NCBI RefSeq assembly: GCF_900101095.1
Contig: NZ_FNFM01000002.1
Location: 434,001 to 498,000, forward strand
Source: Actinopolyspora mzabensis
GTDB lineage: Bacteria; Actinomycetota; Actinomycetes; Mycobacteriales; Pseudonocardiaceae
Length of the DNA: 64,000 nucleotides
Reading direction: 5' to 3'
The position numbers and the translations under genes were made by a program. Below the pieces are notes generated by a model. That model made no database searches. It saw nothing but the letters and a program-made list of their open reading frames with translations, and was not told the origin of the DNA. Position 1 is the first letter of the stretch. Every line of letters starts with the position of its first letter. Shown here piece by piece: positions 1 to 64,000 of this stretch.

Positions 1-117
1 GCCACCGGGGCCCGGGGTGTCTCGGCGGTTGTCGGGGGTTGGCCGAGTGCACGGTTCCGGGCCGGTCTGGGCTGGAGAGATGGATCGTGGGGGCGGACGC
101 TGGCGAGTAGTTGGTGG
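1..117. other. left edge, no supported gene
   Basis: This stretch lies beyond the stop codon of the first minus-strand gene. A minus-strand GTG near position 55 opens a proline-rich reading frame that runs off the window, but it has no good ribosome binding site and no recognisable motif. I see nothing here that I can call. Confidence 0.3.
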
Positions 118-531
118 CTAGAGGCGATGGAGCCCGTTGAGGACGCGGCGCATGAGTGCCAGCTCGGGATGCTCTGTCCCGCTGGGATCGGTGGCGGGTT
201 CAGGTGCCGTGGTGCTGGTCGTCACGGTGGGAAGCGGTGCTGCTGGTTGCGCCGGAATCGGTTTCGGGAGCACCGGGGCCGGTGGGTCGAGGTGGAACAG
301 GTGCGGATGCTCGTCGGGGTCGCACAACGGCCAGCCGATCAGCTCGGTGGTGGGGCGTTCGTCGCGGACATGGTGCTCCAGCCGCAGTGCGGCCAGCCGT
401 CTGGCGGCCGGGCCGCTGCCGCCCGCGTGGCGGGGCCGGTAACTCGCCCGGTTGCCCCAGCCGCCCAGCACGATCGCCGTGGCGGCCAGCACGATGGCGG
501 TGGTCAGCAGCATCGCCGGATGGGTGCTCAC
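118..531 (-). CDS. hypothetical single-pass membrane protein
   Basis: I do not recognise this 137-residue protein. Residues about 6-26 form one hydrophobic segment (AMLLTTAIVLAATAIVLGG), followed by a basic stretch and a long Pro/Thr/Ala-rich tail, so it is probably an N-terminally anchored membrane protein. The GTG start overlaps the TGA of the preceding gene as GTGA, and it is the last of three small minus-strand genes that overlap in the same way, which argues for one translationally coupled operon. The operon runs divergently from the HTH/DUF397 pair. Sets of small orphan proteins beside such pairs are common in Pseudonocardiaceae. The function is unknown. Confidence 0.6.
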   Translation of the reverse strand: MSTHPAMLLTTAIVLAATAIVLGGWGNRASYRPRHAGGSGPAARRLAALRLEHHVRDERPTTELIGWPLCDPDEHPHLFHLDPPAPVLPKPIPAQPAAPLPTVTTSTTAPEPATDPSGTEHPELALMRRVLNGLHRL

Positions 532-779
532 TCCCCATCACCCCGCCTGCGGAACTCGTCCGGGTCGATCGAACTCGATTCCGGCGGATGGCCGCCGCCG
601 AAGGCCAGTCCGGCGGCGTAGTCACGCAGCTCGTCGGAGAGCCGCTGCAATATTCCGGCGAGTTCGGCGCACTGCCTGGGGGTGGCCTGCCGCGCCGGGA
701 TGTCATACGAGGCCTGTTCCAGCTTCCACTGCTCGTGGGCCAGCCACATGCCCAACCTGCCCGCATAACTGGTCACCAC
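528..779 (-). CDS. hypothetical small protein, operon member
   Basis: An 83-residue soluble protein of unknown function. The middle part (residues about 10-55) is predicted helical, with a motif like LAGILQRLSDELRDYAAGL, and the C-terminus is charged and disordered. Tandem GTG codons lie at the start. The second one overlaps the upstream stop as GTGA, so initiation at either is possible, and a GGGGGTGAG sequence precedes them. The overlaps on both sides place it in the middle of a three-gene operon. No catalytic motif is visible. Confidence 0.6.
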   Translation of the reverse strand: MVTSYAGRLGMWLAHEQWKLEQASYDIPARQATPRQCAELAGILQRLSDELRDYAAGLAFGGGHPPESSSIDPDEFRRRGDGE

Positions 780-997
780 GACTCACCCCCAGTCTGAACA
801 GCCGAGGTGAGCACATCCCGCAGGTGGGCAGCCTGATCCACCGTCCACACCGTCCGGTGGAACACCGTCGGCGTCTCGATCCGAATCACCTCCGGCGACC
901 ACCGCGAGATCCACACCAACAACGACGACGACCACCCCGACTCGTTGCCACACCACACCCGCACACCCGGATGACGGACCTCGTAATTACCTGGCAT
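773..997 (-). CDS. hypothetical small protein, first gene of operon
   Basis: A 74-residue protein with several Trp residues (VWCGNESGWSSSLLVW, then ISRWSPEVIRIETP), giving the look of a small beta-rich domain. I do not recognise it. The ATG start was chosen because GAGGAGG lies 8 bases upstream; a TTG immediately before it is an alternative. It is the first gene of the three-gene minus-strand operon and shares a short intergenic region of about 120 bases with the divergent HTH regulator, which may control both sides. Confidence 0.6.
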   Translation of the reverse strand: MPGNYEVRHPGVRVWCGNESGWSSSLLVWISRWSPEVIRIETPTVFHRTVWTVDQAAHLRDVLTSAVQTGGESW

Positions 998-1119
998 CAA
1001 TGACCTCCTCGCAATGCTGTATCGCTGTATCGCAATCCAGAGTGGTGGATTGAGTTACGTTGGTGCAATAGCGCGATCGAGTGATGATCTTCGAGGCCGA
1101 TATCATCTACGGTTGGTTT

Positions 1120-1968
1120 ATGAACCGATCCAAACCTGGCAGTCCCAAAGCACGCTCGCTGGCGGCTGAACTGCGTAAACTTCGCCAAGATGCCGATGTC
1201 GGCGTGCGCGAACTGGCTCGCAGGATCGGAACATCACACGGTTGGGTAACCAGGACCGAATCGGGCAGCCGCTCGATCAGCGTTGCGGACGTGACCAGCA
1301 TCCTGGCTGCCTTGGAGATCTCCAGCGAGGACCGTGAACGTCTGGTCGACATGGCCAGGGAAGCGGATCAGCCGGACTGGCTGCGTCCCGGCATTCCCGG
1401 AGTCCGGGAAGAGCTGGTGACGCTGATCGAGTACGAGCGCACGGCTACCCATTTCGTCGAAGCCGCCCCACTGTTGATCCCCGGCATCCTGCAGACCGCC
1501 GACTACGCCCGGGCGATCATGTCCGGTCTTCCGGCAGGTGAACGTGAGGCCAAAGTGGGGATGCGAGCCGCCAGGCGCGATGTACTCACCAAGGTGCAGG
1601 CTCCGGTCTTCGAGGCGTTCATCCTGGAGCACGTCCTGCGTGATTCGGTATGCGATGCGTCAGCGCACGCCGATCAGCTGCGGCACCTGCTCAAGATGGC
1701 CGAGCTGCCGAACGTCTCGATTCGGGCGCTTCCCAAAAACTTGGGATGGACACACCTGCACAGCGGCCACTTCATCCACTTCGAGTTCGGCGACGCGGCA
1801 CCGATCGTGCATTTGGAGACGCTCGGTTCCGGTGTATTCCTTTCCTCACCCGGAGCTATCTCCAATTACACGGATGCCATGGGTAGCCTCCGACAGGCAG
1901 CGATGACCGAACAGGAGACAGCTGAGTTCATCACTTCCATCATGGAGCGACTGGAGGAGAGCACATGA
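1120..1968 (+). CDS. XRE-family HTH regulator with DUF5753 domain
   Basis: This 282-residue protein has an N-terminal helix-turn-helix (residues about 8-62; ELARRIGTSHGWVTRTESG fits a Cro/CI recognition helix) followed by a DUF5753 sensor-like domain (about 85-270; YERTATHFVEAAPLLIPGIL and LQTADYARAIM are typical). Such proteins are abundant in Streptomyces and Pseudonocardiaceae and usually pair with a DUF397 protein, with which some are known to act as a regulator module. The start is the internal ATG at MNRSKPG; a longer GTG/ATG start 13 codons upstream would add residues not typical of the family. The stop overlaps the DUF397 start as ATGA, so the two are coupled. Confidence 0.9.
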   Translation: MNRSKPGSPKARSLAAELRKLRQDADVGVRELARRIGTSHGWVTRTESGSRSISVADVTSILAALEISSEDRERLVDMAREADQPDWLRPGIPGVREELVTLIEYERTATHFVEAAPLLIPGILQTADYARAIMSGLPAGEREAKVGMRAARRDVLTKVQAPVFEAFILEHVLRDSVCDASAHADQLRHLLKMAELPNVSIRALPKNLGWTHLHSGHFIHFEFGDAAPIVHLETLGSGVFLSSPGAISNYTDAMGSLRQAAMTEQETAEFITSIMERLEEST

Positions 1969-2156
1969 CGGCATCCCCCGAAGGCTGGCGCAAAGCCAGC
2001 TACTCGTCCCGCGAAACCGCTTGCGTCGAAATCGGCCGCACCCACGACGGCGCCGCCGTCCGCGACACCAAGGACCGCGCCGCCGGGTACTTCACCACCA
2101 CCGAGCAGCAGTGGGCCACGTTCATCAACGCGGTGAAGAACAACCACTTCGACTGA
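1965..2156 (+). CDS. DUF397 protein, partner of the HTH regulator
   Basis: A 63-residue DUF397 protein. The family pattern is clear: W-RKASYSS near residue 8, CVEIG at about residue 20, AAVRDTKDRAAGYF in the middle, and the conserved W and F of QQWATFI near the C-terminus. DUF397 proteins are small partners of XRE/DUF5753 regulators and are generally co-translated with them, as here (ATGA overlap). A strong terminator follows. A degenerate copy of the 3' end of this gene lies about 1.5 kb downstream (3581-3673). Confidence 0.9.
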   Translation: MTASPEGWRKASYSSRETACVEIGRTHDGAAVRDTKDRAAGYFTTTEQQWATFINAVKNNHFD

Positions 2157-2175
2157 ACCCCAGCGAACAAACACA

Positions 2176-2208
2176 GCGCCTCCGGAACAGCACTCCGGAG
2201 GCGCTTTT
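2176..2208 (+). terminator. intrinsic terminator after DUF397
   Basis: An 11-bp perfect stem (GCGCCTCCGGA / TCCGGAGGCGC) with a 7-base loop is followed by TTTT, 20 bases after the DUF397 stop. It lies directly beside the trailer end of the first CRISPR array, which is read from the other strand. A near-identical copy occurs at 3692-3720. Confidence 0.85.
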
Positions 2209-2212
2209 GCTG

Positions 2213-2301
2213 TCTCAGACCCCGCGTGCGCGGGGTCTACCTGGACTGGCAGACGCGAGGGGGTGGCTGATGGGGTCCATCCCCGCGTGCGCGGGGCCTA
2301 C
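2213..2301 (-). CRISPR. mini CRISPR array 1 (2 repeats, 1 spacer), type I-E-like
   Basis: Two 28-base repeats (2213-2240 and 2274-2301) flank one 33-base spacer (2241-2273), a 61-base period. The core CCCCGCGTGCGCGGGG is palindromic, and on the minus strand the repeat begins GTAGGCCCC and ends GGGGATGGACC, the form of actinobacterial type I-E repeats. The left repeat is degenerate in its outer half, as the trailer-end repeat usually is, so the array reads on the minus strand with its leader to the right. No cas gene lies in this window. Confidence 0.75.
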
Positions 2302-2377
2302 ACTCACTGCGCTGGGATTCTAGCGCGGCGAAGGCGCTGTGAACACCACTCCGCCGCACCTCATCGGACAGAACCGA
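2302..2377 (-). promoter_or_regulatory. CRISPR leader, copy 1
   Basis: These 76 bases separate the last repeat of array 1 from the stop of the lipoprotein gene. They match the 76 bases beside array 2 (3875-3950) at about 69 positions, far above the surrounding sequence, which fits a conserved leader. The role as leader is inferred from position, conservation and repeat decay at the opposite end. Confidence 0.6.
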
Positions 2378-2974
2378 TTACTCCGCGGCAGGCCACGAGG
2401 GCAACGACAGCCGGAGAGCCTTCTTCGCCAACGCACACGGGTCGGCGCTTCCGGTATCGTCCGACGGGACAGTCGTGAACGACTGCACGAGCTGATCCTC
2501 CTGCACGGCGACGTGCATCCCGCACGACCCGGACTCCATCGGCTTGACCCTGTTGGATCGCACTCCCGGATGCCCGTGCACCGTTATCCGTTCGAAGTCG
2601 ACGTACTCCGACTCGTGCTCGTAGTAGGTATCCAGCGAACGCCCCTGAACGGGAGACAACGAAACCGAAGTGAAGTCTTCCGCGCTCTCCCAAACACAAG
2701 CTGGGGCAGAGCCGGATTCGACTTCCTCCTTCTCCCCTTGAGGCTGAACCCCGAGTTGTACAGCGGCTTCCTTGGGCAACAGCTCGCACACCCCCACAGC
2801 CGTCGCATCCTTGGGATTCGCGATCGCCGAACCGGACGACGACTCCGACGAGGACGTACTCTCGCCCGTGGTGGTTCCCGCCGAGTCCCCGTTCTGCTCG
2901 GCCGAACCGGACGAACACCCGGCGAGCACCACGCTCAGCAACACACCGCCCGCGATGACACCACTGCGACGCAT
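2378..2974 (-). CDS. DUF3558-like lipoprotein
   Basis: A 198-residue secreted lipoprotein. The signal peptide (MRRSGVIAGGVLLSVVLAGC) ends in a lipobox LAGC with the lipidated Cys at residue 20. A Ser/Thr/Gly-rich linker (about 21-55) follows, then a domain with CELLP, CVWE, CGMHVAV and DPCALAK motifs whose cysteines fit the DUF3558 family, common in Pseudonocardiaceae. The ATG at 2974 was chosen because it puts the lipobox at the usual distance. A GTG 7 codons upstream, overlapping the end of the neighbour gene, is possible. It is expressed with the coiled-coil gene just upstream. The exact function is unknown. Confidence 0.8.
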   Translation of the reverse strand: MRRSGVIAGGVLLSVVLAGCSSGSAEQNGDSAGTTTGESTSSSESSSGSAIANPKDATAVGVCELLPKEAAVQLGVQPQGEKEEVESGSAPACVWESAEDFTSVSLSPVQGRSLDTYYEHESEYVDFERITVHGHPGVRSNRVKPMESGSCGMHVAVQEDQLVQSFTTVPSDDTGSADPCALAKKALRLSLPSWPAAE

Positions 2975-2999
2975 CCCGCTCCGCAAGCTACCCACGATC

Positions 3000-3332
3000 T
3001 CAGCTCCGCCTCTCGATATCCCGCTGCGCCACCGAAGCGTTGTCATCGGCCAGCCCGTACTCGGCCAGCACCGCGTCGTACGCCTCGATCTTCTCTTCCA
3101 GTATTTTCCGAATATCGCGAGCAGCGCTACGCACTGAACCCTCTTCTCCGGTTATGCGCTGCTGAAACGCTTTACGAGCCTCGTCGGTCGTGTTGTCCAG
3201 CGCGGTAAGCTCACCCGGATCAGTGGACTGAGCCTTCCGCTCCAATTCCCGGGCCTCTTCCCGAGCCGCTTCGAGGTCCTTGCGCGCCTCGCGGAGCTTG
3301 TCGTAATCGACACCGAAGCCGTCCTGCCCCAT
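3000..3332 (-). CDS. small coiled-coil protein, ESX/WXG100-like partner of the lipoprotein
   Basis: A 110-residue, charged, almost wholly helical protein. A first helix (about 8-37: LREARKDLEAAREEARELER) and a second (about 50-90) form a helical hairpin typical of ESX-secreted WXG100-superfamily or T7SS-associated proteins, but no clear WXG motif is present, so the assignment is structural inference. GGGGAG lies 9 bases before the chosen ATG. The stop lies 25 bases from the lipoprotein start, so the two form an operon. Pairing of such proteins with DUF3558 lipoproteins recurs in Pseudonocardiaceae. Confidence 0.65.
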   Translation of the reverse strand: MGQDGFGVDYDKLREARKDLEAAREEARELERKAQSTDPGELTALDNTTDEARKAFQQRITGEEGSVRSAARDIRKILEEKIEAYDAVLAEYGLADDNASVAQRDIERRS

Positions 3333-3580
3333 GTGCTGTCTCCCCACTCCAACTCACAGGTCTCACACCCGGCACCGCATCCTGCCGGATCAGCACACAC
3401 CGTGTCAGCGGAACGACTGAATTGTCACGAGGACGCGGGACACCTCGACTCACCCCGTTGATCACACTGCGGGCAAACGAACGCCCCGGTGCATCGACAG
3501 TCACCCAAACCGCTGTCATCGACCCAAGCGATCACAACGCATCACCCAACCATCAGCCACAGCGATGAGCAACCACGCGC
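3333..3580. other. intergenic region upstream of the ESX-like gene
   Basis: This region holds the presumed minus-strand promoter of the coiled-coil/lipoprotein operon. Apart from short GC-poor patches (for example around 3520-3560) I see no gene, repeat or operator. Confidence 0.4.
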
Positions 3581-3673
3581 ACAACCAAGGACCGCCCAGC
3601 CCGACACCTCACTACCACCGGGCGGCGGTGATCCACCTTCATCAACGCGGTGAATAACAACCACTTCGGCTGA
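3581..3673 (+). pseudogene. decayed 3' end of a DUF397 gene
   Basis: Bases 3581-3673 align with the end of the intact DUF397 gene (about 2064-2156): CCAAGGACCG, then ACCACCG, then TTCATCAACGCGGTGAA and CAACCACTTC-G-CTGA are shared. In the frame that ends FINAV-NNHF-stop, the conserved Trp codon TGG has become TGA (3629-3631), and no upstream start or full-length frame exists. It is therefore a remnant, followed by a copy of the DUF397 terminator and the second CRISPR array. Confidence 0.7.
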
Positions 3674-3691
3674 ACCCCAGCAGCAACACAA

Positions 3692-3720
3692 CGCCTCCGG
3701 AACGCTCCGGAGGCGCTTTT
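3692..3720 (+). terminator. terminator copy 2 after the DUF397 remnant
   Basis: The stem CGCCTCCGGA / TCCGGAGGCG followed by TTTT is a shortened copy of the terminator at 2176-2208. It again lies directly beside the trailer end of a CRISPR array. Confidence 0.8.
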
Positions 3721-3724
3721 GCTG

Positions 3725-3874
3725 TCTCAGCCCCCGCGTGCGCGGGGCCTACTTGTCCATGCAGGAAGGCGAGCGTGCCCACGTGGGTCCATCCCCGCGT
3801 GCGCGGGGCCTACCGCATCCCTCCGCAGACCTACATGGCCGCGTGGGGTCCATCCCCGCGTGCGCGGGGCCTAC
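3725..3874 (-). CRISPR. mini CRISPR array 2 (3 repeats, 2 spacers), type I-E-like
   Basis: Repeats lie at 3725-3752, 3786-3813 and 3847-3874, with two 33-base spacers (3753-3785 and 3814-3846) and a constant 61-base period. The two right-hand repeats are identical to the intact repeat of array 1. The leftmost is degenerate outside the CCCCGCGTGCGCGGGG core, marking the trailer end. The spacers differ from each other and from the spacer of array 1. The array reads on the minus strand, leader to the right. No cas gene is present here, so any activity needs Cas proteins encoded elsewhere. Confidence 0.8.
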
Positions 3875-3950
3875 ACTCACTGCGCTGGGATTCTAGCGCG
3901 GCGAAGATGCTGTGAACACTACTCCGTCACACCTCATCGGACAGAGCCGA
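3875..3950 (-). promoter_or_regulatory. CRISPR leader, copy 2
   Basis: This copy of the presumed leader differs from the one at 2302-2377 at about seven positions. It fills most of the gap to the stop codon of the next minus-strand gene at 3963, the same layout as at array 1. Confidence 0.6.
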
Positions 3951-3962
3951 CTCGCTCTCGGG

Positions 3963-4244
3963 CTACAGGTCCGGAATATCGTTCAAGTCGGCGCTCACCA
4001 GTACCTTCCCGTCCGGCGTTTCGAGCTCATGCGGAGCGAGCTTGGAGACACCGACGCCCTGAAGCAAACCGAAGTTCACCAGGTAGGTATCACCATCGGA
4101 GTCCATAGCGGGCACAACGGCTTTCGACTGCATGAGCTTGAGTACCTTCTCGGTGACTTGCTCCGGAGTTCCCCCGAAGAACTCGATGGTCACCTGAAGT
4201 CCCGGGGCACGTACGTAGACGGGCTGGAGTTGTTCCGCTGCCAC
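3963..4244 (-). CDS. hypothetical protein
   Basis: A 93-residue protein I do not recognise. It appears alpha/beta (LQVTIEFFGGTPEQVTEKVLKL, then TYLVNFGLL and GKVLVSADLNDIPDL) with no signal peptide or membrane segment. The GTG at 4244 was chosen because GAGAGG lies 10 bases upstream and the residues before it are low-quality Arg/Gly-rich sequence; the frame is open further upstream. Its 3' end abuts the leader of CRISPR array 2, just as the lipoprotein gene abuts array 1. Confidence 0.6.
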   Translation of the reverse strand: MAAEQLQPVYVRAPGLQVTIEFFGGTPEQVTEKVLKLMQSKAVVPAMDSDGDTYLVNFGLLQGVGVSKLAPHELETPDGKVLVSADLNDIPDL

Positions 4245-4542
4245 TGAGTTACGACCTCTCAACTCGGTTCGGTGACCGTGAGCTCCGCCAGCGGTTCCAC
4301 CAACCGATCGCCACACCTCGGCGACGAGATACCGCCGACACATCTCGGCAGTCCTTCGACACAGAAGTCCGATGTGGACGACATGTCGAAGTCAACCGAC
4401 AAAGCCATCGCCTTCGTCCGGCGCGAGATGCGTGAACTCCCGGCACGATCATGACTCGGACATCATGGCACGGATACGAGCCCGTGCGGGACGAGCGCGG
4501 GCAAGGAAACACGCCAAGTCGCAGCGATGGAGGGCGGCAACC
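4245..4542. other. intergenic, no firm gene
   Basis: The region holds the promoter of the minus-strand gene ending at 3963. A 23-codon plus-strand frame (4384-4454, MSKSTDKAIAFVRREMREL) ends just before the antitoxin-like gene but lacks a good ribosome binding site, so I do not call it. Confidence 0.35.
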
Positions 4543-4707
4543 GTGCACGAATCGGGCGGCATCCCGGCGGAGCAACGCTGGTTCTGGACGCCGGAGTGGC
4601 AATCGGGCGAAGCCGAAGCCACTCAACAGATCGCCGATGGCGAGTGCTCAGAAGCGTTCACCAGCGCGGCAGAGCTGTTCGCCGCCATCGACGACGAGTC
4701 GGCGTGA
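4543..4707 (+). CDS. small protein with AbrB-type antitoxin C-terminal tail
   Basis: A 54-residue protein whose sequence RWFWTPEWQSGEAEATQQIA, followed by an acidic helix ending LFAAIDDE, resembles the C-terminal tail found after the DNA-binding domain of many actinobacterial AbrB/MazE-type antitoxins, the part that normally contacts the toxin. The DNA-binding domain itself is absent. GGAGGG lies 8 bases before the GTG start, which favours this short form; an in-frame ATG at 4465 adds only an Arg-rich stretch. No toxin gene adjoins it. It could be a truncated antitoxin or a stand-alone anti-toxin peptide. Confidence 0.5.
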   Translation: MHESGGIPAEQRWFWTPEWQSGEAEATQQIADGECSEAFTSAAELFAAIDDESA

Positions 4708-4877
4708 GACCGGGCGGACAGACCACCGAAACCGACAACCGCGAACGGTGCCAAGCGTACCTACCGAGAAAGGACCCGGTCGCCGCGATACCACGGGGTT
4801 CGAGCAGCGCCGGGTCGGTAACGGGGTCCGGGGTATTCGGGGAGCGCGGTCGAGTGTGGACTGTCCGACCGGGCGTC

Positions 4878-4893
4878 GATTTCCCAAGAAATC
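4878..4893. repeat. GATTTC palindrome family, divergent copy
   Basis: GATTTCCCAAGAAATC is a degenerate member of the dispersed palindrome family, lying 48 bases beyond the siderophore gene stop. Confidence 0.5.
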
Positions 4894-4940
4894 GCGGAGC
4901 GGTGGGGCAGCGGTGGGGCAGCGGCGGCTCGGCGACGACC

Positions 4941-5966
4941 TCAGCAGCGGCCCTGGCGCCAGTAGCCCATGAACGCCACGGAACCGCGCGGCACGCCGTA
5001 GCCCTGCACGGTCATCCGGCGCAGCCGCTTGATGACACCGGCCTCACCCGCGAGCCAGCCGTAGAGCTCCCCGCCCGCGATGTCGAGACTCTCGTCGAAG
5101 GCCGGGTCCTGGTGCTGACTACCCGGGATCTCCCAGAGCAGGTAGTTGTCGACGTCGACGTCCTCCAGCGCGGCGATCGCCTCGCTCGCGGCGGGGCAAC
5201 CGTCCACCTTCGGCCCGGCGCACAGCTCACCCAGCGCGGTTTCGAGCGCCTGTTCCAGCAGCTCACCGTGCTCGCTGCCGGCGATGTCGCGCGGCAGCCA
5301 ACGGATCTCGACACCGCTCGGCACGTGGTCCCACGCCTGAACATCGGCCTCGCTGGGCACCTCCAGGCAGGCGATACCCCGCGAATCGGCGGGCAGTGAT
5401 TCCAGGATGGCCGCCACCGCCGGGATCGCGGTCTCGTCCCCCGCCAGCAGCAACCGCCGCGCGGTCGCGGGCGGGCACCACTCGCAACCCCACATCCTGC
5501 CGGAACCGGGACGGTCGGGCCCGAGGATCGCCACCCGGTCACCGATGCGGGCGCCGTTCGCCCAGGCGGAGGCCGGGCCGCTGGCTTCCTCGCCGGAACC
5601 GTGCAGCACGAAGTCGATGTCCATCTCCGCGCGCTCGGGGCGGAACGACCGAACCGTGTAGGTCCGCATGGTCGGCCGGATCTCCTCCGGCATGGCCTGC
5701 CAGGTGGGGTACCAGTCGTGACCGTCCGGCACGTCGGCCACCGTCCGGCCGGGCTTGGGCAGCATCAGCTTGATGCGCTGGTCGACCCCACCGGCACCGA
5801 AGGAACGCAGCCCCTCGCCCGCGAAGGTGAGCCGCACGAAATTGGGACTGAGCCGCTGCCTGCCTGCCACCTCGACGGTGTAGACCCGGGACTCGGGCCT
5901 GGCGGTCGCTTCGGGTCGTGTGCTTGCGGGTGCCGCGGCACGTACCGTCCCGGTAGCAGTGGCCAT
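4941..5966 (-). CDS. siderophore-interacting protein, ViuB-type FAD reductase
   Basis: A 341-residue cytoplasmic flavoprotein of the siderophore-interacting (SIP/ViuB) family, which binds FAD and reduces ferric siderophore so that iron is released. The N-terminal FAD barrel spans about 35-155 (RLSPNFVRLTFAG, then the FAD motif RTYTVRSFRPE), and the C-terminal NAD(P)H-like domain spans about 170-335 (LLLAGDETAIPAVAAILE and GYWRQGR at the end). The ATG was chosen because GGGAGG lies 6 bases upstream. Two iron boxes sit between this gene and the divergent one, so repression by an IdeR/DmdR regulator under iron sufficiency is likely. Confidence 0.9.
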   Translation of the reverse strand: MATATGTVRAAAPASTRPEATARPESRVYTVEVAGRQRLSPNFVRLTFAGEGLRSFGAGGVDQRIKLMLPKPGRTVADVPDGHDWYPTWQAMPEEIRPTMRTYTVRSFRPERAEMDIDFVLHGSGEEASGPASAWANGARIGDRVAILGPDRPGSGRMWGCEWCPPATARRLLLAGDETAIPAVAAILESLPADSRGIACLEVPSEADVQAWDHVPSGVEIRWLPRDIAGSEHGELLEQALETALGELCAGPKVDGCPAASEAIAALEDVDVDNYLLWEIPGSQHQDPAFDESLDIAGGELYGWLAGEAGVIKRLRRMTVQGYGVPRGSVAFMGYWRQGRC

Positions 5967-6000
5967 ACCGTTCCTCCCAATCACGAGATACGGTGCTTCG

Positions 6001-6017
6001 GTGAGGCTAGCCTGAGT
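6001..6017. promoter_or_regulatory. iron box 1 (IdeR/DmdR-like site)
   Basis: GTGAGGCTAGCCTGAGT is an imperfect palindrome close to the actinobacterial iron-box consensus built on TTAGGTTAGGCTAACCTAA. It lies 35 bases upstream of the siderophore-interacting gene start. Confidence 0.65.
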
Positions 6018-6025
6018 TTCTGCAG

Positions 6026-6042
6026 TAAGGTTAGCCTACGCT
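6026..6042. promoter_or_regulatory. iron box 2 (IdeR/DmdR-like site)
   Basis: TAAGGTTAGCCTACGCT matches the left half and centre of the same iron-box consensus, 25 bases from the first site. Paired sites of this kind fit cooperative dimer binding by DtxR-family repressors. Confidence 0.65.
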
Positions 6043-6209
6043 CAGCCAATTGACGACAGGCGATCGAGCGTGTCGCACGACACATCTCGACAGCACCGCC
6101 CCGGAAGCGGAACGCCCCGAACCGCGTTCTTCCCGGAACCGCGCCGGCCCCGGCCGCGTCCCAACCGCCGAAGCCCACCGACGAGACCCAACCGCACGGG
6201 AGCGCCCTG

Positions 6210-6908
6210 ATGTACGTGGAGGACACCGGTTCGGGAGACGGCGACATCCGGATCGAAATCGCCGATTCCGAGTACACCGCCGAGGCCAACTACGACCTCA
6301 ACGACGACGGCGTGGACGAGACCGTCGCCGTGCTGACCGACGACGGTTTCCTCGCCTACACCGACTCGGATGCCGACGGCGAGGCCGACGTGATGCGCGG
6401 CATCGACGAGCGGGGCAACGTGGTCGAGCAGGCGCGCTACGACGAGACGACCGGCGAGTGGACCAGGGAGAAACCCGACGAATCACCGGTCCAGGAACCA
6501 AACGGCGAGGACGAGGGCCGATCGATGGTCGTGGACACCCCGCAGGGGGACCGGGAGGTCGGCCCGCCCACCGAGGACACCAACAACGACGGCAGGGCCG
6601 ACACCGCGATCGTCGACACCGAGCACGGCCAGATGATGGTCACCGACGCCGACGGGGACGGCTCCGCCGACCAGATGGTCGAGATCAGCGATTCCGGCGA
6701 GGTGACCGTCGCCAAGCACACCGGCGACGGCGAGTGGACCGTGGTCGAGCAGGGCCGGGTCGACGGCCAGGGGCAGTACGCGACGCAGCAGCGCCCCTTC
6801 GAGGTCAGCGGCACCGAGGACTGGCTCTGGGACGGCGAGGAGCGGGATGGCACCGGCCGCGGCGAGGCCTCGGGCACCGACCCGGCCGACGACTCGTTCT
6901 GGACCTGA
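6210..6908 (+). CDS. acidic protein with four DxDxDG-type calcium-binding-like motifs
   Basis: A 232-residue very acidic protein without signal peptide or membrane segment. Four DxDxDG-like loops occur: DLNDDGVDE (about 29-37), DSDADGEAD (about 52-60), DTNNDGRAD (about 123-131) and DADGDGSAD (about 146-154), each followed by a short beta-like stretch. They fall in two pairs, so the protein looks like an internal duplication of about 95 residues. It resembles a Pseudonocardiaceae family annotated as DUF6802, but that name is from memory. Calcium binding is inferred from the motifs alone. GGAGCG precedes the ATG. It is divergent from the siderophore gene and may share its iron boxes. Confidence 0.7.
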   Translation: MYVEDTGSGDGDIRIEIADSEYTAEANYDLNDDGVDETVAVLTDDGFLAYTDSDADGEADVMRGIDERGNVVEQARYDETTGEWTREKPDESPVQEPNGEDEGRSMVVDTPQGDREVGPPTEDTNNDGRADTAIVDTEHGQMMVTDADGDGSADQMVEISDSGEVTVAKHTGDGEWTVVEQGRVDGQGQYATQQRPFEVSGTEDWLWDGEERDGTGRGEASGTDPADDSFWT

Positions 6909-7336
6909 CCCCCGCGCGCTGAATGCGCCACGGATTCCCGAAACGGAACCCGAAGCCATTAACACGAATGGCGGCAATTCGGATCAAAATGTGCCCCGGA
7001 ACACATCCGATTTCCGCGGGCTCGCTCGGGAATAATCATCCGAACGAGCGAGTCCGCGAGGCTCGACGACGGAAAACATCGATCCAGCTCCCCTCGGAAC
7101 AGTCGGATTTTCGCGACACCCCGCCATCTGAATCGATTCCCTTATCGTTCTTGTGAGGGAAGTGACAGGACTGATCTCCGCCAACCCCGGCACCTCCGGT
7201 TAGCCTCGGTACATCCCCAAATGCAGCTCCGTCCGGATTTCCGGGCGGAGCGAAGCATTTTGAAAGCTCCGCCGGCCCACGCGTCGGCGAGAGGAGAGAA
7301 TCCGGGCTGTGGCGCCCAGTCAGGAGACACGACGCG
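6909..7336. other. 428-base promoter region of pckG
   Basis: No gene or repeat is seen. The last 30 bases include a ribosome binding region (CAGGAGACACGACGCG) before the pckG ATG. I could not identify a specific operator. Confidence 0.5.
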
Positions 7337-9166
7337 ATGACCGCTTTGACCATCCCCGGTCTCGACCAGGCACCCGTGAATCACGAACGCCTGTTGTCCT
7401 GGGTACGTGAGGTGGCGGAGCTGACCACGCCCGAGCAAGTCGTATGGTGCGACGGATCGCAGCAGGAATGGGAACGCCTGACCAACCGACTGGTCGAGGC
7501 CGGTACCTTCAAGCGTCTGGACGAGTCGAAGAAGCCCGAGTCGTTCTGGACGGCCTCAGATCCCACCGACGTCGCCCGGGTCGAGGAACGAACCTTCATC
7601 TGCTCCCGCGAGAAGAAGGACGCCGGGGTCACCAACAACTGGATGGACCCCGACCAGATGAAGGCCACCATGACCGAGCTCTACCGGGGCTGCATGCGTG
7701 GCCGCACGATGTACGTGGTGCCCTTCTGCATGGGGCCGGTGGAGGCCGAGCCGCCCAGGCTCGGCGTGGAGATCACCGACTCCGAGTACGTCGTGGTGTC
7801 CATGCACATCATGACCCGCATGGGTGACCGCGTGCTGGAGCGGTTCTCCGAGAGCGAGGACGTGGAGTTCGTGCCCGCACTGCACTCGGTGGGTGCGCCG
7901 CTGGAACCCGGCCAGCAGGACTCCACCTGGCCGTGCAACGAGATCAAGTACATCACGCACTTCCCCGAGGAGCGGCTGATCTGGAGCTTCGGCTCCGGCT
8001 ACGGGGGCAACGCGCTGCTGGGCAAGAAGTGCTACTCGCTGCGCATCGCCTCCGCGATGGCGCGTGACGAGGGCTGGCTCGCCGAGCACATGCTGATCCT
8101 GAAGCTGATCTCGCCCGAGAACAAGGTCTACTACGTAGCAGCGGCCTTCCCCTCGGCGTGCGGCAAGACCAACCTGGCGATGCTGGAGCCGACCATCCCG
8201 GGCTGGCGCGTGGAGACCCTCGGCGACGACATCGCCTGGATGCGGTTCGGCGAGGACGGCAGGCTCTACGCGGTCAACCCGGAGGCGGGCTTCTTCGGTG
8301 TCGCGCCGGGCACCAACTGGAAGACCAACCCGAACGCGATGCGCACCATCGAGCGGGGCAACTCCATCTTCACCAACGTCGCGCTGACCGACGACGACGA
8401 CGTGTGGTGGGAAGAGATGGAGGGGCAGCCGGAGCACCTGACCGACTGGAAGCGGCAGGACTGGACGCCCGACTCGGACGAGAAGGCCGCCCACCCGAAC
8501 TCCCGCTACTGCACGCCGATGTCGCAGTGCCCGATCCTGGCCCCCGAGTGGGACGACCCGCAGGGCGTGCCGATCTCGGCGATCCTGTTCGGCGGCAGGC
8601 GCAAGACCACGATCCCGCTGGTCAACGAGGCCTTCGACTGGCAGCACGGGGTCTTCATGGGCGCCACGCTGTCCTCGGAGAAGACGGCCGCCGCGGCGGG
8701 CAAGGTCGGCGAGGTGCGCCGCGACCCGATGGCGATGCTGCCGTTCATCGGCTACAACGTCGGCGACTACTTCCAGCACTGGGTGAACATGGGCAAGGAG
8801 GCCGACGCCTCCAAGATGCCCAGCATCTACTACGTCAACTGGTTCCGCAGGGACCCGTCGGGCAAGAAGATCGTCTGGCCCGGCTTCGGCGAGAACTGCC
8901 GGGTGCTGAAGTGGATCGTGGACCGGCTGGAGGGCAACGCCGCCGCCGAGGAGACCGCGATCGGCCGCGTGCCCACGGCGGAGCAGCTCGACCTCAGCGG
9001 GCTCGAAGCCACCCGCGAGGAGATCGAGCAGTCCCTGGAGGTGAGCCTGCCGGAGTGGCGCGAGGAGCTGCCGCTGATCGAGGAGTGGTTCGACACGATC
9101 GGCGAGGACCTGCCCACCTCGATGCGCGACGAGCTGGAGGCGCTCAAGCAGCGCATCGGTGAGTGA
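7337..9166 (+). CDS. pckG: phosphoenolpyruvate carboxykinase (GTP)
   Basis: A full-length 609-residue GTP-dependent PEP carboxykinase, which interconverts oxaloacetate and phosphoenolpyruvate at the entry to gluconeogenesis. The P-loop [13 protein letters not shown] carries the reactive Cys at residue 275 and the Lys at 277. The Mn/substrate region TLGDDIAWM and the arginine-containing segment [12 protein letters not shown] are intact, and length and order match the family. CAGGAGA precedes the ATG. It appears monocistronic, flanked by a promoter region of over 400 bases and a strong hairpin downstream. Confidence 0.97.
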
Positions 9167-9189
9167 CGCTTCGGCGAGGTTTCGCGAAT

Positions 9190-9236
9190 CCGAGGGGTGT
9201 CGAGATTCCGTTTTCCGGAATGTCGACACCCCTCGG
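9190..9236 (+). terminator. long hairpin after pckG
   Basis: A 14-bp arm CCGAGGGGTGTCGA (9190-9203) pairs with 9223-9236. Inside it, after one G-G mismatch, ATTCCG pairs with CGGAAT around a TTTTC loop, giving about 20 bp of stem. It starts 24 bases after the pckG stop and probably ends transcription or protects the 3' end, although no T-run follows. Confidence 0.75.
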
Positions 9237-9557
9237 TTCACGCAGCGCATTGTGTGAATCGAATTCATTCGAAAAACGCCCCCGAAAGCGTGGTTCGACA
9301 CGCGTCGGTAAATGCACCGAAAACCCCCGATCGTGGGTAATCACGGATATTTTCGCGAACTCACGGCTGAACAGAACGCGCCGGAGCCGCCCCGAGCGGC
9401 ACAAACGTCGGTGAACGATCCCTCGAACCGTTCGCACTGCGTAGGAACACTCAGGGTCACCCGCGTAGGAATTGATTGGCCGGAACCGGACGAACCGGTG
9501 CACACTCGGAAACGTCCGAGAAAAACCGGAAAGCCTGCACACCCCGGGAGGTGTGTC
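9237..9557. other. intergenic region
   Basis: A comparatively AT-rich stretch near 9240-9360 contains no reading frame with a plausible start and no recognisable element. Its end carries the promoter and ribosome binding site of the next small gene. Confidence 0.4.
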
Positions 9558-9842
9558 ATGGTAGATCTGGCGATGATCGCACTGGTTCTGGTCGCGCTGC
9601 TGGCCGTGTGGCTGTTCCTGCGGGGAGCCGACAGCGTGGGCAGCCGCCGGAGCGCCGGGTTGGCCCGTTATCGAAGCCGCGTCGCTCCCCCAGCACCGAA
9701 CCACCCGACCACCAGCGAGGCGGGACGCTCCGAGGACTCGTACGGCCCGGCCGCGCGCGGCGGCGTCACGCACGGCCCGGAAGCGTATCGCTCGATGTTG
9801 TCACTGCGCAGGAAGCGGGCCGAGAACCCCGAGAGCGACTGA
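9558..9842 (+). CDS. small single-pass membrane protein
   Basis: A 94-residue protein with one N-terminal transmembrane helix (residues about 4-22, MIALVLVALLAVWLFLRG) and a basic, probably cytoplasmic tail. GGGAGG lies 7 bases before the ATG. The frame is open far upstream, but that part has no family-like sequence. No domain is recognised. It is convergent with the amino acid transporter operon. Confidence 0.65.
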   Translation: MVDLAMIALVLVALLAVWLFLRGADSVGSRRSAGLARYRSRVAPPAPNHPTTSEAGRSEDSYGPAARGGVTHGPEAYRSMLSLRRKRAENPESD

Positions 9843-9884
9843 TCGGAAAAACCGACCACGTCGTGCTGCCCGTGCTGGGCCGTG

Positions 9885-10667
9885 CTACCCGTGGTCGGAG
9901 TCCGACTCGACGGCCGAGACCGCGTGCGTCGGGTTGAGCACCCGCGCCAGGAAGTGGCGGGTGCGCTCCCGCTGCGGGTTGCCGATCACGTCGGCGGGCC
10001 TGCCCTGCTCGACGATGGCCCCGCCGTCCATGAACAGCACCCGGTCGGCGACCTCGCGGGCGAACTGCATCTCGTGGGTGACCACCAGCATGGTCATGCC
10101 CTCGTCAGCCAACCCGCGCATCACGTCCAGCACGTCGCCGACCAGCTCCGGGTCCAGCGCGGAGGTCGGTTCGTCGAACAGCATCACGTCCGGGTCCATC
10201 GACAGCGAGCGCGCGATGCCGACCCGCTGCTGCTGGCCGCCGGACAGCTGGGCGGGGGTGGCGTTCTCCTTGGCGGCCAGCCCGACCCTGCGCAGATTCT
10301 CGCGGGCGGTCTCCTCGGCCTTGACCCGGTCACGCCCGAGCACCTTGCGCTGCGCGACGGTGAGGTTGCGCAGCACCGAGAGGTGCGAGAACAGGTTGAA
10401 CTGCTGGAAGACCATGCCGATGCGGGTGCGCGCCGCGTCGATGTCGGCGTCCGGGTCGGTCAGCTCGACCCCGTCGACCACGATCCTGCCCGAGGTGGGT
10501 TGTTCGAGCAGGTTCACGCAGCGCAGGAAGGTGGACTTGCCGGACCCGGAGGGGCCGATGACGCAGACCACCTCGCCCGCCTCGATCCGCTGATCCACCC
10601 CGCTGAGGACCTCCAGCTCGCCGAAGGACTTGCGCAGTTCGGAGATCTCGATCTTTACGTCGCTCAT
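9885..10667 (-). CDS. polar amino acid ABC transporter, ATP-binding protein
   Basis: A 260-residue ABC ATPase of the GlnQ/GluA type that powers import of polar amino acids. Walker A is GPSGSGKST (about 39-47), the Q-loop is in [14 protein letters not shown], the signature is LSGGQQQR (about 143-150), Walker B is [12 protein letters not shown] (about 161-172), and the H-loop is VVTHEMQF. It is the last gene of a minus-strand operon (binding protein, permease, ATPase), 21 bases from the permease. The substrate is probably glutamate, glutamine or a related amino acid. Confidence 0.93.
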
Positions 10668-10688
10668 GTGAAGCTCCCTCGGCTGCCG

Positions 10689-11507
10689 TTACCGACCGTC
10701 GGGTCCGAACCTGCGTTCCAACCGCTGCTGCAGCACCGACAGCGGGATGGTGATCACCAGATAGCACAGCCCGACCACCAGGATCGGGGTCATGCCCGGG
10801 TAGGTGGTCATCGCGGCTCGGCCGAACTGGGTGAGTTCCTGCTGAGCGAGCGTGGCACCGAGCACGAACGTCAAGGAGGAGTCCTTGGTCAGCAGGATCA
10901 GCTCGTTGGTCAGCGGCGGCAGGATGATGCGGAACGCCTGCGGGATGACGACGGTGACCGTCGCCCTGCCGTGCGACATCCCCAGCGAGCGGGCCGCTTC
11001 CAGCTGGCCGTTGGGCACCGCCTTGATCCCCGCGCGGATGGTCTCGGCCATGTAGGCCGAACCGACGATCCCCAGCGCGATCATGACGGTGACGTTGCGG
11101 TTGAAGCTGACGTTGTTGAACGCGGTCGGGATGCCGATTCCGACCGACAGGAACACCAGCAGCGCGGGCAGCCCGCGGAAGAACTCGATGTAGGCGCCGG
11201 AGATCCAGCGGTAGGGCGCCACTGAGGACATCCGCATCAGCGCGAGCACCAGCGCCAGCCCCAGGCCCAACGCGAACCCCGAGGCGGTGTAGAGGACGGT
11301 GTTGAGCAGCGCGGTTGTCAACACGGTGGGGAACAGCGCGCGGGCGACTTCGAGGTTGAAGAGCTGATCCTGGAGACGCCCCCAGTCGGCGAGCAGCGCG
11401 GCCACGACGACGACCGCGAGCAGTACCGCGTACTGCACACCGCGCCCGATCTTGGCGCGTTGGCGTTTACTCATCCCGCTGGTGGCGGGTCGGGTTTGCA
11501 CTGCCAT
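10689..11507 (-). CDS. polar amino acid ABC transporter, permease
   Basis: A 272-residue inner membrane permease of the HisM/GlnP family with about five membrane segments (the first near 28-44). The EAA loop that contacts the ATPase is seen as EAARSLGMSHGRATVTVVIP (about 166-185), and the N-terminal RGLPALLVFLSVG is characteristic. Only one permease gene is present, so the transporter probably uses a homodimer. It lies between the ATPase and binding-protein genes of the same operon. Confidence 0.93.
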   Translation of the reverse strand: MAVQTRPATSGMSKRQRAKIGRGVQYAVLLAVVVVAALLADWGRLQDQLFNLEVARALFPTVLTTALLNTVLYTASGFALGLGLALVLALMRMSSVAPYRWISGAYIEFFRGLPALLVFLSVGIGIPTAFNNVSFNRNVTVMIALGIVGSAYMAETIRAGIKAVPNGQLEAARSLGMSHGRATVTVVIPQAFRIILPPLTNELILLTKDSSLTFVLGATLAQQELTQFGRAAMTTYPGMTPILVVGLCYLVITIPLSVLQQRLERRFGPDGR

Positions 11508-11613
11508 CGAGGCTCCAGGGCAGTCGGAACGGGACGGACGCGGTCGACGCCCGTCCCGCCACGTGCGAGATCATCGGGAGGACCGGTGTGGTCGGTTCAC
11601 CCGTCGGAACGAG

Positions 11614-12420
11614 TCACTTCTCGGACGGCGCGTGGCCGAACCACTTCTCGTACAGCCGGTCGTAGGTGCCGTCCTCCTTGGCCTTGGCCAGCACCTCGTT
11701 GATCTTGTTCTGCAGCTCGCCGTTGCCGGTCTTGACGCCGAAGCCGTAGCTCTCGTCGGTCTTGAGCTTCTTGGTGACCTCGAACTTCTGGTTCTGGTCC
11801 GCGAAGTCGATCAGCGCGAAGTCGTCGTTGATCACGGCGTCGATCTTGCCGGTGCGCATGTTCTGCAACAGCAGGCCGAGGTCGGCGAACTGCTTGAGCG
11901 TGACGCCGTTCTTCTCGGCGCGCTCCTTGGCGTACTCCGCGCCGGTGGTGCCCTTCTGGTACCCCAGCGTCTTGCCCCGCAGCTTCTCGAAGCTGTCGAG
12001 GCCGGAGCCCTTGGGGGCGAGCAGCGCCTGCGTGGCGTCGAAGTAGGGGTCGGAGAAGTCGAAGTTCTTCTTCCGGACGTCGGTGATCGTGATCGCGGCG
12101 GCGGCCACGTCGCAGTTGCCCACGTTGAGGGCCTGGCCCGACTGGATGGTGGTGAACGGCGCGTTGGTGACCTGCTGTTCGACGCCGAGGTCCTTGGCGA
12201 CCAGGTCGATCAGGTCGATGTCGAAGCCGACGACCTCGCCGTCCTTGCGCGATTCGAACGGCTCGTAGGGCAGGTTGGTGCAGGTGGTCAGCTGTCCCTC
12301 GTTCACCAGCGGGACGCCCTTGGCCTCACCGCCACCACCACTGCCGCAGCCCGCTACTGCCGCGGCCAGCGCGAGCGCGGGTAACAGGGCCGCGGCCCGC
12401 AACGTTGTTCGAAGCGCCAC
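11614..12420 (-). CDS. amino acid ABC transporter substrate-binding lipoprotein
   Basis: A 268-residue extracellular binding protein of the SBP_bac_3 family. The signal peptide ends in the lipobox VAGC with Cys25. The ligand domain shows YEPFESRKDGEVVGFDIDL, the hinge region DVAAAAITIT, and FSDPYFDATQALL, all typical of glutamate/glutamine-class binding proteins. GAGGAGGAGTG precedes the GTG start. It is the first gene of the importer operon. The 106-base gap to the permease is large enough for differential expression. Confidence 0.93.
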   Translation of the reverse strand: MALRTTLRAAALLPALALAAAVAGCGSGGGGEAKGVPLVNEGQLTTCTNLPYEPFESRKDGEVVGFDIDLIDLVAKDLGVEQQVTNAPFTTIQSGQALNVGNCDVAAAAITITDVRKKNFDFSDPYFDATQALLAPKGSGLDSFEKLRGKTLGYQKGTTGAEYAKERAEKNGVTLKQFADLGLLLQNMRTGKIDAVINDDFALIDFADQNQKFEVTKKLKTDESYGFGVKTGNGELQNKINEVLAKAKEDGTYDRLYEKWFGHAPSEK

Positions 12421-12796
12421 AGTGTCACTCCTCCTCGACGGGAATCCGGATGCTGGGATCCTGCCATCATCCGGGGCCGTTACAAACAGCTTCGCGTGTT
12501 TCGATCACGTCAAATCCACTCGGAAGCGGGACAGCCGCACCGCGATCGATCACGCAACGCACACCCACCGCAGCCCCCATCGAGCCGGAAACCGGACGAT
12601 ATCGAGCGCAACGGCCGCGTAAGCGGAACACACGATACCGTTACGCTGATCGGGTGAAGCATCGCGGGTCGGCGAGCATCACCAAGAGTGACCGGAAGAA
12701 ATTCCCGTCGAACCGATCGAGCAGCCGATCACCGACCCGCCGGTGACCGACGCACGGACGGCCGGGCGCGCCACGGGCGGGTTCCTCGGTGACCGA
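12421..12796. other. intergenic promoter region of the ABC operon
   Basis: The 376 bases hold the promoter for the binding-protein gene on the minus strand, and end at the 3' side of the peptidase gene. I see no gene, repeat or clear operator. Confidence 0.4.
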
Positions 12797-14212
12797 TCAG
12801 CGCCGGGCGTGCGCGTCCAGCACGTAGGCGACGGCGCTGGTGACCTTGGCGGCGTAGTCCAGGTGCAGCGACTCGTCCGGGACGTGCGCGTTGCTGCCCG
12901 GCCCGAGCGCCCCGGTCACCACGAACTGGGCGTCGGGATAGTTGTCGTGCAGCAGCCCCATGAACGGGATCGAACCGCCCAGCCCCATGGTGCGCCAGTC
13001 GTTGCCGAACACCTCGGTGCCCGCCGCGTCCAGGGCGTCGTTCAACCACTCCGCAGTGTCGGGCGCGTTGAAGCCCTGGCCCGCCTCGGCGTGGCCGAAC
13101 TCGACACTCGCACCGTAGGGGATGTCGGTCTCCAGCGCGGTCCGCACCGCGTCCAGCGCCCGCTGCGGATCGGCGGTGGGCGGGAGCCGGAAGCTGAGAT
13201 CCAGCGTGGTGTGGGGACGCAGCACGTTGCCCGCTTCCGAGGGGTGCGGCAACCCGTCGGCACCGATCACCGTGAGCGTGGGCCGCCACCAGTTGTGCAA
13301 CGCCAGCTCGGCCTCGTCATCGCTGATCATCCGCATGCCCTCGGGCAGCTCGACGGACTCGCGCACCAGCCCCGGCGCGGCCTCGACACCCGCCCTGGCC
13401 TCGGCCACCCGGTTCTCCGGGACGCGCACGTTCAGCTCCGGCAGCCGGATCTCGCCGGTGGCGGAGTCCTCCAGCCGGTCCAGCAGCTGCCGGGCGATCC
13501 GGAACGAGTCGGGCACCAGCCCGCTGGCCGCACCGGAGTGCTGCCCCGCGTCCAGCACCCGAACCGTGACGTTGAGCTGCACCATCCCCCGCAGCGAGGT
13601 GGTCAGCCACAACCGGTCGTAGTCCCCGCCGCCGGAGTCCAGGCACACCACCAGGCCGACGCGGCCCAGCCGCTCGCCGAGGTGCTCCAGATAGGCGGGC
13701 AGATCGGGACTGCCGGACTCCTCGCCCGTCTCCAGCAGCAGCACACAGCGCGGATGCGCACCGCCGTGCGAACGCAGCGCCTCGATGGCGGTGATCGCGG
13801 CGTATCCGGAGTAGCCGTCGTCCACGGCACCGCGGCCGTACAACCTGCCGTCGCGCACCACCGGCGTCCAGGGCCCCAGTCCCTCGGACCAGCCCCCGAC
13901 CGGCGGCTGCTTGTCCAGGTGGCCGTAGAGCAGCGCGGTCTCAGCCGAGGCTCCTTCGGTGGCGGGCACGTCGACCAGCAGCAGCGGGCTCCGACCCGGC
14001 AGGCGAACCACCTCGATGTCTGCACCCGTGATCCCGCGAGCGGCGGTCCAGCCGCGCACGTGCTCGACGACCGCGTCCAGGTGGCCGTTGGCCTCCCAGT
14101 CCGCGTCGAACGCCGGTGAGACGGCCGGGATGCCGACCAGCTCGGAGAGGCTGGGAAGTACCGAGGACTCCCATTGCTGCTGCACGAAGGTGTTCACTGC
14201 TGTGCGATCCAC
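12797..14212 (-). CDS. M20-family dipeptidase/metallopeptidase
   Basis: A 471-residue cytoplasmic metallopeptidase of the M20/carnosinase-like group. Zinc ligands and catalytic residues are visible in YGHLDKQPP (about 94-102), GRGAVDDGYSG (about 125-135), and LLETGEESGSPDL (about 159-171, with the catalytic Glu pair), with a further ligand in LDSGGGDY. A dimerisation lid spans about 205-330, and the final ligand His lies in GSNAHVPDE near the C-terminus. It likely cleaves di- or tripeptides. It appears monocistronic. Confidence 0.9.
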   Translation of the reverse strand: MDRTAVNTFVQQQWESSVLPSLSELVGIPAVSPAFDADWEANGHLDAVVEHVRGWTAARGITGADIEVVRLPGRSPLLLVDVPATEGASAETALLYGHLDKQPPVGGWSEGLGPWTPVVRDGRLYGRGAVDDGYSGYAAITAIEALRSHGGAHPRCVLLLETGEESGSPDLPAYLEHLGERLGRVGLVVCLDSGGGDYDRLWLTTSLRGMVQLNVTVRVLDAGQHSGAASGLVPDSFRIARQLLDRLEDSATGEIRLPELNVRVPENRVAEARAGVEAAPGLVRESVELPEGMRMISDDEAELALHNWWRPTLTVIGADGLPHPSEAGNVLRPHTTLDLSFRLPPTADPQRALDAVRTALETDIPYGASVEFGHAEAGQGFNAPDTAEWLNDALDAAGTEVFGNDWRTMGLGGSIPFMGLLHDNYPDAQFVVTGALGPGSNAHVPDESLHLDYAAKVTSAVAYVLDAHARR

Positions 14213-14279
14213 ACCCGCGATCGTATTCCCAGTCCTCGGGAAAGCTCACCCGCCCTGGTGAAGCCCGAGTTGGTGAAGA

Positions 14280-14975
14280 TCAGCTGCCTCCGCCGCCGTC
14301 ACCACCACCGCCGTCACCGCCGTCACCTCCCACCGAGGAGGCTATGGCGCCTCCCGCCTTTGCCACGACGGCCGAAACAGCCCCTTCGAGGTCCTGACCC
14401 TTGGCGATGTGCTTGAGCCTGCTCGACTGGGACCAGCTGGTCACGAACTGCCGGTGCAAGCTGCTCGGATAGGCGATGGCCACCAGCAGAGCCAACCGGT
14501 CGTCCGGCGATCGCTCGCCGTCCGCCAGCCGGAGGATCTCGTCGACCAAGGGCTGCCGCGTGGCCTCGTGCGGCCGGTAGCGGTCGTAGGACAGGAAACC
14601 GAGTATCTTGTCCGGCTCGTGCCGCAGGTACCCCCGTTGCTGCAGCGACGAGCGGTGCTCCTGGAACGCCCAGGTCCGCTCGCTCAGCCAGGAGCGGAAC
14701 GAGAACGCTCTGGCCGCGCCACCGGAGCGGTTCACCAGGGCCGCCAGTGGCCGGTCCAACGCTTCGACACCGAGCGGGGTCGGATCGACCGGGCCGACTT
14801 TGACGTTGCCGAACACGGTTCGGGTCAGCTCCGCGCGTCCGTGCACCACCAGCTCGGCGAGCTCAGCCGCCGGAGTCACGACATCGCGGTTGACACTGGT
14901 GAACGGCCTACCCCTCGGAGGGTGCAGCAACAACACGATCTGATCCGGCAGCGACAGCGACCGATGTGCTTCCAC
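14280..14975 (-). CDS. GPP34 (GOLPH3-like) protein, paralogue 1
   Basis: A 231-residue protein of the GPP34 family, the bacterial relatives of eukaryotic GOLPH3 that bind phosphoinositide-like lipids; the bacterial role is unclear. The N-terminus (SLPDQIVLLLH) and the helical core (PAAELAELVVHGRAEL, ERSPDDRLALLVAI) fit. The C-terminus ends in a 16-residue Gly/Asp tail closing GDGGGGDGGGGS. About 200 bases upstream lies a paralogue with the same tail, so the two are a tandem duplication. GTG start. Confidence 0.85.
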   Translation of the reverse strand: MEAHRSLSLPDQIVLLLHPPRGRPFTSVNRDVVTPAAELAELVVHGRAELTRTVFGNVKVGPVDPTPLGVEALDRPLAALVNRSGGAARAFSFRSWLSERTWAFQEHRSSLQQRGYLRHEPDKILGFLSYDRYRPHEATRQPLVDEILRLADGERSPDDRLALLVAIAYPSSLHRQFVTSWSQSSRLKHIAKGQDLEGAVSAVVAKAGGAIASSVGGDGGDGGGGDGGGGS

Positions 14976-15171
14976 ACCGGGGATGCTAGATCACACGGAG
15001 CGCGCCGAGGCCCACTTCGGGCGAATCCGGCCCCCACCACGGGAGCTCTCACCGCCCGGGACCGCCCCCACGGAGAGCACTCGCCGGCGGGAGCACGCCG
15101 CGGTTCAAGAGTGATCGTAGTGAACGGAACCGAAGTGGAAGCCGGTTTCGCCGAAATCCTCCCCGTTCGGC

Positions 15172-15876
15172 TCAGCTGCCTCCGCCGCCGTCACCACCAC
15201 CGCCGTCACCGCCGCCCGCACCACCCGCGACCGCGGCGCCGATGGCGGCACCCGTGGCCGCCACCGCGGCCGAAACGGCCCCTTCGAGGTCCTGGCCCTT
15301 GGCGATGTGCTTGAGCCTGCGACCCTGCGACCGGTCGAAGCCGAGCAGCCTGCGAGGCAGCCCGGCGGGATGAACGATCGCGACCAACAGCGCCAGCCGA
15401 TCGTCCGGTGAACGCTCGCCACGAGCGAGTTGCCCCAGCTCGCCGATCAACTCCTGCTGGAGGGGCCCGTGCGGCCGGTAGCGGTCGCGCGGGATGAAGC
15501 CGAGCAGCTTTTCCGGTTCGTACTCCAGATACCCCTGCTGCCGCAGTGCCCAGCGCTGTTCCCGGAAAGCACCACGTCGCTCGGACAACCAGGTGTGAAA
15601 CGGCAGCGGTTTGCCCTTCCCCTCGATTCGGCCCGCCAGCGCCGAGAGTGGACGTTCCAGCGGTTCGAACCCCACCGGGGTGGAGTCGAGCAGACCGATT
15701 TTGACACCGCCGAGCGCGGAGCGATTCAGTTCCGCGCGGCCGTACAGCACGAGCTCGGCGAGCTCGGCGGCCGGCGTGAGCACTTGGTGATTGACCCCGT
15801 GGTGTTGCCTGCCGTCCGGGCCGTGCAGCAACAACACGATCTGGGCCGGCAGCGACAGCGACAGATGTGCTTCCAC
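15172..15876 (-). CDS. GPP34 (GOLPH3-like) protein, paralogue 2
   Basis: A 234-residue GPP34 protein strongly similar to the gene downstream over its whole length (shared ME-AH-SLSLP-QIVLLLH start, GERSPDDRLALLVAI, RLKHIAKGQDLEGAVSA and the GDGGGGDGGGGS end). The middle part differs more (residues about 50-130), so the copies are not recent. It starts with GTG and is the upstream member of the pair, each with its own intergenic gap of about 200 bases or more. Confidence 0.85.
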   Translation of the reverse strand: MEAHLSLSLPAQIVLLLHGPDGRQHHGVNHQVLTPAAELAELVLYGRAELNRSALGGVKIGLLDSTPVGFEPLERPLSALAGRIEGKGKPLPFHTWLSERRGAFREQRWALRQQGYLEYEPEKLLGFIPRDRYRPHGPLQQELIGELGQLARGERSPDDRLALLVAIVHPAGLPRRLLGFDRSQGRRLKHIAKGQDLEGAVSAAVAATGAAIGAAVAGGAGGGDGGGGDGGGGS

Positions 15877-16432
15877 GCCGGGGATGCTAGATCACACCCG
15901 CCACATCCGAGGTCGTTTCGGAGGATCCGGTGCCTCGCTCCCCGGCCGAGACCGGTCCCGCGCCGGAGGCGAAGCCCGGCCGGAGCCCGGCCGAAGCCCG
16001 GCCGAAGCCCGGCCGAAGCCCGACCGTGCACCGTGCCACGGTCCGCAACCCGCGAGTAACCGAGCACCCACCGAGTGTACTCACCATCGATTCAGCACGA
16101 GCCACGACAACGCTGACCAGTGCCGGAACCAACCGGGAAAAAATCGGTTATACAACTGTCACAACGCCATCCATCGGAGATCCACCCCTCTGATGACCTG
16201 CGAATTCGCTTGATCCAACCGCGAGCTACGGTGCGCCGGACAAGGTTTGCAGGCGGCATCGATCTCTGTGTCAGGACTCACGGAAGTGGCCGTTGTCATG
16301 CCAGGATGGCGAGGAGCGATCCAACGACCCCGATCGGATGACCCGAGACCCACCTGGTCGACGGCACCGTTAGGGGTAACCGGCCTCAGCCGCCACAAGC
16401 GGTAACGGCCGGGGTGAGACTAGGAGATCCAC
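15877..16432. other. intergenic region between GPP34 and the oxoacid dehydrogenase operon
   Basis: These 556 bases carry divergent promoters and a short tandem repeat (15972-16026). The last part before the E1 alpha gene has TAGGAGATCCAC as ribosome binding site. No other gene is supported. Confidence 0.5.
15972..16026. repeat. 11-bp tandem repeat, five units
   Basis: Five head-to-tail units of AAGCCCGGCCG (the second begins with G, the last has one change) lie upstream of the GPP34 paralogue 2 start. Such GC-rich minisatellites are prone to copy-number change. Confidence 0.8.
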
Positions 16433-17689
16433 ATGTCCCCCGAACACTGGACGCGACCGAGCCGACCCGACGATCGCGATCGACTCGCGGACACCGCGGT
16501 GCCTGCCGCAACCTCAGCAACACCAACGAGGGAGCAGGTGATCGCCGGTTTGCGTGCGACCAGCGAAGGCGGAGCTGACCTCGTTCAGCTCTTGACGCCG
16601 GAGGGTCAGCGGGTATCGCACCCGGACTTCGACATCGACATCACCGACGAGCAGCTACGCGGCATGTACCGCGACATGGTGCTGGTGCGGCGTGCCGACC
16701 GCGAGGGCAACGCACTCCAACGCCAGGGCCAACTCGGAATCTGGGTTCCGCTGCTGGGTCAGGAGGCCGCGCAGATAGGCGCGGGTCGCGCCATGCGACC
16801 GCAGGACATGGCCTTCCCGAGCTACCGCGAGCACGGAGTCGCCTGGTGCCGGGGCATCGACCCCACCGAGCTGCTGGGCATCTTCCGCGGCACGGACCAC
16901 GGCAGCTGGGACCCGAACGAAACCGGCATGAGCCTGTACACCATCGTCATCGGCAACCAGTGCGTGAACGCCACCGGCTACGCGATGGGGCAGAAGTTCG
17001 ATGGCAAGGTCGGCAACTCGGGTGACGACCCCGCCTCGAACGAGGCAACCATGGTCTTCTTCGGCGACGGCGCCACCAGTCAGGGTGACGTGCACGAGGG
17101 CATGGTCTGGGCCTCGGTCTACGACGCGCCGGTGGTCTTCTTCTGCCAGAACAACCAGTGGGCGATCTCCGAGCCGACCGAACGGCAGAGCCGGGTACCG
17201 CTCTACGAACGCGCAAAGGGATACGGCTTCCCCGGCATCCGGGTCGACGGCAACGACGTGCTCGCCAGCCTCGCCGTCTCCCAGTGGGCCATGAACGAGG
17301 CCAGGCAGGGCAACGGGCCGCTGCTCATCGAGGCGTTCACCTACCGCATGGACGCGCACACCACCTCCGACGACGCCACGCGCTACCGGCTGGACGACGA
17401 GCTGGAGGCGTGGAAGCTCAAGGACCCGATCGAACGGTTGCGGGCGCACCTGCTCCGGGAGGAGATCGCCGACCAGGAGTTCTTCGACGGGGTGGATTCC
17501 GAGGCAGACGAACTGGCCGCGAGGTTCCGCGAGTTCTGCGTGAACATGCCGGAACCGCCGCCGGAACGGATGTTCTCCGCCGTCTACGCGGAGGAGAGCC
17601 CCGTGGTGGCGGCGCAGCGGGAGGACTACCTGAACTACCTTGCCGGCTTCGCCGACTCCGGCCACGACACCGAGGGGAGTGTTCGCTGA
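16433..17689 (+). CDS. bkdA: 2-oxoacid dehydrogenase E1 alpha (branched-chain or pyruvate)
   Basis: A 418-residue thiamine diphosphate-dependent E1 alpha subunit. The ThDP motif GDGATSQGDVHEG (about 211-223) leads to the distal NNQ of VVFFCQNNQW, and the phosphorylation-loop-like region YRMDAHTTSDDATRYR (about 304-319) is intact. It decarboxylates a 2-oxoacid and passes the acyl group to E2. Actinobacterial complexes of this type are often annotated pdhABC, but the M. tuberculosis counterpart acts on branched-chain oxoacids, so the substrate is uncertain. TAGGAG precedes the ATG. The stop overlaps the E1 beta start as TGATG. Confidence 0.92.
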   Translation: MSPEHWTRPSRPDDRDRLADTAVPAATSATPTREQVIAGLRATSEGGADLVQLLTPEGQRVSHPDFDIDITDEQLRGMYRDMVLVRRADREGNALQRQGQLGIWVPLLGQEAAQIGAGRAMRPQDMAFPSYREHGVAWCRGIDPTELLGIFRGTDHGSWDPNETGMSLYTIVIGNQCVNATGYAMGQKFDGKVGNSGDDPASNEATMVFFGDGATSQGDVHEGMVWASVYDAPVVFFCQNNQWAISEPTERQSRVPLYERAKGYGFPGIRVDGNDVLASLAVSQWAMNEARQGNGPLLIEAFTYRMDAHTTSDDATRYRLDDELEAWKLKDPIERLRAHLLREEIADQEFFDGVDSEADELAARFREFCVNMPEPPPERMFSAVYAEESPVVAAQREDYLNYLAGFADSGHDTEGSVR

Positions 17690-18708
17690 TGGCCGCGCCC
17701 ACCATGGAATCGACCGGTTCGAGCACGACACCGACCCAGACGATCACGATCGCCAAGGGCCTGAACAACGCGCTGCGCAACGCCATGGAGCGCGACCCGA
17801 AGGTCCTGGTCATGGGCGAGGACGTGGGCAAGCTCGGCGGTGTTTTCCGCGTCACCGACGGGCTGCAGAAGGACTTCGGCGAACACCGGGTGCTCGACAC
17901 GCCGCTGGCCGAGTCCGGGATCATCGGCACGGCCATCGGCCTGGCGATGCGCGGGTTCCGCCCGGTATGCGAGATCCAGTTCGACGGGTTCATCTTCCCC
18001 GGCTTCGACCAGATCGTCTCGCAGCTGTCCAAGATGCACTACCGCACCCAGGGCAAGGTCAAGGTTCCGCTGGTCATCCGGGTTCCCTTCGGCGGCGGTA
18101 TCGGGGCGGTGGAGCACCACTCCGAGTCTCCGGAGTCGCTGTTCGCCCACGTGGCGGGCCTGAAGGTGGTCTCCTGCTCCAACCCGGTGGACGCCTACTG
18201 GATGCTGCAGCAGGCCATCGACTCCGACGATCCGGTGCTGTTCTTCGAGCCGAAGCGGCGGTACTGGGAGAAGGCCGAGCTCGACCCCACGGCCGAGCAC
18301 CTGCCGATGATCAGCTCCGCCGTGCTGCGCACCGGATCCGACGTCACGGTCGCCACCTACGGGCCGACGGTCAAGACCTGCATGGAAGCCGCGACCGCGG
18401 CCGAGGAGGACGGCAACGACGTCGAGGTCGTGGACCTGCGTTCGCTCTCACCGCTGGACCTGGGCCCGGTGGCCGAGTCGGTCCGGCGCACCGGACGGCT
18501 GGTCGTGGTCAGCGAGTCGCCGCCGGAATCCTCGGTCACCTCGGAGGTGGCCACCCGGATCCAGCAGGAGTGCTTCTACTCGCTGGAGGCCCCCGTGCTG
18601 CGGGTGAACGGATTCGACACGCCGTACCCACCGAGCAAGCTGGAGGAGGGCTACCTGCCCGACCTCGACCGGGTACTCGATGCCGTCGACCGTTCACTGG
18701 CCTACTGA
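17689..18708 (+). CDS. bkdB: 2-oxoacid dehydrogenase E1 beta
   Basis: A 339-residue transketolase-like beta subunit that completes the E1 active site. The catalytic Glu lies in LVMGEDVGKLGGVFR (about 40-54), followed by TPLAESGIIGTAIGLAMRG, and the C-terminal transketolase domain carries LRSLSPLD. The true start is the ATG overlapping the E1 alpha stop; the open frame upstream of it is only a shadow of the alpha gene. It is translationally coupled and part of a three-gene operon. Confidence 0.93.
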   Translation: MAAPTMESTGSSTTPTQTITIAKGLNNALRNAMERDPKVLVMGEDVGKLGGVFRVTDGLQKDFGEHRVLDTPLAESGIIGTAIGLAMRGFRPVCEIQFDGFIFPGFDQIVSQLSKMHYRTQGKVKVPLVIRVPFGGGIGAVEHHSESPESLFAHVAGLKVVSCSNPVDAYWMLQQAIDSDDPVLFFEPKRRYWEKAELDPTAEHLPMISSAVLRTGSDVTVATYGPTVKTCMEAATAAEEDGNDVEVVDLRSLSPLDLGPVAESVRRTGRLVVVSESPPESSVTSEVATRIQQECFYSLEAPVLRVNGFDTPYPPSKLEEGYLPDLDRVLDAVDRSLAY

Positions 18709-18718
18709 GGGGGCAGGC

Positions 18719-20254
18719 ATGGCGCAACTCAAGAACTTCCCGCTTCCGGACGTCGGCGAGGGACTGACCGAGGCGGAGATCCTGAACTGGCGGATCGGTC
18801 CCGGCGACGCGGTAGAGCTGAACCAGATCATCGTGGAGATCGAGACCGCGAAAGCGTCGGTCGAGCTGCCGTCCCCCTACGCGGGGAAGATCAGCGAGCT
18901 GCTCGCCGAACCCGGCCAGACCGTGGAGGTCGGAACCCCGATCCTGACGATCGAACCGGCCGGCGCGGCAGGCGACGAGCCGGAACCGGACAAGCCCGCC
19001 GAGCAGGGCGAGCCGTCCGAGCAGGGCGGCAAGATCGGTGAGGAAGGGGCCGACGGCCGGATCGCCACCCTGGTGGGATACGGTCCGCGCTCGACCAGCG
19101 CGAAACGCCGCCCCCGCAAGGGGAACGCCACGGCCGGGCAGCGCGGTTCCGGCAGCGGCGGGTCCAACGGCTCGGCCGGACAACGGCCCGCCGCCAACGG
19201 AACACCGGTGGCGACCGGCGCCGGCACCAACAGCGCCGGCACCAACGGCACCGTGCTCAACGGCTCCGCCTCTGCCGTGAGCACGCCGTCCGCTTCCCGA
19301 CAGGCCGAGTCGGCCGCAGGCGGCACCGACGTCGCAGCGGGTGGCGGGGTCGCAGCGGGTGGCGGAGTGCCGCTCGCGAAGCCGCCGGTGCGCAAACTGG
19401 CCAAGGACCTCGGCGTGGAGCTGCGTTCGCTGCACGGTTCCGGCTCGGGTGGCGTGATCACCCGGCAGGACGTGGAGCGCGCGGCGGCGGGCGACGTCAC
19501 GGCCGCGGCCCCCGAGGGCTCCGCTGTCGGAACCCGACCCGCCCGCGACGGTGCCGAGCGGGAACAGCGGGTCCCGATCAAGGGTGTCCGGAAGGCGACG
19601 GCGCAGGCCATGGTGGACAGCGCGTTCACCGCCCCCCACGTCACCGAGTTCCTGACGATCGACGTCACTCCGATGATGGAGTTCCGGGAGCGGCTCAAGA
19701 AGCACCCCGACTTCCGGGACGTCAAGGTCACGCCACTGGCGATCGCCTCCAAGGCGATGTGCCTGGCCGCGAAGCGGACCCCGGACGTCAACGCCTCCTG
19801 GGACGGCGAGGCGGGCGAGATCGTCTACAAGGACTACGTGCACCTGGGCGTGGCCGCGGCCACCGACCGCGGCCTGGTCGTGCCCAAGGTGCGCGACGCG
19901 GACGGAATGTCGCTGCGGGAACTGGCCGTGGCGCTGGAGGAACTGACCAGCACCGCACGTGAGGGCAGGACCTCGCCGGAGGCGATGACCAACGGCACGA
20001 TCACGATCACGAACGTGGGCGTGTTCGGGGTGGACACCGGGACGCCGATCCTCAACCCGGGCGAGTCGGCGATCCTGGCGTTCGGCGCGATCCGCGAGAT
20101 GCCCTGGGTGGTCGACGGCCAGGTGGTGCCGCGCCAGGTCTGCCAGTTGGCGCTGAGCTTCGACCACCGGGTGGTGGACGGCCAGCAGGGATCGCGGTTC
20201 CTCGCCGACGTCGGAGCGATACTGTCCGATCCCGGGATGGCCCTGACGTTCTGA
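18719..20254 (+). CDS. bkdC: 2-oxoacid dehydrogenase E2, dihydrolipoamide acyltransferase
   Basis: A 511-residue E2 core. The lipoyl domain occupies about 1-80 with the modified Lys45 in EIETAKASVEL. A long Ala/Gly/Ser/Asn-rich linker (about 85-220) follows, then a peripheral subunit-binding domain (about 222-256, VRKLAKDLGV, then SGGVITRQDVERA) and the acyltransferase domain with the catalytic SFDHRVVDG near residue 483. There is one lipoyl domain. GAGGGGGCAGGC precedes the ATG, 10 bases after the E1 beta stop. No E3 gene adjoins, so lipoamide dehydrogenase must come from elsewhere. Confidence 0.93.
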   Translation: MAQLKNFPLPDVGEGLTEAEILNWRIGPGDAVELNQIIVEIETAKASVELPSPYAGKISELLAEPGQTVEVGTPILTIEPAGAAGDEPEPDKPAEQGEPSEQGGKIGEEGADGRIATLVGYGPRSTSAKRRPRKGNATAGQRGSGSGGSNGSAGQRPAANGTPVATGAGTNSAGTNGTVLNGSASAVSTPSASRQAESAAGGTDVAAGGGVAAGGGVPLAKPPVRKLAKDLGVELRSLHGSGSGGVITRQDVERAAAGDVTAAAPEGSAVGTRPARDGAEREQRVPIKGVRKATAQAMVDSAFTAPHVTEFLTIDVTPMMEFRERLKKHPDFRDVKVTPLAIASKAMCLAAKRTPDVNASWDGEAGEIVYKDYVHLGVAAATDRGLVVPKVRDADGMSLRELAVALEELTSTAREGRTSPEAMTNGTITITNVGVFGVDTGTPILNPGESAILAFGAIREMPWVVDGQVVPRQVCQLALSFDHRVVDGQQGSRFLADVGAILSDPGMALTF

Positions 20255-20268
20255 GGATGCGGGGCGGG

Positions 20269-20302
20269 ACTCACGTGCCGGAGCGGCTACCGGCACGTGA
20301 GT
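20269..20302 (+). terminator. hairpin after the E1-E2 operon
   Basis: A 13-bp perfect inverted repeat (ACTCACGTGCCGG / CCGGCACGTGAGT) with an 8-base loop begins 15 bases after the E2 stop. There is no T-run. The right arm and following bases (CCGGCACGTGAGTCGGCGCC) recur near 38250. Confidence 0.75.
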
Positions 20303-20324
20303 CGGCGCCCCACCGGGGCGTGGC

Positions 20325-20340
20325 GATTTCGCGAGAAATT
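20325..20340. repeat. GATTTC palindrome copy
   Basis: GATTTCGCGAGAAATT, near-perfect inverted repeat with a TCGCGA-like centre, between the E2 terminator and the composite element. Confidence 0.8.
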
Positions 20341-20378
20341 GACGCCCCCCCGCACGGAGGTGTGATCCCAGCTCCGTC

Positions 20379-20394
20379 GATTTCTCGCGAAATC
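20379..20394. repeat. GATTTC palindrome copy
   Basis: GATTTCTCGCGAAATC, the perfect consensus form, 54 bases from the previous copy. Together with the hairpin element that follows it forms a composite repeat of about 200 bases. Confidence 0.85.
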
Positions 20395-20469
20395 GTCGGG
20401 CCATCAGTGCCGACGAAGGGCCGCACTGCCACCACTCCCGCAAGCCGCACTCCGACCACCCCCGCAGTC

Positions 20470-20583
20470 GGCACCGCCGCGGGTTCTCCGGTGCGGCTCT
20501 CGCGAGGACGCCGGAGACGTTGTGTAGGTCGCTACCCGATGTCGCCGGACCCGCAGCGAGAGCCGTGCGGGAGGTTCCGCCAC
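20470..20583 (-). repeat. 3'-end nested-hairpin element, copy A
   Basis: One of five full copies of a ~110-base element. Outer arms CGGCTCTCGC (20494-20503) and GCGAGAGCCG (20556-20565) enclose a second hairpin, and the element closes with the core read on the minus strand as GTGGCGGAACCTC, 35 bases after the stop of the minus-strand split-barrel gene. Confidence 0.85.
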
Positions 20584-20618
20584 CCGCACCGCCGCGCAAC
20601 CCGAACCGGAACTCGGAA

Positions 20619-21080
20619 TCAGGAGCGGTGGTGGTCGGTGATCCCGGCTCCGGGATGCCAGGTGCGGATCAGCAGCTGGTCATCGACCACGCTGGTGTGG
20701 GTGATCTCGTGCAACTCCCAACGGAACATGTGGAAGGTGCCGGGCTCGTGCTGGATCTCGGCGGCGTAGCCGCGCAGCTCCTCGCCGTCGGGAACCTCGA
20801 CGGCACGCCCGGCGACCTTCACATCCCCCTCGGTCATCTCGCAGGGGTGGGCGTGCAGCGCGGCGCGCGAATCACGCCGCAGGTCGAGCGCCTTCAGCGC
20901 GCGTGGCATCGACCCCATGGTCAGGTTCCCGGCGTGGAACTGGACCTCGGTGCCGCTGACCCGGGGTGATCCGTCGCCGCGGAGTGTCGCCAGGACGTGG
21001 TGCCGGTGTGCTTCGAAACACCGCCGTACGGCCGCCGCGAACTCTGGTGCTTCGGTTTCGAACTGTTGCCAATCGGTCAC
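20619..21080 (-). CDS. pyridoxamine 5'-phosphate oxidase-like split-barrel protein
   Basis: A 153-residue FMN- or F420-binding split-barrel family protein. The early pattern HHVLATLRGDGSPRVSGTEV (about 27-46) is the strand pair seen in PNPOx-like and F420-dependent oxidoreductases, followed by SMPRALKALDLRRDSRAALH. No residues let me decide the cofactor or substrate. It lies alone, with a hairpin element directly after its stop. Confidence 0.8.
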   Translation of the reverse strand: MTDWQQFETEAPEFAAAVRRCFEAHRHHVLATLRGDGSPRVSGTEVQFHAGNLTMGSMPRALKALDLRRDSRAALHAHPCEMTEGDVKVAGRAVEVPDGEELRGYAAEIQHEPGTFHMFRWELHEITHTSVVDDQLLIRTWHPGAGITDHHRS

Positions 21081-21185
21081 GCGGCCAACATCGCACGAAC
21101 CCCCGACAACACGGTGTCGCCGCCGGATTCGGCGGTTCGGCGGCGCCCCGGCTCGTGGCGCGAGGTTCCCGAACTCGGAGCCGCC

Positions 21186-21689
21186 TCACTCCTCCTTGCG
21201 CCTGCGGCCGCCGCGCTGTGCCGCGGCCCCGGCCCCGGCGACGGCCTGGGCAGCCGCGCTGGTGTGCTGCCCGGACTCCTGCGCCCCGGAGTTGGCGCTG
21301 TCGTCGGCCTCGGACGTCTTGGTCGGCTGGGCGGAAGCGCCCTCGGGCTGCTGATCGTGGGCCTGTGAGGCCCCGTTCGGCGTGGTCGGGGCGGACTTCT
21401 GCTGGGTGCTCCGCTGCGCACCGGCTCGCCGGGAACCGCCGGAGCCGCTCTCGGGCCGCTCGGCCTGCCCGGTCCCCTGCTGCTGCTCGGAGCCCTGCTC
21501 TCCGCCCGCCGCGGCGGCCTTCGCCTGCTCGGTGGCCGGCTCGGCTTCCGGTGGCTGGGTGGCCGATGGCCCCTCCGGAAAGTCGAACTCGTGCGACTCG
21601 AAGTCGTGCACGTCGATCTCCGGCAGCTCGAGCTCGCTGTTGAGCTCACCGAAGATCGGAGTTCCAGGGTCGGATGTCGCCTTGCTCAC
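21186..21689 (-). CDS. low-complexity hypothetical protein
   Basis: A 167-residue protein of unknown function. Only the first ~45 residues look structured (PIFGELNSELELPEIDVHDF, acidic). The rest is Gln/Ala/Glu/Ser-rich and disordered, ending in a basic GGRRRKEE tail. The GTG start was chosen because GGGAGGG lies 7 bases upstream and the longer frame encodes Arg-rich, non-conserved sequence. Confidence 0.6.
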   Translation of the reverse strand: MSKATSDPGTPIFGELNSELELPEIDVHDFESHEFDFPEGPSATQPPEAEPATEQAKAAAAGGEQGSEQQQGTGQAERPESGSGGSRRAGAQRSTQQKSAPTTPNGASQAHDQQPEGASAQPTKTSEADDSANSGAQESGQHTSAAAQAVAGAGAAAQRGGRRRKEE

Positions 21690-22431
21690 CGCTTCGCCCT
21701 CCCAATCACTCTCGAAGCGAGCCGGGATACTGCCGGTGTCTCGCGTACGACGGAGATCCCGGCGTGGTGTACCCAAGCGTCGGCACCACGAATCCCCGGC
21801 GGTGATTCGTGGCCCGCGGCCGACCCGAGGGCCGCCCGCGCCGATAAAACACAGGGGCAACGGTCTTCGCAGGCGAAGCCGCACAATCTCACCTCTTCAG
21901 GTGAGGTGTGTGCCGACTTCACCCGGCCGCAACCCACCAGCATTCCAGAGAAACAAAGCGGAAACGGGCGACAATTCCGAACCGTGGCAAAGACCACGCA
22001 CGGCTTGCGAGCTTGCTCACAGGGTCCCCTCGTAACCCCAAGGCACGGGGTCCCCGCACCGAAAAGTGACGCAGGATACGTAACGGAGAACCGCCCGGAT
22101 GCCGGGACGGCCTCGGGCCTGATCAGTACCGGGGATCCTGCCAGTCGAGGCCGGTAGGGCTGGGCCGGTGGGGCTGGGCCGGTGGGGCTGGGCCGGTGGG
22201 GCTGGGCCGGTGGGGCTGGGCCGGTGGCGAGGAACTCGCGGGCGGCCTGGTGAGTTTCGCCGACGGGGACGGCCGAGTCGAGGGGGCGTACCTCCGGACG
22301 CCGCCGTAGTCGAATCGCGCACCCTCCGGGGTGGGCGAGGTGCCTCGACTCGCGACGGCACGCGGAGGGCATCACAGCGCACCCGCGACGAACCGTTCGC
22401 CCGAGATCTCGTGCCTGAGCCGGCGCGCGTC
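21690..22431. other. long non-coding stretch with a minisatellite
   Basis: About 740 bases without a supportable gene. It holds an inverted repeat at 21786-21812 (CCACGAATC / GATTCGTGG), a small palindrome CACCTcttcAGGTG near 21890, and a tandem repeat at 22153-22222. Long frames here are low-complexity shadows created by the tandem repeat. Confidence 0.5.
22153..22222. repeat. 14-bp tandem repeat, five units
   Basis: Five consecutive units of GGTGGGGCTGGGCC (the first with GGTAGGG) plus a partial sixth. The period is not a multiple of three, and no gene covers it. It is a candidate variable-number tandem repeat. Confidence 0.9.
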
Positions 22432-22466
22432 CGTGCCCGTCCCGCACGGGGCTCGGGACGGGCACG
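22432..22466 (-). terminator. hairpin after acyl-CoA dehydrogenase gene
   Basis: CGTGCCCGTCCC pairs perfectly with GGGACGGGCACG over 12 bp with an 11-base loop, about 50 bases beyond the stop of the minus-strand acyl-CoA dehydrogenase gene. Confidence 0.65.
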
Positions 22467-22515
22467 CGGACCTCTTCCGGCGCGGGGACGGCACGCCGAC
22501 ACGTCACCTGCGGCG

Positions 22516-23724
22516 TCAGGGGATGTGCCGCCCCGAGACCGCCCTGGCCACCACGAGCTGCTGGATCTGCTCGGTGCCCTCGAAGATGTCGTAGATCTTG
22601 GCGTCGCGGTGCATCCGCTCCACCGGGTACTCGCGGGTGTAGCCGCTGCCGCCGAGGATCTGGATGGCCCGCTCGGTGGCCCAGGTCGCCACCCGACCGG
22701 CCTTGAGCTTGGACATCGAGCCCTCACCGGCGGTGAACGGGATCTCGTTGCGCCCCATCCAGGCGGCCCGCCAGACCAGCATCCGGGCCGCGTCGATCTC
22801 GGTGCGCATGTCGGCGAGGGTGAACGCGATCCCCTGGTTGTCGATGATCGGGCGGCCGAAGGTCTCCCGCTGGGTCGCGTACTCCAGGGCGTGCTCGTAG
22901 GCGGCACGGGCGATGCCGATGGCCTGCGAGCCGACGGTGGGACGCGAGAGCTCGAAGGTGCGCATCGCCTGCGAGCTGGACTTGCCGCCCTCCCTGGCGC
23001 GGGCGAGCCGCTCGTCGAGCTTCTCCTTGCCGCCCAGCAGGCAGCGGCCCGGAACCCGCACGTCGTCCAGGAACACGTCGGCGGTGTGCGAGGCGCGCAG
23101 CCCGTGCTTGCGGATCTTGCCCGGTGCGGACAGCCCGGGCGTACCGGGCGGGACCACGAACGCGGCTTGACCGCGCGGCCCGAGTTCGGGGTCCACCACG
23201 GCCTGCACCACGTGCACGTTGGCGATCCCGCCGTTCGTCGCCCACGCCTTGTGCCCGTTGAGCACCCACTCGTCGGTGGCCTCGTCGTAGACCGCGCGGG
23301 TGCGCATCGCGGCGACGTCCGACCCGGCCTCGGGTTCGGAGGAGCAGAACGCGGCCACCTGGGGCTCGTCGACGTCGCCGTAGCACTGCGGGACCCACTC
23401 GGCGAGCTGGTCCGGGGTTCCGGCGGAGAAGATGCCCGCCACCGCGAGCGTGGTACCGAAGATCGCCATCCCGATACCGCCGTCGCCCCAGAACAGTTCC
23501 TCGTTGGCGATGGGCAGCGACAGGCCGGTCTCGTCGGCCCAGAACGTCGCCAACGTCTCGAAGCCGTAGAGGCCGACCTTGGCGGCCTCGGAGATGATCG
23601 GCCAGGGAGTTTCCTCCCGCTCGTCCCACTCCGCGGCGGCGGGCCGGATCTCCTTCTTGGCGAAGCCGTGTAACCAGTCGCGCAGTTCCTGGTGCTCTTC
23701 GGTGAGTTCCAGTGAGAAGCTCAT
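22516..23724 (-). CDS. acyl-CoA dehydrogenase
   Basis: A 402-residue FAD-dependent acyl-CoA dehydrogenase that introduces the alpha-beta double bond in fatty acyl-CoA. The flavin motif CSSEPEAGSD (about 125-134), WVLNGHKAWATNGG (about 153-166) and the C-terminal QILGGSGYTREYPVERMHRDAKI are all typical. The catalytic Glu position is occupied by FEGTEQIQQ. It lies in a lipid cluster with an SCP2 protein and a TetR regulator. GTTCCTCGGGT-like sequence gives a weak ribosome site upstream. Confidence 0.93.
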   Translation of the reverse strand: MSFSLELTEEHQELRDWLHGFAKKEIRPAAAEWDEREETPWPIISEAAKVGLYGFETLATFWADETGLSLPIANEELFWGDGGIGMAIFGTTLAVAGIFSAGTPDQLAEWVPQCYGDVDEPQVAAFCSSEPEAGSDVAAMRTRAVYDEATDEWVLNGHKAWATNGGIANVHVVQAVVDPELGPRGQAAFVVPPGTPGLSAPGKIRKHGLRASHTADVFLDDVRVPGRCLLGGKEKLDERLARAREGGKSSSQAMRTFELSRPTVGSQAIGIARAAYEHALEYATQRETFGRPIIDNQGIAFTLADMRTEIDAARMLVWRAAWMGRNEIPFTAGEGSMSKLKAGRVATWATERAIQILGGSGYTREYPVERMHRDAKIYDIFEGTEQIQQLVVARAVSGRHIP

Positions 23725-23917
23725 GGGGTTCCTCGGGTGTCGTTGCTGGTGGTTCGCGGGCGAGGCGGACGGTGAACCCGGTTCCGACCCGGCGGCGTCT
23801 TGGCTCTCCGCGGTGGACGCGTGTGGCGGTGGGGAGCCCGCACGCGGATCGCCGGGGCATCCGGGGCGTCGGAAACGTCGGGACGCCCGAAAATCGGGAG
23901 CGCCGGGCTCGTTCGGA

Positions 23918-24508
23918 TCAGGCCTTCGGGATCTGGAAGAGCTTGGTCAGCCCGGCGGCGAAGCCGACGTCCCCAGCCACCTTGAGCTTGCCGGACATGA
24001 ACAGCATGGGCGCCGAGGCGTTGCTCGAGGCGAGCTTGAGCAGCTCCACCGGGCCGAGCATCACGGTGGCCCTGGGCTCGTGCTCCGGGGTTTTGCTCAC
24101 GGTGCAGGTGCCGTCGGACAGCACGCACTCGTAGCGCAGCACCCCGGTCTCGTCGTCATCGGAGTCGGGCGAGCCCTGCGAGGTGGAACCGTCGAGGTTG
24201 ATACGCCAGCGCACCACGGCCTCGGTGCTCTTGGCCTTGTCGGAGCGGTAGTGCTCGCCCATGCGGCGGAACAGCTCGTCGAGGATCCGCTCTGCCAGCT
24301 CCGGGCGGTCCATGACGTCCCGCAGCTGCTCGTCCGAGGCGCGGGAGATCAGCCTGGCGAACTGCTGCGGCTCCAGCGAACTGAGATCGACTTCGGTGTC
24401 GGCCGCGGCCAGCTCGGAGGCCGCCGCCAGCAGACGGACGAACTCCTCCCTGCTGACCTGCTTCGGATCGGTGGCCGCCAACGCGGCGATGGGGTCGGAT
24501 TCCGACAT
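23918..24508 (-). CDS. SCP2 sterol/lipid-binding domain protein
   Basis: A 196-residue protein. The C-terminal part (about 90-195) has the SCP2 lipid-carrier fold pattern: RYECVLSDGTCTVSK, ATVMLGPVELLKLASSNASA and the family end MSGKLKVAGDVGFAAGLTKLF. The N-terminal part is helical and acidic. SCP2 proteins bind acyl-CoA or sterols and often accompany beta-oxidation genes, as here. GGAGGGCAGC precedes the ATG. It is divergent from a TetR regulator, with two operators between them. Confidence 0.88.
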   Translation of the reverse strand: MSESDPIAALAATDPKQVSREEFVRLLAAASELAAADTEVDLSSLEPQQFARLISRASDEQLRDVMDRPELAERILDELFRRMGEHYRSDKAKSTEAVVRWRINLDGSTSQGSPDSDDDETGVLRYECVLSDGTCTVSKTPEHEPRATVMLGPVELLKLASSNASAPMLFMSGKLKVAGDVGFAAGLTKLFQIPKA

Positions 24509-24524
24509 GCTGCCCTCCATTACC

Positions 24525-24552
24525 TACTCACGAGTAAGACTACTCCCGGGTA
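24525..24552. promoter_or_regulatory. twin operator between SCP2 and TetR genes
   Basis: Two inverted repeats, TACTCACGAGTA (24525-24536, perfect) and TACTCCCGGGTA (24541-24552, one mismatch), start 16 bases apart in the 86-base divergent intergenic region. The arrangement fits autoregulation by the adjacent TetR-family protein with two dimers. Confidence 0.75.
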
Positions 24553-24594
24553 GATAGACCGGCAATACAACCCCCTGATCGACACTGTTCTACC

Positions 24595-25278
24595 GTGCCA
24601 AGAGTGCAGGACGCGAGAGACAACCGGACGGACCCGTCCGGAACCACCGCCAAGCCCCGCTCCAGACGCCTGCCCCGGCAGGTGCGCGAGCGCCAGATCC
24701 TCGACGCCGCCGTGAAGGTGTTCGCCAAGTACGGCTACCACGAGGCGGCGATGGACGAGATCTCCGACGTGGCCGGGATCTCGAAACCCATGATCTACGC
24801 CTACCTCGGCGCCAAGGACGAACTCTTCGTGGCCTGCATCCGGCGGGAGGCGAACCGGCTGATCGAGTCGATCAGCCAGGCGGTGGACACGGATCTGAAA
24901 CCGGACGAACAGCTCTGGCGCGGGTTGCACGCGTTCTTCGAGTACGTCAACGACAACCGCGACAGCTGGACCGTCCTGCACCGGCAGGCGAGTGTGCAGG
25001 GGCAGCCCTTCACCTCCGAGCTCTCCGAGTGGCGCGACCGCGCGATGGACATGGTCGCCGAACTGCTGGCCCGCGCCGGAGGAAGCAGCGAACAACCGGT
25101 GCAGCTCGAGCAGATGCAACCGTTCGCCGCCGCGCTGGTGGGAGCGGGCGAGTCGATGCTCGACTGGTGGGCGGACCATCCGGAGTACACCGCCGACGCG
25201 CTGTCGATGCGCCTGATGAACCTGGTGTGGATGGGATTCGGCGACATGGTGCAGGGACGCCGCTGGAAACCCTCCTGA
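24595..25278 (+). CDS. TetR-family regulator, probable lipid-metabolism repressor
   Basis: A 227-residue TetR-family protein. The DNA-binding domain spans about 28-78 (RERQILDAAVKVFAKYGYHE, then DEISDVAGISKPMIYAYLGAKDELF), and the C-terminal part is an all-helical ligand domain (YVNDNRDSWTVLHRQ). The GTG start gives an N-terminal charged extension of about 25 residues. It is divergent from the SCP2 gene and likely controls it through the twin operator, and perhaps the acyl-CoA dehydrogenase too. The ligand is possibly an acyl-CoA. Confidence 0.9.
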   Translation: MPRVQDARDNRTDPSGTTAKPRSRRLPRQVRERQILDAAVKVFAKYGYHEAAMDEISDVAGISKPMIYAYLGAKDELFVACIRREANRLIESISQAVDTDLKPDEQLWRGLHAFFEYVNDNRDSWTVLHRQASVQGQPFTSELSEWRDRAMDMVAELLARAGGSSEQPVQLEQMQPFAAALVGAGESMLDWWADHPEYTADALSMRLMNLVWMGFGDMVQGRRWKPS

Positions 25279-25371
25279 CGCGACCACGGCCGCACGGTCA
25301 CCGGCACGGTCGGCACGCGGCCACTCGATCACCGCGATACCCACAACCGACACGAACACACGGAGGCAACC

Positions 25372-26007
25372 TTGCGCTTGACCCACTACGGCCACGCCTG
25401 CGTCCTCGTCGAGACCTCGACGGCGAGACTGCTGATCGACCCGGGGACGTTCTCCCACGACTTCGAGGCGCTGCGCGACCTCGACGCGGTGCTGCTTACC
25501 CACCAGCACCCCGACCACCTGGATCTGGAGCGGCTGCCGGACGTGCTGCGCAACAACCCGAACGCGCGGCTGGTCGCCGACACCGAGTCCGCGGCCAAGC
25601 TCTCCGAGAACGGAATCGAGGCCGAGACGGCCCGCCCCGATGACGCGTTCGAGCTCGCCGGGGTGGCGATCAACGTCGTCGGCGGCCAGCACGCGGTGAT
25701 CCACCCGGACATCCCGCGCATCGCCAACATCGGCTACTTGGTCGAGCACGGCGCCTTCTACCACCCCGGCGACTCCTTCCACGTCCCGGCGCAGCACGTC
25801 GACGTGCTCGGGTTGCCCACCGGGGCGCCCTGGCTGAAGCTCTCCGAGGCAGTGGACTTCCTGCGGGCGATGAAACCCCGCGTGGCGGTGCCGATCCACG
25901 AGGCGGTGCTGTCCATGCCGCAGATGCACTACGGCATGTTCGAACGGCTCGGGCCGGAGGGAACCACCGTGACCGTGCTCAACCGGGGCGAACCGACCAG
26001 CCTTTGA
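25372..26007 (+). CDS. MBL-fold metal-dependent hydrolase
   Basis: A 211-residue metallo-beta-lactamase-fold hydrolase of the UlaG-like type. Metal ligands are seen in LTHQHPDHLD (about 43-52), the conserved GHACVLVE near the start, GDSFHVP and the final PIHEA. It starts with TTG, supported by CGGAGGCAACC directly upstream. The substrate is unknown. It follows the TetR gene by 93 bases and is convergent with the DUF2334 gene. Confidence 0.88.
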   Translation: MRLTHYGHACVLVETSTARLLIDPGTFSHDFEALRDLDAVLLTHQHPDHLDLERLPDVLRNNPNARLVADTESAAKLSENGIEAETARPDDAFELAGVAINVVGGQHAVIHPDIPRIANIGYLVEHGAFYHPGDSFHVPAQHVDVLGLPTGAPWLKLSEAVDFLRAMKPRVAVPIHEAVLSMPQMHYGMFERLGPEGTTVTVLNRGEPTSL

Positions 26008-26019
26008 GCGCACCACACC

Positions 26020-26053
26020 CCGGACCCGCTGATCAACTGGTCAGCGGGTCCGG
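26020..26053. terminator. bidirectional hairpin terminator
   Basis: CCGGACCCGCTGA and TCAGCGGGTCCGG form a perfect 13-bp stem with an 8-base loop between two convergent genes. The stem overlaps the last codons of the minus-strand gene, so it serves both genes compactly. Confidence 0.85.
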
Positions 26054-26791
26054 GTTCGGGGTGCCGCGCACCGTCGGAGCCGAATACGGCGGTGCGGGCG
26101 GCGGTGCGACCAGCTCTGGGTAGGTCGCCGGGACGGCTCCGTGCAGCAGCGCGAGGTCGATGGCGTCGTGCACCGCCGCGCGACGGGCGGGATGCCCCAG
26201 ATCCTCGGCGGAGATCGCGAGCCTGACCAGTCCCGGCCAGGCACGTCCCGGCCGAGCACGGATCTCCCGTTCGGCCATCGAACGCAGCCCTCGGCAGCGT
26301 GCCGACTCGCTACGGAAGCCCGTCAGTGTTCCTACCCTGCTGCGTCGTACCCGCCCGGTGCGCAGGTCCCGCAGCACCTCCGGCTCGACGCAGGCCCCGA
26401 AGCCCGCGGCTCGCAGCGCCGCCAGGGTGCCCGTAGAGGCCCGGCCACCCAGCGGAGCGAACGTCTCGGAGCCGAGCCCGGCCGCTTCGAGAACCGCGTT
26501 CACCGCGGTCAGCCGCAGCCCGGCCTCGTGTCGGGGGCGACGACGGTCGTCGTGGCGGCCGCGAATCCGGTTCGAACGGGGCGGTTCGAGGCCGTGCAGC
26601 ACCAGGGCGTCACCCGAGGCCAGGCGCTCCCGCAACCAGTCGGTCACGGCCGAGCCGGTCAGCAGCGAGGCGGGGACGAACACCGACAACCCGGCACGCA
26701 GCCGGTCCAGCCGAGCGGCGAAGCTGGCGCAGCGTACGAGGTCCTGCTCGCCGCGGATGCCGTACAACGAGACCACGAGTCGCGTACTCAC
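26033..26791 (-). CDS. DUF2334-type polysaccharide deacetylase-like protein
   Basis: A 252-residue protein resembling the DUF2334 branch of polysaccharide deacetylases. Features are the N-terminal VVSLYGIRGE, a helical SFAARLDRLRAGLSVFVPAS, and GDALVLHGLEPP with the metal-type His; the second half is less typical (FAPLGGRASTGTLAALRAAGF). In canonical members the first metal residue is an Asp in a D-D/V-S motif. Here the N-terminal Asp is replaced by Tyr-Gly, so catalysis is uncertain. Confidence 0.65.
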   Translation of the reverse strand: MSTRLVVSLYGIRGEQDLVRCASFAARLDRLRAGLSVFVPASLLTGSAVTDWLRERLASGDALVLHGLEPPRSNRIRGRHDDRRRPRHEAGLRLTAVNAVLEAAGLGSETFAPLGGRASTGTLAALRAAGFGACVEPEVLRDLRTGRVRRSRVGTLTGFRSESARCRGLRSMAEREIRARPGRAWPGLVRLAISAEDLGHPARRAAVHDAIDLALLHGAVPATYPELVAPPPAPPYSAPTVRGTPNPDPLTS

Positions 26792-26960
26792 GGTGCTTCA
26801 TGGCGCCAGACCGGATCGTCGTGCCGGTGACCGACGAATGAAACCGACATGACCTCTCGGAGAAACCCGCCCAGCGGGATTCACCGAGCCAACGCACCCG
26901 GACGGTGTCCGGTGCCTGTCGCTACCGTTCGGAGCGGTCCGGCAGCACCGGCGCGGCGTC

Positions 26961-26976
26961 GATTTCTCGCGAAATC
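26961..26976. repeat. GATTTC palindrome copy
   Basis: GATTTCTCGCGAAATC, perfect form, forming the distal end of a composite element that ends at the purC 3' side. Confidence 0.85.
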
Positions 26977-27048
26977 GCCGCGCCGCTTCGACGCGGTGCC
27001 GAACCCCCACCATCCTCGCAGCCAGAACTCCGACCACCCTCGCAATCG

Positions 27049-27160
27049 GCACCGCCGCGGGTTCTCACGTGCGGCTCTCGCGAGGAAGGCCCGACGTTGG
27101 GTAGGTCGCTACCCGATGTCGGGTCTCCCGGAGGGAGCGCCGTGCGAGAGGTTCCGCCAC
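27049..27160 (-). repeat. 3'-end nested-hairpin element, copy B
   Basis: Full copy. The left arm CGGCTCTCGC (27072-27081) is intact, while the right arm has mutated. The inner hairpin CCCGACGTTGGGTAG / CTACCCGATGTCGGG is well kept. The core GTGGCGGAACCTC on the minus strand lies 33 bases after the purC stop. The segment 26990-27050 (CCACC / CGCAG blocks) is shared with copies A and E. Confidence 0.85.
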
Positions 27161-27193
27161 GGCACCAGCTACGCGAACCGAGCCGACGACCCC

Positions 27194-28078
27194 TCAATCG
27201 GGCCAGTCGGTGAGATCACGTCCGGTGATCCGCTCGTACGCCTCCACGTAGCGCGCCCTGGTCGCCGCGACCACCTCGTCGGGCAGCGGGGGCGGCGGCA
27301 CGTCGGAGGCGCGGTCCCAACCGGATTCCGGCGAGGTCAGCCAGTCCCGCACGTACTGCTTGTCGAAGGAGGGCTGCGACCTGCCGGGCGCGTACTCGTC
27401 GGCGGGCCAGTACCGCGAGGAGTCCGGGGTCAGCACCTCGTCACCGAGCACCAGCGTGCCGTCGGCGGCGAGGCCGAACTCGAACTTGGTGTCGGCCAGG
27501 ATCACGCCGCGCGTCCGGGCGTGCTCGGCGGCGCGCTCGTAGATCCGCAACGTTGTGTCCCGCAGCTGCTCGGCACGCTCCCGCCCGACGGTGGCGGCCA
27601 CCGCGTCCAGGGTCACGTTCTCGTCGTGCTCGCCCAGTTCCGCCTTGGTGGCCGGTGTGAAGATCGGCTCCGGCAGTCGGGAGGCCTCGGTGAGGCCGTC
27701 GGGCAGTGGTACCCCGCAGACACTGCCGGTCTCGCGGTACTCGGCCAGCCCGGAGCCGCTCAGATAGCCGCGTGCCACGCACTCGACGGGCAGCATGTCC
27801 AGCTTGCGCACCAGCAGCGCCCGGCCGCGCACCTCGTCCGGGATGCGCGGGTCGTCGGCGGCGACGAGGTGCGAGTCGATCAGATCACCGAGCAGTTCGA
27901 ACCAGAACACGCTCATGGCGGTCAGTACCCGGCCCTTGTCCGGGATCGGCGTCTCCAACACGTGATCGTAGGCGGAAACACGGTCGGAGGCGACCATCAG
28001 CAGGTGCTCGTCGTCGACCTCGTAGAGCTCACGGACCTTGCCCGCTGCCACCGGGCGGTATTCGGAAAGCGCGACCAC
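27194..28078 (-). CDS. purC: phosphoribosylaminoimidazole-succinocarboxamide synthase
   Basis: A 294-residue SAICAR synthetase, which joins aspartate to CAIR in de novo purine synthesis. Diagnostic segments are [20 protein letters not shown] (about 13-32), [13 protein letters not shown] (about 95-107) and [14 protein letters not shown] (about 182-195, metal/ATP binding). Length and order match the actinobacterial family. GTG start. It follows purB on the same strand, with a terminator between them, so the two may be transcribed separately. Confidence 0.96.
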
Positions 28079-28152
28079 GGTTCGGAATTCTGCCTCACCC
28101 GAACGATCGGCGGGCCGACGGGCCGCCGTCGCGGCAGAGTACGCGGGACCGA

Positions 28153-28194
28153 GGGGGCGAGCGGCGATTTCGAGAGAAATCGCCGCTCGCCCCC
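28153..28194 (-). terminator. 19-bp hairpin after purB, built on the GATTTC palindrome
   Basis: A perfect 19-bp stem (28153-28171 with 28176-28194) around a GAGA loop begins 14 bases after the purB stop. Its centre is a member of the palindrome family (GATTTCGAGAGAAATC, 28166-28181) extended by GC-rich arms, which suggests that family members can act as terminator stems. Confidence 0.85.
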
Positions 28195-28207
28195 AGGAAA
28201 CGGCGCC

Positions 28208-29641
28208 TCAGAGGATCGGGGCGGGGGCGTAGGCCGCGGCCTCCGGGTGGCGGCCGGTGATCTCGCCGATCTCCTCGGTCACCTCGCGTACCTGGTTCGC
28301 GGCGGCCCCGGTGAACTCCAGCGGATCGGAGAGCAGCTGCCCGAGCCGCTCGCGGTCCAGCGGCAGCCGCTCGTCGGCCGCCAGCCGGTCGAGCAGGTCG
28401 TTGCGCTCCAGCCCGCGCTCGCGCATGTCCAGTGCGACGGCGACGGCGTTCTCCTTGATGGCCTCGTGGGCGGTCTCCCTGCCCACCCCTTCCCGCACCG
28501 CTGCCATGAGCACCTTGGTGGTGGCCAGGAACGGCAGGTAGCGGTCCAGTTCACGCGCGATCACGGCCGGGAAGGCGCCGAACTCGTCGAGCACGGTCAG
28601 CAGCGTCTCCAGCAGCCCGTCGAACGCGAAGAACGCATCGGGCAGCGCCACGCGCCGCACCACCGAGCAGGAGACGTCCCCCTCGTTCCACTGGTCCCCG
28701 GCCAGCTCGCCCGACATGGAGACGTAGCCCCGCAGCACCACGGCGAGTCCGTTGACGCGCTCGCAGGAGCGGGCGTTCATCTTGTGCGGCATCGCGCTGG
28801 AACCGACCTGCCCCGGCTTGAAACCCTCGGTGACCAGCTCCTGGCCGGCCATCAGCCGGATGGTCTTGGCCAGGCTGGCGGGCGCGGCGGCCAGCTGGGA
28901 AAGGGTGGTCAGCACCTCGAAGTCCAGCGAGCGCGGATAGACCTGGCCGACGCTGCCCAGCACCTTGCCGAAGCCGAGATGCCCGGCGACCCTGCGTTCC
29001 AGCTGGGCGAGCTTCTCCTGGTCACCGTCGAGCAGGTCCAGCGCGTCCTGGGACGTGCCGACGGGTCCCTTGATGCCGCGCAGCGGGTACCGCGCCAGCA
29101 GGTCCTCCAGCCGCCGGAAGGCCACGATCATCTCGTCGGCCGCCGTGGCGAACCGCTTGCCGAGGGTGGTGGCCTGGGCGGCCACGTTGTGCGAACGGCC
29201 CGCCATGACCAGCTCGCCGTTCTCGGTGGCGAGCTGCCCGAGCCGGGCGAGTACCGCCACGGTGCGGTCGCGCACGTGTTCCAGGCTGCGGCGGATCTGG
29301 AGCTGTTCGACGTTCTCGGTCAGATCGCGCGAGGTCATGCCCTTGTGGATCTGCTCGTGCCCGGCGAGCGCGTTGAACTCCTCGATCCGCGCCTTGACGT
29401 CGTGCCGGGTGACGCGCTCCCGCTCCGCGATGGAGTCGAGATCGACCTGTTCCAGCACCCGCTCGTAGTCCTCGACCACGCCGTCCGGGACCTCGACGCC
29501 GAGTTCGGCCTGCGCCCGCAGCACGGCCAGCCAGAGCTTGCGCTCCAGCACGATCTTGTGCTCCGGCGACCAGAGCCGGACCAGCTCGGACGAGGCGTAG
29601 CGGGAGGCGAGCGGGTCGGGAATGCTGGGCTTGTCCGTCAC
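28208..29641 (-). CDS. purB: adenylosuccinate lyase
   Basis: A 477-residue adenylosuccinate lyase that removes fumarate from SAICAR and adenylosuccinate. The family signature GSSAMPHKMN (about 280-289) is intact, as are TSRDLTENVEQLQIRRSLEH (about 103-122) and the N-terminal RYASSELVRLWSPEHK. The GTG at 29641 gives the usual family length; the longer frame upstream runs through repeats and is not part of the gene. The ribosome binding site is weak. It lies upstream of purC on the same strand. Confidence 0.95.
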   Translation of the reverse strand: MTDKPSIPDPLASRYASSELVRLWSPEHKIVLERKLWLAVLRAQAELGVEVPDGVVEDYERVLEQVDLDSIAERERVTRHDVKARIEEFNALAGHEQIHKGMTSRDLTENVEQLQIRRSLEHVRDRTVAVLARLGQLATENGELVMAGRSHNVAAQATTLGKRFATAADEMIVAFRRLEDLLARYPLRGIKGPVGTSQDALDLLDGDQEKLAQLERRVAGHLGFGKVLGSVGQVYPRSLDFEVLTTLSQLAAAPASLAKTIRLMAGQELVTEGFKPGQVGSSAMPHKMNARSCERVNGLAVVLRGYVSMSGELAGDQWNEGDVSCSVVRRVALPDAFFAFDGLLETLLTVLDEFGAFPAVIARELDRYLPFLATTKVLMAAVREGVGRETAHEAIKENAVAVALDMRERGLERNDLLDRLAADERLPLDRERLGQLLSDPLEFTGAAANQVREVTEEIGEITGRHPEAAAYAPAPIL

Positions 29642-29705
29642 GAGTGGTGAGGATACTTCCACCAACGGAGGAACGCGCCGGGCGGCCCCGGTGCGGTCGG
29701 GTCGC

Positions 29706-29721
29706 GATTTCTCGCGAAATC
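29706..29721. repeat. GATTTC palindrome copy
   Basis: GATTTCTCGCGAAATC, perfect form, between the TetR gene stop and the purB start, 65 bases upstream of purB. Confidence 0.8.
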
Positions 29722-29777
29722 GCCGGGCCGCCCGGGAGGAAACGGCAGGGCACGGCGCTGCGGCCCAGAGTGGCCTC

Positions 29778-29793
29778 GATTTCTCGCGCAATC
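29778..29793. repeat. GATTTC palindrome copy
   Basis: GATTTCTCGCGCAATC, one change from consensus, 24 bases after the stop of the minus-strand TetR gene. Confidence 0.75.
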
Positions 29794-29816
29794 GCCGCGC
29801 GGGAGGTCGGGAAGGA

Positions 29817-30404
29817 TCACCGGAGCAGTTGGGCGCGCAGCATCCGCCGGGCGGCTCCCCTGGGATCGGGGTCGCTCTCGATGAGGGCGTTGACCACCGC
29901 ACCGTCGACCAGCGCGATGAGTTCCAACATCCGCTCGTGGCCGATGTCCGCGTCGGAGCGGCGGAAGATCTCGGCGAGCAACTCGTGCAACCGCGAGTGC
30001 AGATCGCGCATCGACTCGGCGAGGTAGGGCCGTCTCGGCGAACCCACCAGCCGCTCGTACCGCAGCAGCACGGACTCGGTGCCGCCGTCACGCGAGTCCG
30101 TGCCCAGCAGCAGGTCCAGCACCAGCTCGACGACCTCCTCGGTGCCGAGCCGCCGCTCGGCCAGCTCCTCCAGCCTGCGCCTGCCCGCCGCGAGTTCCTC
30201 CTCGGCCTCGTGGCGCACCGCAGCGGTGATCAGCTCCTCCAGCGAGTCGAAGTAGTAGGTGGTGGCGGCGAGCGGCAGCCGGGCGCGCTCGGCCACCGCG
30301 CGGTGCCGGATCGCCGCGAAGCCGCCCTCGGAGAGCAGTTCCGCCGCCGCGACCACGAGCAGCTGCCGCCGCCGTTCACCTTTCGGGGTACTCGCCGCCG
30401 TCAT
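29817..30404 (-). CDS. TetR-family regulator of the SMR pump
   Basis: A 195-residue TetR-family protein with the DNA-binding domain at about 8-55 (RRQLLVVAAAELLSEGGFAA, then AERARLPLAATTYYFDSLEEL) and a helical C-terminal domain. The ATG at MTAAS was chosen for family length. The frame continues upstream through non-conserved sequence. It follows an SMR efflux gene on the same strand, and a TetR-type operator precedes that gene, so it probably represses the pump in response to a cationic or guanidinium-like ligand. Confidence 0.85.
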   Translation of the reverse strand: MTAASTPKGERRRQLLVVAAAELLSEGGFAAIRHRAVAERARLPLAATTYYFDSLEELITAAVRHEAEEELAAGRRRLEELAERRLGTEEVVELVLDLLLGTDSRDGGTESVLLRYERLVGSPRRPYLAESMRDLHSRLHELLAEIFRRSDADIGHERMLELIALVDGAVVNALIESDPDPRGAARRMLRAQLLR

Positions 30405-30521
30405 CGCGTCGATCCTAGCCACCCTGCCCACTCGACTGGGGGACGTGAGGCGAGGCTCTCGCGGTGTCCGCCCCACCCACGACCGGAAGTCCCGCCCACG
30501 ACCGGGAAGTCCCCGCCCCCG

Positions 30522-30569
30522 CTTCCGGAGACCCGGTCTTCCGGAGACCCGGTCTTCCGGAGACCCGGT
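30522..30569. repeat. 16-bp tandem repeat, three units
   Basis: CTTCCGGAGACCCGGT occurs three times in a row between the SMR and TetR genes, next to a second, shorter duplication (CCCACGACCGG-type) near 30474-30505. Confidence 0.9.
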
Positions 30570-30607
30570 TCCTACAGCCGCCCAGGCGGTGGATCGTTCC
30601 ACCGGAC

Positions 30608-30931
30608 TCAGTGCCCGACGCCCGCCAGGTTGAGGCCGAGCACCCCGGCGATGATCAGCACGATCGAAACGATCTTGAGCACCGAAACGGCGTCGCCGAG
30701 CCAGATCATGCCGATCGCGGCGGTCAGCGCAGCGCCGACGCCCGTCCACACCGCGTAGGCGGGGCCGACCGGCAGCAGACGCATCGCCCACGCCAGCCCC
30801 GCGAAACTGCCCGCGGCGAGCACCAGGAAGGCCATGCTGGGAACCAGCCTGCTGAAGCCCTCCGAGAGCTTGAGCGAGATCGCCCAACCGGCTTCGAGTA
30901 CTCCGGAGAACAGCAGCACCAGCCAAGCCAT
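30608..30931 (-). CDS. SMR-family small multidrug or guanidinium exporter
   Basis: A 107-residue protein with four transmembrane helices. The essential Glu lies in the first (LFSGVLEAGWAISLKLSEGF, about 7-26), with GPAYAVWTGVGA in the third helix region and IWLGDAVSVLKIVSIVLIIAGV at the end, all SMR hallmarks. The GWAISLK and EGFS pattern is closer to the SugE/Gdx guanidinium-exporter branch than to EmrE, but I cannot settle it. It is the first gene of an operon with the TetR gene and has a palindromic operator upstream. Confidence 0.88.
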   Translation of the reverse strand: MAWLVLLFSGVLEAGWAISLKLSEGFSRLVPSMAFLVLAAGSFAGLAWAMRLLPVGPAYAVWTGVGAALTAAIGMIWLGDAVSVLKIVSIVLIIAGVLGLNLAGVGH

Positions 30932-30997
30932 AACGAGCACGCCCTCCCACGGTCGGCGATACGAACCACGCTCACGCCGGGAAGACTACCCGTAGAG

Positions 30998-31013
30998 TGG
31001 TACGGACGTACCA
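30998..31013. promoter_or_regulatory. operator upstream of the SMR gene
   Basis: TGGTACGGACGTACCA is a perfect inverted repeat with 6-bp arms and a 4-base centre, 67 bases upstream of the SMR start. It is the likely target of the co-transcribed TetR protein. Confidence 0.75.
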
Positions 31014-31036
31014 TTCTGGTGTGCGACACCACCACG

Positions 31037-31084
31037 ACTCGACGGATCCGGGACTCGACGGATCCGGGACTCGACGGATCCGGG
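31037..31084. repeat. 16-bp tandem repeat, three units
   Basis: ACTCGACGGATCCGGG is repeated three times without change, just downstream of the minus-strand gene ending at 31096. The unit contains GGATCC and is unrelated to the repeat at 30522. Confidence 0.9.
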
Positions 31085-31095
31085 AACGGCTCGGG

Positions 31096-31779
31096 TCAGA
31101 GTTCGCCCGCGAGCCGCCGGGCCATCCCGGTCAGCTCGCCCTCGTAGGGCGGTGGACCACTGGAGTCGGAACTGCTGCGCAGGATCAGCTCGCGTCCGCT
31201 GCCGGTGCGCACGGCCACCTGCACCCCGTCGTCGCCCCGGCGTCGCGGTTCGACCGACCCTTCGGAGGGAGCCGAGGACGCCGACCCCAGGATCACGGTC
31301 ACGTTGCCGTTGCTCCGTTCGGTGCGCAGCTGGAACGACGCGGTGCGCGCGCCGGGGGGACACCGCTGGGCCGCCACGGGCGCGCTGGCGTCGCTCACGG
31401 CGGGTAACTGCTCGGAAAGGGCGTCGGCCAGCTCGGGGTCGGGTGGACCGCAGCCCGCGGAGCGGTCGCCCGGCGCGGACAGCACCGTGGGCTCCTGCTG
31501 TCCGGTGCCCACCCTGGGAGCGGGTTCGCTCGTGCGCTCCGAGACACCGGTGGAAGCGGTATCGGACCGGTGGGACGATCGCGGATCGATCCAGCCCGTT
31601 CCGAAACCGACACCGCCCGCCACCACGGCCAGCGCCAGCAGCGACCCCCCGGCGGCGCCGACTCTGCGCCGCGCCGTCACACGCCGCGACGCCTTGGCGA
31701 TGTCCCCCGCGTCGAAGGTCGCTTCGGGGGCGGAATCGGCCGCGTCGCGGAACAGTTCCGCGAGTTCGTGCTCTCGCAC
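31096..31779 (-). CDS. membrane-anchored protein, putative partner of the SigE-type sigma factor
   Basis: A 227-residue protein with a short cytoplasmic N-terminus (about 1-38, MREHELAELFRDAADSAPEA, then RRVTARRRVG), one transmembrane helix (about 41-60) and a long extracytoplasmic domain with two cysteines. Its start lies 13 bases after the sigma factor stop, so they form one operon. The topology is that of an anti-sigma or sigma-associated membrane protein, but no zinc anti-sigma motif (HxxxCxxC) is visible, so the role is inferred from context only. Confidence 0.7.
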   Translation of the reverse strand: MREHELAELFRDAADSAPEATFDAGDIAKASRRVTARRRVGAAGGSLLALAVVAGGVGFGTGWIDPRSSHRSDTASTGVSERTSEPAPRVGTGQQEPTVLSAPGDRSAGCGPPDPELADALSEQLPAVSDASAPVAAQRCPPGARTASFQLRTERSNGNVTVILGSASSAPSEGSVEPRRRGDDGVQVAVRTGSGRELILRSSSDSSGPPPYEGELTGMARRLAGEL

Positions 31780-31792
31780 TGCCTACACCTCC

Positions 31793-32311
31793 TCACGACA
31801 TCGACCGCAGATCACCGAGCGAATCACCGAGGGCGGCACGCAGCGCCTCCAACCCTCGGGCCGTCTGGCTCTTCACGTTGCCCTCGCTGCACTTCATGAC
31901 CTCGGCGACACCGGCGACATCGAGTCCCTCCAGATAACGCAGCACCAGCACCGCCCGCTGTTTCGGCGGAACCAGCCGCAGCCCCGCGAGCAGCGTCCGA
32001 CGGGTGACGACCGAGTCGTCCATGTCGACCCGGTCCGCCGAGTGCTCGGGCAGCTCGTCCACGGCGCGCTCCCGACGCCAGGGGCGGCGCGAGTCGTCGA
32101 TCACCGCACGGGTGAGGGTGCGGCGCACGTAGGCGTCCAGCGCCTCCTTGTCGCGGATCTTGCGCCACCTGCGGTGGACCGCTATGAACGCGTTCTGCGT
32201 CAGGTCGTCCGCTCGGTGCCAGTCCCCGCACATCATGTACGCCATTCGACGCACCGCCTCTCGCCGAGCCGCGAAGTACTCCGCGAACTCCTGCTCCTCG
32301 CGTTGCTCCAC
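31793..32311 (-). CDS. SigE-family ECF RNA polymerase sigma factor
   Basis: A 172-residue extracytoplasmic function sigma factor of the actinobacterial SigE family. Region 2 spans about 8-70 (YFAARREAVRRMAYMMCGDWHRADDLTQNAFIAVHRRW) and region 4 about 110-165 (LRLVPPKQRAVLVLRYLEGL, then EVMKCSEGNVKSQTARGLEAL). It precedes a membrane protein gene in one operon. A 168-base gap separates it from the divergent threonine aldolase gene. Confidence 0.92.
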   Translation of the reverse strand: MEQREEQEFAEYFAARREAVRRMAYMMCGDWHRADDLTQNAFIAVHRRWRKIRDKEALDAYVRRTLTRAVIDDSRRPWRRERAVDELPEHSADRVDMDDSVVTRRTLLAGLRLVPPKQRAVLVLRYLEGLDVAGVAEVMKCSEGNVKSQTARGLEALRAALGDSLGDLRSMS

Positions 32312-32479
32312 GCGGAAGCCTCCGCTCGTTGCGTGCCAACACGTACCAGGACGGAACGTCCAACGTTCAAGGTTGCACGCCGGTGAGGCGCGATCACCAC
32401 ACCCCCGGTGGAAGTCGACGAACCCGCAGGCCCGCGTACCCGATACCGCTCACCGGGCCGAATATGGTGTGATCCTTTC

Positions 32480-33499
32480 GTGACCCAAACAGCCCCGATC
32501 GATCTACGCTCCGACACGGTGACTCGTCCCGACGAGCGGATGACCACGGCGATGGCCGCCGCGGAAGTCGGCGACGACGTGCTGGACCGGGATCCCACCA
32601 TGCGAAAGCTCGAACGCCGCGTCGCTGAGGTCCTGGGCACCGAGGACGCCCTGTGGGTCCCCAGCGGCACCATGGGGAACCTGATCGCGCTCTCGCTGCA
32701 CCTGCGGCGCGGCGACCGGTTCCTGGCGCCGCGCGGGGCACACGTGCTGACCCACGAGCTGGGATCCGCGGCATGGCTGGCGGGCGGGATGCCCGAACCG
32801 CTGGACTGGGACGCGGGACCGGGCAGACCCAGCGCCGGGCTGGTGCGCTCCGTCACCGGGGGAAGCGCGGGGTACGACTCGCTGCGCGACAGCCTGCTGT
32901 GCCTGGAGAACACCCACAACGAGTCGGGCGGAGCCGCGATCCCGCCGGAGGAGCACGCGCAGCTGGTGGCCGCGGCGCGCGACAACGGTCTGGCGATCCA
33001 CCTGGACGGGGCGCGCCTGTTCAACGCCGCGGTCGCGCTGGGGGTGAAGCCCGCGGCGCTGACGGTCGGGGTGGACACGGTGCAGACATGCCTGAGCAAG
33101 GGGCTCGGGGCGCCGGTCGGTTCGGCTGTGGGGGGCACCACCGAATTCGTCACCGAGGCCCGCCGGATGCGCAAGATGCTCGGCGGCGGGGTCCGGCAGG
33201 GCGGCGTGATCGCCGCCGCCGGTCTGGTGGCGCTGGAGGACACCGAGCGGCTACGCACCGACCACGACAACGCCGCCCGACTCGCGGAAGGGCTGACCGA
33301 GCTGGGCTGGCACGTCAATTCGCCGCGGACGAACATGGTGCTGGCCACCGTTCCCGACGTCGGTCACAGTCTGGAGCGGCTGCGAAAGGCCGGGGTGCTC
33401 GCGGTCCCGATGGCCGGGCGGGTGCGTTTCGTGACGCACCGCGACGTCGACTCCGGCGACATCGACGAGGTGCTGCGCCGGATCGGGAAAGCGGACTGA
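32480..33499 (+). CDS. ltaE: low-specificity L-threonine aldolase
   Basis: A 339-residue PLP-dependent aldolase that splits threonine or allo-threonine to glycine and acetaldehyde. It begins with the typical IDLRSDTVTRPDERM. The PLP-site Asp is in IHLDGARLFNA (about 174-184), and the Schiff-base Lys207 lies in CLSKGLGAPVGS. GTG was chosen because the product then begins just before the conserved LRSDTVT. It is followed after 18 bases by a HAD hydrolase gene, probably co-transcribed. Confidence 0.92.
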   Translation: MTQTAPIDLRSDTVTRPDERMTTAMAAAEVGDDVLDRDPTMRKLERRVAEVLGTEDALWVPSGTMGNLIALSLHLRRGDRFLAPRGAHVLTHELGSAAWLAGGMPEPLDWDAGPGRPSAGLVRSVTGGSAGYDSLRDSLLCLENTHNESGGAAIPPEEHAQLVAAARDNGLAIHLDGARLFNAAVALGVKPAALTVGVDTVQTCLSKGLGAPVGSAVGGTTEFVTEARRMRKMLGGGVRQGGVIAAAGLVALEDTERLRTDHDNAARLAEGLTELGWHVNSPRTNMVLATVPDVGHSLERLRKAGVLAVPMAGRVRFVTHRDVDSGDIDEVLRRIGKAD

Positions 33500-33517
33500 C
33501 CAGCGGAGGGGAAAGCG

Positions 33518-34168
33518 ATGGGAACGAGCGGAACCGGAAGCGAGCGGCCTTGCTGGGTCGTCTTCGACTACGGTGAGGTGATCAGCAAACCCACCAGCGC
33601 ACTGCCGCGGATCACGGCCGAGTTGGGGATGGACGGCGCCGCGCTGCACAGCGTGAGCGCGGCCTACTTCGCCGAGCGCGAGGCGTACGACCGCGGCTGC
33701 GACGATCACGAGTACTGGAGCGCGGTCGCCGCCCGGCTGGGTACGAGCGTGGACGAGCGGCTGTCCCGAGAACTGACCCGGCTCGATGTGGCGGGCTGGT
33801 CCGAGACCGATCCTGGAACACTGCTGCTGTTGCGGGAGCTGACCGCCTCCGGCACCCCACTCGCGCTGCTGTCCAACGCGCCGGGCTCGTTCGCGCGGGA
33901 AGCCGAACGCACGCGGTGGGCGGAGCACTTCCACCAAGTGGTGTTCTCCGCCGATCTGGGCATGGCCAAGCCCGACGAGGAGATCTGGCGCGTGCTGCTG
34001 GAACGGATCGACGCGTCACCCGAGCGCTGCCTGTTCTTCGACGACCGCGAGCCCAACGTGGCGGCGGCCCGTGCGGCGGGGCTGCACGCTCGGCGTTGGC
34101 AGGGGCCCGAGCACGCACGGGAAGTGCTCCGCTCGCGCGGAGTGCTGCCCGCCGCGAACGACGACTGA
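33518..34168 (+). CDS. HAD-superfamily hydrolase (subfamily IA)
   Basis: A 216-residue HAD-fold phosphohydrolase-like protein. Motif I is VFDYGEVI with the nucleophile Asp17; the +2 residue is Gly, as in the FDxGGV subgroup, which may lower general acid activity. Motif II is LLSNAPG, motif III has the Lys of GMAKPDEEIW (about 148-157), and motif IV is FFDDREPNVAAA. A helical cap (about 25-95) is present. GGAGGGGAAAGCG precedes the ATG. The substrate is unknown. Confidence 0.85.
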   Translation: MGTSGTGSERPCWVVFDYGEVISKPTSALPRITAELGMDGAALHSVSAAYFAEREAYDRGCDDHEYWSAVAARLGTSVDERLSRELTRLDVAGWSETDPGTLLLLRELTASGTPLALLSNAPGSFAREAERTRWAEHFHQVVFSADLGMAKPDEEIWRVLLERIDASPERCLFFDDREPNVAAARAAGLHARRWQGPEHAREVLRSRGVLPAANDD

Positions 34169-34252
34169 GGCGGGAACACGCAGGACCTCGGAACTCACCG
34201 GAGCCGCTCCGGGATCCGAACGCCGCCGCACACCCGGCGGCAAGCGGTGGTC

Positions 34253-34456
34253 TCAGCGGAGCTGCCGACCGCGATCCCTGCCGCCGACCTGGCGGCTGTC
34301 CCGCTTGGCCCAGCCGACGGCGGCTGTGATCAGGAACAACGCACCACCGATCACGGCGAGCCAGAACAATCCCTTCACCACGAAGCCGATCACGGCTCCG
34401 GCCACCGAGAGCACCAGCCACAGCGCCAGCAGGCCGAGAACTACCTTCCACCACAT
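34253..34456 (-). CDS. small membrane protein
   Basis: A 67-residue protein with two closely spaced hydrophobic stretches (about 2-28 and 29-48) and a basic C-terminal tail (AKRDSRQVGGRDRGRQ). Small hypothetical proteins of this shape are common in actinobacteria. GTGAGGTGAGCAGCG precedes the ATG. The function is unknown. Confidence 0.65.
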   Translation of the reverse strand: MWWKVVLGLLALWLVLSVAGAVIGFVVKGLFWLAVIGGALFLITAAVGWAKRDSRQVGGRDRGRQLR

Positions 34457-34650
34457 CGCTGCTCACCTCACCACGAGGGCACGGCTCCGCTGCTGAGCGG
34501 AGACCGATCGCGTAACGGCTACCGCGGGTCCGGAGCCAACAACTCCAGCTTCCCACAACTCCGCTGCCCGTGAACCACTTCCGGGGCATTCGATTCGGTT
34601 GCCGGGGAGTTCCTCCCGAAACGCCGAACCCGATGTCCCCTAGGGTTGCC

Positions 34651-34670
34651 AGGCAAGCCGTCACTTGCCT
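34651..34670. promoter_or_regulatory. operator upstream of ArsR-type gene
   Basis: AGGCAAGCCGTCACTTGCCT is a perfect inverted repeat with 7-bp arms and a 6-base centre, ending 11 bases before the GTG of the ArsR gene. It overlaps the likely promoter and fits autorepression. Confidence 0.75.
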
Positions 34671-34681
34671 ATTGTGGGGGT

Positions 34682-34975
34682 GTGCCCGAAGACGTCTTCA
34701 AGGCGCTGGCCGACCCCACACGTCGCCACATCCTCGACGAGCTGGCGGACCGGAGCGGCCAATCCCTGTTCGAGATCCGCGCCCGGCTCGCGACCAAGCA
34801 CGGCCTGGGGATGTCCCGCCAGGCGATCAGCCAGCACCTCGCCGTGCTGGAAGCCGCGGAGCTGATCCGAACACGGCGCCAGGGCCGCTACAAGTTCCAC
34901 GACCTGAACACCGCACCCCTCGAGCGCCTCGTGACCCGATGGCTCAGGACCGACGCAGCGGAGGACAACCGATGA
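34682..34975 (+). CDS. ArsR-family regulator
   Basis: A 97-residue winged-helix protein. KALADPTRRHILDELADR (about 6-23) and the recognition helix MSRQAISQHLAVLEAAELI (about 46-64) are typical ArsR/SmtB features, and the wing is RTRRQGRYKFHDLN. No metal-binding cysteine motif is present, so it belongs to the non-metal branch often paired with VOC or SRPBCC proteins. The GTG start follows GTGGGGG closely. Its stop overlaps the VOC gene start as ATGA. Confidence 0.9.
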   Translation: MPEDVFKALADPTRRHILDELADRSGQSLFEIRARLATKHGLGMSRQAISQHLAVLEAAELIRTRRQGRYKFHDLNTAPLERLVTRWLRTDAAEDNR

Positions 34976-35358
34976 AGATTCACCTGGCCAGCGTGTTCGT
35001 CGACGACCAGGAAAAGGCCCTGCGCTTCTACACCGACGTGCTGGGTTTCGTGAAGAAGACCGAGGTCCCACTCGGCGAGCACCGCTGGCTGACCGTGGTC
35101 TCGCCGGAGGAACCGGAGGGCACCGAGCTGGTGCTCGAACCCGACGCCCATCCCGCCGTCAAGCCGTACAAGGCGGCACTGCTCGAGGACGGCATCCCGG
35201 CGACCTCCTTCGCCGTGGACGACGTGCGGGCAGAGTTCCACCGGCTCAGTCGGCTGGGGGTGCGGTTCACCCAGGAACCGGTGGACATGGGGCCGGTCAC
35301 CACGGCGGTGCTGGACGACACCTGCGGCAACCTCATCCAGATCGCCCAACATCACTGA
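34972..35358 (+). CDS. VOC-family (glyoxalase-like) protein
   Basis: A 128-residue vicinal oxygen chelate fold protein with the two beta-alpha-beta-beta-beta halves. Features are KIHLASVFVDDQEKALRFYT, VLGFVKKTEVPLGEHRWLTV, and the C-terminal DDTCGNLIQIAQ. Possible metal ligands are the N-terminal His and the Glu of TELVLEPD. It is translationally coupled to the ArsR regulator, so it is likely derepressed by the same signal. The activity may be glyoxalase-like, dioxygenase-like or binding only. Confidence 0.88.
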   Translation: MKIHLASVFVDDQEKALRFYTDVLGFVKKTEVPLGEHRWLTVVSPEEPEGTELVLEPDAHPAVKPYKAALLEDGIPATSFAVDDVRAEFHRLSRLGVRFTQEPVDMGPVTTAVLDDTCGNLIQIAQHH

Positions 35359-35430
35359 CACGCCCGGCCGGCCAGGGCCGAAACCACCACTGCACGTCGG
35401 CACTGCCGCGAACTCACCACTCCCGCAACC

Positions 35431-35544
35431 GGCGCCGCCGCGGGTTCTCTGGTTCGGCTCTCGCGAGGAAGGCCCGACGTTGGGTAGGTCGCTACCCGAT
35501 GTCGGGCCTCCCCGCAGCGAGAGCCGTGTCAGAGGTTCCGCCAC
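35431..35544 (-). repeat. 3'-end nested-hairpin element, copy C
   Basis: Full copy with both outer arms (CGGCTCTCGC 35455-35464; GCGAGAGCCG 35517-35526) and the inner GGGTAG / CTACCC hairpin intact. The core GTGGCGGAACCTC on the minus strand lies 36 bases after the purD stop. Confidence 0.88.
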
Positions 35545-35580
35545 AGCACCACCCGAGCACAGTGCACCGAGTGCCGGTCC

Positions 35581-36864
35581 TTAACTCCGGGTGAGGTCAT
35601 TGTTCTCGGGGACGGCCACCTCGCCGCGCGCGGCACGCGCCGCGATGTCGGTGCGGTAGTGCGCACCGGGCAGGTGCACACCTTCCACGCGCCGGTAGAC
35701 CTCCGCACGCGCGGACTCCAGATCCTCCCCGGTGGCCACCACCGACAGCACCCGCCCCCCAGCGGCGAGCACGGCACCGTCCTCTTCTCTCCTGCGGGTA
35801 CCGGAGTGCAGCACACCGGGGCCGTCGCTGCCGCCGATCACGTCGTCGACGCGGGGCCTTCCGGGGTAGCCCTCGGCGGCCAGGATCACGGTCACCGCGG
35901 CGCCGGGCTCCCACTCGGGCTCGGGCGCCTCGGCCAGTTCACCGTTGGCGACGGCGGCGAGCAGGGTCGCCAGCGGGGTGCGAAGCATGGCCAGGATCGC
36001 CTGCGTCTCGGGGTCGCCGAAGCGGCAGTTGAACTCGATGACCTGCGGACCGTTCGAGGTCAGCGCCAGCCCGGCGTAGAGCAGGCCGGAGTAGGGAGTA
36101 CCGCGCCGTGCCAGCTCCTCCGCCGTGGGGCGCACGACGGTGTCGACGACCTCGGCGACCATTCCCTCCGGAGCCCATGGCAGCGGGGCGTAGGCCCCCA
36201 TCCCGCCGGTGTTGGGGCCCGCGTCGCCGTCCCCGACCCGCTTGAAGTCCTGTGCGGGCAGCAACGGACGCACCGTGGTGCCGTCGACCAGGCACAGCAG
36301 CGACGCCTCCGGGCCGTCCAGGAACGACTCCAGCAGCACCGGATGGCCGTCATCCAGCAGCTTCAAGGCGTGAGCCCGGGCGGCATCGAAGTCCCTGGTG
36401 ACGAGCACTCCCTTGCCGCCCGCCAGCCCGTCGTCCTTGACCACCCAGGTGGGGCCGAAGTTGACCAGCGCGGCGTCCAGCTTCGCCGGGTTGTCCACGG
36501 TCTCGCTGTGCGCGGTCGGCACACCGGCCGAGAGCATCACGTCCTTGGCGAAGGCCTTCGAACCCTCGATACGTGCCGCGGCCTTGGACGGCCCGAAGCA
36601 GGGGATCCCCGCCGCTCGAACCGCGTCGGCCGCGCCCACGACCAGCGGGGTCTCGGGGCCGAACACCACCAGGTCGGCTCGCCACTTCACCGCGAGTTCG
36701 GCGATCTCATCAGGGGCGGCGACATCCACCGAGTACGACTCGGCGATCGTCGCGGTGCCCGCGTTGCCGGGGGCACACGCCAGGGCCGTCACCTCCGGGT
36801 CGCGGGAGAGCGCCCGCAGGATCGCGTGTTCCCTGCCGCCTGCACCAATCACGAGGATGCGCAC
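35581..36864 (-). CDS. purD: phosphoribosylamine-glycine ligase
   Basis: A 427-residue GAR synthetase, the second step of de novo purine synthesis. The N-terminal motif [17 protein letters not shown] is followed by an ATP-grasp domain ([15 protein letters not shown] about 139-153) and the metal-binding [11 protein letters not shown] (about 288-298). The GTG start at 36864 gives the family length; the frame open further upstream is not conserved. A hairpin element follows the stop. Confidence 0.95.
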
Positions 36865-37019
36865 GCCCCGCAGCGTAAAGCTTGGCCGGACCGCGCACGC
36901 CTCGCCCCCCGCCGAGAAGTGGCCGACACGACCTCGATCGTTCACCCCGAGTTCGCCGCGAGGTGCGCGACCATGCTCGACGATCTCCCCGAACGAATAC
37001 GCGAGCAGGAGAGGTCCAC

Positions 37020-38174
37020 GTGCCACGGAAACGGATACGCGAGATCGCGGTATTTTGTACGCTGGCCTTCGCGGCGCTGCCGGTGCTGGGGGTTTCCTCG
37101 ACCGCCGAAGCGGACCCCGCCGCCCCGGAGCATTCGAAGGCGAAACGACACCCGAAGGGGGACGAGACCATCCGGGTCCTCGGTCACCGGGGGGCACCGG
37201 GTTACCGCCCGGAACACACCCTCGCCTCCTACGAGCTGGCGGCGCGGATGGGCGCCGACCACATCGAGCCCGACCTCGTACCCACCAAGGACGGAGTGCT
37301 CGTAGCCAGGCACGAGAACGAGATCAGCGGCACCACCGACGTGGCCGAGCACCCCGAGTTCGCGGACCGCAGGACGACCAAGGTCATCGACGGGGAGCGG
37401 GTGACCGGCTGGTTCACCGAGGACTTCACCCTGGCCGAACTCAAGACGCTGCGGGCGACCGAACGTCTTCCCGAGCTCAGACAGCACAACACCGTCTTCG
37501 ACGGGCGATTCGAGATCCCGACCTTCCAGGAGATCATCGACCTCAAGCGGGAACTGTCCCGCGAGCTGGGCAGGCGGATCGGGATCGCACCGGAGATCAA
37601 GCACCCGAGTTACTTCCACTCGGTGGGACTGGGCATGGAACCCGGCGTGGTGCGGGCTCTCGACCGCAACGGACTCAACCACCCGCACGCGAAGGTGGCG
37701 GTGCAGTCCTTCGAGGTGGGCAATCTGCGATGGCTGGACCGGCGGCTGCACGTCGATCTGGTGCAGCTGGTGTGGAGCAGCGGTGCGCCACGGGACTTCG
37801 TCGAGAGCGGTGACCCGCGCCAGTACGCCGACATGGTCACCCCGGAGGGACTGCGCGAGATGTCCGAGTACGCCGACTGGGTGGCGCCGGTCACGACCAT
37901 GATCCTGCCGAGGGACAAGAGCGGTCGCCTCACCGAGCCGACGAACCTGGTGGCCGACGCCCACGAGGCCGGTCTGCGCGTGGTCACCTACACGGTGCGG
38001 GCCGAGAACACCTTCCTGCCCACGGAGTTCCGAAGCTCCGACGTGGACGGCGCCTACGGCGACGTGTTCGGCTTCCTCCGGGAGTTGTTCGCCACCGGCG
38101 TGGATGCCGTGTTCGCCGATCAGCCCGATCTCGCCCTTCACGCGAAAGAAGAGTGGGAGGCTCACTCGGCGTAA
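37020..38174 (+). CDS. secreted glycerophosphodiester phosphodiesterase
   Basis: A 384-residue GlpQ-type phosphodiesterase that hydrolyses glycerophosphodiesters to glycerol 3-phosphate and an alcohol. A signal peptide spans residues about 1-32 ([19 protein letters not shown]). Catalytic residues are in [13 protein letters not shown] (His at about 56, Glu at about 64), [11 protein letters not shown] (metal site) and the second His in ARHENE. The C-terminal part has [10 protein letters not shown] and [18 protein letters not shown] precedes the GTG start. Likely phosphate-responsive, though no Pho box was identified. Confidence 0.92.
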
Positions 38175-38458
38175 TTGGGCGCTCGGCGGAAGCTCCGGGG
38201 CGCCTCGCTGTTTTCCCGGGCCGGTCGCTCCGGCGCGGTGGTCGGGTAGCCGGCACGTGAGTCGGCGCCTCGGGAGCGGTGGGCCGGCTCTTGAGTAGCG
38301 ACCTACGCGGCGAGCGGCCCGGCCTCGCAATGCATCCGACTCCCGCGCTCGAGACACGCACGCTGCGACACACAGTCCCGCGACCGAGGCCCCGGGCGGA
38401 CCGAAAACCCGAGCTACGCCCAAGCGGCGCAGCCGCTTACGGCCACGTCTCCCACCGG
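38175..38458. other. intergenic region with repeat fragments
   Basis: Contains CCGGCACGTGAGTCGGCGCC near 38250, matching the end of the hairpin after the E2 gene at about 20290, and otherwise only sequence leading into hairpin element D. No gene is supported. Confidence 0.45.
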
Positions 38459-38569
38459 CACCGCCGCGGGTTCTCGCGTGCGGCTCTCGCGAGGAAGGCA
38501 CGACGTTGGGTAGGTCGCTACCCGATGTCGGGCCTCCCGGAGCGAGAGCCGTGCGCGAGGTTCCGCCAC
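38459..38569 (-). repeat. 3'-end nested-hairpin element, copy D
   Basis: The best-preserved copy: arms CGGCTCTCGC (38481-38490) and GCGAGAGCCG (38542-38551), inner stem CGAC plus GGGTAG (38508-38513) pairing with CTACCC (38518-38523) plus GTCG around loop GTCG. The core on the minus strand lies 36 bases after the purA stop. Confidence 0.9.
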
Positions 38570-38605
38570 CAGCACCGCCACGCAACCGGGGAACCAGGAA
38601 AGTAT

Positions 38606-39892
38606 CTATGCCATCTGGTGGCGCACGATGGTCTGATCCCGTCCGGGACCGACCCCGATCGCCGAGATCCGCGCCTGGGCGAGCTCCTCCAGCCGCTCGA
38701 TGTAGGCCCGGGCGTTGGCAGGCAGGTCCTCGAAGGCGCGCGCTCCGCTGATGTCCTCGCGCCAACCGGGCATCTCCTCGTAGACCGGCACGGCGTGGTG
38801 CACGCCGGTCTGGGTCATCGGCATCTCGGAGGTGCGCATCCCGTCCACGTCGTAGGCCACGCAGACCGGCACCGTCTCCAGTCCGGAGAGCACGTCCAGC
38901 TTGGTCAGGAAGTAGTCGGTGATGCCGTTGACCCTGGTCGCGTAGCGCGCGATCACCGCGTCGAACCAGCCGGTGCGGCGGTCCCTGCCGGTGTTCACCC
39001 CGACCTCACCGCCGACCTTGCGGAGGTTCTCGCCCGCCTCGTCGGTGAGCTCGGTGGGGAACGGACCGGCCCCGACCCGGGTGGTGTAGGCCTTGATGAT
39101 GCCGATCACCGAGTCGATCCGGCTCGGGCCGATCCCCGCTCCGGCACAGGCACCACCGGCCGTGGGGTTGGAGGAGGTGACGAACGGGTAGGTGCCGTGG
39201 TCCACGTCGAGCAGCGTGCCCTGCGACCCCTCCAGCAGCACCGTCTCGTTCCGGCCGAGCGCCTGGTCCAGCATCAGCTTCGTCTCCGCTACCCGGCCCG
39301 CGAACCGTTCGGCCTGCGCCAGCACCGTGTCGACGACCTCCTCGGGGTCCATCGCACGCCTGTTGTAGACCTTGACCAGCACCTGGTTCTTGTACTCCAG
39401 GGCGGCCTCGACCTTCTGGCGGAGGATCTTCTCGTCCAGCACGTCCTGCGCCCGAACCCCGACCCGGGCGACCTTGTCCTGGTAGCAGGGACCGATTCCC
39501 CGACCGGTGGTACCGATGCGCTTCTTGCCGAGGTAACGCTCGGTGACCCGGTCCATCGCCACGTGGTAGGGCATCACCAGGTGCGCGTCCGCCGACAGCG
39601 AGAGCTTGGAGGTGTCCACGCCGCGGGACTCCAGCCCGTCCAGCTCCTCGAGCAGGGCCTCCGGGCTGACCACCACACCGTTACCGATGACGTTGTGCAC
39701 CTCGGGACTGAGGATCCCCGAGGGGATCAGTTTCAGCGCGAAGTCCTGCCCGTCCGGCAAAACCACCGTGTGACCTGCGTTGTTGCCACCCTGGTAGCGG
39801 ACGACCCACTGCGCCTGCTCACCGAGCAGGTCGGTCGCCTTACCCTTTCCCTCGTCACCCCACTGGGCGCCGATCAACACGATTGCCGGCAT
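38606..39892 (-). CDS. purA: adenylosuccinate synthetase
   Basis: A 428-residue GTP-dependent enzyme joining aspartate to IMP on the way to AMP. The P-loop GDEGKGK lies at about 12-18 and the catalytic His is in NNAGHTVV (about 37-44). [19 protein letters not shown] (about 225-243) and the GTP-binding C-terminal [10 protein letters not shown] are also present. The ATG at [10 protein letters not shown] matches the family start. A 145-base gap separates it from the divergent gene. Confidence 0.96.
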
Positions 39893-40037
39893 GTGAAACT
39901 CCAACCTGTCACTGGAGACGGTCTGTGCAACTGGTAACGGCGGGTCATCGCTGTCGGTGGCCACGGGTGCGTCGCCACACCGAGGAAGGCCCGGCACCTG
40001 CGAATGCCGACCGATCAGGGTAAACCAGGAGCGTAAC

Positions 40038-40742
40038 GTGACTACCACCGCACTATCCTGCGGAAACATCGAACGCGAAGCACGCCCGGCACGGGCCGAC
40101 GTGCGGTGGTTCGATCTGCCGCCCCAGCCGTCACGCACCGACGTGGATCCGCTACTGCTCGAGGCCGAGGGCCGTGTGGTGGTACACGGTACGGATGCGG
40201 ATCTGGCCGCCGTGGTGCTGCGGCTGCTGCGTAAGAATCTACTAGCGGAGTTGTCCGTGGGCTATGTCCCGGTCACCCGTTCCCCCGCGAGCTCGGTGTG
40301 GTCCCTCCCGGTCGGGGAGTTCGACACGGCGCTGGCGGCCCCGGCGAGGGCCACTCCGCTGATCAGGGACGACTCCGGCGGGGTGCTGCTGGGACGCGGC
40401 GCGATCGCACCGATGACCGGGCAGGTGTACTGCGACGACCAGCGCATGCTGCACGGTTCGGCACGCTCGGTCGAGGTCTTCCCCGACCCGCACGCGCCCC
40501 CGCTGAGCGAACCCACCGACGACCCGCTGGCCACGCAGCCAGCGCCGGTCACGACCGGCCTGATGACCGTGGTGACCACCCGGAAGCTGCTGCGGCAGCG
40601 GCGCGAATCGGCACGTGGTCGCGCGATGCAGGCCAGTTTCGAGGAGACCACGGTCCACCGGGACGGGGTGGCGCATCCCAGGCCGCTGCACCGCTGTGCA
40701 TGGTATCGGCACACCCGGGACCTGCTGCTCGCCCGCCCGTGA
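40038..40742 (+). CDS. hypothetical protein
   Basis: A 234-residue soluble protein, unknown to me. The N-terminal half is alpha/beta ([37 protein letters not shown]), reminiscent of actinobacterial proteins distantly related to the diacylglycerol kinase catalytic fold, but no catalytic motif can be named. The C-terminal end is basic ([11 protein letters not shown], then [13 protein letters not shown]). AGGAGCGTAAC precedes the GTG start. It is divergent from purA. Confidence 0.7.
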
Positions 40743-40895
40743 CTCCCGGCTCCCCGCGCCGAAGACGAGCATCGGACGGGGGATTGCGTGGTCCGGCTCA
40801 ACACCCGTACGCCGAGATCAGGTACCTTCCGCACCTCACGAGCTCCAACACCCCACCACGGCCGCCCCGCGGCCGGATTCGTCCCGGAGGCAGTC

Positions 40896-41552
40896 ATGCC
40901 CGTCGAAAGAACGCTGCGTACGGCGACAGCCGTGTTACCCGTCCTCGTCGTGTTGGGATGCGCCACCCTCACCCCGACGGAGGAAACCGACTCGACCGCC
41001 GGGCCACCGGGCGCACCGGACACCGCACGGGCGGAGGAGATGCTCGGCGACCTCCGGACGGCGCGGGAGGGCTCGATGGACGGGTACGACCGCGACGAGT
41101 TCCCGCACTGGGACGAGGCCGAGGGCGAGAACTGCAACGTACGGGAGCGGGTGCTCATTCGCGACGGTGAGAACGTGCGAACCGGTTCGGACTGTTATCC
41201 CACGTCGGGGACCTGGGACAGCCCCTACGACGACGGCAGCTGGAGCGACCCCTCCGAACTGGACATAGATCACATGGTTCCGCTCGCCGCGGCGTGGCGT
41301 TCCGGGGCTTCCGACTGGACGCGAAAGAAGCGCGAACGGTTCGCCAACGACCTGTCCGGTCCGCAGTTGCTCGCCGTCACCGACAACGTCAACCAGTCCA
41401 AGGGTGACGACACCCCGGACGAGTGGCTACCGCCGGACGAGAGTTTCCACTGCGAGTACGCGAGCTCCTGGATCGGCACCAAGCACAACTGGGAGCTGAG
41501 CGTCACCGAAGCCGAGCGGACCGCGCTGCGCGGTGTGCTGGACGGCTGCTGA
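40896..41552 (+). CDS. secreted HNH endonuclease-family lipoprotein
   Basis: A 218-residue protein with a lipobox-type signal peptide (LVVLGC, Cys22). The C-terminal domain carries the DUF1524-like HNH motif DIDHMVPLAAAWRSG (about 123-137), the later Asn residues in VTDNVNQSKGDDTPDEW, and KHNWEL near the end. Families of this type in actinobacteria are extracellular nuclease-like proteins. Conserved cysteines (CNVRERV, DCYP, HCEYAS) probably form disulphides. CCCGGAGGCAGTC precedes the ATG. Confidence 0.85.
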   Translation: MPVERTLRTATAVLPVLVVLGCATLTPTEETDSTAGPPGAPDTARAEEMLGDLRTAREGSMDGYDRDEFPHWDEAEGENCNVRERVLIRDGENVRTGSDCYPTSGTWDSPYDDGSWSDPSELDIDHMVPLAAAWRSGASDWTRKKRERFANDLSGPQLLAVTDNVNQSKGDDTPDEWLPPDESFHCEYASSWIGTKHNWELSVTEAERTALRGVLDGC

Positions 41553-41587
41553 GCGGAGTTCCCCGTCGGGGTGGCGAGATGCTCCTC

Positions 41588-41650
41588 GGGGCGGAACCTC
41601 CGGCGGCCTCCCGCTCCGGGAGCGAAGCCCTCGGGCAGCGACGGGCGGCC
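41588..41650 (+). repeat. divergent 3'-end element near the HNH gene
   Basis: GGGCGGAACCTC occurs 36 bases after the HNH gene stop, followed by a CCCGCTCCGGGAGCG hairpin. Core and distance match the five full copies, but the rest is not clearly homologous. Confidence 0.45.
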
Positions 41651-41666
41651 GTGGCGCGAACGCGGG

Positions 41667-42812
41667 TCACTCCGGGTTCCGGTCGGAGGGAGCCTCGGCG
41701 GAGTCCTCCCCGGAATCCGGGTGCAGCGAGGGCAGGCTGTTCAGCGCCTCGGAACGGCTCAGTCCCGTGGCCTGCAGCAGGTCCACCGTGATGGAACGGA
41801 TCTGCAGCACCACCACCTGCATGGAGAAGTCCGTTTCGGACACCAGTCGAACCGTGGTGCGACGCGCGACCGAACGGGCCGCTTCCCTGGTGCGCAGCGG
41901 TTCCGAGCCGTCGGCGAGCTCGTCCCGCAGCAACACCACCACCCCGGCCAGTTCCTCCAACATCCCCGGTACCGGGTCGGGGACCGGTTCCTCGTCGCGC
42001 AGCGCGGCCAGCGCGCGCCTGGCGAGCACGCGGGTGTTGCGCAACGCGCGATCGACCGGGGTGGCGGCGGTCTGGTAGTGCTCCAGCTCCCTGCGGTTGC
42101 GCCAGCGGATCGGGGCGTATCTGGCTATCTCGTCACCGGTGGTCAGCGCGGAACGCAGTTCCTCGACCGAGCGATGGCTCTTGCGCGCGGCGACGAGCAC
42201 GTCGGAGGCGGCGGCACTGTCCTCGCCCGCCATGGCGGCGGAGATGCCGCGCAGCGCGTCGGCCAGCGAGCCGAGCACCGTCCTGCCGTAGCGATGGGCC
42301 ACGGCGAGCGGGTTCTGCGGCAGCAGCGCTGCCACGATCAGACCGACCACGCCGCCGATCGCGGCGTCGACCATGCGGTTGAGCCCGCCCATCGTGGCGG
42401 GCGGTAGCAGGGTGGCGACGAGCACCGAGGACGAAGCGGCCTGCATGACGATCACGCCACCCGCGTCCAGCAGCACGGCCGTGCTCATGGCCAGCGCCAC
42501 CACCAGCGCGATCTGCCACGGTCCCGTTCCGATGACGGAGATCAGTACGTCGCCGACTCCCACACCGACACTGACCCCCACGACCAGCTCGGCGGCGCGG
42601 CGCAACCGCTGTCCCAGCGAGATGCCGAGTGCGATCACACCCGCTATCGGCGCGAAGAAGGGCTCGGGGTGACCCACCAGGTGTCGGGCGATCAACCAGG
42701 CGATCCCGGCCGAGATCGCGCACTGCACGATCGGGATGCCGGTCCGCAGCAGACGCTGCGTTCGTCGGAGGAGTTCCTGGCGAAATCGCTGCACGCTGTC
42801 ATTCTGCGACAA
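41667..42812 (-). CDS. FUSC-family membrane protein
   Basis: A 381-residue inner membrane protein of the FUSC/aromatic acid exporter type. About six hydrophobic segments fill residues 25-170 (IVQCAISAGIAWLIA, PIAGVIALGISL, VGVSVGVGVGDVLI, and so on), followed by a long cytoplasmic helical domain. The TTG start (or a GTG six codons on) lacks a strong ribosome site. Family members export aromatic acids or similar compounds; the substrate here is unknown. Confidence 0.82.
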   Translation of the reverse strand: MSQNDSVQRFRQELLRRTQRLLRTGIPIVQCAISAGIAWLIARHLVGHPEPFFAPIAGVIALGISLGQRLRRAAELVVGVSVGVGVGDVLISVIGTGPWQIALVVALAMSTAVLLDAGGVIVMQAASSSVLVATLLPPATMGGLNRMVDAAIGGVVGLIVAALLPQNPLAVAHRYGRTVLGSLADALRGISAAMAGEDSAAASDVLVAARKSHRSVEELRSALTTGDEIARYAPIRWRNRRELEHYQTAATPVDRALRNTRVLARRALAALRDEEPVPDPVPGMLEELAGVVVLLRDELADGSEPLRTREAARSVARRTTVRLVSETDFSMQVVVLQIRSITVDLLQATGLSRSEALNSLPSLHPDSGEDSAEAPSDRNPE

Positions 42813-43018
42813 TCACGGGGCGTGATCCGGTCAGCCCGGGCACGTCCCCGGCAGGTGCCCGTGGCGGAGGCCGCTCGGGGAGTGCTCCCGAACACCACGA
42901 TTCGATGTCTCGCGACGGTCACCCGGCCGGTGAGCGGCTACGGCAGGACGGAACCGCTCCCCGACGGGCAGCGACGTGACCGGCGGCCGGACCGCTCGGG
43001 CGGCCCGGCCCGATCGGC

Positions 43019-43432
43019 TCAGAGCCCGTTGGCCTCCAGGGAGGCCGGATCACTGTCGGCGAGCAGTTGGCTGCAACGCTGGTACTCCCCGTCCTCGCCG
43101 ATGTCCCGGGCCGCCTTCGCCAACATCGCCACGGAACGCAGCACCCCCTGGTTCGGGCGGTGGTGCCACGGGACGGCTCCGAAACCCTTCCAGCCCGCCT
43201 TGCGCAGCGCGTCCAGGCCACGGTGGTAGCCGGTGCGCGCGTACGCGTAGGCGGCGACGGGGCTCCCGGATTCCAGGGCGAGCTCGGCCAGCCGGGCCCA
43301 CGCGGCGCTGAAGGTGGGGTGCCGAGCCGCGACGTCGGCGGGGTCGTCCCCTCGGTCGAGCTCCGCCTGCGCATCGCTGTCCTCGGGCAGCATTGTCTCC
43401 GGCGGTTCCAGCAGGTTTCCTCGCGTCATCAT
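43019..43432 (-). CDS. DUF3151 protein
   Basis: A 137-residue protein of the actinobacterial DUF3151 family. Diagnostic parts are NLLEPPETMLPED near the start, HPTFSAAWARLAELAL (about 38-53), YAYARTGYHRGLDALRKAGW (about 62-81) and VPWHHRPNQGVLR (about 86-98). It is a tetratricopeptide-like helical protein of unknown function, widely conserved in the phylum. Two ATGs are adjacent at the start. Confidence 0.88.
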   Translation of the reverse strand: MMTRGNLLEPPETMLPEDSDAQAELDRGDDPADVAARHPTFSAAWARLAELALESGSPVAAYAYARTGYHRGLDALRKAGWKGFGAVPWHHRPNQGVLRSVAMLAKAARDIGEDGEYQRCSQLLADSDPASLEANGL

Positions 43433-43546
43433 GACCTCATCCTGCCAGCCGGGCCGGGCGAGGTCGCCGGTCGCGGGCGCCGGTGCGCCGAACCGGGCCC
43501 GACCGACGGGAGCTCGCCGTGCGGGGTGCTCGACCGGGATCTCCGA

Positions 43547-43828
43547 TCAGCCGAGCCAGCTGCCGGTGACCGCCTTCCACTCCCGCACCGTGGTCTCACT
43601 GAGGACACCCTCCTTTGTGTAGGGGTCCTCGGCCAGGACGCGGTCGAGTTCGGCGCGGTCGGGAACCTCGTAGACCAGCATCGCGCCGTCACCGTCGACG
43701 AACGGACCACCGGCCAGCAGTACCCCGCGGTCGGCCAGCGCCTTGGCGTATTCCCGGTGGTCCGGGCGGACACGTTCGAGCAGTTCACGGTCCTCGCCGT
43801 ATCGGATGTGCACGACAAAAGTGGCCAT
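43547..43828 (-). CDS. YciI-family protein
   Basis: A 93-residue YCII-domain protein, ferredoxin-like fold, with the His-Asp pair of the family (FVVHIRY and RPDHREY), GVLLAGGPFVDGDGAMLVYEV, and DPYTKEGVLSETTVREWKAV. YciI proteins are small putative enzymes, some linked to dehalogenation or muconolactone-type chemistry. The function is unproven here. It is convergent with nothing and divergent from the following sigma gene. Confidence 0.88.
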   Translation of the reverse strand: MATFVVHIRYGEDRELLERVRPDHREYAKALADRGVLLAGGPFVDGDGAMLVYEVPDRAELDRVLAEDPYTKEGVLSETTVREWKAVTGSWLG

Positions 43829-43925
43829 TTCCCACCCTTTCGGACGATGTTTTGGTCACAAGTTTCTTGCGGAGGTTACCGGGTAAGCAGACGAACCGGG
43901 GGCTGAGCCGGTACCTTGCTGAATC

Positions 43926-44519
43926 GTGATCGGGGACGGAACCAGCGGAGTGGAACGCTCGGTCGAGCGCACGCTCGGCCACCTACGTGCTCTGGACGGC
44001 TCGGACGAACAGGAGGATCAGGACGCTCAGTCCCAGGCACCACTGACACTGGAGGACCTCTACCGCAACCAGCAGATGCGGATGGTGCGGCTCGCCATAC
44101 TGCTCGTCGACGACCCGGCGACCGCCGAGGACGTGGTGCAGGAGGCGTTCACCGGGCTGTATCGCAACTGGTCGCAGCTGCGGGACTCCAAAGCCGCCGT
44201 GGGTTACCTGCGCACGGCAGTGGTCAACGGCAGCCGCTCGGTACTGCGACGACGCAAGACCGCACGCGAGTACCAGCCGCCGCACCAGCCCGATGCGCGT
44301 TCCGCCGAGTCGCTGGCGATGCTCTCCAGCGAGCATCAGGCGATCGTGGCCGCGCTGGGACACCTGCCCCGGCGGCAGCGCGAGGTGCTGGTGCTGCGCT
44401 ACTACGGAAACATGTCGGAGGGTGAGATCGCCGAGGCGACCGGTGTGTCCAAGGGAACGGTGAAATCCACGGCCAGCCGGGCTCTGGAGGCGTTGCAGAA
44501 GCAGCTCGGCAACGCCTGA
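43926..44519 (+). CDS. SigE-family ECF sigma factor
   Basis: A 197-residue sigma-70-like factor. Region 2 covers about 45-105 (LEDLYRNQQMRMVRLAILLV, then TAEDVVQEAFTGLYRNW) and region 4 about 137-190 (LGHLPRRQREVLVLRYYGNM, then EIAEATGVSKGTVKSTASRALEAL). An acidic N-terminal extension of about 40 residues is unusual for the group. No anti-sigma gene adjoins it. A divergent copy of the 3'-end element follows the stop. Confidence 0.92.
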   Translation: MIGDGTSGVERSVERTLGHLRALDGSDEQEDQDAQSQAPLTLEDLYRNQQMRMVRLAILLVDDPATAEDVVQEAFTGLYRNWSQLRDSKAAVGYLRTAVVNGSRSVLRRRKTAREYQPPHQPDARSAESLAMLSSEHQAIVAALGHLPRRQREVLVLRYYGNMSEGEIAEATGVSKGTVKSTASRALEALQKQLGNA

Positions 44520-44556
44520 CCGGAAGTTCCACACCTCGGCTCGTTCGGCGGCGCGG

Positions 44557-44656
44557 GTGGCGGAACCTCCCGCCGGTTCGCGCCGCGGGCCCCGACCTCG
44601 GGGCGCTCCGCACCACGCTGGGATCGTTCTCGCGAGGGCGGAAGTGGGGACCCCGC
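44557..44656 (+). repeat. divergent 3'-end hairpin element after the sigma gene
   Basis: The core GTGGCGGAACCTC lies at 44557-44569, 37 bases after the stop on the plus strand. Further on, TTCTCGCGAGGGCGG (about 44631) resembles the distal arm of the full element, but the inner hairpin is largely lost. Confidence 0.6.
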
Positions 44657-44970
44657 GAGCATCCGGGCCTTGTAGGTGATTTCGGTACTGCCACCCGGTA
44701 GGGGCGGTCTCGGTTACGCACCGTTCAGGAAACGTGTGGATGTGTTCCTGAGCCGTCGCCTTGCAGCGGGGCGTTGGCCCTGGCCCGGTGGGTCGGGGTC
44801 TTCCCTGGCGATACCCCCTTCGCGGACGTCCGGCGGCCGTCCCGAGAGCCGTTCGTAGGTGGCACGAAGGCTGCCGGCTCGTAACGTCGCGCACCGGAAT
44901 ACTCACTTACTGAATCGATTCACTTCGCCGATTGCCCTGAAAGAGCGGCACGCACCACGTCTCCGACAGG

Positions 44971-44982
44971 TGGTGTAGACCA
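44971..44982. promoter_or_regulatory. dre-like DasR site upstream of nagA
   Basis: TGGTGTAGACCA differs by one base from the palindromic core TGGTCTAGACCA recognised by the GntR-family regulator DasR of actinobacteria. It lies 112 bases upstream of nagA, a typical DasR target, so induction by amino sugar phosphates is likely. Confidence 0.7.
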
Positions 44983-45094
44983 AAATGGGGTCGATGTCGC
45001 AGGATCGGATTAGCAACCCGAAACATTCGCCCGGCAACACGGGGCGACTCCAGCGGCATCGACCGCAGCCGCTCCTGGAAGGAACGCCGAGACT

Positions 45095-46273
45095 GTGAGC
45101 AACGAAGCAACCGAGCCGTCGCTGATCGGCGGGCGGATCGTCACCGACGAGGGAGCGCCGCGGGACGGCTGGATCCGCGTCGAGGGAGGACGGATTGCCG
45201 AGATCGGTGAAGGCCCCACCCCCGACGGACTGCGGCCGGAGCTCAGCGGCCACTGGATCGTCCCCGGATTCGTCGACATCCACTGCCACGGCGGAGGTGG
45301 CGGGTCACTGACCAGCACGGAGCGGCGGCAGATCAACACCGCGGTGGCGGCGCACCGTGCACACGGCACGACGACGATGCTGGCCAGCCTGGTCACGGCC
45401 TCCGTGCCGCGACTCCGGGAACAGATCACCTCGCTGCTCGATCCGGTGCGCGAGGGGCTGCTGGCCGGGATCCACCTGGAGGGCCCGTTCCTCTCCGCGG
45501 TGCGGTGCGGCGCCCACGACACCGACATGCTGCGCGCCCCCGACCCGGAAACCGTCGCCGAACTGCTCGAAGCAGGCGAGGGCGAGGTCCGGATGGTCAC
45601 CCTGGCGCCGGAGCTCGACGGTTCCGTCGAAGCGGTCAAACAGCTCGCCGAGGCGGGGGTGATCGCCGCCGTCGGTCACACCGACGCGGTGGCCGAGCAG
45701 GTGCGCCCGGCGATCGACGCCGGGGCCACCGTGGCGACCCACCTGTTCAACGGGATGCGTCCGCTGCACCACCGGGAGCCGGGGCCGGTGGGCACCCTGC
45801 TGGACGACGAGCGGATCACCGTCGAGATGATCTGCGACATGGTGCACCTGCACCCGACAGTGGCACGGTTGGTCGCACGGCACGCGGGCCCCTCGCGCAC
45901 CGTCGCCGTCACCGACGCGATCAGCGCCACGGAGGCGGGCGACGGGCACTACGAGCTGGGCAGCCTGCCACTGACCGTCACCAACGGTGAACCCAGACTG
46001 GCGGACGGCTCACTGGCGGGCAGCACGCTGACGATGGACACCGCGCTGCGCAACCTGGTCGAACGCTGCGGTCTGAGCCTGCCGGAGGCGGTGGCGGCCT
46101 GTGCCACCAAACCGGCCGAGCTGCTGGGTCTGTCCGAGCGGCTGGGCTCGATCCGCACCGGCCTGGCCGCCGACCTGGTGGTACTGGACGAGCGTCTGCG
46201 GCCGCGACACGTACTCAAGGACGGTTCGCCGGTCCCGGCGGCACCGGACAGCGCCGCCAGCTTGGCCGGATGA
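45095..46273 (+). CDS. nagA: N-acetylglucosamine-6-phosphate deacetylase
   Basis: A 392-residue amidohydrolase that releases acetate from GlcNAc-6-phosphate in aminosugar catabolism and cell-wall recycling. The metal residues HCH (63-65, VDIHCHGGGG) and the HLEGPFLS Glu (about 128-135) are present. Substrate and catalytic motifs are GHTDA, THLFNGM and the catalytic Asp of AVTDAIS (about 272-278). GGAACGCCGAGACT precedes the GTG start. A DasR-like site upstream supports the assignment. Confidence 0.95.
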   Translation: MSNEATEPSLIGGRIVTDEGAPRDGWIRVEGGRIAEIGEGPTPDGLRPELSGHWIVPGFVDIHCHGGGGGSLTSTERRQINTAVAAHRAHGTTTMLASLVTASVPRLREQITSLLDPVREGLLAGIHLEGPFLSAVRCGAHDTDMLRAPDPETVAELLEAGEGEVRMVTLAPELDGSVEAVKQLAEAGVIAAVGHTDAVAEQVRPAIDAGATVATHLFNGMRPLHHREPGPVGTLLDDERITVEMICDMVHLHPTVARLVARHAGPSRTVAVTDAISATEAGDGHYELGSLPLTVTNGEPRLADGSLAGSTLTMDTALRNLVERCGLSLPEAVAACATKPAELLGLSERLGSIRTGLAADLVVLDERLRPRHVLKDGSPVPAAPDSAASLAG

Positions 46274-46319
46274 GCACCACTCCCGCGCGGCAACCGCACG
46301 GATACCTACGCTGAGGGGC

Positions 46320-46547
46320 ATGAGTACGTCCTCGACGGGTGGCGAACCGGATGCGGAACGGGTGCTCTCCGCCGCGTTGCGCGCCCAGGCGACCGGCAAC
46401 GGGAACGCGGAACCCGAGTCAGCGCCGAACCGACGACCGCCGCGGCAACCGAATCCGCGGCGGTTGCCGGTGCTGCTCGTGCTGCTCTACGCGCTGCTGC
46501 TGGGGATCCTCGTCGGCGGCATAGCGGGCGTGATCTCGATGCTTTGA
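46320..46547 (+). CDS. small tail-anchored membrane protein
   Basis: A 75-residue protein with a disordered N-terminal half (STGGEPDAERVLSAALRAQ) and one C-terminal transmembrane helix (about 51-73, VLLVLLYALLLGILVGGIAGV). CTGAGGGGC precedes the ATG. The function is unknown. It sits 46 bases after nagA and may be co-transcribed. Confidence 0.7.
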   Translation: MSTSSTGGEPDAERVLSAALRAQATGNGNAEPESAPNRRPPRQPNPRRLPVLLVLLYALLLGILVGGIAGVISML

Positions 46548-46607
46548 GCTCGAGGCAGGGAGCTCGACGCGGGGAGCTCGGCGGCACGGCGGAGCCCCTG
46601 CCAGCGC

Positions 46608-46620
46608 GAGGTTCCGCCAC
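46608..46620 (-). repeat. 3'-end element core after the DUF368 gene
   Basis: The core, read on the minus strand as GTGGCGGAACCTC, lies 38 bases after the DUF368 stop and is followed by GC-rich hairpin-forming sequence (GAGCTC palindromes) unlike the other copies. Confidence 0.6.
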
Positions 46621-46658
46621 CCGAGCCCCTGCGCCGGCCGAACCGCAGAACCCCGCAG

Positions 46659-47600
46659 TCAGCCAACCCTGGAGATCTGCTCGGTGGGTTCGTCGTCGTT
46701 CGGCCTGTTCCGCAGCGCGAGGTGCTCGCTCACCAGCACCGCAGCCACCAGGGCCACCCCCAGCAGGAAGAACAGCACCGTCGCCCCCACGTTGCCCGAG
46801 GGGGCGAGCAGCTCGCGGTGCTCCTCGGTCTGCCAGGGCCACAGGGCGCGCAGGCAACCGGCCATGAGCCCGGTCATCACGACCAGCGTGATCCGCCTAC
46901 GGTGCTCCAGCAGCCACTGCAGCAGTTTGACGAACAGCGAGAGACCGATGATCGCCCCCACGGCGAAGGTCGCGATGTAGCCGATGTCCCGCTCGTTGAG
47001 CGCGGAGAGCGTCGTTTCGTAGAGCCCGAAGGAAAGCAGGAAGAAGGAACCGGAGACCCCGGGCAGCACCAGGGCGCAGACCGCCACTGCCGCTGCCAGC
47101 GCCACGATCAGCGGGTTGGGTGAGACAGCGGTCGGGGGGAGGCTGGTGAGCCCGAAGGCGAGCAGGGCGGCCAGCACGGCCGTGATGACGTCGGCAGCCC
47201 GCCAGGCACGGCCGATCATGGATATGGGGACCCACAGCGAGGCCAGCACCAGCCCGAAGAACACCGCGCGGGAGGAGATCGGGTGCTCCTCGATCACCGG
47301 TTCCAGCAGTTTGGCGGCGATCAACGCGGCGCACACCAGCCCGATGAGCGCGGGAAGCACCACGTCCCAGCGCACCTTGCGGAACTCGACCCCCGCGCGG
47401 GTGAAACCGGCGCCCCGCGGCACGTCGGCCACGGCCAGCCGCAACGCGCTGAGCAGATGTCCGGCGGAACCGATCAGTGCTTCGTATATCCCGGTGACCA
47501 GGGCGATCGTTCCACCGCTTACACCGGGGACGATCTCGGCGGTACCGATCAGAGCACCGCGGACCAGGTTCGCTAGATACGCACGCAATGAGTTGACCAT
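46659..47600 (-). CDS. DUF368 membrane protein, probable polyprenyl-phosphate transporter
   Basis: A 313-residue polytopic membrane protein. The family hallmark EIVPGVSGGTIALVTGIYE (about 23-41) is present, and a related LVLPGVSGSFFLLSFGLYE occurs again at about 180-198, reflecting the internal inverted duplication. About eight to nine helices are visible. Bacterial DUF368 proteins have been shown to translocate undecaprenyl phosphate across the membrane for reuse in envelope synthesis, a role I infer here. The ATG at MVNSLRAYL fits the family start better than the upstream frame. Confidence 0.87.
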   Translation of the reverse strand: MVNSLRAYLANLVRGALIGTAEIVPGVSGGTIALVTGIYEALIGSAGHLLSALRLAVADVPRGAGFTRAGVEFRKVRWDVVLPALIGLVCAALIAAKLLEPVIEEHPISSRAVFFGLVLASLWVPISMIGRAWRAADVITAVLAALLAFGLTSLPPTAVSPNPLIVALAAAVAVCALVLPGVSGSFFLLSFGLYETTLSALNERDIGYIATFAVGAIIGLSLFVKLLQWLLEHRRRITLVVMTGLMAGCLRALWPWQTEEHRELLAPSGNVGATVLFFLLGVALVAAVLVSEHLALRNRPNDDEPTEQISRVG

Positions 47601-47798
47601 GACCTGCTTTTCATTGTCGGACACTGGAGAAACCAACCGGCGGCGCCACCGGGCCCGCCCGTGCCGAACGCTCCGGCGGAAGGGATTCGCCGGTTCACGT
47701 GAGTACGACGCTACCGATCGCCCTCATGGTGCCACCCGGCAGTGCTCGCAGGCTCGCCGGAGATCGTAAAAGCAGTCCGGCACCCCGCAGTGGTGAAT

Positions 47799-48602
47799 TC
47801 ACCAGGCGTTCTCCAGCCGGGCGTGCTGTCTGATCCAGGTGTGCATGACGATCCCGGAGGCCACTCCCGCGTTGATCGACCTGGTGGAGCCGAACTGCGC
47901 TATGGAGACCACCAGATCGGCGATGCGACGGGAGTCGTCACCGAGACCGGGTCCCTCCTGCCCGAACAGCAGCACGCAGTCGGCAGGCAGTTCGACCCGC
48001 TCTACCGGGGTGGCTCCGGGAGTGTTGTCCACGGCCACCACGTGCAGCGAGTGCTCCTCGGCGTAGGCACGCAGCTCGTCCAGTCCCGGATGATGGCGCA
48101 CGTGCTGGTAGCGGTCGGTGACCATGGCACCGCGCCGGTTCCAGCGTCTGCGGCCGACGATGTGCACCTCCTGCGCCGCGAAGGCGTTGGCGGTGCGTAC
48201 GACCGTTCCGATGTTGTGGTCGTGCTGGAAGTTCTCGATGGCGACGTGGAAGCCGTGCCGCCTGCGGTCCAGATCGGCCACGATGGCCCGCCGACTCCAG
48301 TAGCGGTAGCGGTCGACCACGTTGCGACGATCACCGTGTTCCAGAAGTTCCGGATCGTAGTGCTCGTCCGCGGGCCACTCCCCTTCCCACGGGCCTACCC
48401 CGACCTGGGCACCCCACTCGGTCGGCCCGGCCTCGGCTGGTGCCTGTTCGGAGGAATCGTGCCCGGAGGCCCCCTGTTCGGCCGGTTCCCGGCCGGAAGA
48501 CGGCGGGTCGGCCTGTTGCCGGCCGGCGTCCCCGGGGACACCGCCCGTGCGCTCGTCCTCGGTCGCGTTCGGGTGCGCTCCGGCGCCGTCGTTGGAACTC
48601 AC
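47799..48602 (-). CDS. SpoU/TrmH-family RNA methyltransferase
   Basis: A 267-residue SPOUT-class RNA methyltransferase, probably a 2'-O-ribose methyltransferase for rRNA or tRNA. The three SAM-site motifs are NFQHDHNIGTVVRTANAF (about 118-135), LLFGQEGPGLGDDS (about 213-226) and GSTRSINAGVASGIVMHTW (about 238-256). An unusual N-terminal extension of about 75 residues rich in Pro/Gly/Glu is predicted disordered. AGGAGCCTTG precedes the GTG start. It is 34 bases from pyrE on the same strand, so the two are likely co-transcribed. Confidence 0.9.
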   Translation of the reverse strand: MSSNDGAGAHPNATEDERTGGVPGDAGRQQADPPSSGREPAEQGASGHDSSEQAPAEAGPTEWGAQVGVGPWEGEWPADEHYDPELLEHGDRRNVVDRYRYWSRRAIVADLDRRRHGFHVAIENFQHDHNIGTVVRTANAFAAQEVHIVGRRRWNRRGAMVTDRYQHVRHHPGLDELRAYAEEHSLHVVAVDNTPGATPVERVELPADCVLLFGQEGPGLGDDSRRIADLVVSIAQFGSTRSINAGVASGIVMHTWIRQHARLENAW

Positions 48603-48636
48603 CAAGGCTCCTGGTGGTAGTGCTTCGTCGGTTCGG

Positions 48637-49215
48637 TCAGTCCAGCCCCAGGTCCGTGACTCCCAGCAACGACCGATACGGCAGCCCCGCAGCCTCGATG
48701 GCTTCCCGGGCTCCGGTGTCGCGGTCGACCACGGTGGCCACTCCGAGCACCTCGGCATCGACCTCTCGCAGGGCCTCGACGGCGGTGAGCACGCTGTCCC
48801 CGGTGGTCGAGGTGTCCTCCACGGCCAGCACCCGACGTCCGGAGACGTTCGGCCCCTCGATCCGACGCTGCATGCCGTGCTGTTTGGCGCTCTTGCGCAC
48901 CACGAACGCGTCCAGCGGGGCCCCGGAGGAGTGCAGTACCGCGGTGGCCACCGGATCCGCGCCCAGCGTGAGTCCGCCCACGGCCGTGTAGTCCCAGTCC
49001 GAGGTGAGCTGCCGCAGCAGCGTTCCGATCAGCGGCGCCGCCTCGTGGTGCAACGTGGCCCTGCGCAGGTCCACGTAGTAGTCGGCCCGACGTCCCGAGG
49101 ACAGCGTGACCGGTTCGTGCACCACCGTGAGGTCCCGGACGAGCCGGGCGAGCTGGTCACGACGTTGCTGGTCAACCGTAGTGTGCGCGGTTCGTTCCTT
49201 CACGACCGGCAGCAT
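48637..49215 (-). CDS. pyrE: orotate phosphoribosyltransferase
   Basis: A 192-residue enzyme making OMP from orotate and PRPP in pyrimidine synthesis. The PRPP motif VLAVEDTSTTGDSVLTAV (about 123-140) is intact, as are SSGRRADYYVDLRRATLH (about 32-49) and RKSAKQHG with the catalytic loop Lys (about 102-109). GGAGCGGT directly precedes the ATG. A longer frame exists upstream but runs into the AT-rich promoter zone. It is upstream of the RNA methyltransferase gene. Confidence 0.94.
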   Translation of the reverse strand: MLPVVKERTAHTTVDQQRRDQLARLVRDLTVVHEPVTLSSGRRADYYVDLRRATLHHEAAPLIGTLLRQLTSDWDYTAVGGLTLGADPVATAVLHSSGAPLDAFVVRKSAKQHGMQRRIEGPNVSGRRVLAVEDTSTTGDSVLTAVEALREVDAEVLGVATVVDRDTGAREAIEAAGLPYRSLLGVTDLGLD

Positions 49216-49370
49216 ACCGCTCCGTCCGGTGATCATTTTCGCCCTGCCACGAAATTCGGATATATTACCCGAAACCGAAGTCAATTTTGGCCAGAACGAA
49301 AAATCTCACCTAATCGTGTGATCGAATAGGGATGCTTCCCGAAAAGGAACCAGCGGTTACTATTTCCGCC

Positions 49371-49868
49371 ATGACATCAATCGCCGAAGTACGCCCGATC
49401 GAGAACAGGGACGTCCCGGAAATACTTGAACTCGGCAACGAGATTTTCGACGTTTCCGTATTTCCCTACAGCGTGTGGTCGTTGGGAGCCATAGCCAAAC
49501 ATCTCGACCAACAACCGGAAGCCTGCCACGTGGCGGAGGTGGGCTCGCGGAAAGTGGGATTCGTGTTGGCCTCGATGCCGTTCTTCGACCAGAAGTACTG
49601 GGGCCACGTCGAATGGATAGGGCTGCGTAGGGATTTCCGGGGCAAGGCGCTGGCGACCAAACTGGCCGACGCGACCATCCGTGCGCTCTACCACGCCGGC
49701 GCCACCCGGGTGGTGGGTGACATCTCGACGTCCAACCGGGAATCCAAGCTGCTCGCCCGTTCGATGGGATTCACCGAACTGACCACGATGACCCTGTTCG
49801 CCGCCCCCAGCCTGGACTGGATCAAGTCCGTGGCACCGGAGGAGGAGTTCGCCACCAGCGACGCCTGA
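49371..49868 (+). CDS. GNAT-family acetyltransferase
   Basis: A 165-residue GCN5-related N-acetyltransferase. The acetyl-CoA site is seen as WIGLRRDFRGKALATKLADA (about 82-101), with ISTSNRESKLLARSMGF near the C-terminus. The start is uncertain: the ATG at MTSIAEVRPI matches the fold start but lacks a nearby ribosome site, and an in-frame ATG 13 codons upstream is possible. The upstream 130 bases are unusually AT-rich for this window. Confidence 0.82.
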   Translation: MTSIAEVRPIENRDVPEILELGNEIFDVSVFPYSVWSLGAIAKHLDQQPEACHVAEVGSRKVGFVLASMPFFDQKYWGHVEWIGLRRDFRGKALATKLADATIRALYHAGATRVVGDISTSNRESKLLARSMGFTELTTMTLFAAPSLDWIKSVAPEEEFATSDA

Positions 49869-49903
49869 TCGAAGTTCTTCCGCTCGGATGGTCGAGCCGG
49901 TCG

Positions 49904-49965
49904 GTTGGCGGAACCCACCGCGGGCTCTCGTTCCGGGGCCGCGACATCGAGTAGCCACGAGCCCG
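49904..49965 (+). repeat. divergent 3'-end hairpin element after the GNAT gene
   Basis: GTTGGCGGAACCC lies 35 bases after the stop, followed by GGGCTCTCGTTCCGGGG and GCGACATCGAGTAGC, clearly related to the minus-strand sequence of the full copies (GGCTCTCGCTCCGGGAGG, GACATCGGGTAGCGAC). Confidence 0.65.
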
Positions 49966-49968
49966 GAC

Positions 49969-50010
49969 CGCGATTCGTGGTTTCCGACGGGACGGAAGCC
50001 ACGAATCGCG
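49969..50010 (+). terminator. hairpin downstream of the GNAT gene
   Basis: CGCGATTCGTGG and CCACGAATCGCG form a perfect 12-bp stem with an 18-base loop about 100 bases after the GNAT stop. A related inverted repeat CCACGAATC/GATTCGTGG lies at 21786-21812. Confidence 0.65.
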
Positions 50011-50160
50011 CGGGACCGGATCACCACTGGCGAGTGAGCTGGGGAAATCCCCGGAACGACACCACCAGCGGGGCGACGTGCTTGCTCGGCGGATTGGTCC
50101 GCACCACGGAAATACGCTCCGGCCTCGGCGAGTGCGGATTCCACGCGGAACGCCCGCCCG

Positions 50161-51027
50161 TTACTGCCCTAGGGCAGCGGCCAGCTCGTCGTCCCGACGC
50201 AGTGTGAGGATCATGCTCCCCAGCTCGGGAAGCTCGCGCCACGCGCTTACCGTGGCCACCGCACGTTCCGGCAGTTCGGAGCCGAGCGCACGCTCGATCT
50301 CACCCCAGTCGTCCCGCAACCGACGCAGCGCCGTCGGCCAGGTGGGGGCGGTGTTCTCGGTGATGTCGAGGAACTCCACCGGTGCCAACCCGGCAGCGTG
50401 GGCGAGCTCGAAGTATCGTGCCAACGTGTCCAGCGAGACCGCCTGGATCAGTTCGTAGTACTCGGCGGTGCGGGAGCGCAGCCGCTCCGTCATTCGAACT
50501 CGCGCGTAGGGCGTTTCCAGCACCAGAAGTCCGCCGGGGCGCAGCAACCGGGCCATACTGGACAGCAGTTCGCCCGTCTCGAAGTGCGGCGAGGACTCGA
50601 CGGACATCACCGCGTCGAAACTCTCGGAGCGGAACGGTGGGTTGAGCGCGTCGGCGTACTCGAAGGAAACGTAGTGCGACACACCGTTCGAACTGGCGTG
50701 GGTAGCGGCCTCTCGCAGCGCACGACGGTTGACGTCGATACCGGTGATGTCGGCACCGGTGCGGACGCCCGCCGCTACGGTGGGACGGCCGTTACCGCAC
50801 CCCACGTCCAGCACCCGGTCGCCGGAAGACACGCGCAGTTTGTCGATCACGAGTTCCGCCAGCCTGGCGGTGGCTTCCTCCAGGGAACTCTCGTCCGCAC
50901 CGTCGAACCAGTACCCGTTGTGCAGATCGGGACCCCAGTACTTCTCGGCCAACGGCGCGAACCGTTCGTAGGCATTCTCGATGCCGGTCGCCGGCAGGGC
51001 GGATCCCAATGCCGCTCGGTTTGACAT
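50161..51027 (-). CDS. SAM-dependent methyltransferase
   Basis: A 288-residue class I methyltransferase. The N-terminal YWGPDLHNGYWFDG and motif I VLDVGCGNGRPTVAAG (about 72-87) resemble enzymes that methylate small natural products, such as rifamycin- or rebeccamycin-type O-methyltransferases and botryococcene/sterol-type methylases. Motif II/post-I FDAVMSVESSPHF (about 138-150) and LRPGGLLVLETPYAR are present. GGAGACACGAC precedes the ATG. It is not in a biosynthetic cluster here, and the substrate is unknown. Confidence 0.87.
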   Translation of the reverse strand: MSNRAALGSALPATGIENAYERFAPLAEKYWGPDLHNGYWFDGADESSLEEATARLAELVIDKLRVSSGDRVLDVGCGNGRPTVAAGVRTGADITGIDVNRRALREAATHASSNGVSHYVSFEYADALNPPFRSESFDAVMSVESSPHFETGELLSSMARLLRPGGLLVLETPYARVRMTERLRSRTAEYYELIQAVSLDTLARYFELAHAAGLAPVEFLDITENTAPTWPTALRRLRDDWGEIERALGSELPERAVATVSAWRELPELGSMILTLRRDDELAAALGQ

Positions 51028-51346
51028 GTCGTGTCTCCGGTTCTCGGTGAACTCGTTTCCGAATGACTGCTGGCAGGACTGCCACTTTCCGAAGAAACCG
51101 CGTTCGTTGTCGGTGATCGACGACATCTCGAGGGACGCTCATCCGAAACCGAACACCGGTGTCTTCCGGACAGGGTGTCACCGCGAAGAAAGTAGCAGCA
51201 CTTCCAACCCGTTGTGTTACCCCGCCCGAGCGAGAACGACGCGACACATTTTCATTTCTACTGGACGGTATTTCCGGACGCTTACGGCTCGGCGTGGATT
51301 CGACGGAACCACACCGAGCCGAAATCGTCGGGTTGGTTTCTCGGGC
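51028..51346. other. intergenic region upstream of the methyltransferase
   Basis: These 319 bases contain the presumed methyltransferase promoter and end at the SDR stop. The composition is somewhat less GC-rich than the neighbours. No feature was identified. Confidence 0.4.
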
Positions 51347-52120
51347 TCAGGTCCGCCCCGGCGCGGCGCGACCGACGACGAACCGCTGCAACCGGTTCGG
51401 TATCAGCTTGCCGAGGGCCACCACGGCCTTGTACTGAGCGCCCGGAATCGACACGGTGCGACCGCGACGCAGATCGCGCAGCGCCTCGTGCACGAGCGTG
51501 TCGGCATCCAGCCAGAACGCCTTCGGCAACGAGCTCATCTCCAACCGGGCGCGCTGGTGGAACTCGGTGCGGGTGAAACCGGGGCAAAGCGCCATGACCC
51601 GCACACCGGTTCCCGCCAATGAGGCGGACAAGCCCTCGGAGAACGTGGTTACATAGGCCTTCGTCGCCGAGTAGGTGGAACCGGACATGGCGAAGAAACC
51701 GGCCACACTGGACAGATTGATCACGTCGCCCCGGCCGAGGTCACGCAGCACCGGAACAACGGCGCGGGTCAGCCGCAACACGGCCGTGACGTTGAGATCC
51801 ACCTGTTGCCGCAGCGTCTCGGGGTCGGTGTCCCAGAAAGCACCGGAGGTACCGAAACCCGCGTTGTTGACCAACAGCTCGATCGGCCTCGTCGCGTCGC
51901 CGAGGCGACGTTCGACCTCCGCGAGTTCCTCGTCCCGGGTGAGATCCGCGGGCAACCGCTCGGTGACGGTACCGTAGCGATCCCCCAGGTACTCGGCCAG
52001 TGAAGCCAGCCGTTCGGAATCACGGGCGACGAGCACCAGATCGTAGCCCTCTGCTGCGAGCCTGCGGGCGAAAGCCCGCCCGATACCGGCGGTGGCACCG
52101 GTTACGAGAGCGGTAGACAT
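51347..52120 (-). CDS. short-chain dehydrogenase/reductase
   Basis: A 257-residue SDR of the classical type. The NAD(P) motif is [17 protein letters not shown] (about 6-22), the structural NNAG lies in [12 protein letters not shown] (about 83-94), and the catalytic tetrad is Ser and YSATK in [19 protein letters not shown] (about 146-164). Residues suited to NADPH (basic Arg after the glycine motif) are plausible. The substrate is unknown; long-chain or ketoacyl reductases are close relatives. Confidence 0.9.
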
Positions 52121-52264
52121 GTCTCGGACCCTACCCGCGAGTTTCCTCGACGACCGCTTCCGTCGAAGCTCCCGGATCGGTAGGCCTAAACCCGGTCGGC
52201 GGAATCTCCGAGGCTACGGTGCGGCTTCCTCCGCGCGACGGGGTGCGGAGGCACCGGCGGCCTC

Positions 52265-52280
52265 GATTTCCCGCGAAATC
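52265..52280. repeat. GATTTC palindrome copy
   Basis: GATTTCCCGCGAAATC, one change from consensus, in the 282-base gap between the SDR start and the stop of the next minus-strand gene. Confidence 0.75.
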
Positions 52281-52402
52281 GCCGGGCCGTAGGGGCTGGG
52301 CACGTGGCGGTGCCCAATCGCGGTGTCCCGAGGGTGCGCCGCCTCCCCCACGGGACACCGCGCCGTTCCGAGGGGGCGGCCCGGTGCGCGGTGGAATGCC
52401 GC

Positions 52403-53125
52403 TCAGGCGGTGTCGTCCTCGGTGGTGGGGCTCGGGATTATCTCGTCGTCGGGACGCTCCGCGCTCGGGGTCTCGCCGTTGGGGTCCACTTCGAACGGAT
52501 CGAGCAGGTCGGCGAACCGGCCCAACGCGCGCAGCGTGCCCTCCAGCTGTTCCGGTTCGGCCGCGGCGGGTTCGAGCGCCGCGAGCACCCAGTCGTTCTC
52601 CGCCCAGGCCACGGTCACGTCGTCGCCGAACTCCTCGACGGCGTCGACCACGTCCGGGGTGACCAGCGGCCGAGCCGTGGCGACGTCGCCCACGAACGCG
52701 TAGCGCGAGCCCACCGGACCGAGCAGGTCGAGTTCGGACTCCGGTGGAACCGGCACCTCCGGCAACCACAGTTCGAGCGTGGTGGCCGTCGACCGGCGGC
52801 AGCGGAGCCCGAGCAGCACTGCCACCGTCCTGCCGCCGACCACGAGGTCGAGCACCGAGACCTGGCGCCTCCCGTCGGCGGTGAAGGTGGACCCGGCCAC
52901 GATGTCGGTGGCCACCGCTCCGTTGTACTGCGGCAGCAGCCCCCGTTGCCACTTGGTCGGCAGCACTTGATCGAACTCGGCGAACTGCCAACCACGCAGC
53001 GCCGCCCAACGTCTTCTTTCCCGGTTCTTCGCCGTTCGCCGCGCGTGGTCGGTGATCAGCAGCGTGACGCCCGCCGCTGTCGCGACCGCCGCCACGGCGA
53101 ACCAGACCCAAGCAGGTATGCCCAC
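52403..53125 (-). CDS. hypothetical membrane-anchored protein
   Basis: A 240-residue protein with one N-terminal transmembrane helix (about 5-24) and a mixed alpha/beta cytoplasmic domain (RRRWAALRGWQFAEFDQVLPT, VSVLDLVVGGRTVAVLLG). Similar unnamed actinobacterial proteins carry a DUF-type domain with an RGWQ-like motif. The acidic C-terminus is disordered. The function is unknown. Confidence 0.7.
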   Translation of the reverse strand: MGIPAWVWFAVAAVATAAGVTLLITDHARRTAKNRERRRWAALRGWQFAEFDQVLPTKWQRGLLPQYNGAVATDIVAGSTFTADGRRQVSVLDLVVGGRTVAVLLGLRCRRSTATTLELWLPEVPVPPESELDLLGPVGSRYAFVGDVATARPLVTPDVVDAVEEFGDDVTVAWAENDWVLAALEPAAAEPEQLEGTLRALGRFADLLDPFEVDPNGETPSAERPDDEIIPSPTTEDDTA

Positions 53126-53242
53126 ACGCGCAGGGTAGTCGGCCGCCGGAGCGGTGCGAAGATCACCTGCTCCCGAAATCGCGGTACCACTCGGAAGAAC
53201 CCCGAAAAGACGTGGCCGAACCGGCCGGATCGCCCCGCGGAG

Positions 53243-53872
53243 TCACTGTCCACCCGGAACACACATCCGGAAGAGCTCGTCCCACTCGGGCGCGTCGCCG
53301 GGCAGCCGGTCCGCCCGCTCACGGAGCCCGGGAAGCAGCAGTTCGAGGTAGCGCTGCCGCAGCTCGGCACGACGTTCCTCGTCGGTGGCGAGTGGCGGAT
53401 TGAGGTGCTTGAACAGCAGGAACACATCGGCCGAGCGCAGCTCATCGCGCAGCTGCCCCGCACGCTGGGCCGTGCTCACCAGCTCCTCGATGAGTTCGAT
53501 CATGCGTTGCCGCAGCCGGGTGAAATCCTCGGAGACGTCCGCGGACTCCTCGTAGGGCGGCAGCACCACGCCGATCCCGGCGTGCGCGCGCAGACAGCCC
53601 CGCATGAACCGCACGAACGCGGCCCAGGGGTCGTCGGGTTCGGTCTCCCTCGCCGATTCCGCCTCGGCCACGACGCGACTCATGGCGGCGATCCGAACTT
53701 GCTCGGCCAGGCGTCGCTTGTTTGGGTAACGCCGGTAGATGCTGGCCACTCCGACTCCGGCGAGCTCGGCTATCTCGGAGACCGGAGCCGCGAATCCCTG
53801 CTGCGCGAACACCTCGCGAGCCGCGCTGATCACGCGTTCGTCGTAGTCCGCGGCGTGCTGGGTTGTGGGCAT
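53243..53872 (-). CDS. TetR-family repressor of the adjacent MFS gene
   Basis: A 209-residue TetR protein. The DNA-binding domain spans about 10-57 (DERVISAAREVFAQQGFAAP, then ELAGVGVASIYRRYPNKRRL) and the C-terminal domain is helical. The ATG at MPTTQHAADY gives the usual length. Divergent transcription from an MFS gene and two operator-like inverted repeats in the 84-base gap suggest it represses the transporter and itself. Confidence 0.88.
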   Translation of the reverse strand: MPTTQHAADYDERVISAAREVFAQQGFAAPVSEIAELAGVGVASIYRRYPNKRRLAEQVRIAAMSRVVAEAESARETEPDDPWAAFVRFMRGCLRAHAGIGVVLPPYEESADVSEDFTRLRQRMIELIEELVSTAQRAGQLRDELRSADVFLLFKHLNPPLATDEERRAELRQRYLELLLPGLRERADRLPGDAPEWDELFRMCVPGGQ

Positions 53873-53888
53873 GGCCACAGCATACCTC

Positions 53889-53908
53889 GGAACGGAATGA
53901 TCCGCTCC
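53889..53908. promoter_or_regulatory. operator 1 between TetR and MFS genes
   Basis: GGAACGGAATGATCCGCTCC is an inverted repeat with 7 of 8 matching arm positions (GGAxCGGA / TCCGxTCC), 16 bases upstream of the TetR start. Confidence 0.7.
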
Positions 53909-53927
53909 GGGGTTGTGTTGCGCCGTG

Positions 53928-53944
53928 CGGAATGACTCGTTCCG
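53928..53944. promoter_or_regulatory. operator 2 between TetR and MFS genes
   Basis: CGGAATGACTCGTTCCG shares CGGAATGA and TTCCG arms with operator 1 and ends 12 bases before the MFS start, overlapping its ribosome binding region. Confidence 0.65.
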
Positions 53945-53956
53945 GTGAGGAGAATC

Positions 53957-55186
53957 ATGTCGCCCGAGCCGACCCCCACCACTTCCCCACCAACCGCGGA
54001 AACCTCGCACCCCCGCCGCTTCTCGCCCGGCGGAGCGTTCGCACTGGCGGCAGCCGTGCTCGCGGTGTTTCTGATGGCCTCCACGGCACCCTCCCCGATG
54101 TACGCCGTCTACCAACGGGAGTGGGAGTTCTCCAGCACCGTGCTGACGGTGGTGTTCGCCGTCTACATGGTCGGCATCCTGACAGCGCTGCTGCTGTTCG
54201 GCTCGTTGTCGGACCACCTGGGACGACGCCCAGTACTGCTCGGAGCGCTGGCGCTGGAGATCGTCTCGCTGCTGGTGCTGGCGTTCGCCCCCGGTGTCGG
54301 TTGGCTGTGCGCCGGTCGGATTCTGCAGGGACTGGCCACCGGAGCGGTCACCAGCGCGGTCAGCGCCACGCTGCTCGACTTCCAACCACCGGGAAGCGGA
54401 CGCGGACCGCTGGTGAACGGGATCGCCGCCTCGGCGGGCATGGCGGTGGGCTCGGCGATGGCGGGTGCGCTGGTGCAGTTCGCTCCGGCACCGACCGAGT
54501 TGAGCTACCTGGTGCTGATCGCCGCGCTGGTCGTGCTGTTCCTCGGGGTGCCGGCGATACCCGAACCCGTGGCACGAGGCCGTGTCGAGGCGCGACGGCT
54601 ACTGCGCCCGCAGCGGCCGATCGTGCCCGCGGGACAGGGGCGGACGTTCGCACTGCTGGCCACCACGATGCTGGCCGCCTGGACGGTCGGCGGGATGTTC
54701 ATGTCGCTGGGCCCCTCGGTGGCCGGCGGACTGGTCGAGGACAACTCGCACTTCGTCGGTGGTCTGACCGTGACGGTGCTGGCCGGGGTCGGCAGCATCG
54801 GGCAGGTGCTGGCCTCGGGGTGGCACGGCACGCGCGCGGTGCGGCTGGCGGTCCCGTTGCTGCTGGTCGGGCTGACCGCCGTCGCGACGGCGGTGATCCT
54901 CGGAAACGCCGTGCTGCTGTTCGCCGGGTCGATCGTGCTGGGCGCGGGGTGGGGGCTGATGTTCATGGGTGGTTTCCGACTGCTCAGCGCCCTGGCGAAA
55001 CCCGAACAGCGGGCGGGCACCTCGGCGATGATCTACGTGGTCGCCTACCTGTCCGCGGGATTTTCCAGCATCCTGCTCGGCTACCTGACCACGCTGTTCG
55101 GACTGGACAACGCCACGATCGTGTTCGCCGTCGCGGCGGGAGCGTTCGCCGTGCTGGCCGGGATCGGCAGCGGCAGGGCCCGTTGA
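53957..55186 (+). CDS. MFS transporter
   Basis: A 409-residue major facilitator protein with about twelve membrane helices. The loop motif A GSLSDHLGRRPVLLGALALE (about 78-97) is intact, and GRILQGLATGAVTSAV lies in helix four-five, typical of drug/H+ antiporters. A Pro/Thr-rich cytoplasmic N-terminus of about 25 residues precedes it. GAGGAGAATC precedes the ATG. Regulation by the divergent TetR protein suggests efflux of a toxic compound or metabolite. Confidence 0.92.
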   Translation: MSPEPTPTTSPPTAETSHPRRFSPGGAFALAAAVLAVFLMASTAPSPMYAVYQREWEFSSTVLTVVFAVYMVGILTALLLFGSLSDHLGRRPVLLGALALEIVSLLVLAFAPGVGWLCAGRILQGLATGAVTSAVSATLLDFQPPGSGRGPLVNGIAASAGMAVGSAMAGALVQFAPAPTELSYLVLIAALVVLFLGVPAIPEPVARGRVEARRLLRPQRPIVPAGQGRTFALLATTMLAAWTVGGMFMSLGPSVAGGLVEDNSHFVGGLTVTVLAGVGSIGQVLASGWHGTRAVRLAVPLLLVGLTAVATAVILGNAVLLFAGSIVLGAGWGLMFMGGFRLLSALAKPEQRAGTSAMIYVVAYLSAGFSSILLGYLTTLFGLDNATIVFAVAAGAFAVLAGIGSGRAR

Positions 55187-55398
55187 CCGGCAGCGGTGTC
55201 ACCACGAGAGCGGTATCACCCGGTCGAGCTCCGCCGATCGGTTCGGCGGGGTGTTCGGCGCCACGGCAGCGCCGTGCCCGTTCGTGGCCGCTCGGCCCCA
55301 CGGCCGAACCACGAGCACGTCCACCCGGACGCACTCCTGACCGCACCCGATGCCGCGGCCACGTCCTCGGCACGCGAACCGAACCAGGACCGCTTCCG

Positions 55399-56262
55399 TT
55401 ACCGACGCGACGAGTCGAGCACCGCGGCCACGACCGCCTCGGGAGCGTCGTCGGGAACCAGGTGTCCCGCCTCGGGGACGACGCCGAACTCGGTGTGCGG
55501 CATACGTGCGGCCAACTCCCGACCTCGCTCCAGCGGAATCCACGCGTCCCGCTCACCCCACAGCAGACTGACCGGACAGCGGATCTCGTCGTAGCGATCC
55601 TGGATCTCGTCGGTATGGCGGTCGCGCATCTGGGCGATCTGGCGGTCGCGCATCTGGGCGATCTGGCGGTAGAACGCGGACTGACCCGACTCTCCCAACC
55701 AGGGGTCGAGGTAGTACCGCATCTCCCGCTCGGAAAGCGAGCGGCACACCGCTCCGCCGATGTAGGCGCGCAGGATCGCCTCGTGGATGTAGGCGGGCAG
55801 TTCACCGAACGCGTCCTCGTGGCGCCGGGCCGTTCTTACGAGCTCCGAGCCGTGCGGACTGAGCGCAACCGGGTCGATCAACGTCATCGAGCGGTAGTCG
55901 CGGCCGTCGAGCAGGTGGGTGCGCAGCGCGGTGGTCCCGCCGAAGTCGTGCCCGACCACGTGTGGGGAATCGAGTTCCCAGTGGTCGAGCAGCACGGCGA
56001 AGAGCTTGTTCTGCACCCCCAGCGACACGTCCTGTCCCGCCTTCTTCTCCGAGCGGCCGTAGCCGAGCAGGTCGAAGTAGTGCACCCGGTGGTGACGGGC
56101 GAGTTGCGGCGCGATCCGTCGCCACACCACAGAAGAGAACGGTGTGCCGTGCAGCAGGACCACGGGCTCGCCCTCTCCCATGACTCCGTAACGGATCTGC
56201 TGACCACGGAACTCGAACGTCTCGGGTGGGCTCCACGACTCGCGGTCCGACATCTCGAACAT
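55399..56262 (-). CDS. alpha/beta hydrolase, epoxide hydrolase/dehalogenase type
   Basis: A 287-residue alpha/beta-hydrolase. The oxyanion motif HGTPF (about 39-43) and the nucleophile elbow GHDFGG with Asp106 place it with Asp-nucleophile enzymes (epoxide hydrolases, haloalkane and fluoroacetate dehalogenases) rather than Ser esterases. The acid is in LWGERDAWIP and the catalytic His in EAGHLVPD. An exact 24-bp duplication (55621-55644 and 55645-55668) repeats RQIAQMRD in the cap region (about 199-214). The ATG with AGGGG six bases upstream was chosen. Confidence 0.85.
   Translation of the reverse strand: MFEMSDRESWSPPETFEFRGQQIRYGVMGEGEPVVLLHGTPFSSVVWRRIAPQLARHHRVHYFDLLGYGRSEKKAGQDVSLGVQNKLFAVLLDHWELDSPHVVGHDFGGTTALRTHLLDGRDYRSMTLIDPVALSPHGSELVRTARRHEDAFGELPAYIHEAILRAYIGGAVCRSLSEREMRYYLDPWLGESGQSAFYRQIAQMRDRQIAQMRDRHTDEIQDRYDEIRCPVSLLWGERDAWIPLERGRELAARMPHTEFGVVPEAGHLVPDDAPEAVVAAVLDSSRR
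55621..55668. repeat. 24-bp tandem duplication inside the hydrolase gene
   Basis: Two identical 24-base units keep the reading frame and insert eight residues in the cap domain. The identity at base level suggests a recent slippage event. Confidence 0.9.
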
Positions 56263-56263
56263 A

Positions 56264-56294
56264 ACTAACCCCTTTGTCCGTTTTTATGGTTAGT
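56264..56294. promoter_or_regulatory. inverted repeat operator between hydrolase and CGNR genes
   Basis: ACTAACC (56264-56270) and GGTTAGT (56288-56294) are a perfect inverted pair separated by 17 bases of AT-rich sequence in the divergent promoter region. It may be bound by the CGNR protein itself or another regulator. Confidence 0.65.
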
Positions 56295-56355
56295 ATGGTT
56301 GCCGCGGCACACCGCGCTGTCAACCCGACCGGCGCCACACTCGCGGAGGAGGAAA

Positions 56356-56961
56356 ATGGCCGACTGGACGGCTGACTCGTTGATCGGTGACCATCCGGCG
56401 CTGGTCTTCGTCAACACGGTCGGAGGCCGCACCAGAAGCCGTGACGTGGAGTACCTGAGCGAGTTCACCGACGCGGCCGACTGGGCGCACGCGATCGGGC
56501 TGCTCGAACCGGAGGAGCACGAGTACCTGCTGAGCCGCGCGGCGGACGACCGGGCGGAAGCGGACGCGGCGCTGGTGGAACTGCGCGAACAACGCGAGGC
56601 GCTGCACACGTTCCTGCTCGCAGGAGTGGAAGAGGTCCGATGCGAGCGGGCCGTCCGGGACCGGGTCAAAGCCGACATCCTGACCGCGCAACAGGAGGCG
56701 GAACCCTCGGAGCTGTTCCGCACCCGACATACCTGGGTGTTCGACACCGTGCGTCTCGGACCGCGTTTGGTGGCGCGCAGAGTCGCACTGGCGAGCGCGG
56801 AACTGCTGCTGAGCGAACAGCGGTCGCTGATCGGCGTGTGCGGCCGGTGCTCTTGGCTCTTCCTCGACCCCTCACCGAGCCGACGACGCCGGTGGTGCTC
56901 GATGGCGATCTGCGGCAACCGGGCCAAGGTCGAGCGCCACCAGCGGGGCCGAAGCCGGTGA
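56356..56961 (+). CDS. CGNR zinc-finger (ABATE domain) regulator
   Basis: A 201-residue protein with an N-terminal ABATE/DUF1470 domain (about 5-150; HPALVFVNTVGGRTRSRDVEYL) and a C-terminal CGNR zinc finger with Cys162, Cys165, Cys181 and Cys186 (VCGRCSWLFLD, then WCSMAICGNRAK). Proteins of this family are thought to be stress-related transcriptional regulators. GGAGGAGGAAA precedes the ATG. It is divergent from the hydrolase gene across an operator-like repeat, so regulation of that gene is plausible. Confidence 0.9.
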   Translation: MADWTADSLIGDHPALVFVNTVGGRTRSRDVEYLSEFTDAADWAHAIGLLEPEEHEYLLSRAADDRAEADAALVELREQREALHTFLLAGVEEVRCERAVRDRVKADILTAQQEAEPSELFRTRHTWVFDTVRLGPRLVARRVALASAELLLSEQRSLIGVCGRCSWLFLDPSPSRRRRWCSMAICGNRAKVERHQRGRSR

Positions 56962-56985
56962 GCCCGGCCGGGCATCCGGCGCGGC

Positions 56986-57001
56986 GATTTCGCGAGAAAT
57001 C
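56986..57001. repeat. GATTTC palindrome copy
   Basis: GATTTCGCGAGAAATC, a perfect inverted repeat, lies 25 bases after the CGNR stop and 47 bases after the convergent TDT stop, where a shared terminator would be expected. Confidence 0.85.
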
Positions 57002-57047
57002 GACGCCCCGCCCCCGTCGGACTCGGCCCCTCAGACCCGGCTGTCGC

Positions 57048-58175
57048 TCAGAACAGTCCGCCCCGGTAGCTGCCGTGTGCCGTGCGTACGGCCACGGTGA
57101 GCCACGCGAGCACCAGCAGCAGGTAGAGCGCCACGGCGGCAACGGTGAACAGCAGCGACCCGGTGCGGGCGGCCAGACCACTCGTGCCGGTGACGACGGT
57201 GCCCACCGGGAAGGTGAAGCTCCACCAGGTCAGCGCGAAAGGCAACCCGGAGCGGGCGGTGCGGAGGGTGAGCGCGGCGGCCAACGCCAGCCAGACGAGG
57301 GCGAAGCCCCAGGCTGCCACCCCGTAGAACAGCCCGAGGGCGTCGGCGGCCGCACCGTAGGGCGCGGGCAACACGTTCCCCGCGGGGCGGGCCAGCAGGT
57401 TGACCGCGGTAATGGACTGCCCGAGCGGGCCGAGCACGATCCACACCGTGGGCACGGTCGCGGCGGCACCGGTCTTGTGGCGCAGCAGGCGCTGCCAGAG
57501 CTGCGGAACGATGCACAGCGTCGCGAACAGGCTGATGCCGAACATCGCGTAGCAACCCAGCAGCATGGTCAGGCGCGGCTGGCCCGCCGGCAGGTGCTCG
57601 ACGAGCAGCGCGCCGTTGGCCGCCGAGACCATGGGAGGAACCACGGGCATCAGCCAACCGCCGAAGGCGCTCTCGCGCGTTATGTCGTGCGTGGTCATCA
57701 TCCGGTAGGGGATCCACGCGGTGGTGAACAGCCCGAGCAGGGTTCCGGCCGTCCACAGTATCCAGTCCGCGGTCAGTGCCGGACCGAGCCCGATCCAGTC
57801 CCTGCCCAGCAGCAGGGTGCCCGCACCGACCGTCAGCAGCGCCATCGGAGGGGCGCCCCAGAACTGGGCCATGACCGGATCGTGGGCGTGACCACGCGCC
57901 GCCCCGGTATGGCGGATCCAGTGCACCGCCCACGCGGCGCAGAGGGCGAGGAGCAGCAGCGCACCGAACGCCCACACCACCGTCGCCGCGGTGCGTACCC
58001 CGGGCAGCCACACCGGCAGGGTCGCGGCGGCGTTGGCCACGATGCCGGTCCCCATCACGGAGGCGAACCAGTTGGGGCCGAGTCGGGCGAAGACCCGAGC
58101 CGGGTGATCGAGTTCGCGCAACGGGCCGAAGCGTCGCGACGTCGCGGGTTCCTCGGCGAGGGCGGTGCCGGTCAT
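57048..58175 (-). CDS. TDT/SLAC1-family transporter (TehA-like)
   Basis: A 375-residue membrane protein with about ten helices of the tellurite-resistance/dicarboxylate transporter (TDT) family, related to TehA and SLAC1 anion channels and sulfite exporters. The family-typical PNWFASVMGTGIVANAA (about 34-50) opens the first helix, and TWWSFTFPVGTVVTGT (about 318-333) contains the conserved FPVGT. GAGGGTGGA precedes the ATG. It is divergent from a LysR regulator, a common arrangement for sulfite or organic acid exporters. Confidence 0.88.
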   Translation of the reverse strand: MTGTALAEEPATSRRFGPLRELDHPARVFARLGPNWFASVMGTGIVANAAATLPVWLPGVRTAATVVWAFGALLLLALCAAWAVHWIRHTGAARGHAHDPVMAQFWGAPPMALLTVGAGTLLLGRDWIGLGPALTADWILWTAGTLLGLFTTAWIPYRMMTTHDITRESAFGGWLMPVVPPMVSAANGALLVEHLPAGQPRLTMLLGCYAMFGISLFATLCIVPQLWQRLLRHKTGAAATVPTVWIVLGPLGQSITAVNLLARPAGNVLPAPYGAAADALGLFYGVAAWGFALVWLALAAALTLRTARSGLPFALTWWSFTFPVGTVVTGTSGLAARTGSLLFTVAAVALYLLLVLAWLTVAVRTAHGSYRGGLF

Positions 58176-58245
58176 GCTTCCACCCTCGTGCGGTTCCTCG
58201 TGCCCGAGTAGTCCCTCGTCGGTTGGGAACGCATAAGCTGCGCCT

Positions 58246-59166
58246 ATGTCTTCTCGGCCGTTACCCCGGTCGGTGCGCGATCTGACCGGATACGAGCTGC
58301 TGCTGAGCGTGGCCGAACTCGGCAGCATCGGGCAGGCCGCCCGCTCGCACGACATGTCCCAGCCCGCCGCCAGCGCACGGCTGCGGCAGCTGGAGGCCGA
58401 TGTCGGCACCGCCCTGCTCGAGCGCGGCGCACGCGGGACCCGGCTGAGCACGGCGGGCGAACTCGTGGCGAGCTGGGCGCAGGCCACGATCGAAGCGGCC
58501 TCGGACCTGGCGGCGGGCATCGCGGCGCTGCGGGCCGACCGCCACGGCCACGTCCGGATCGCGGCGAGCCTGACGGTGGCCGAGTACCTGTTGCCACGCT
58601 GGTTGATCGCGCTGCGATCTGCCGATCCGGAGACCGTGGTCGCGCTGGACTCGGGCAACTCGGCGGAGGTCGCGACGAACGTGCTGGCCGGTACGGCCGA
58701 CATCGGATTCGTCGAGAGCCCGGAAGTGGCGAGCGGCCTGTCCGCGCGTGAGGTCGCCAGGGACGAACTGGCGCTGGTCGTCGCGCCGTCGCACCCCTGG
58801 GCCAACCGCCGACGTGAACCGAGGGCCGAGGAGCTGGCCGCCACTTCGCTGGTGAGCCGGGAACGCGGCTCCGGAACCCGCTGGGCGCTGGAACGAGCGT
58901 TGCGGGAACACGCCGGACTCGAAACCGCCGAGCCACTGCTCGAGGTCTCCTCCACCACCGCGATCAAGGCTGCCGTGACCGGCGGGATCGGTCCCGCCGT
59001 GCTCAGCGCCCGTGCCGTGAGCACCGAACTCACCGCGGGGACGCTCGTGCGGCTCGAGGTCGCCGAACTCGATCTGACCCGGAGCCTGCGCGCGGTCTGG
59101 CCCGAAGGAACGCCGCTGCGCGGCCCGGCCCGCGATCTGCTCGCCATCGCACTCCGTGGTGAGTGA
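58246..59166 (+). CDS. LysR-family regulator
   Basis: A 306-residue LysR-type regulator. The winged HTH lies at about 12-70 (LLSVAELGSIGQAARSHDMS, then QPAASARLRQLEADVGTALLER), and the periplasmic-binding-protein-like effector domain at about 95-300. It is divergent from the TDT transporter gene with 70 bases between, and probably activates it in the presence of its substrate. CysB-like sulfur effectors are possible but unproven. Confidence 0.92.
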   Translation: MSSRPLPRSVRDLTGYELLLSVAELGSIGQAARSHDMSQPAASARLRQLEADVGTALLERGARGTRLSTAGELVASWAQATIEAASDLAAGIAALRADRHGHVRIAASLTVAEYLLPRWLIALRSADPETVVALDSGNSAEVATNVLAGTADIGFVESPEVASGLSAREVARDELALVVAPSHPWANRRREPRAEELAATSLVSRERGSGTRWALERALREHAGLETAEPLLEVSSTTAIKAAVTGGIGPAVLSARAVSTELTAGTLVRLEVAELDLTRSLRAVWPEGTPLRGPARDLLAIALRGE

Positions 59167-59178
59167 CACCGGCGCGGC

Positions 59179-59194
59179 GATTTCGCGAGAGATC
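59179..59194. repeat. GATTTC palindrome copy
   Basis: GATTTCGCGAGAGATC, one change, only 13 bases after the LysR stop codon. Confidence 0.75.
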
Positions 59195-59328
59195 GCCGGG
59201 CGGGTGTGACGTTGTCCACTCCGGGTACGACTTCGGCGGCCCCTCGGGAACCGAACGCCCCCTCCGGACGACGTGCACGGCGAACACGGTTCGTCCCACG
59301 ACCCGACGGTCGAGAAACGGAAACGGGC

Positions 59329-60006
59329 ATGCACGGTGAGATGGCGGCAATGCACATGCCACTTTTACCCATGTGGTTACGAATCGTGTGGGCCTTGGCA
59401 CTTTTCGTGGTGATCGTGGTGCACGCCGGCCACCTGGTCGCGATGTCCGGACAACACCGCGCCTGGCACGCGGGGCACACGGTCATGGCAGCGGGAATGG
59501 CCGTGATGTATCTGTTCCCGCGCATGGCGAACCCGGAGCTGTACCGGATCGGCCTTGCCCTGTTCGTGCTCGTGACGCTCACGCAGGCCGCCCTCACCGT
59601 CGCTTTCCGCGTCCGGGAGGGCGCGCTCAACCCGCTGTGGCTGTTGTCCACGGTGGACATGGCGGCGATGGCCTACATGCTGCTGGCGCCCACGGCACGC
59701 CCCGACTGGCTGAACTGGGCGTTCGTGGTCTACCTGACCTGCCAGGCGGTGGCCTACGGCGTGGGAGCATGGGACCGACTTCCGGTGTTCGACCACCGGG
59801 TTCCGGCCACCGTCGCCACCCCCTCCACCCCGGCGGCGGAACCCGTCCGGCAGCACGAGCACGGGGTGACACCACTGACGGCCGAACCCGCGCCCGACCC
59901 GGCGGCGGGGCCGGTGGTGGGACTGGTCGCGCACTCCACCGTGGGAGTGCGGGTGACGCTGGCAGTGATGGCGGCGAGCATGGCCTACATGATCGCCGTC
60001 ATGTAG
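59329..60006 (+). CDS. DUF5134-like integral membrane protein of the copper cluster
   Basis: A 225-residue protein with about five membrane helices. The N-terminus (MHGEMAAMHMPLLPMWLR) and the first helices (VVIVVHAGHLVAMSGQHRAWHAGHTVMAAGMAVMY) are strikingly rich in Met and His, as is a later DHRVPAT/QHEH loop, suggesting copper binding. It resembles the actinobacterial DUF5134 family. It starts a three-gene plus-strand operon with CtaG-like and CopA genes. A role in copper handling is inferred from composition and context. Confidence 0.7.
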   Translation: MHGEMAAMHMPLLPMWLRIVWALALFVVIVVHAGHLVAMSGQHRAWHAGHTVMAAGMAVMYLFPRMANPELYRIGLALFVLVTLTQAALTVAFRVREGALNPLWLLSTVDMAAMAYMLLAPTARPDWLNWAFVVYLTCQAVAYGVGAWDRLPVFDHRVPATVATPSTPAAEPVRQHEHGVTPLTAEPAPDPAAGPVVGLVAHSTVGVRVTLAVMAASMAYMIAVM

Positions 60007-60021
60007 CGGAAAGCGAGGACG

Positions 60022-61179
60022 ATGTCGGCGGTGACCCCCCTGACCTGGTCGAACGCACTGACCAGTTGGCAGCTCTCGCCCTGGGACGGGCTCGTGGTGC
60101 TGCTGGCCGTGGCCTACCTCGTGGGACTGCTCCGGTACCGGCAAATCGGCCGCTGGCCGATCCGGCGCTCCGTCGCCTTCCTGGGCGGGCTGTTCGCACT
60201 GGTCTTGGCGGTCAACAGCGCGATCGGCGTCTACAGCGAAGCCCTGACCTGGGTACACATGGTCCAGCACCTGGTGCTGATCATGGCGGTGCCGATCCTG
60301 CTGATCGTGGGACGCCCACTGGAACTCTGGGTCGCGGCGGGCGGAACCAACGCATCAGGACGGCTGGAGAGCGCGCTGCGAAGCCGGACCGTGAACGCGC
60401 TCACCCACCCGGCGACCTCGTTCGTGTACTACACCGCCGTGCTGGTGGTCACCCACCTGACGGTGTTCGCGCAGCTGCGGCTGGAGCACGAGTGGCTGCG
60501 GCACTTCGAGATCGTGCTGTACCTGACCAGCGGTTACCTGCTCTTCCTTCCCGTGCTCGGCAGCGAACCACTCCGGTGGCGGCGCTTCCCCCATCCGCTG
60601 CGCGTGGTGCTGCTGATGGCGGGGATGCTGCCGGACACCCTGGTCGGCGTGGTGCTGATGATGTCCCCCAGTCCCATCGCACCGGGTTATCGCCTGGCCC
60701 GTCCCGACTGGGGACCGACGCTGCTGGACGACCAGCACCTCGCCGGAGCGATCATGTGGTTCTTCGGTGACGCCACCATGGCCGTGCTGGCACTGATCAC
60801 CGTCGGGGTTTGGCTGCGCTCCCGCGGCCCGGAAGCGGGCTTCGGCACGTGGTTGGAGTCCGCGCGCCGCAGCGCGCTGGCCCACACCGCCTCGGGTACC
60901 GCTCCCGCGCTGCGCGACTCCGCCGATGTGGACGCCGACGAGCAGGCGCTGGCCGACTACAACGCCATGCTCGCCCGGCTGCACCAGGGCACGGAACCAA
61001 ACCAGGGCACTGCGTCAAACCAGGGCACTGCGTCAAGCCAGGGCACGGGGGCGAACCGGGGCGACGGGCGGCAAGCCCCGGACGGTTCCACCGTCGAGAC
61101 CGCCCGAGCGGATCCCCCCGCGGCCGAGGACAGTAGCGGGGAGACACGGCACGAGCGGCCGGAACGGGGGAGCGGATGA
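60022..61179 (+). CDS. ctaG: CtaG/caa3-type cytochrome oxidase assembly-like protein
   Basis: A 385-residue membrane protein with about seven helices related to the caa3-type CtaG and copper resistance CopD families. Conserved segments are VYSEALTWVHMVQHLVLIMAVPILLIVGRP (about 73-102) with the typical HMVQH, and DDQHLAGAIMWFFGD with a conserved His near residue 238. The C-terminal tail of about 100 residues is disordered and holds a six-residue repeat (NQGTAS) encoded by an 18-bp tandem repeat. Such proteins deliver or sequester copper for oxidase assembly. The stop overlaps the CopA start as ATGA. Confidence 0.85.
   Translation: MSAVTPLTWSNALTSWQLSPWDGLVVLLAVAYLVGLLRYRQIGRWPIRRSVAFLGGLFALVLAVNSAIGVYSEALTWVHMVQHLVLIMAVPILLIVGRPLELWVAAGGTNASGRLESALRSRTVNALTHPATSFVYYTAVLVVTHLTVFAQLRLEHEWLRHFEIVLYLTSGYLLFLPVLGSEPLRWRRFPHPLRVVLLMAGMLPDTLVGVVLMMSPSPIAPGYRLARPDWGPTLLDDQHLAGAIMWFFGDATMAVLALITVGVWLRSRGPEAGFGTWLESARRSALAHTASGTAPALRDSADVDADEQALADYNAMLARLHQGTEPNQGTASNQGTASSQGTGANRGDGRQAPDGSTVETARADPPAAEDSSGETRHERPERGSG
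60983..61040. repeat. 18-bp tandem repeat in the ctaG-like tail
   Basis: Two identical units ACCAGGGCACTGCGTCAA (61001-61018, 61019-61036) are flanked by two partial units. They encode NQGTAS-type hexapeptides in the disordered C-terminus. Confidence 0.85.
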
Positions 61180-63518
61180 CTTCGGTGGCACCGTCCGAGG
61201 AGTCACACTCCGAGGGTTACTCGGTGGACCTGGCCGTCACGGGGATGACCTGCGCCGCGTGCGCGACGCGGGTGCAGCGCAAGCTCAACAAGCTCGACGG
61301 CGTGTCGGCCAGTGTCAACTACGCCACCGAGAAGGCCACCGTCGAGGCGTCGAACGAGGTGGCGCTCGAACGACTGCTGAAGCAGGTCGAGACCGCGGGA
61401 TACGGCGCCGAGGTGATCCGACCCGACAGTCCGGAGGACGGCGACCCTGCCGAACGGGTCCGCTACCTGTGGCGCCGCCTGGTGGTGGCGCTGCTGTGCG
61501 GGGTGCCGCTGGCCGACCTGTCGATCACGCTGGCCCTGACCCCCTCACTGCGGTTTCCGGGGTGGCCGTGGGTGTTGCTGGCGCTGACGCTGCCGGTGGC
61601 CACCTGGTGCGCCTGGCCCTTCCACCGCCAGGCGCTGGTGCAGGCCCGCCACGGAACCACCTCCATGGACACCCTGGTCTCCATCGGCATCCTGGCGTCC
61701 GCCTGCTGGTCGGGATACACGATCTTCGCCTATCGGGAGACAACGACCGGTGACCGGGGCCTGACGGGGCTGCTGCTGGAACCCGCCGGGTCGGTGTACC
61801 TGGACGTGGCGGCCGCGGTCACCGTGTTCATGCTCGCCGGACGGCTGCTCGAGGCCAAGGCCAAACAGCGCGCGGGCGGTGCGCTGCACGCCCTGGCCGC
61901 GCTCGGTGCCAAGGACGTCGCGGTGCTGGACCGGGACGGCAACGAGAGTCGGGTGCCGGTCGAGCGGCTGCGGCGCGAGGACCACTTCACGGTTCGCCCC
62001 GGTGAGACCGTGGCCACCGACGGCGAGGTGCTGCGCGGGCACGGCACCGTGGACACCAGCGCGATGAGCGGCGAACCGGTCCCGGTCGAAGCGTCGGCGG
62101 GTGACGAAGTCGTGGGAGGCACCATCCTCACGAGCGGCCGCCTGGTGGTGCGGGCCACCCGCGTCGGCGAGGAGACCCAACTCGCCCGGCTGCGGGGGCT
62201 GGTCGAGCGGGCGCAGCACGACAAGGCCCGGACGCAGCGGCTGGCCGACCGGATCTCCGGCTGGTTCGTACCCGCCGTCGGCGTGCTGGCCGCGCTGACT
62301 CTGCTGAGCTGGTGGCTGCTCGAGGCGCCGCCGGAACGAGCCTTCAGCGCCGCGCTGACCGTGCTGATCATCGCCTGCCCCTGTGCGCTGGGGCTTGCCA
62401 CCCCCACCGCGCTGCTGGCCGCCACGGGACGAGGTGCGCAGCTGGGGATCTTCATCAAGGGGCACCGGGCCCTGGAGTCCGCCCGTGCGATCGACACCGT
62501 GGTGCTGGACAAGACCGGCACCCTGACCACCGGCAGGATGGCCGTGGTCGACCTGCGCACCACCTCGGACACCGACACCGCCACGGTGCTGCGGCTGGCG
62601 GGCGCCGTGGAGGACGCCTGCGAACACGCCGTGGCTCGGGCGATCAGCACGCTGGCCGGGGAGGAACTCGGGCGGCCGGAGCCGGTCGCCGACTTCACCA
62701 GCCTCTCCGGTCTGGGCGCGGCCGGGACGGTGGCGGGCCGTTCGGTGCTGGTGGGGTCGGCCAGGCTGCTGCGGGAGCGCGGCAGCGAGCTGCCCGAGGA
62801 GCTCGAAGCCAGGCGGGTGGCTTGGGAGAGCCAGGGGCGCACCACGGTGGCCGTGGCGGTGGACGGCCAAGCGCGGGGGATCTTCGCCCTGACCGACACG
62901 GTCAAGCCCTCGGCGGCTCGCATGGTCGCTGAACTGCACCGGCTCGGGCTGCGCACGGTGCTGCTCTCCGGGGACAACACCGCCACGGTGCGGGCGGTCG
63001 CCGAGCGGGTGGGTATCGACGAGACCCTGGCGGAGGTACTGCCGGCGGACAAGGCGGCCACCATCGCGGGACTGCGGGAGCAGGGCCGCACCGTCGCCAT
63101 GGTCGGCGACGGGATCAACGACGCTCCCGCACTCGCCGGTGCCGATCTCGGGATCGCCGTCATCTCCGGTACCGATGTGGCGCTGGACGCGGCCGACCTG
63201 TTGCTCGTGCGGGACCAGCTGGAGATCGTCCCCGAGTCGATCAGCCTGGCTCGCCGGACGTTGCGGACCATCCGGGGCAACCTGGCCTGGGCCTTCGGCT
63301 ACAACCTCGCCGCGCTGCCGCTGGCCGCCCTCGGACTGCTCAACCCGCTGATCGCCGCGGCGGCCATGGCGTTGTCCTCGCTGTTCGTGGTCACCAACAG
63401 CCTGCGGCTGCGCAGGTTCGGCACCGAATCGCCCCGTCGGGAAGCGACTCCGGACGAATCTTCCACCGACGGCTCACCGGTGGACGGAACCCGGCCGGGA
63501 GGCGCACTCACCCCCTAA
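61176..63518 (+). CDS. copA: copper-translocating P-type ATPase
   Basis: A 780-residue P1B-type ATPase that exports Cu(I). One N-terminal heavy-metal domain carries MTCAAC (Cys26, Cys29). The transmembrane metal site is CPC (401-403, ACPCALGLATPTA), the phosphorylated Asp445 is in DKTGTLTTG, a TGES-like AMSGEPVPVE loop is at about 290-299, the HP motif is in EHAVARA, and the hinge is GDGINDAPALAGAD (about 644-657). The YN and MxxSS residues of Cu(I) pumps (FGYNLAALPLAALG, AMALSSLFVVTNSLRL) are present. It is translationally coupled to the CtaG-like gene; copper induction is likely, though no CsoR gene adjoins. Confidence 0.95.
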   Translation: MTSVAPSEESHSEGYSVDLAVTGMTCAACATRVQRKLNKLDGVSASVNYATEKATVEASNEVALERLLKQVETAGYGAEVIRPDSPEDGDPAERVRYLWRRLVVALLCGVPLADLSITLALTPSLRFPGWPWVLLALTLPVATWCAWPFHRQALVQARHGTTSMDTLVSIGILASACWSGYTIFAYRETTTGDRGLTGLLLEPAGSVYLDVAAAVTVFMLAGRLLEAKAKQRAGGALHALAALGAKDVAVLDRDGNESRVPVERLRREDHFTVRPGETVATDGEVLRGHGTVDTSAMSGEPVPVEASAGDEVVGGTILTSGRLVVRATRVGEETQLARLRGLVERAQHDKARTQRLADRISGWFVPAVGVLAALTLLSWWLLEAPPERAFSAALTVLIIACPCALGLATPTALLAATGRGAQLGIFIKGHRALESARAIDTVVLDKTGTLTTGRMAVVDLRTTSDTDTATVLRLAGAVEDACEHAVARAISTLAGEELGRPEPVADFTSLSGLGAAGTVAGRSVLVGSARLLRERGSELPEELEARRVAWESQGRTTVAVAVDGQARGIFALTDTVKPSAARMVAELHRLGLRTVLLSGDNTATVRAVAERVGIDETLAEVLPADKAATIAGLREQGRTVAMVGDGINDAPALAGADLGIAVISGTDVALDAADLLLVRDQLEIVPESISLARRTLRTIRGNLAWAFGYNLAALPLAALGLLNPLIAAAAMALSSLFVVTNSLRLRRFGTESPRREATPDESSTDGSPVDGTRPGGALTP

Positions 63519-63559
63519 CGACGCGGCACCCAGTAACGGGGTACCGCTCGAACGGCGTC

Positions 63560-63575
63560 GATTTCTCGCGAAATC
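63560..63575. repeat. GATTTC palindrome copy
   Basis: GATTTCTCGCGAAATC, perfect form, 41 bases after the copA stop. Confidence 0.85.
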
Positions 63576-63611
63576 GCGGGGTGGGCGGGGCAGTACGGCC
63601 TCGGCGGTGTC

Positions 63612-63627
63612 GATTTCTCGCGAAATC
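63612..63627. repeat. GATTTC palindrome copy
   Basis: GATTTCTCGCGAAATC, perfect form, second of a pair and the distal end of the composite element E. Confidence 0.85.
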
Positions 63628-63696
63628 GCCGCGCCACCGACGCAGGGCGAGCTCCCACCACCCTCGCAGGCAGAGCTCCGACCACCCTGGCCCTCG

Positions 63697-63809
63697 GCAC
63701 CGCCGCGGGTTCTCCCGTGCGGCTCTCGCGAGGACGCCCCCGACGTTGTGTAGTGACTACCCGATGTCGGGGGAGCCGCAGCGAGAGCCGTGCGAGAGGT
63801 TCCGCCACC
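63697..63809 (-). repeat. 3'-end nested-hairpin element, copy E
   Basis: Full copy with arms CGGCTCTCGC (63720-63729) and GCGAGAGCCG (63781-63790). The inner hairpin is slightly altered (GTGTAGTGACTACCC). The core GTGGCGGAACCTC on the minus strand lies 44 bases after the clpB stop. The upstream block 63650-63697 matches the corresponding parts of copies A and B. Confidence 0.88.
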
Positions 63810-63852
63810 CGCACCGCCAGGCAAACGGGCGGCAGCGAACTCCACCAAGAGC

Positions 63853-64000
63853 TCACTCCGAGTTCACGGTGAGACCGTTGTCCTCGGTGGCCGCATCGAC
63901 CGTCACCTTGTCGCCATCCTTGATGTCACCGGCCAGCAGCTTGCGGGACAGCTCGTCACCGATGGCCGACTCCACCAGCCGCCGCAGCGGCCGAGCGCCG
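63853..64000 (-). CDS. clpB: ClpB chaperone, C-terminal end (cut by window)
   Basis: Only the last 48 codons are present. The sequence GARPLRRLVESAIGDELSRK followed by LLAGDIKDGDKVTVDAAT is the typical C-terminal D2 small domain of the ClpB disaggregase, where the GARPLRR Arg residues act as sensor 2. The gene continues beyond the right edge. Identification rests on this short but highly characteristic region. Confidence 0.88.
   Translation of the reverse strand, partial: GARPLRRLVESAIGDELSRKLLAGDIKDGDKVTVDAATEDNGLTVNSE

Follow-up and report, generated by a model that had tools for sequence, protein, structure and literature searches.

Two mini CRISPR arrays of Actinopolyspora mzabensis as probable members of a dispersed set of separately filled leader-repeat sites

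Array anatomy and flanking genes

The window, a stretch of 64,000 nucleotides from the genome of Actinopolyspora mzabensis (G000), contains two type I-E-like CRISPR arrays on the minus strand, the first with one spacer and the second with two. A 21-nt core of the repeat occurred five times in the window, at positions 2220, 2281, 3732, 3793 and 3854, compared with an average of 0.02 in shuffled sequences. In the window as well as in a catalogue of arrays from the genus, the unit consisted of a 29-nt repeat and a 32-nt spacer with a period of 61 bp, and 134 of the 148 catalogued spacers were 32 nt long. An earlier, sequence-only reading of this DNA had proposed two real mini arrays of the I-E type, which is borne out by the five core copies and the period; its division of the unit into a 28-base repeat and a 33-base spacer was off by one. 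The canonical repeat of 29 nt was GTAGGCCCCGCGCACGCGGGGATGGACCC, and the repeat of the dispersed arrays described below is also denoted GTAGGCCCC.

Array 1 (2212-2301) comprises two repeats and one spacer, all on the minus strand. Its leader, with a conserved core of about 55 bp (2302-2356), is followed by the leader-proximal repeat of 29 nt (2273-2301), the 32-nt spacer (2241-2272) and the terminal, leader-distal repeat (2212-2240). Array 2 (3724-3874), also on the minus strand, comprises three repeats and two spacers. Read from its leader (conserved core of about 55 bp, 3875-3929), it consists of the leader-proximal repeat (3846-3874), the newer spacer (3814-3845), the middle repeat (3785-3813), the older, leader-distal spacer of 32 nt (3753-3784) and the terminal repeat (3724-3752). 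Both leader cores were delimited by the conservation profile of 41 distinct leaders of one form, termed A-type, and by genus-wide matches. The leader-distal repeats of both arrays were degenerate in their 3' part, as had been noticed before. A palindromic repeat of about 28-29 nt, spacers of 32-33 nt, a constant period, and a leader at one end with a degenerate repeat at the opposite end are the marks of type I-E arrays, and all of them were present. The leader-side stretches of the two arrays (repeat plus leader) were 94% identical over 107 nt, in line with the earlier figure of about 90 percent for a leader of ~76 bases, and the trailer sides were 82% identical over 109 nt. No Rfam match was obtained in positions 1-10000 of the window, and no sigma70-type promoter consensus was found between 2100 and 4000. 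The motif TAGAAT near position -20 of the A-type leader looks like a -10 element.

The plus strand in front of array 1 carries an HTH_31/DUF5753 regulator gene (1120-1968) and an intact DUF397 gene (1965-2156), both assigned with Pfam, and the latter is convergent with the array. A terminator-like hairpin (2175-2205, found on both strands) lies between the DUF397 gene and array 1. A second one (3692-3715, plus strand) lies at the trailer end of array 2, beside the remnant of a second DUF397 3' end (3584-3681, plus strand), which matched the DUF397 profile and was 85% identical to 2067-2164. The trailer ends of the arrays face the hairpins of the intact gene and of the remnant, respectively. 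The leaders adjoin the 3' ends of two minus-strand genes, namely a DUF3558 gene (2378-3046, Pfam) at leader 1 and an ORF of unknown family (3963-4343) at leader 2, in which the scanned part (3966-4241) gave no Pfam match. Both the DUF397 terminators at the trailer ends and the position of the leaders had been recognised from the letters alone.

The window pair appears to stem from the duplication of a DUF397-array cassette. This had also been proposed before and is refined here in one respect: as the same neighbourhood of the sister genome G009 likewise contained two arrays, one of five repeats and one of a single repeat, both following a DUF397 gene, the duplication was probably not recent. 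One array was present in the compared 5-6 kb of this neighbourhood in G004 and G007. DUF397, array and DUF3558 were found in line in G008, and in the same order in G003, where DUF397 and array are about 1 kb apart. Either the two-array arrangement predates this lineage, or it has repeatedly formed or collapsed via recombination between cassettes.

A convergent DUF397 profile match began 53-114 bp from the trailer end in 26 of the 74 catalogued arrays, and each genome contained 34-64 DUF397 profile matches. By our own estimate (which takes some 50 genes in 5 Mb, an interval of 250 bp and a single orientation), about 0.1 such adjacencies would be expected by chance if the arrays were independent, an expectation that overstates the contrast with 26 of 74 because paralogues and orthologues are among them. 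A frequency this far above chance could mean that the elements are 3'-end hairpins or small regulatory RNAs for their neighbours, the DUF397 cassettes among them. However, 48 of the 74 arrays had no such DUF397 neighbour within 250 bp, such a role gives no reason for exact 61-bp units whose spacers change, and cassette duplication explains the association. A function in host regulation is therefore considered very unlikely.

Shared sites and their spacers in the genus

The repeat core (two mismatches allowed) was present in 16 of the 61 genomes searched and in nine of the ten genomes of the genus, A. mzabensis being included in both counts; it was absent from G006. In a named genome collection, which may omit records of A. 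mzabensis or of very near genomes, the leader-repeat junction pattern was found in 13 stretches, all from Actinopolyspora righensis, A. xinjiangensis and A. alba. The catalogue was built from the lists of core matches, a procedure which misses arrays with more diverged repeats and left a few doubtful entries. It comprised 74 arrays of 1-11 repeats in 48 fetched stretches, of which 15 were single-repeat and 25 two-repeat arrays, with 148 spacers (145 distinct). Each genome had its arrays at 3 to 7 places, separated by more than 20 kb.

The A-type leaders, 41 distinct ones from 42 loci in eight genomes (some loci belonging to the same group), carried mostly 1-2 bits per position over the last 53 bp or so, and conservation faded to background between about -53 and -70. 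In the same 42 loci, the terminal repeats were conserved over 22 nt, with a sharp drop from nucleotide 23. Mismatches at nucleotides 22-28 averaged 3.32 in terminal repeats (n=59), 2.73 in single repeats (n=15) and 0.55 in inner repeats (n=148). Judged by these profiles, the conserved unit is a sharply bounded "seed", in which some 55 bp of leader are joined to the first 22 nt of the repeat. Eight of the 15 single-repeat loci had a near-consensus end of the A-type leader, and these would be empty seeds, unless they are arrays that have shrunk to a single repeat. Other leader forms preceded the same repeat in G001, G002 and G005 and at some sites elsewhere. The mean leader score of A. mzabensis (74.7) was inside the range of G003, G004, G007, G008 and G009 (65.4-81.5); the single leader of G002 scored 32 and the two of G005 scored 23.

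The single-repeat entry G003:607127 is probably a false positive, as it lies in an apparent coding region and has no leader. Other single-repeat entries were located beside more diverged repeats (G003:4285439) or had no recognised leader, and all doubtful ones were kept in the counts. At the former position (4285439-4285762 of G003; L062:10439-10760), identical tandem repeat-spacer units with shortened repeats lie between two array parts, which suggests a recent duplication of units. A seemingly leaderless array of G008 (C21:90924) was rejected as such: a transposase-like gene (L145:14970-16250), in our reading IS30-like, splits the leader-proximal repeat and parts the leader from the array.

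When 2.5 kb on either side of each array were compared, 49 of the 74 arrays could be sorted into 13 groups, each drawn from two or more species, with matches of 500 bp or more on either flank. Paralogous DUF397 cassettes may be mixed in the two largest of these groups, which comprise six species each. Both single-repeat and longer arrays were present in seven of the 13 groups. At one site, filled in G004 and G007, leader, repeat and terminator were absent in A. mzabensis and G009; the downstream match extended over only 58 bp, insertion and deletion fit this site alike, and no target duplication was readable.

Spacers common to species were few, and they occurred at grouped sites in leader-distal position. 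The fourth and last of four spacers in A. mzabensis C15:245600 was the same, base for base, as the single spacer of G004 C4:1980. Similarly, the third of four spacers in G003:870768 matched, apart from one lost base, the first found in G008 C19:90554, and behind it the fourth spacer of the G003 array was also present. In these two cross-species cases, located elsewhere than the window arrays, old shared and new different spacers form the pattern expected of growth at the leader end after the species had split.

If insertion at a site copies the repeat already present there, repeat alleles should be site-specific. Mismatches between repeats of the same array were fewer than in shuffled assignments in G004 (0.23 versus 1.00) and G008 (0.74 versus 1.67; p 0.0002 each) and, weakly, in G003 (2.93 versus 3.55; p 0.04). 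The test was negative in G005 (p 0.20) and in A. mzabensis (3.18 versus 3.15; p 0.47), where a single repeat bearing a 2-nt deletion, compared without gaps, raised the value. It was uninformative in G007 and G009, and G002 has one array only.

Cas genes of A. mzabensis and its relatives

In the assembly of A. mzabensis (5.0 Mb, 24 contigs, 99.64% complete), 22 matches to the 21-nt core with up to two mismatches could be resolved into seven arrays, which lie on four contigs and hold 17 spacers in total. Several of these repeats were mutated, and one had the 2-nt deletion. The sequence-only reading had held that the lack of any further array or cas gene with this repeat in the genome, together with fixation of the same spacers in distant relatives, would speak for inert repeats. 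Seven arrays were found, and the leader-proximal spacer of array 2, the one window spacer searched in this way (up to three mismatches, 390 genomes of the family), occurred only at its own place.

No match to Cse1, Cas1 or Cas7e over the cut-off was obtained anywhere in this genome. Four weak matches to the cas3_core model were all below the cut-off; the same model matched in 14 of 14 control genomes and exceeded the cut-off in six. The search covered these four families, and at the cut-off a complete type I-E system as defined by Cse1, Cas7e, cas3 and Cas1 was not found. The reported absence of cas genes near the arrays thus extends, for the four families, to the whole genome. A cas operon may still be encoded on a plasmid absent from the assembly or in a gap between contigs.

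The unmatched cas families, the mutated repeats including the 2-nt deletion, and the degenerate arrays of G001 would all be accounted for if the arrays were plain relics of an old CRISPR-Cas locus, which was broken up and whose arrays were scattered by rearrangement, are decaying and are meaningless today. For A. mzabensis alone, and for its present state, this reading comes close to the best one. As an explanation of the arrays it is nevertheless rated as unlikely. The spacers differ at grouped sites, unlike what the break-up of one locus would leave, the leaders of A. mzabensis are about as conserved as those in cas-bearing genomes, and empty seeds with near-consensus leaders are not predicted by the break-up of a single locus.

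Cas7e was found in seven of the ten genomes of the genus, at 11 places. At seven of these (L103-L106 and L109-L111) the fetched stretch contained multi-repeat arrays of other repeats, and at L101 one repeat pair was present near Cas7e. No array was detected by periodicity at L102 (G003), L107 (G001) and L108 (G004). These three operons all contained cas3, cse1, cas7 and cas6e; both cas5 and cse2 were confirmed in L108, and cas5 also in L102. No Cas1 match was found near them, and no Cas2 among the 10 same-strand ORFs after cas6e. In one of the three genomes this solo operon was the only I-E operon found. G007, G008 and G009 had the dispersed arrays alongside other I-E operons, and G000, G002 and G005 had them without Cas7e. 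G004 had no Cas1 match anywhere, yet no genome of the genus had more core matches (54), and G001 had a solo operon but only 5 mostly degenerate arrays. A solo I-E operon is a plausible user of the dispersed arrays in trans; as it was present in only three of the nine repeat-bearing genomes, the link is circumstantial.

The operons L107 and L108 adjoin genes for TraG/TraD-type coupling proteins of conjugation (L107:3865-5703 and 16235-19945; L108:12778-15969; Pfam scan), L107 also adjoins a 1237-aa protein with an AAA_30 domain, and L102 has other neighbours. Both L107 and L108 may be part of conjugative elements which carry a memory-less Cascade. No TnsB/TnsC family names were obtained with Pfam among the 8 neighbouring ORFs of the three operons, and one weak integrase-core match in L108 was below the cut-off. 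In the gap between cas3 and cse1 all three contained a solitary repeat-like hairpin, GTTAT[CT]TCC[CT]CGCnnnnGCGGGGGTGA (L102:6948-6981; L107, about 12709-12742, minus strand; L108:7381-7414). The hairpin is embedded in a strongly conserved segment, and a GTGCCGTGGC...GCCACGGCAC stem comes after it. It differs in sequence from the repeat of the dispersed arrays and bears a possible resemblance to CreR-type self-regulating RNAs.

Adaptation-less I-E operons have been described in Streptomycetaceae, either with an array and TnsB/TnsC or lacking cas3 beside STAND NTPases (Faure 2019 and Shmakov 2018, as cited in PMC12231136). As far as they are described there, they have in common with L102, L107 and L108 that I-E interference genes occur without cas1/cas2, whereas the three operons of this genus have cas3 and no adjacent array.

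Spacer targets and interpretation

Matching the window spacers to phage and plasmid sequences had been suggested in the earlier reading, and no protospacer was obtained in this way. The three spacers (first 23 nt, every sixth base free) had no match in viral_contigs, and none was found when both arrays were compared with phages. In the latter search the array stretches showed similarity of the repeat type to Saccharomonospora phage PIS 136, with E-values as low as 2e-8. A 37-base match to mycobacteriophage tape-measure genes was among weak rows at E 0.05 or worse and was taken for chance. The best 10 of 86 plasmid records for array 2 resembled, by coverage and identity, repeats of other CRISPR arrays, and no protospacer was among the matches listed. 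As no protospacers were found, we can only infer a role of the arrays in defence. A figure cited in PMC12231136 is that 99.5% of 2104 actinomycete spacers are without a phage or plasmid match. Phage PIS 136 (JX006077.1) contains four I-E-like repeats with a 61-bp period (L169:506-720), partly under a hypothetical-protein gene, and these, to judge from their spacing, are a phage-borne mini array.

Where no cas genes are detected, orphan arrays might also be guards, in which spacers against cas genes exclude a cognate system, as has been described for orphan I-F arrays of E. coli (precedent in PMC8616872). None of the 148 spacers matched outside arrays with up to six mismatches in 167 loci (1.59 Mb with overlaps), which included the 11 I-E cas neighbourhoods L101-L111. 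At seven mismatches two rows were obtained for the spacers versus one for shuffled spacers. A single row with 4 mismatches ran over a locus end and was discarded as an artefact. For the loci searched, guard arrays are thus very improbable.

With a probability of roughly 0.7, the two window arrays are members of a dispersed chromosomal set of seeds, that is, of a CRISPR memory which is served in trans and outlives the turnover of cas operons, and which is now orphaned in A. mzabensis. An ancestral compatible I-E Cas1-Cas2 would have inserted spacers at each seed, and each insertion would have copied the leader-proximal repeat of that site, so that every site grew separately. An I-E Cascade encoded at another place would have used the crRNAs of all sites in trans, with cas operons coming and going in the genus and the seeds persisting. 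Cas genes formerly present in A. mzabensis would have been lost, leaving the window arrays as orphan memory that is possibly transcribed and would be neither processed nor used. The earlier suggestion that the arrays serve Cas proteins encoded elsewhere fits the genus in this respect, but a present activity in A. mzabensis is unsupported, the tested cas families being undetected. The reading builds on the observed anatomy and dispersal of the arrays, their flank grouping with independent spacer content, the polarity in two cases, the unmatched cas families, and the operons of relatives without detected adaptation genes or adjacent arrays. Against it count G004, without a Cas1 match to extend its arrays, and the solo operon of G001 with its few degenerate ones. 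The same holds for the missing protospacers, the presence of the solo operon in three of nine repeat-bearing genomes, the different sequence of its hairpin, the negative allele tests in A. mzabensis and G005, the missing promoter consensus and the possible mixing of paralogous cassettes in the two largest groups.

A further proposal is that the leader-plus-22-nt unit of about 77 bp is itself the spreading element, a portable seed multiplied across the chromosomes of the genus, often behind DUF397. Immunity would then be split between dispersed inherited memory and transient cas operons, and the adaptation-less operons of G001 and G004 would be mobile, memory-less effectors reading the seeds of their host. 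This proposal is doubtful and is put forward tentatively. If the reading of the arrays as a dispersed, trans-served memory is true, CRISPR memory can exist as many inherited, separately filled mini sites uncoupled from cas operons. The natural series from the empty seed over one spacer to many spacers, with cas absent, would bear on how arrays are born. It also poses the questions of how Cas1-Cas2 picks among many leaders and whether orphan memory is re-used once a cas operon arrives.

Overall, I-E arrays located away from cas are already familiar; what is unusual here is their arrangement as many shared, separately filled seeds in a genome where no cas genes were detected. Methanocaldococcus jannaschii has many dispersed arrays with a common leader, and cas genes are present; here the type and the organism are different and no cas was detected. 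Orphan or Cas-distant type I-E arrays are alike in repeat form, spacer length, polarity from leader to terminal repeat and the lack of adjacent cas genes. Unlike these, the present sites are numerous and tiny, have the same flanks across species with different spacers, and some consist of a leader and one repeat only. The Streptomyces linear plasmid pSHK1 carries seven arrays, five of them away from cas (Guo 2011, as cited in PMC12231136). As described there it is likewise an actinomycete I-E case, with the arrays spread on one replicon, whereas the arrays of Actinopolyspora are distributed over several contigs, are common to species and persist even where, as in A. mzabensis, no cas genes were detected. 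Arrays sharing a repeat gain spacers largely regardless of their distance to cas, according to a statistical result of PMC12814883. Dispersed and orphan arrays are thus already known; shared, independently filled seed sites at this scale look new. Neither Actinopolyspora arrays nor shared seed sites appeared in the titles and abstract openings searched, a body of literature with most subscription journals outside its scope.

A related repeat, GTCGTCCCCGCGCACGCGGGG, was present at several distant places in G032, a genome from another genus of the family (L158-L165), and at some of these sites the leader ended like CGCAGGTCAAGAAGT. The dispersal may be wider than Actinopolyspora.
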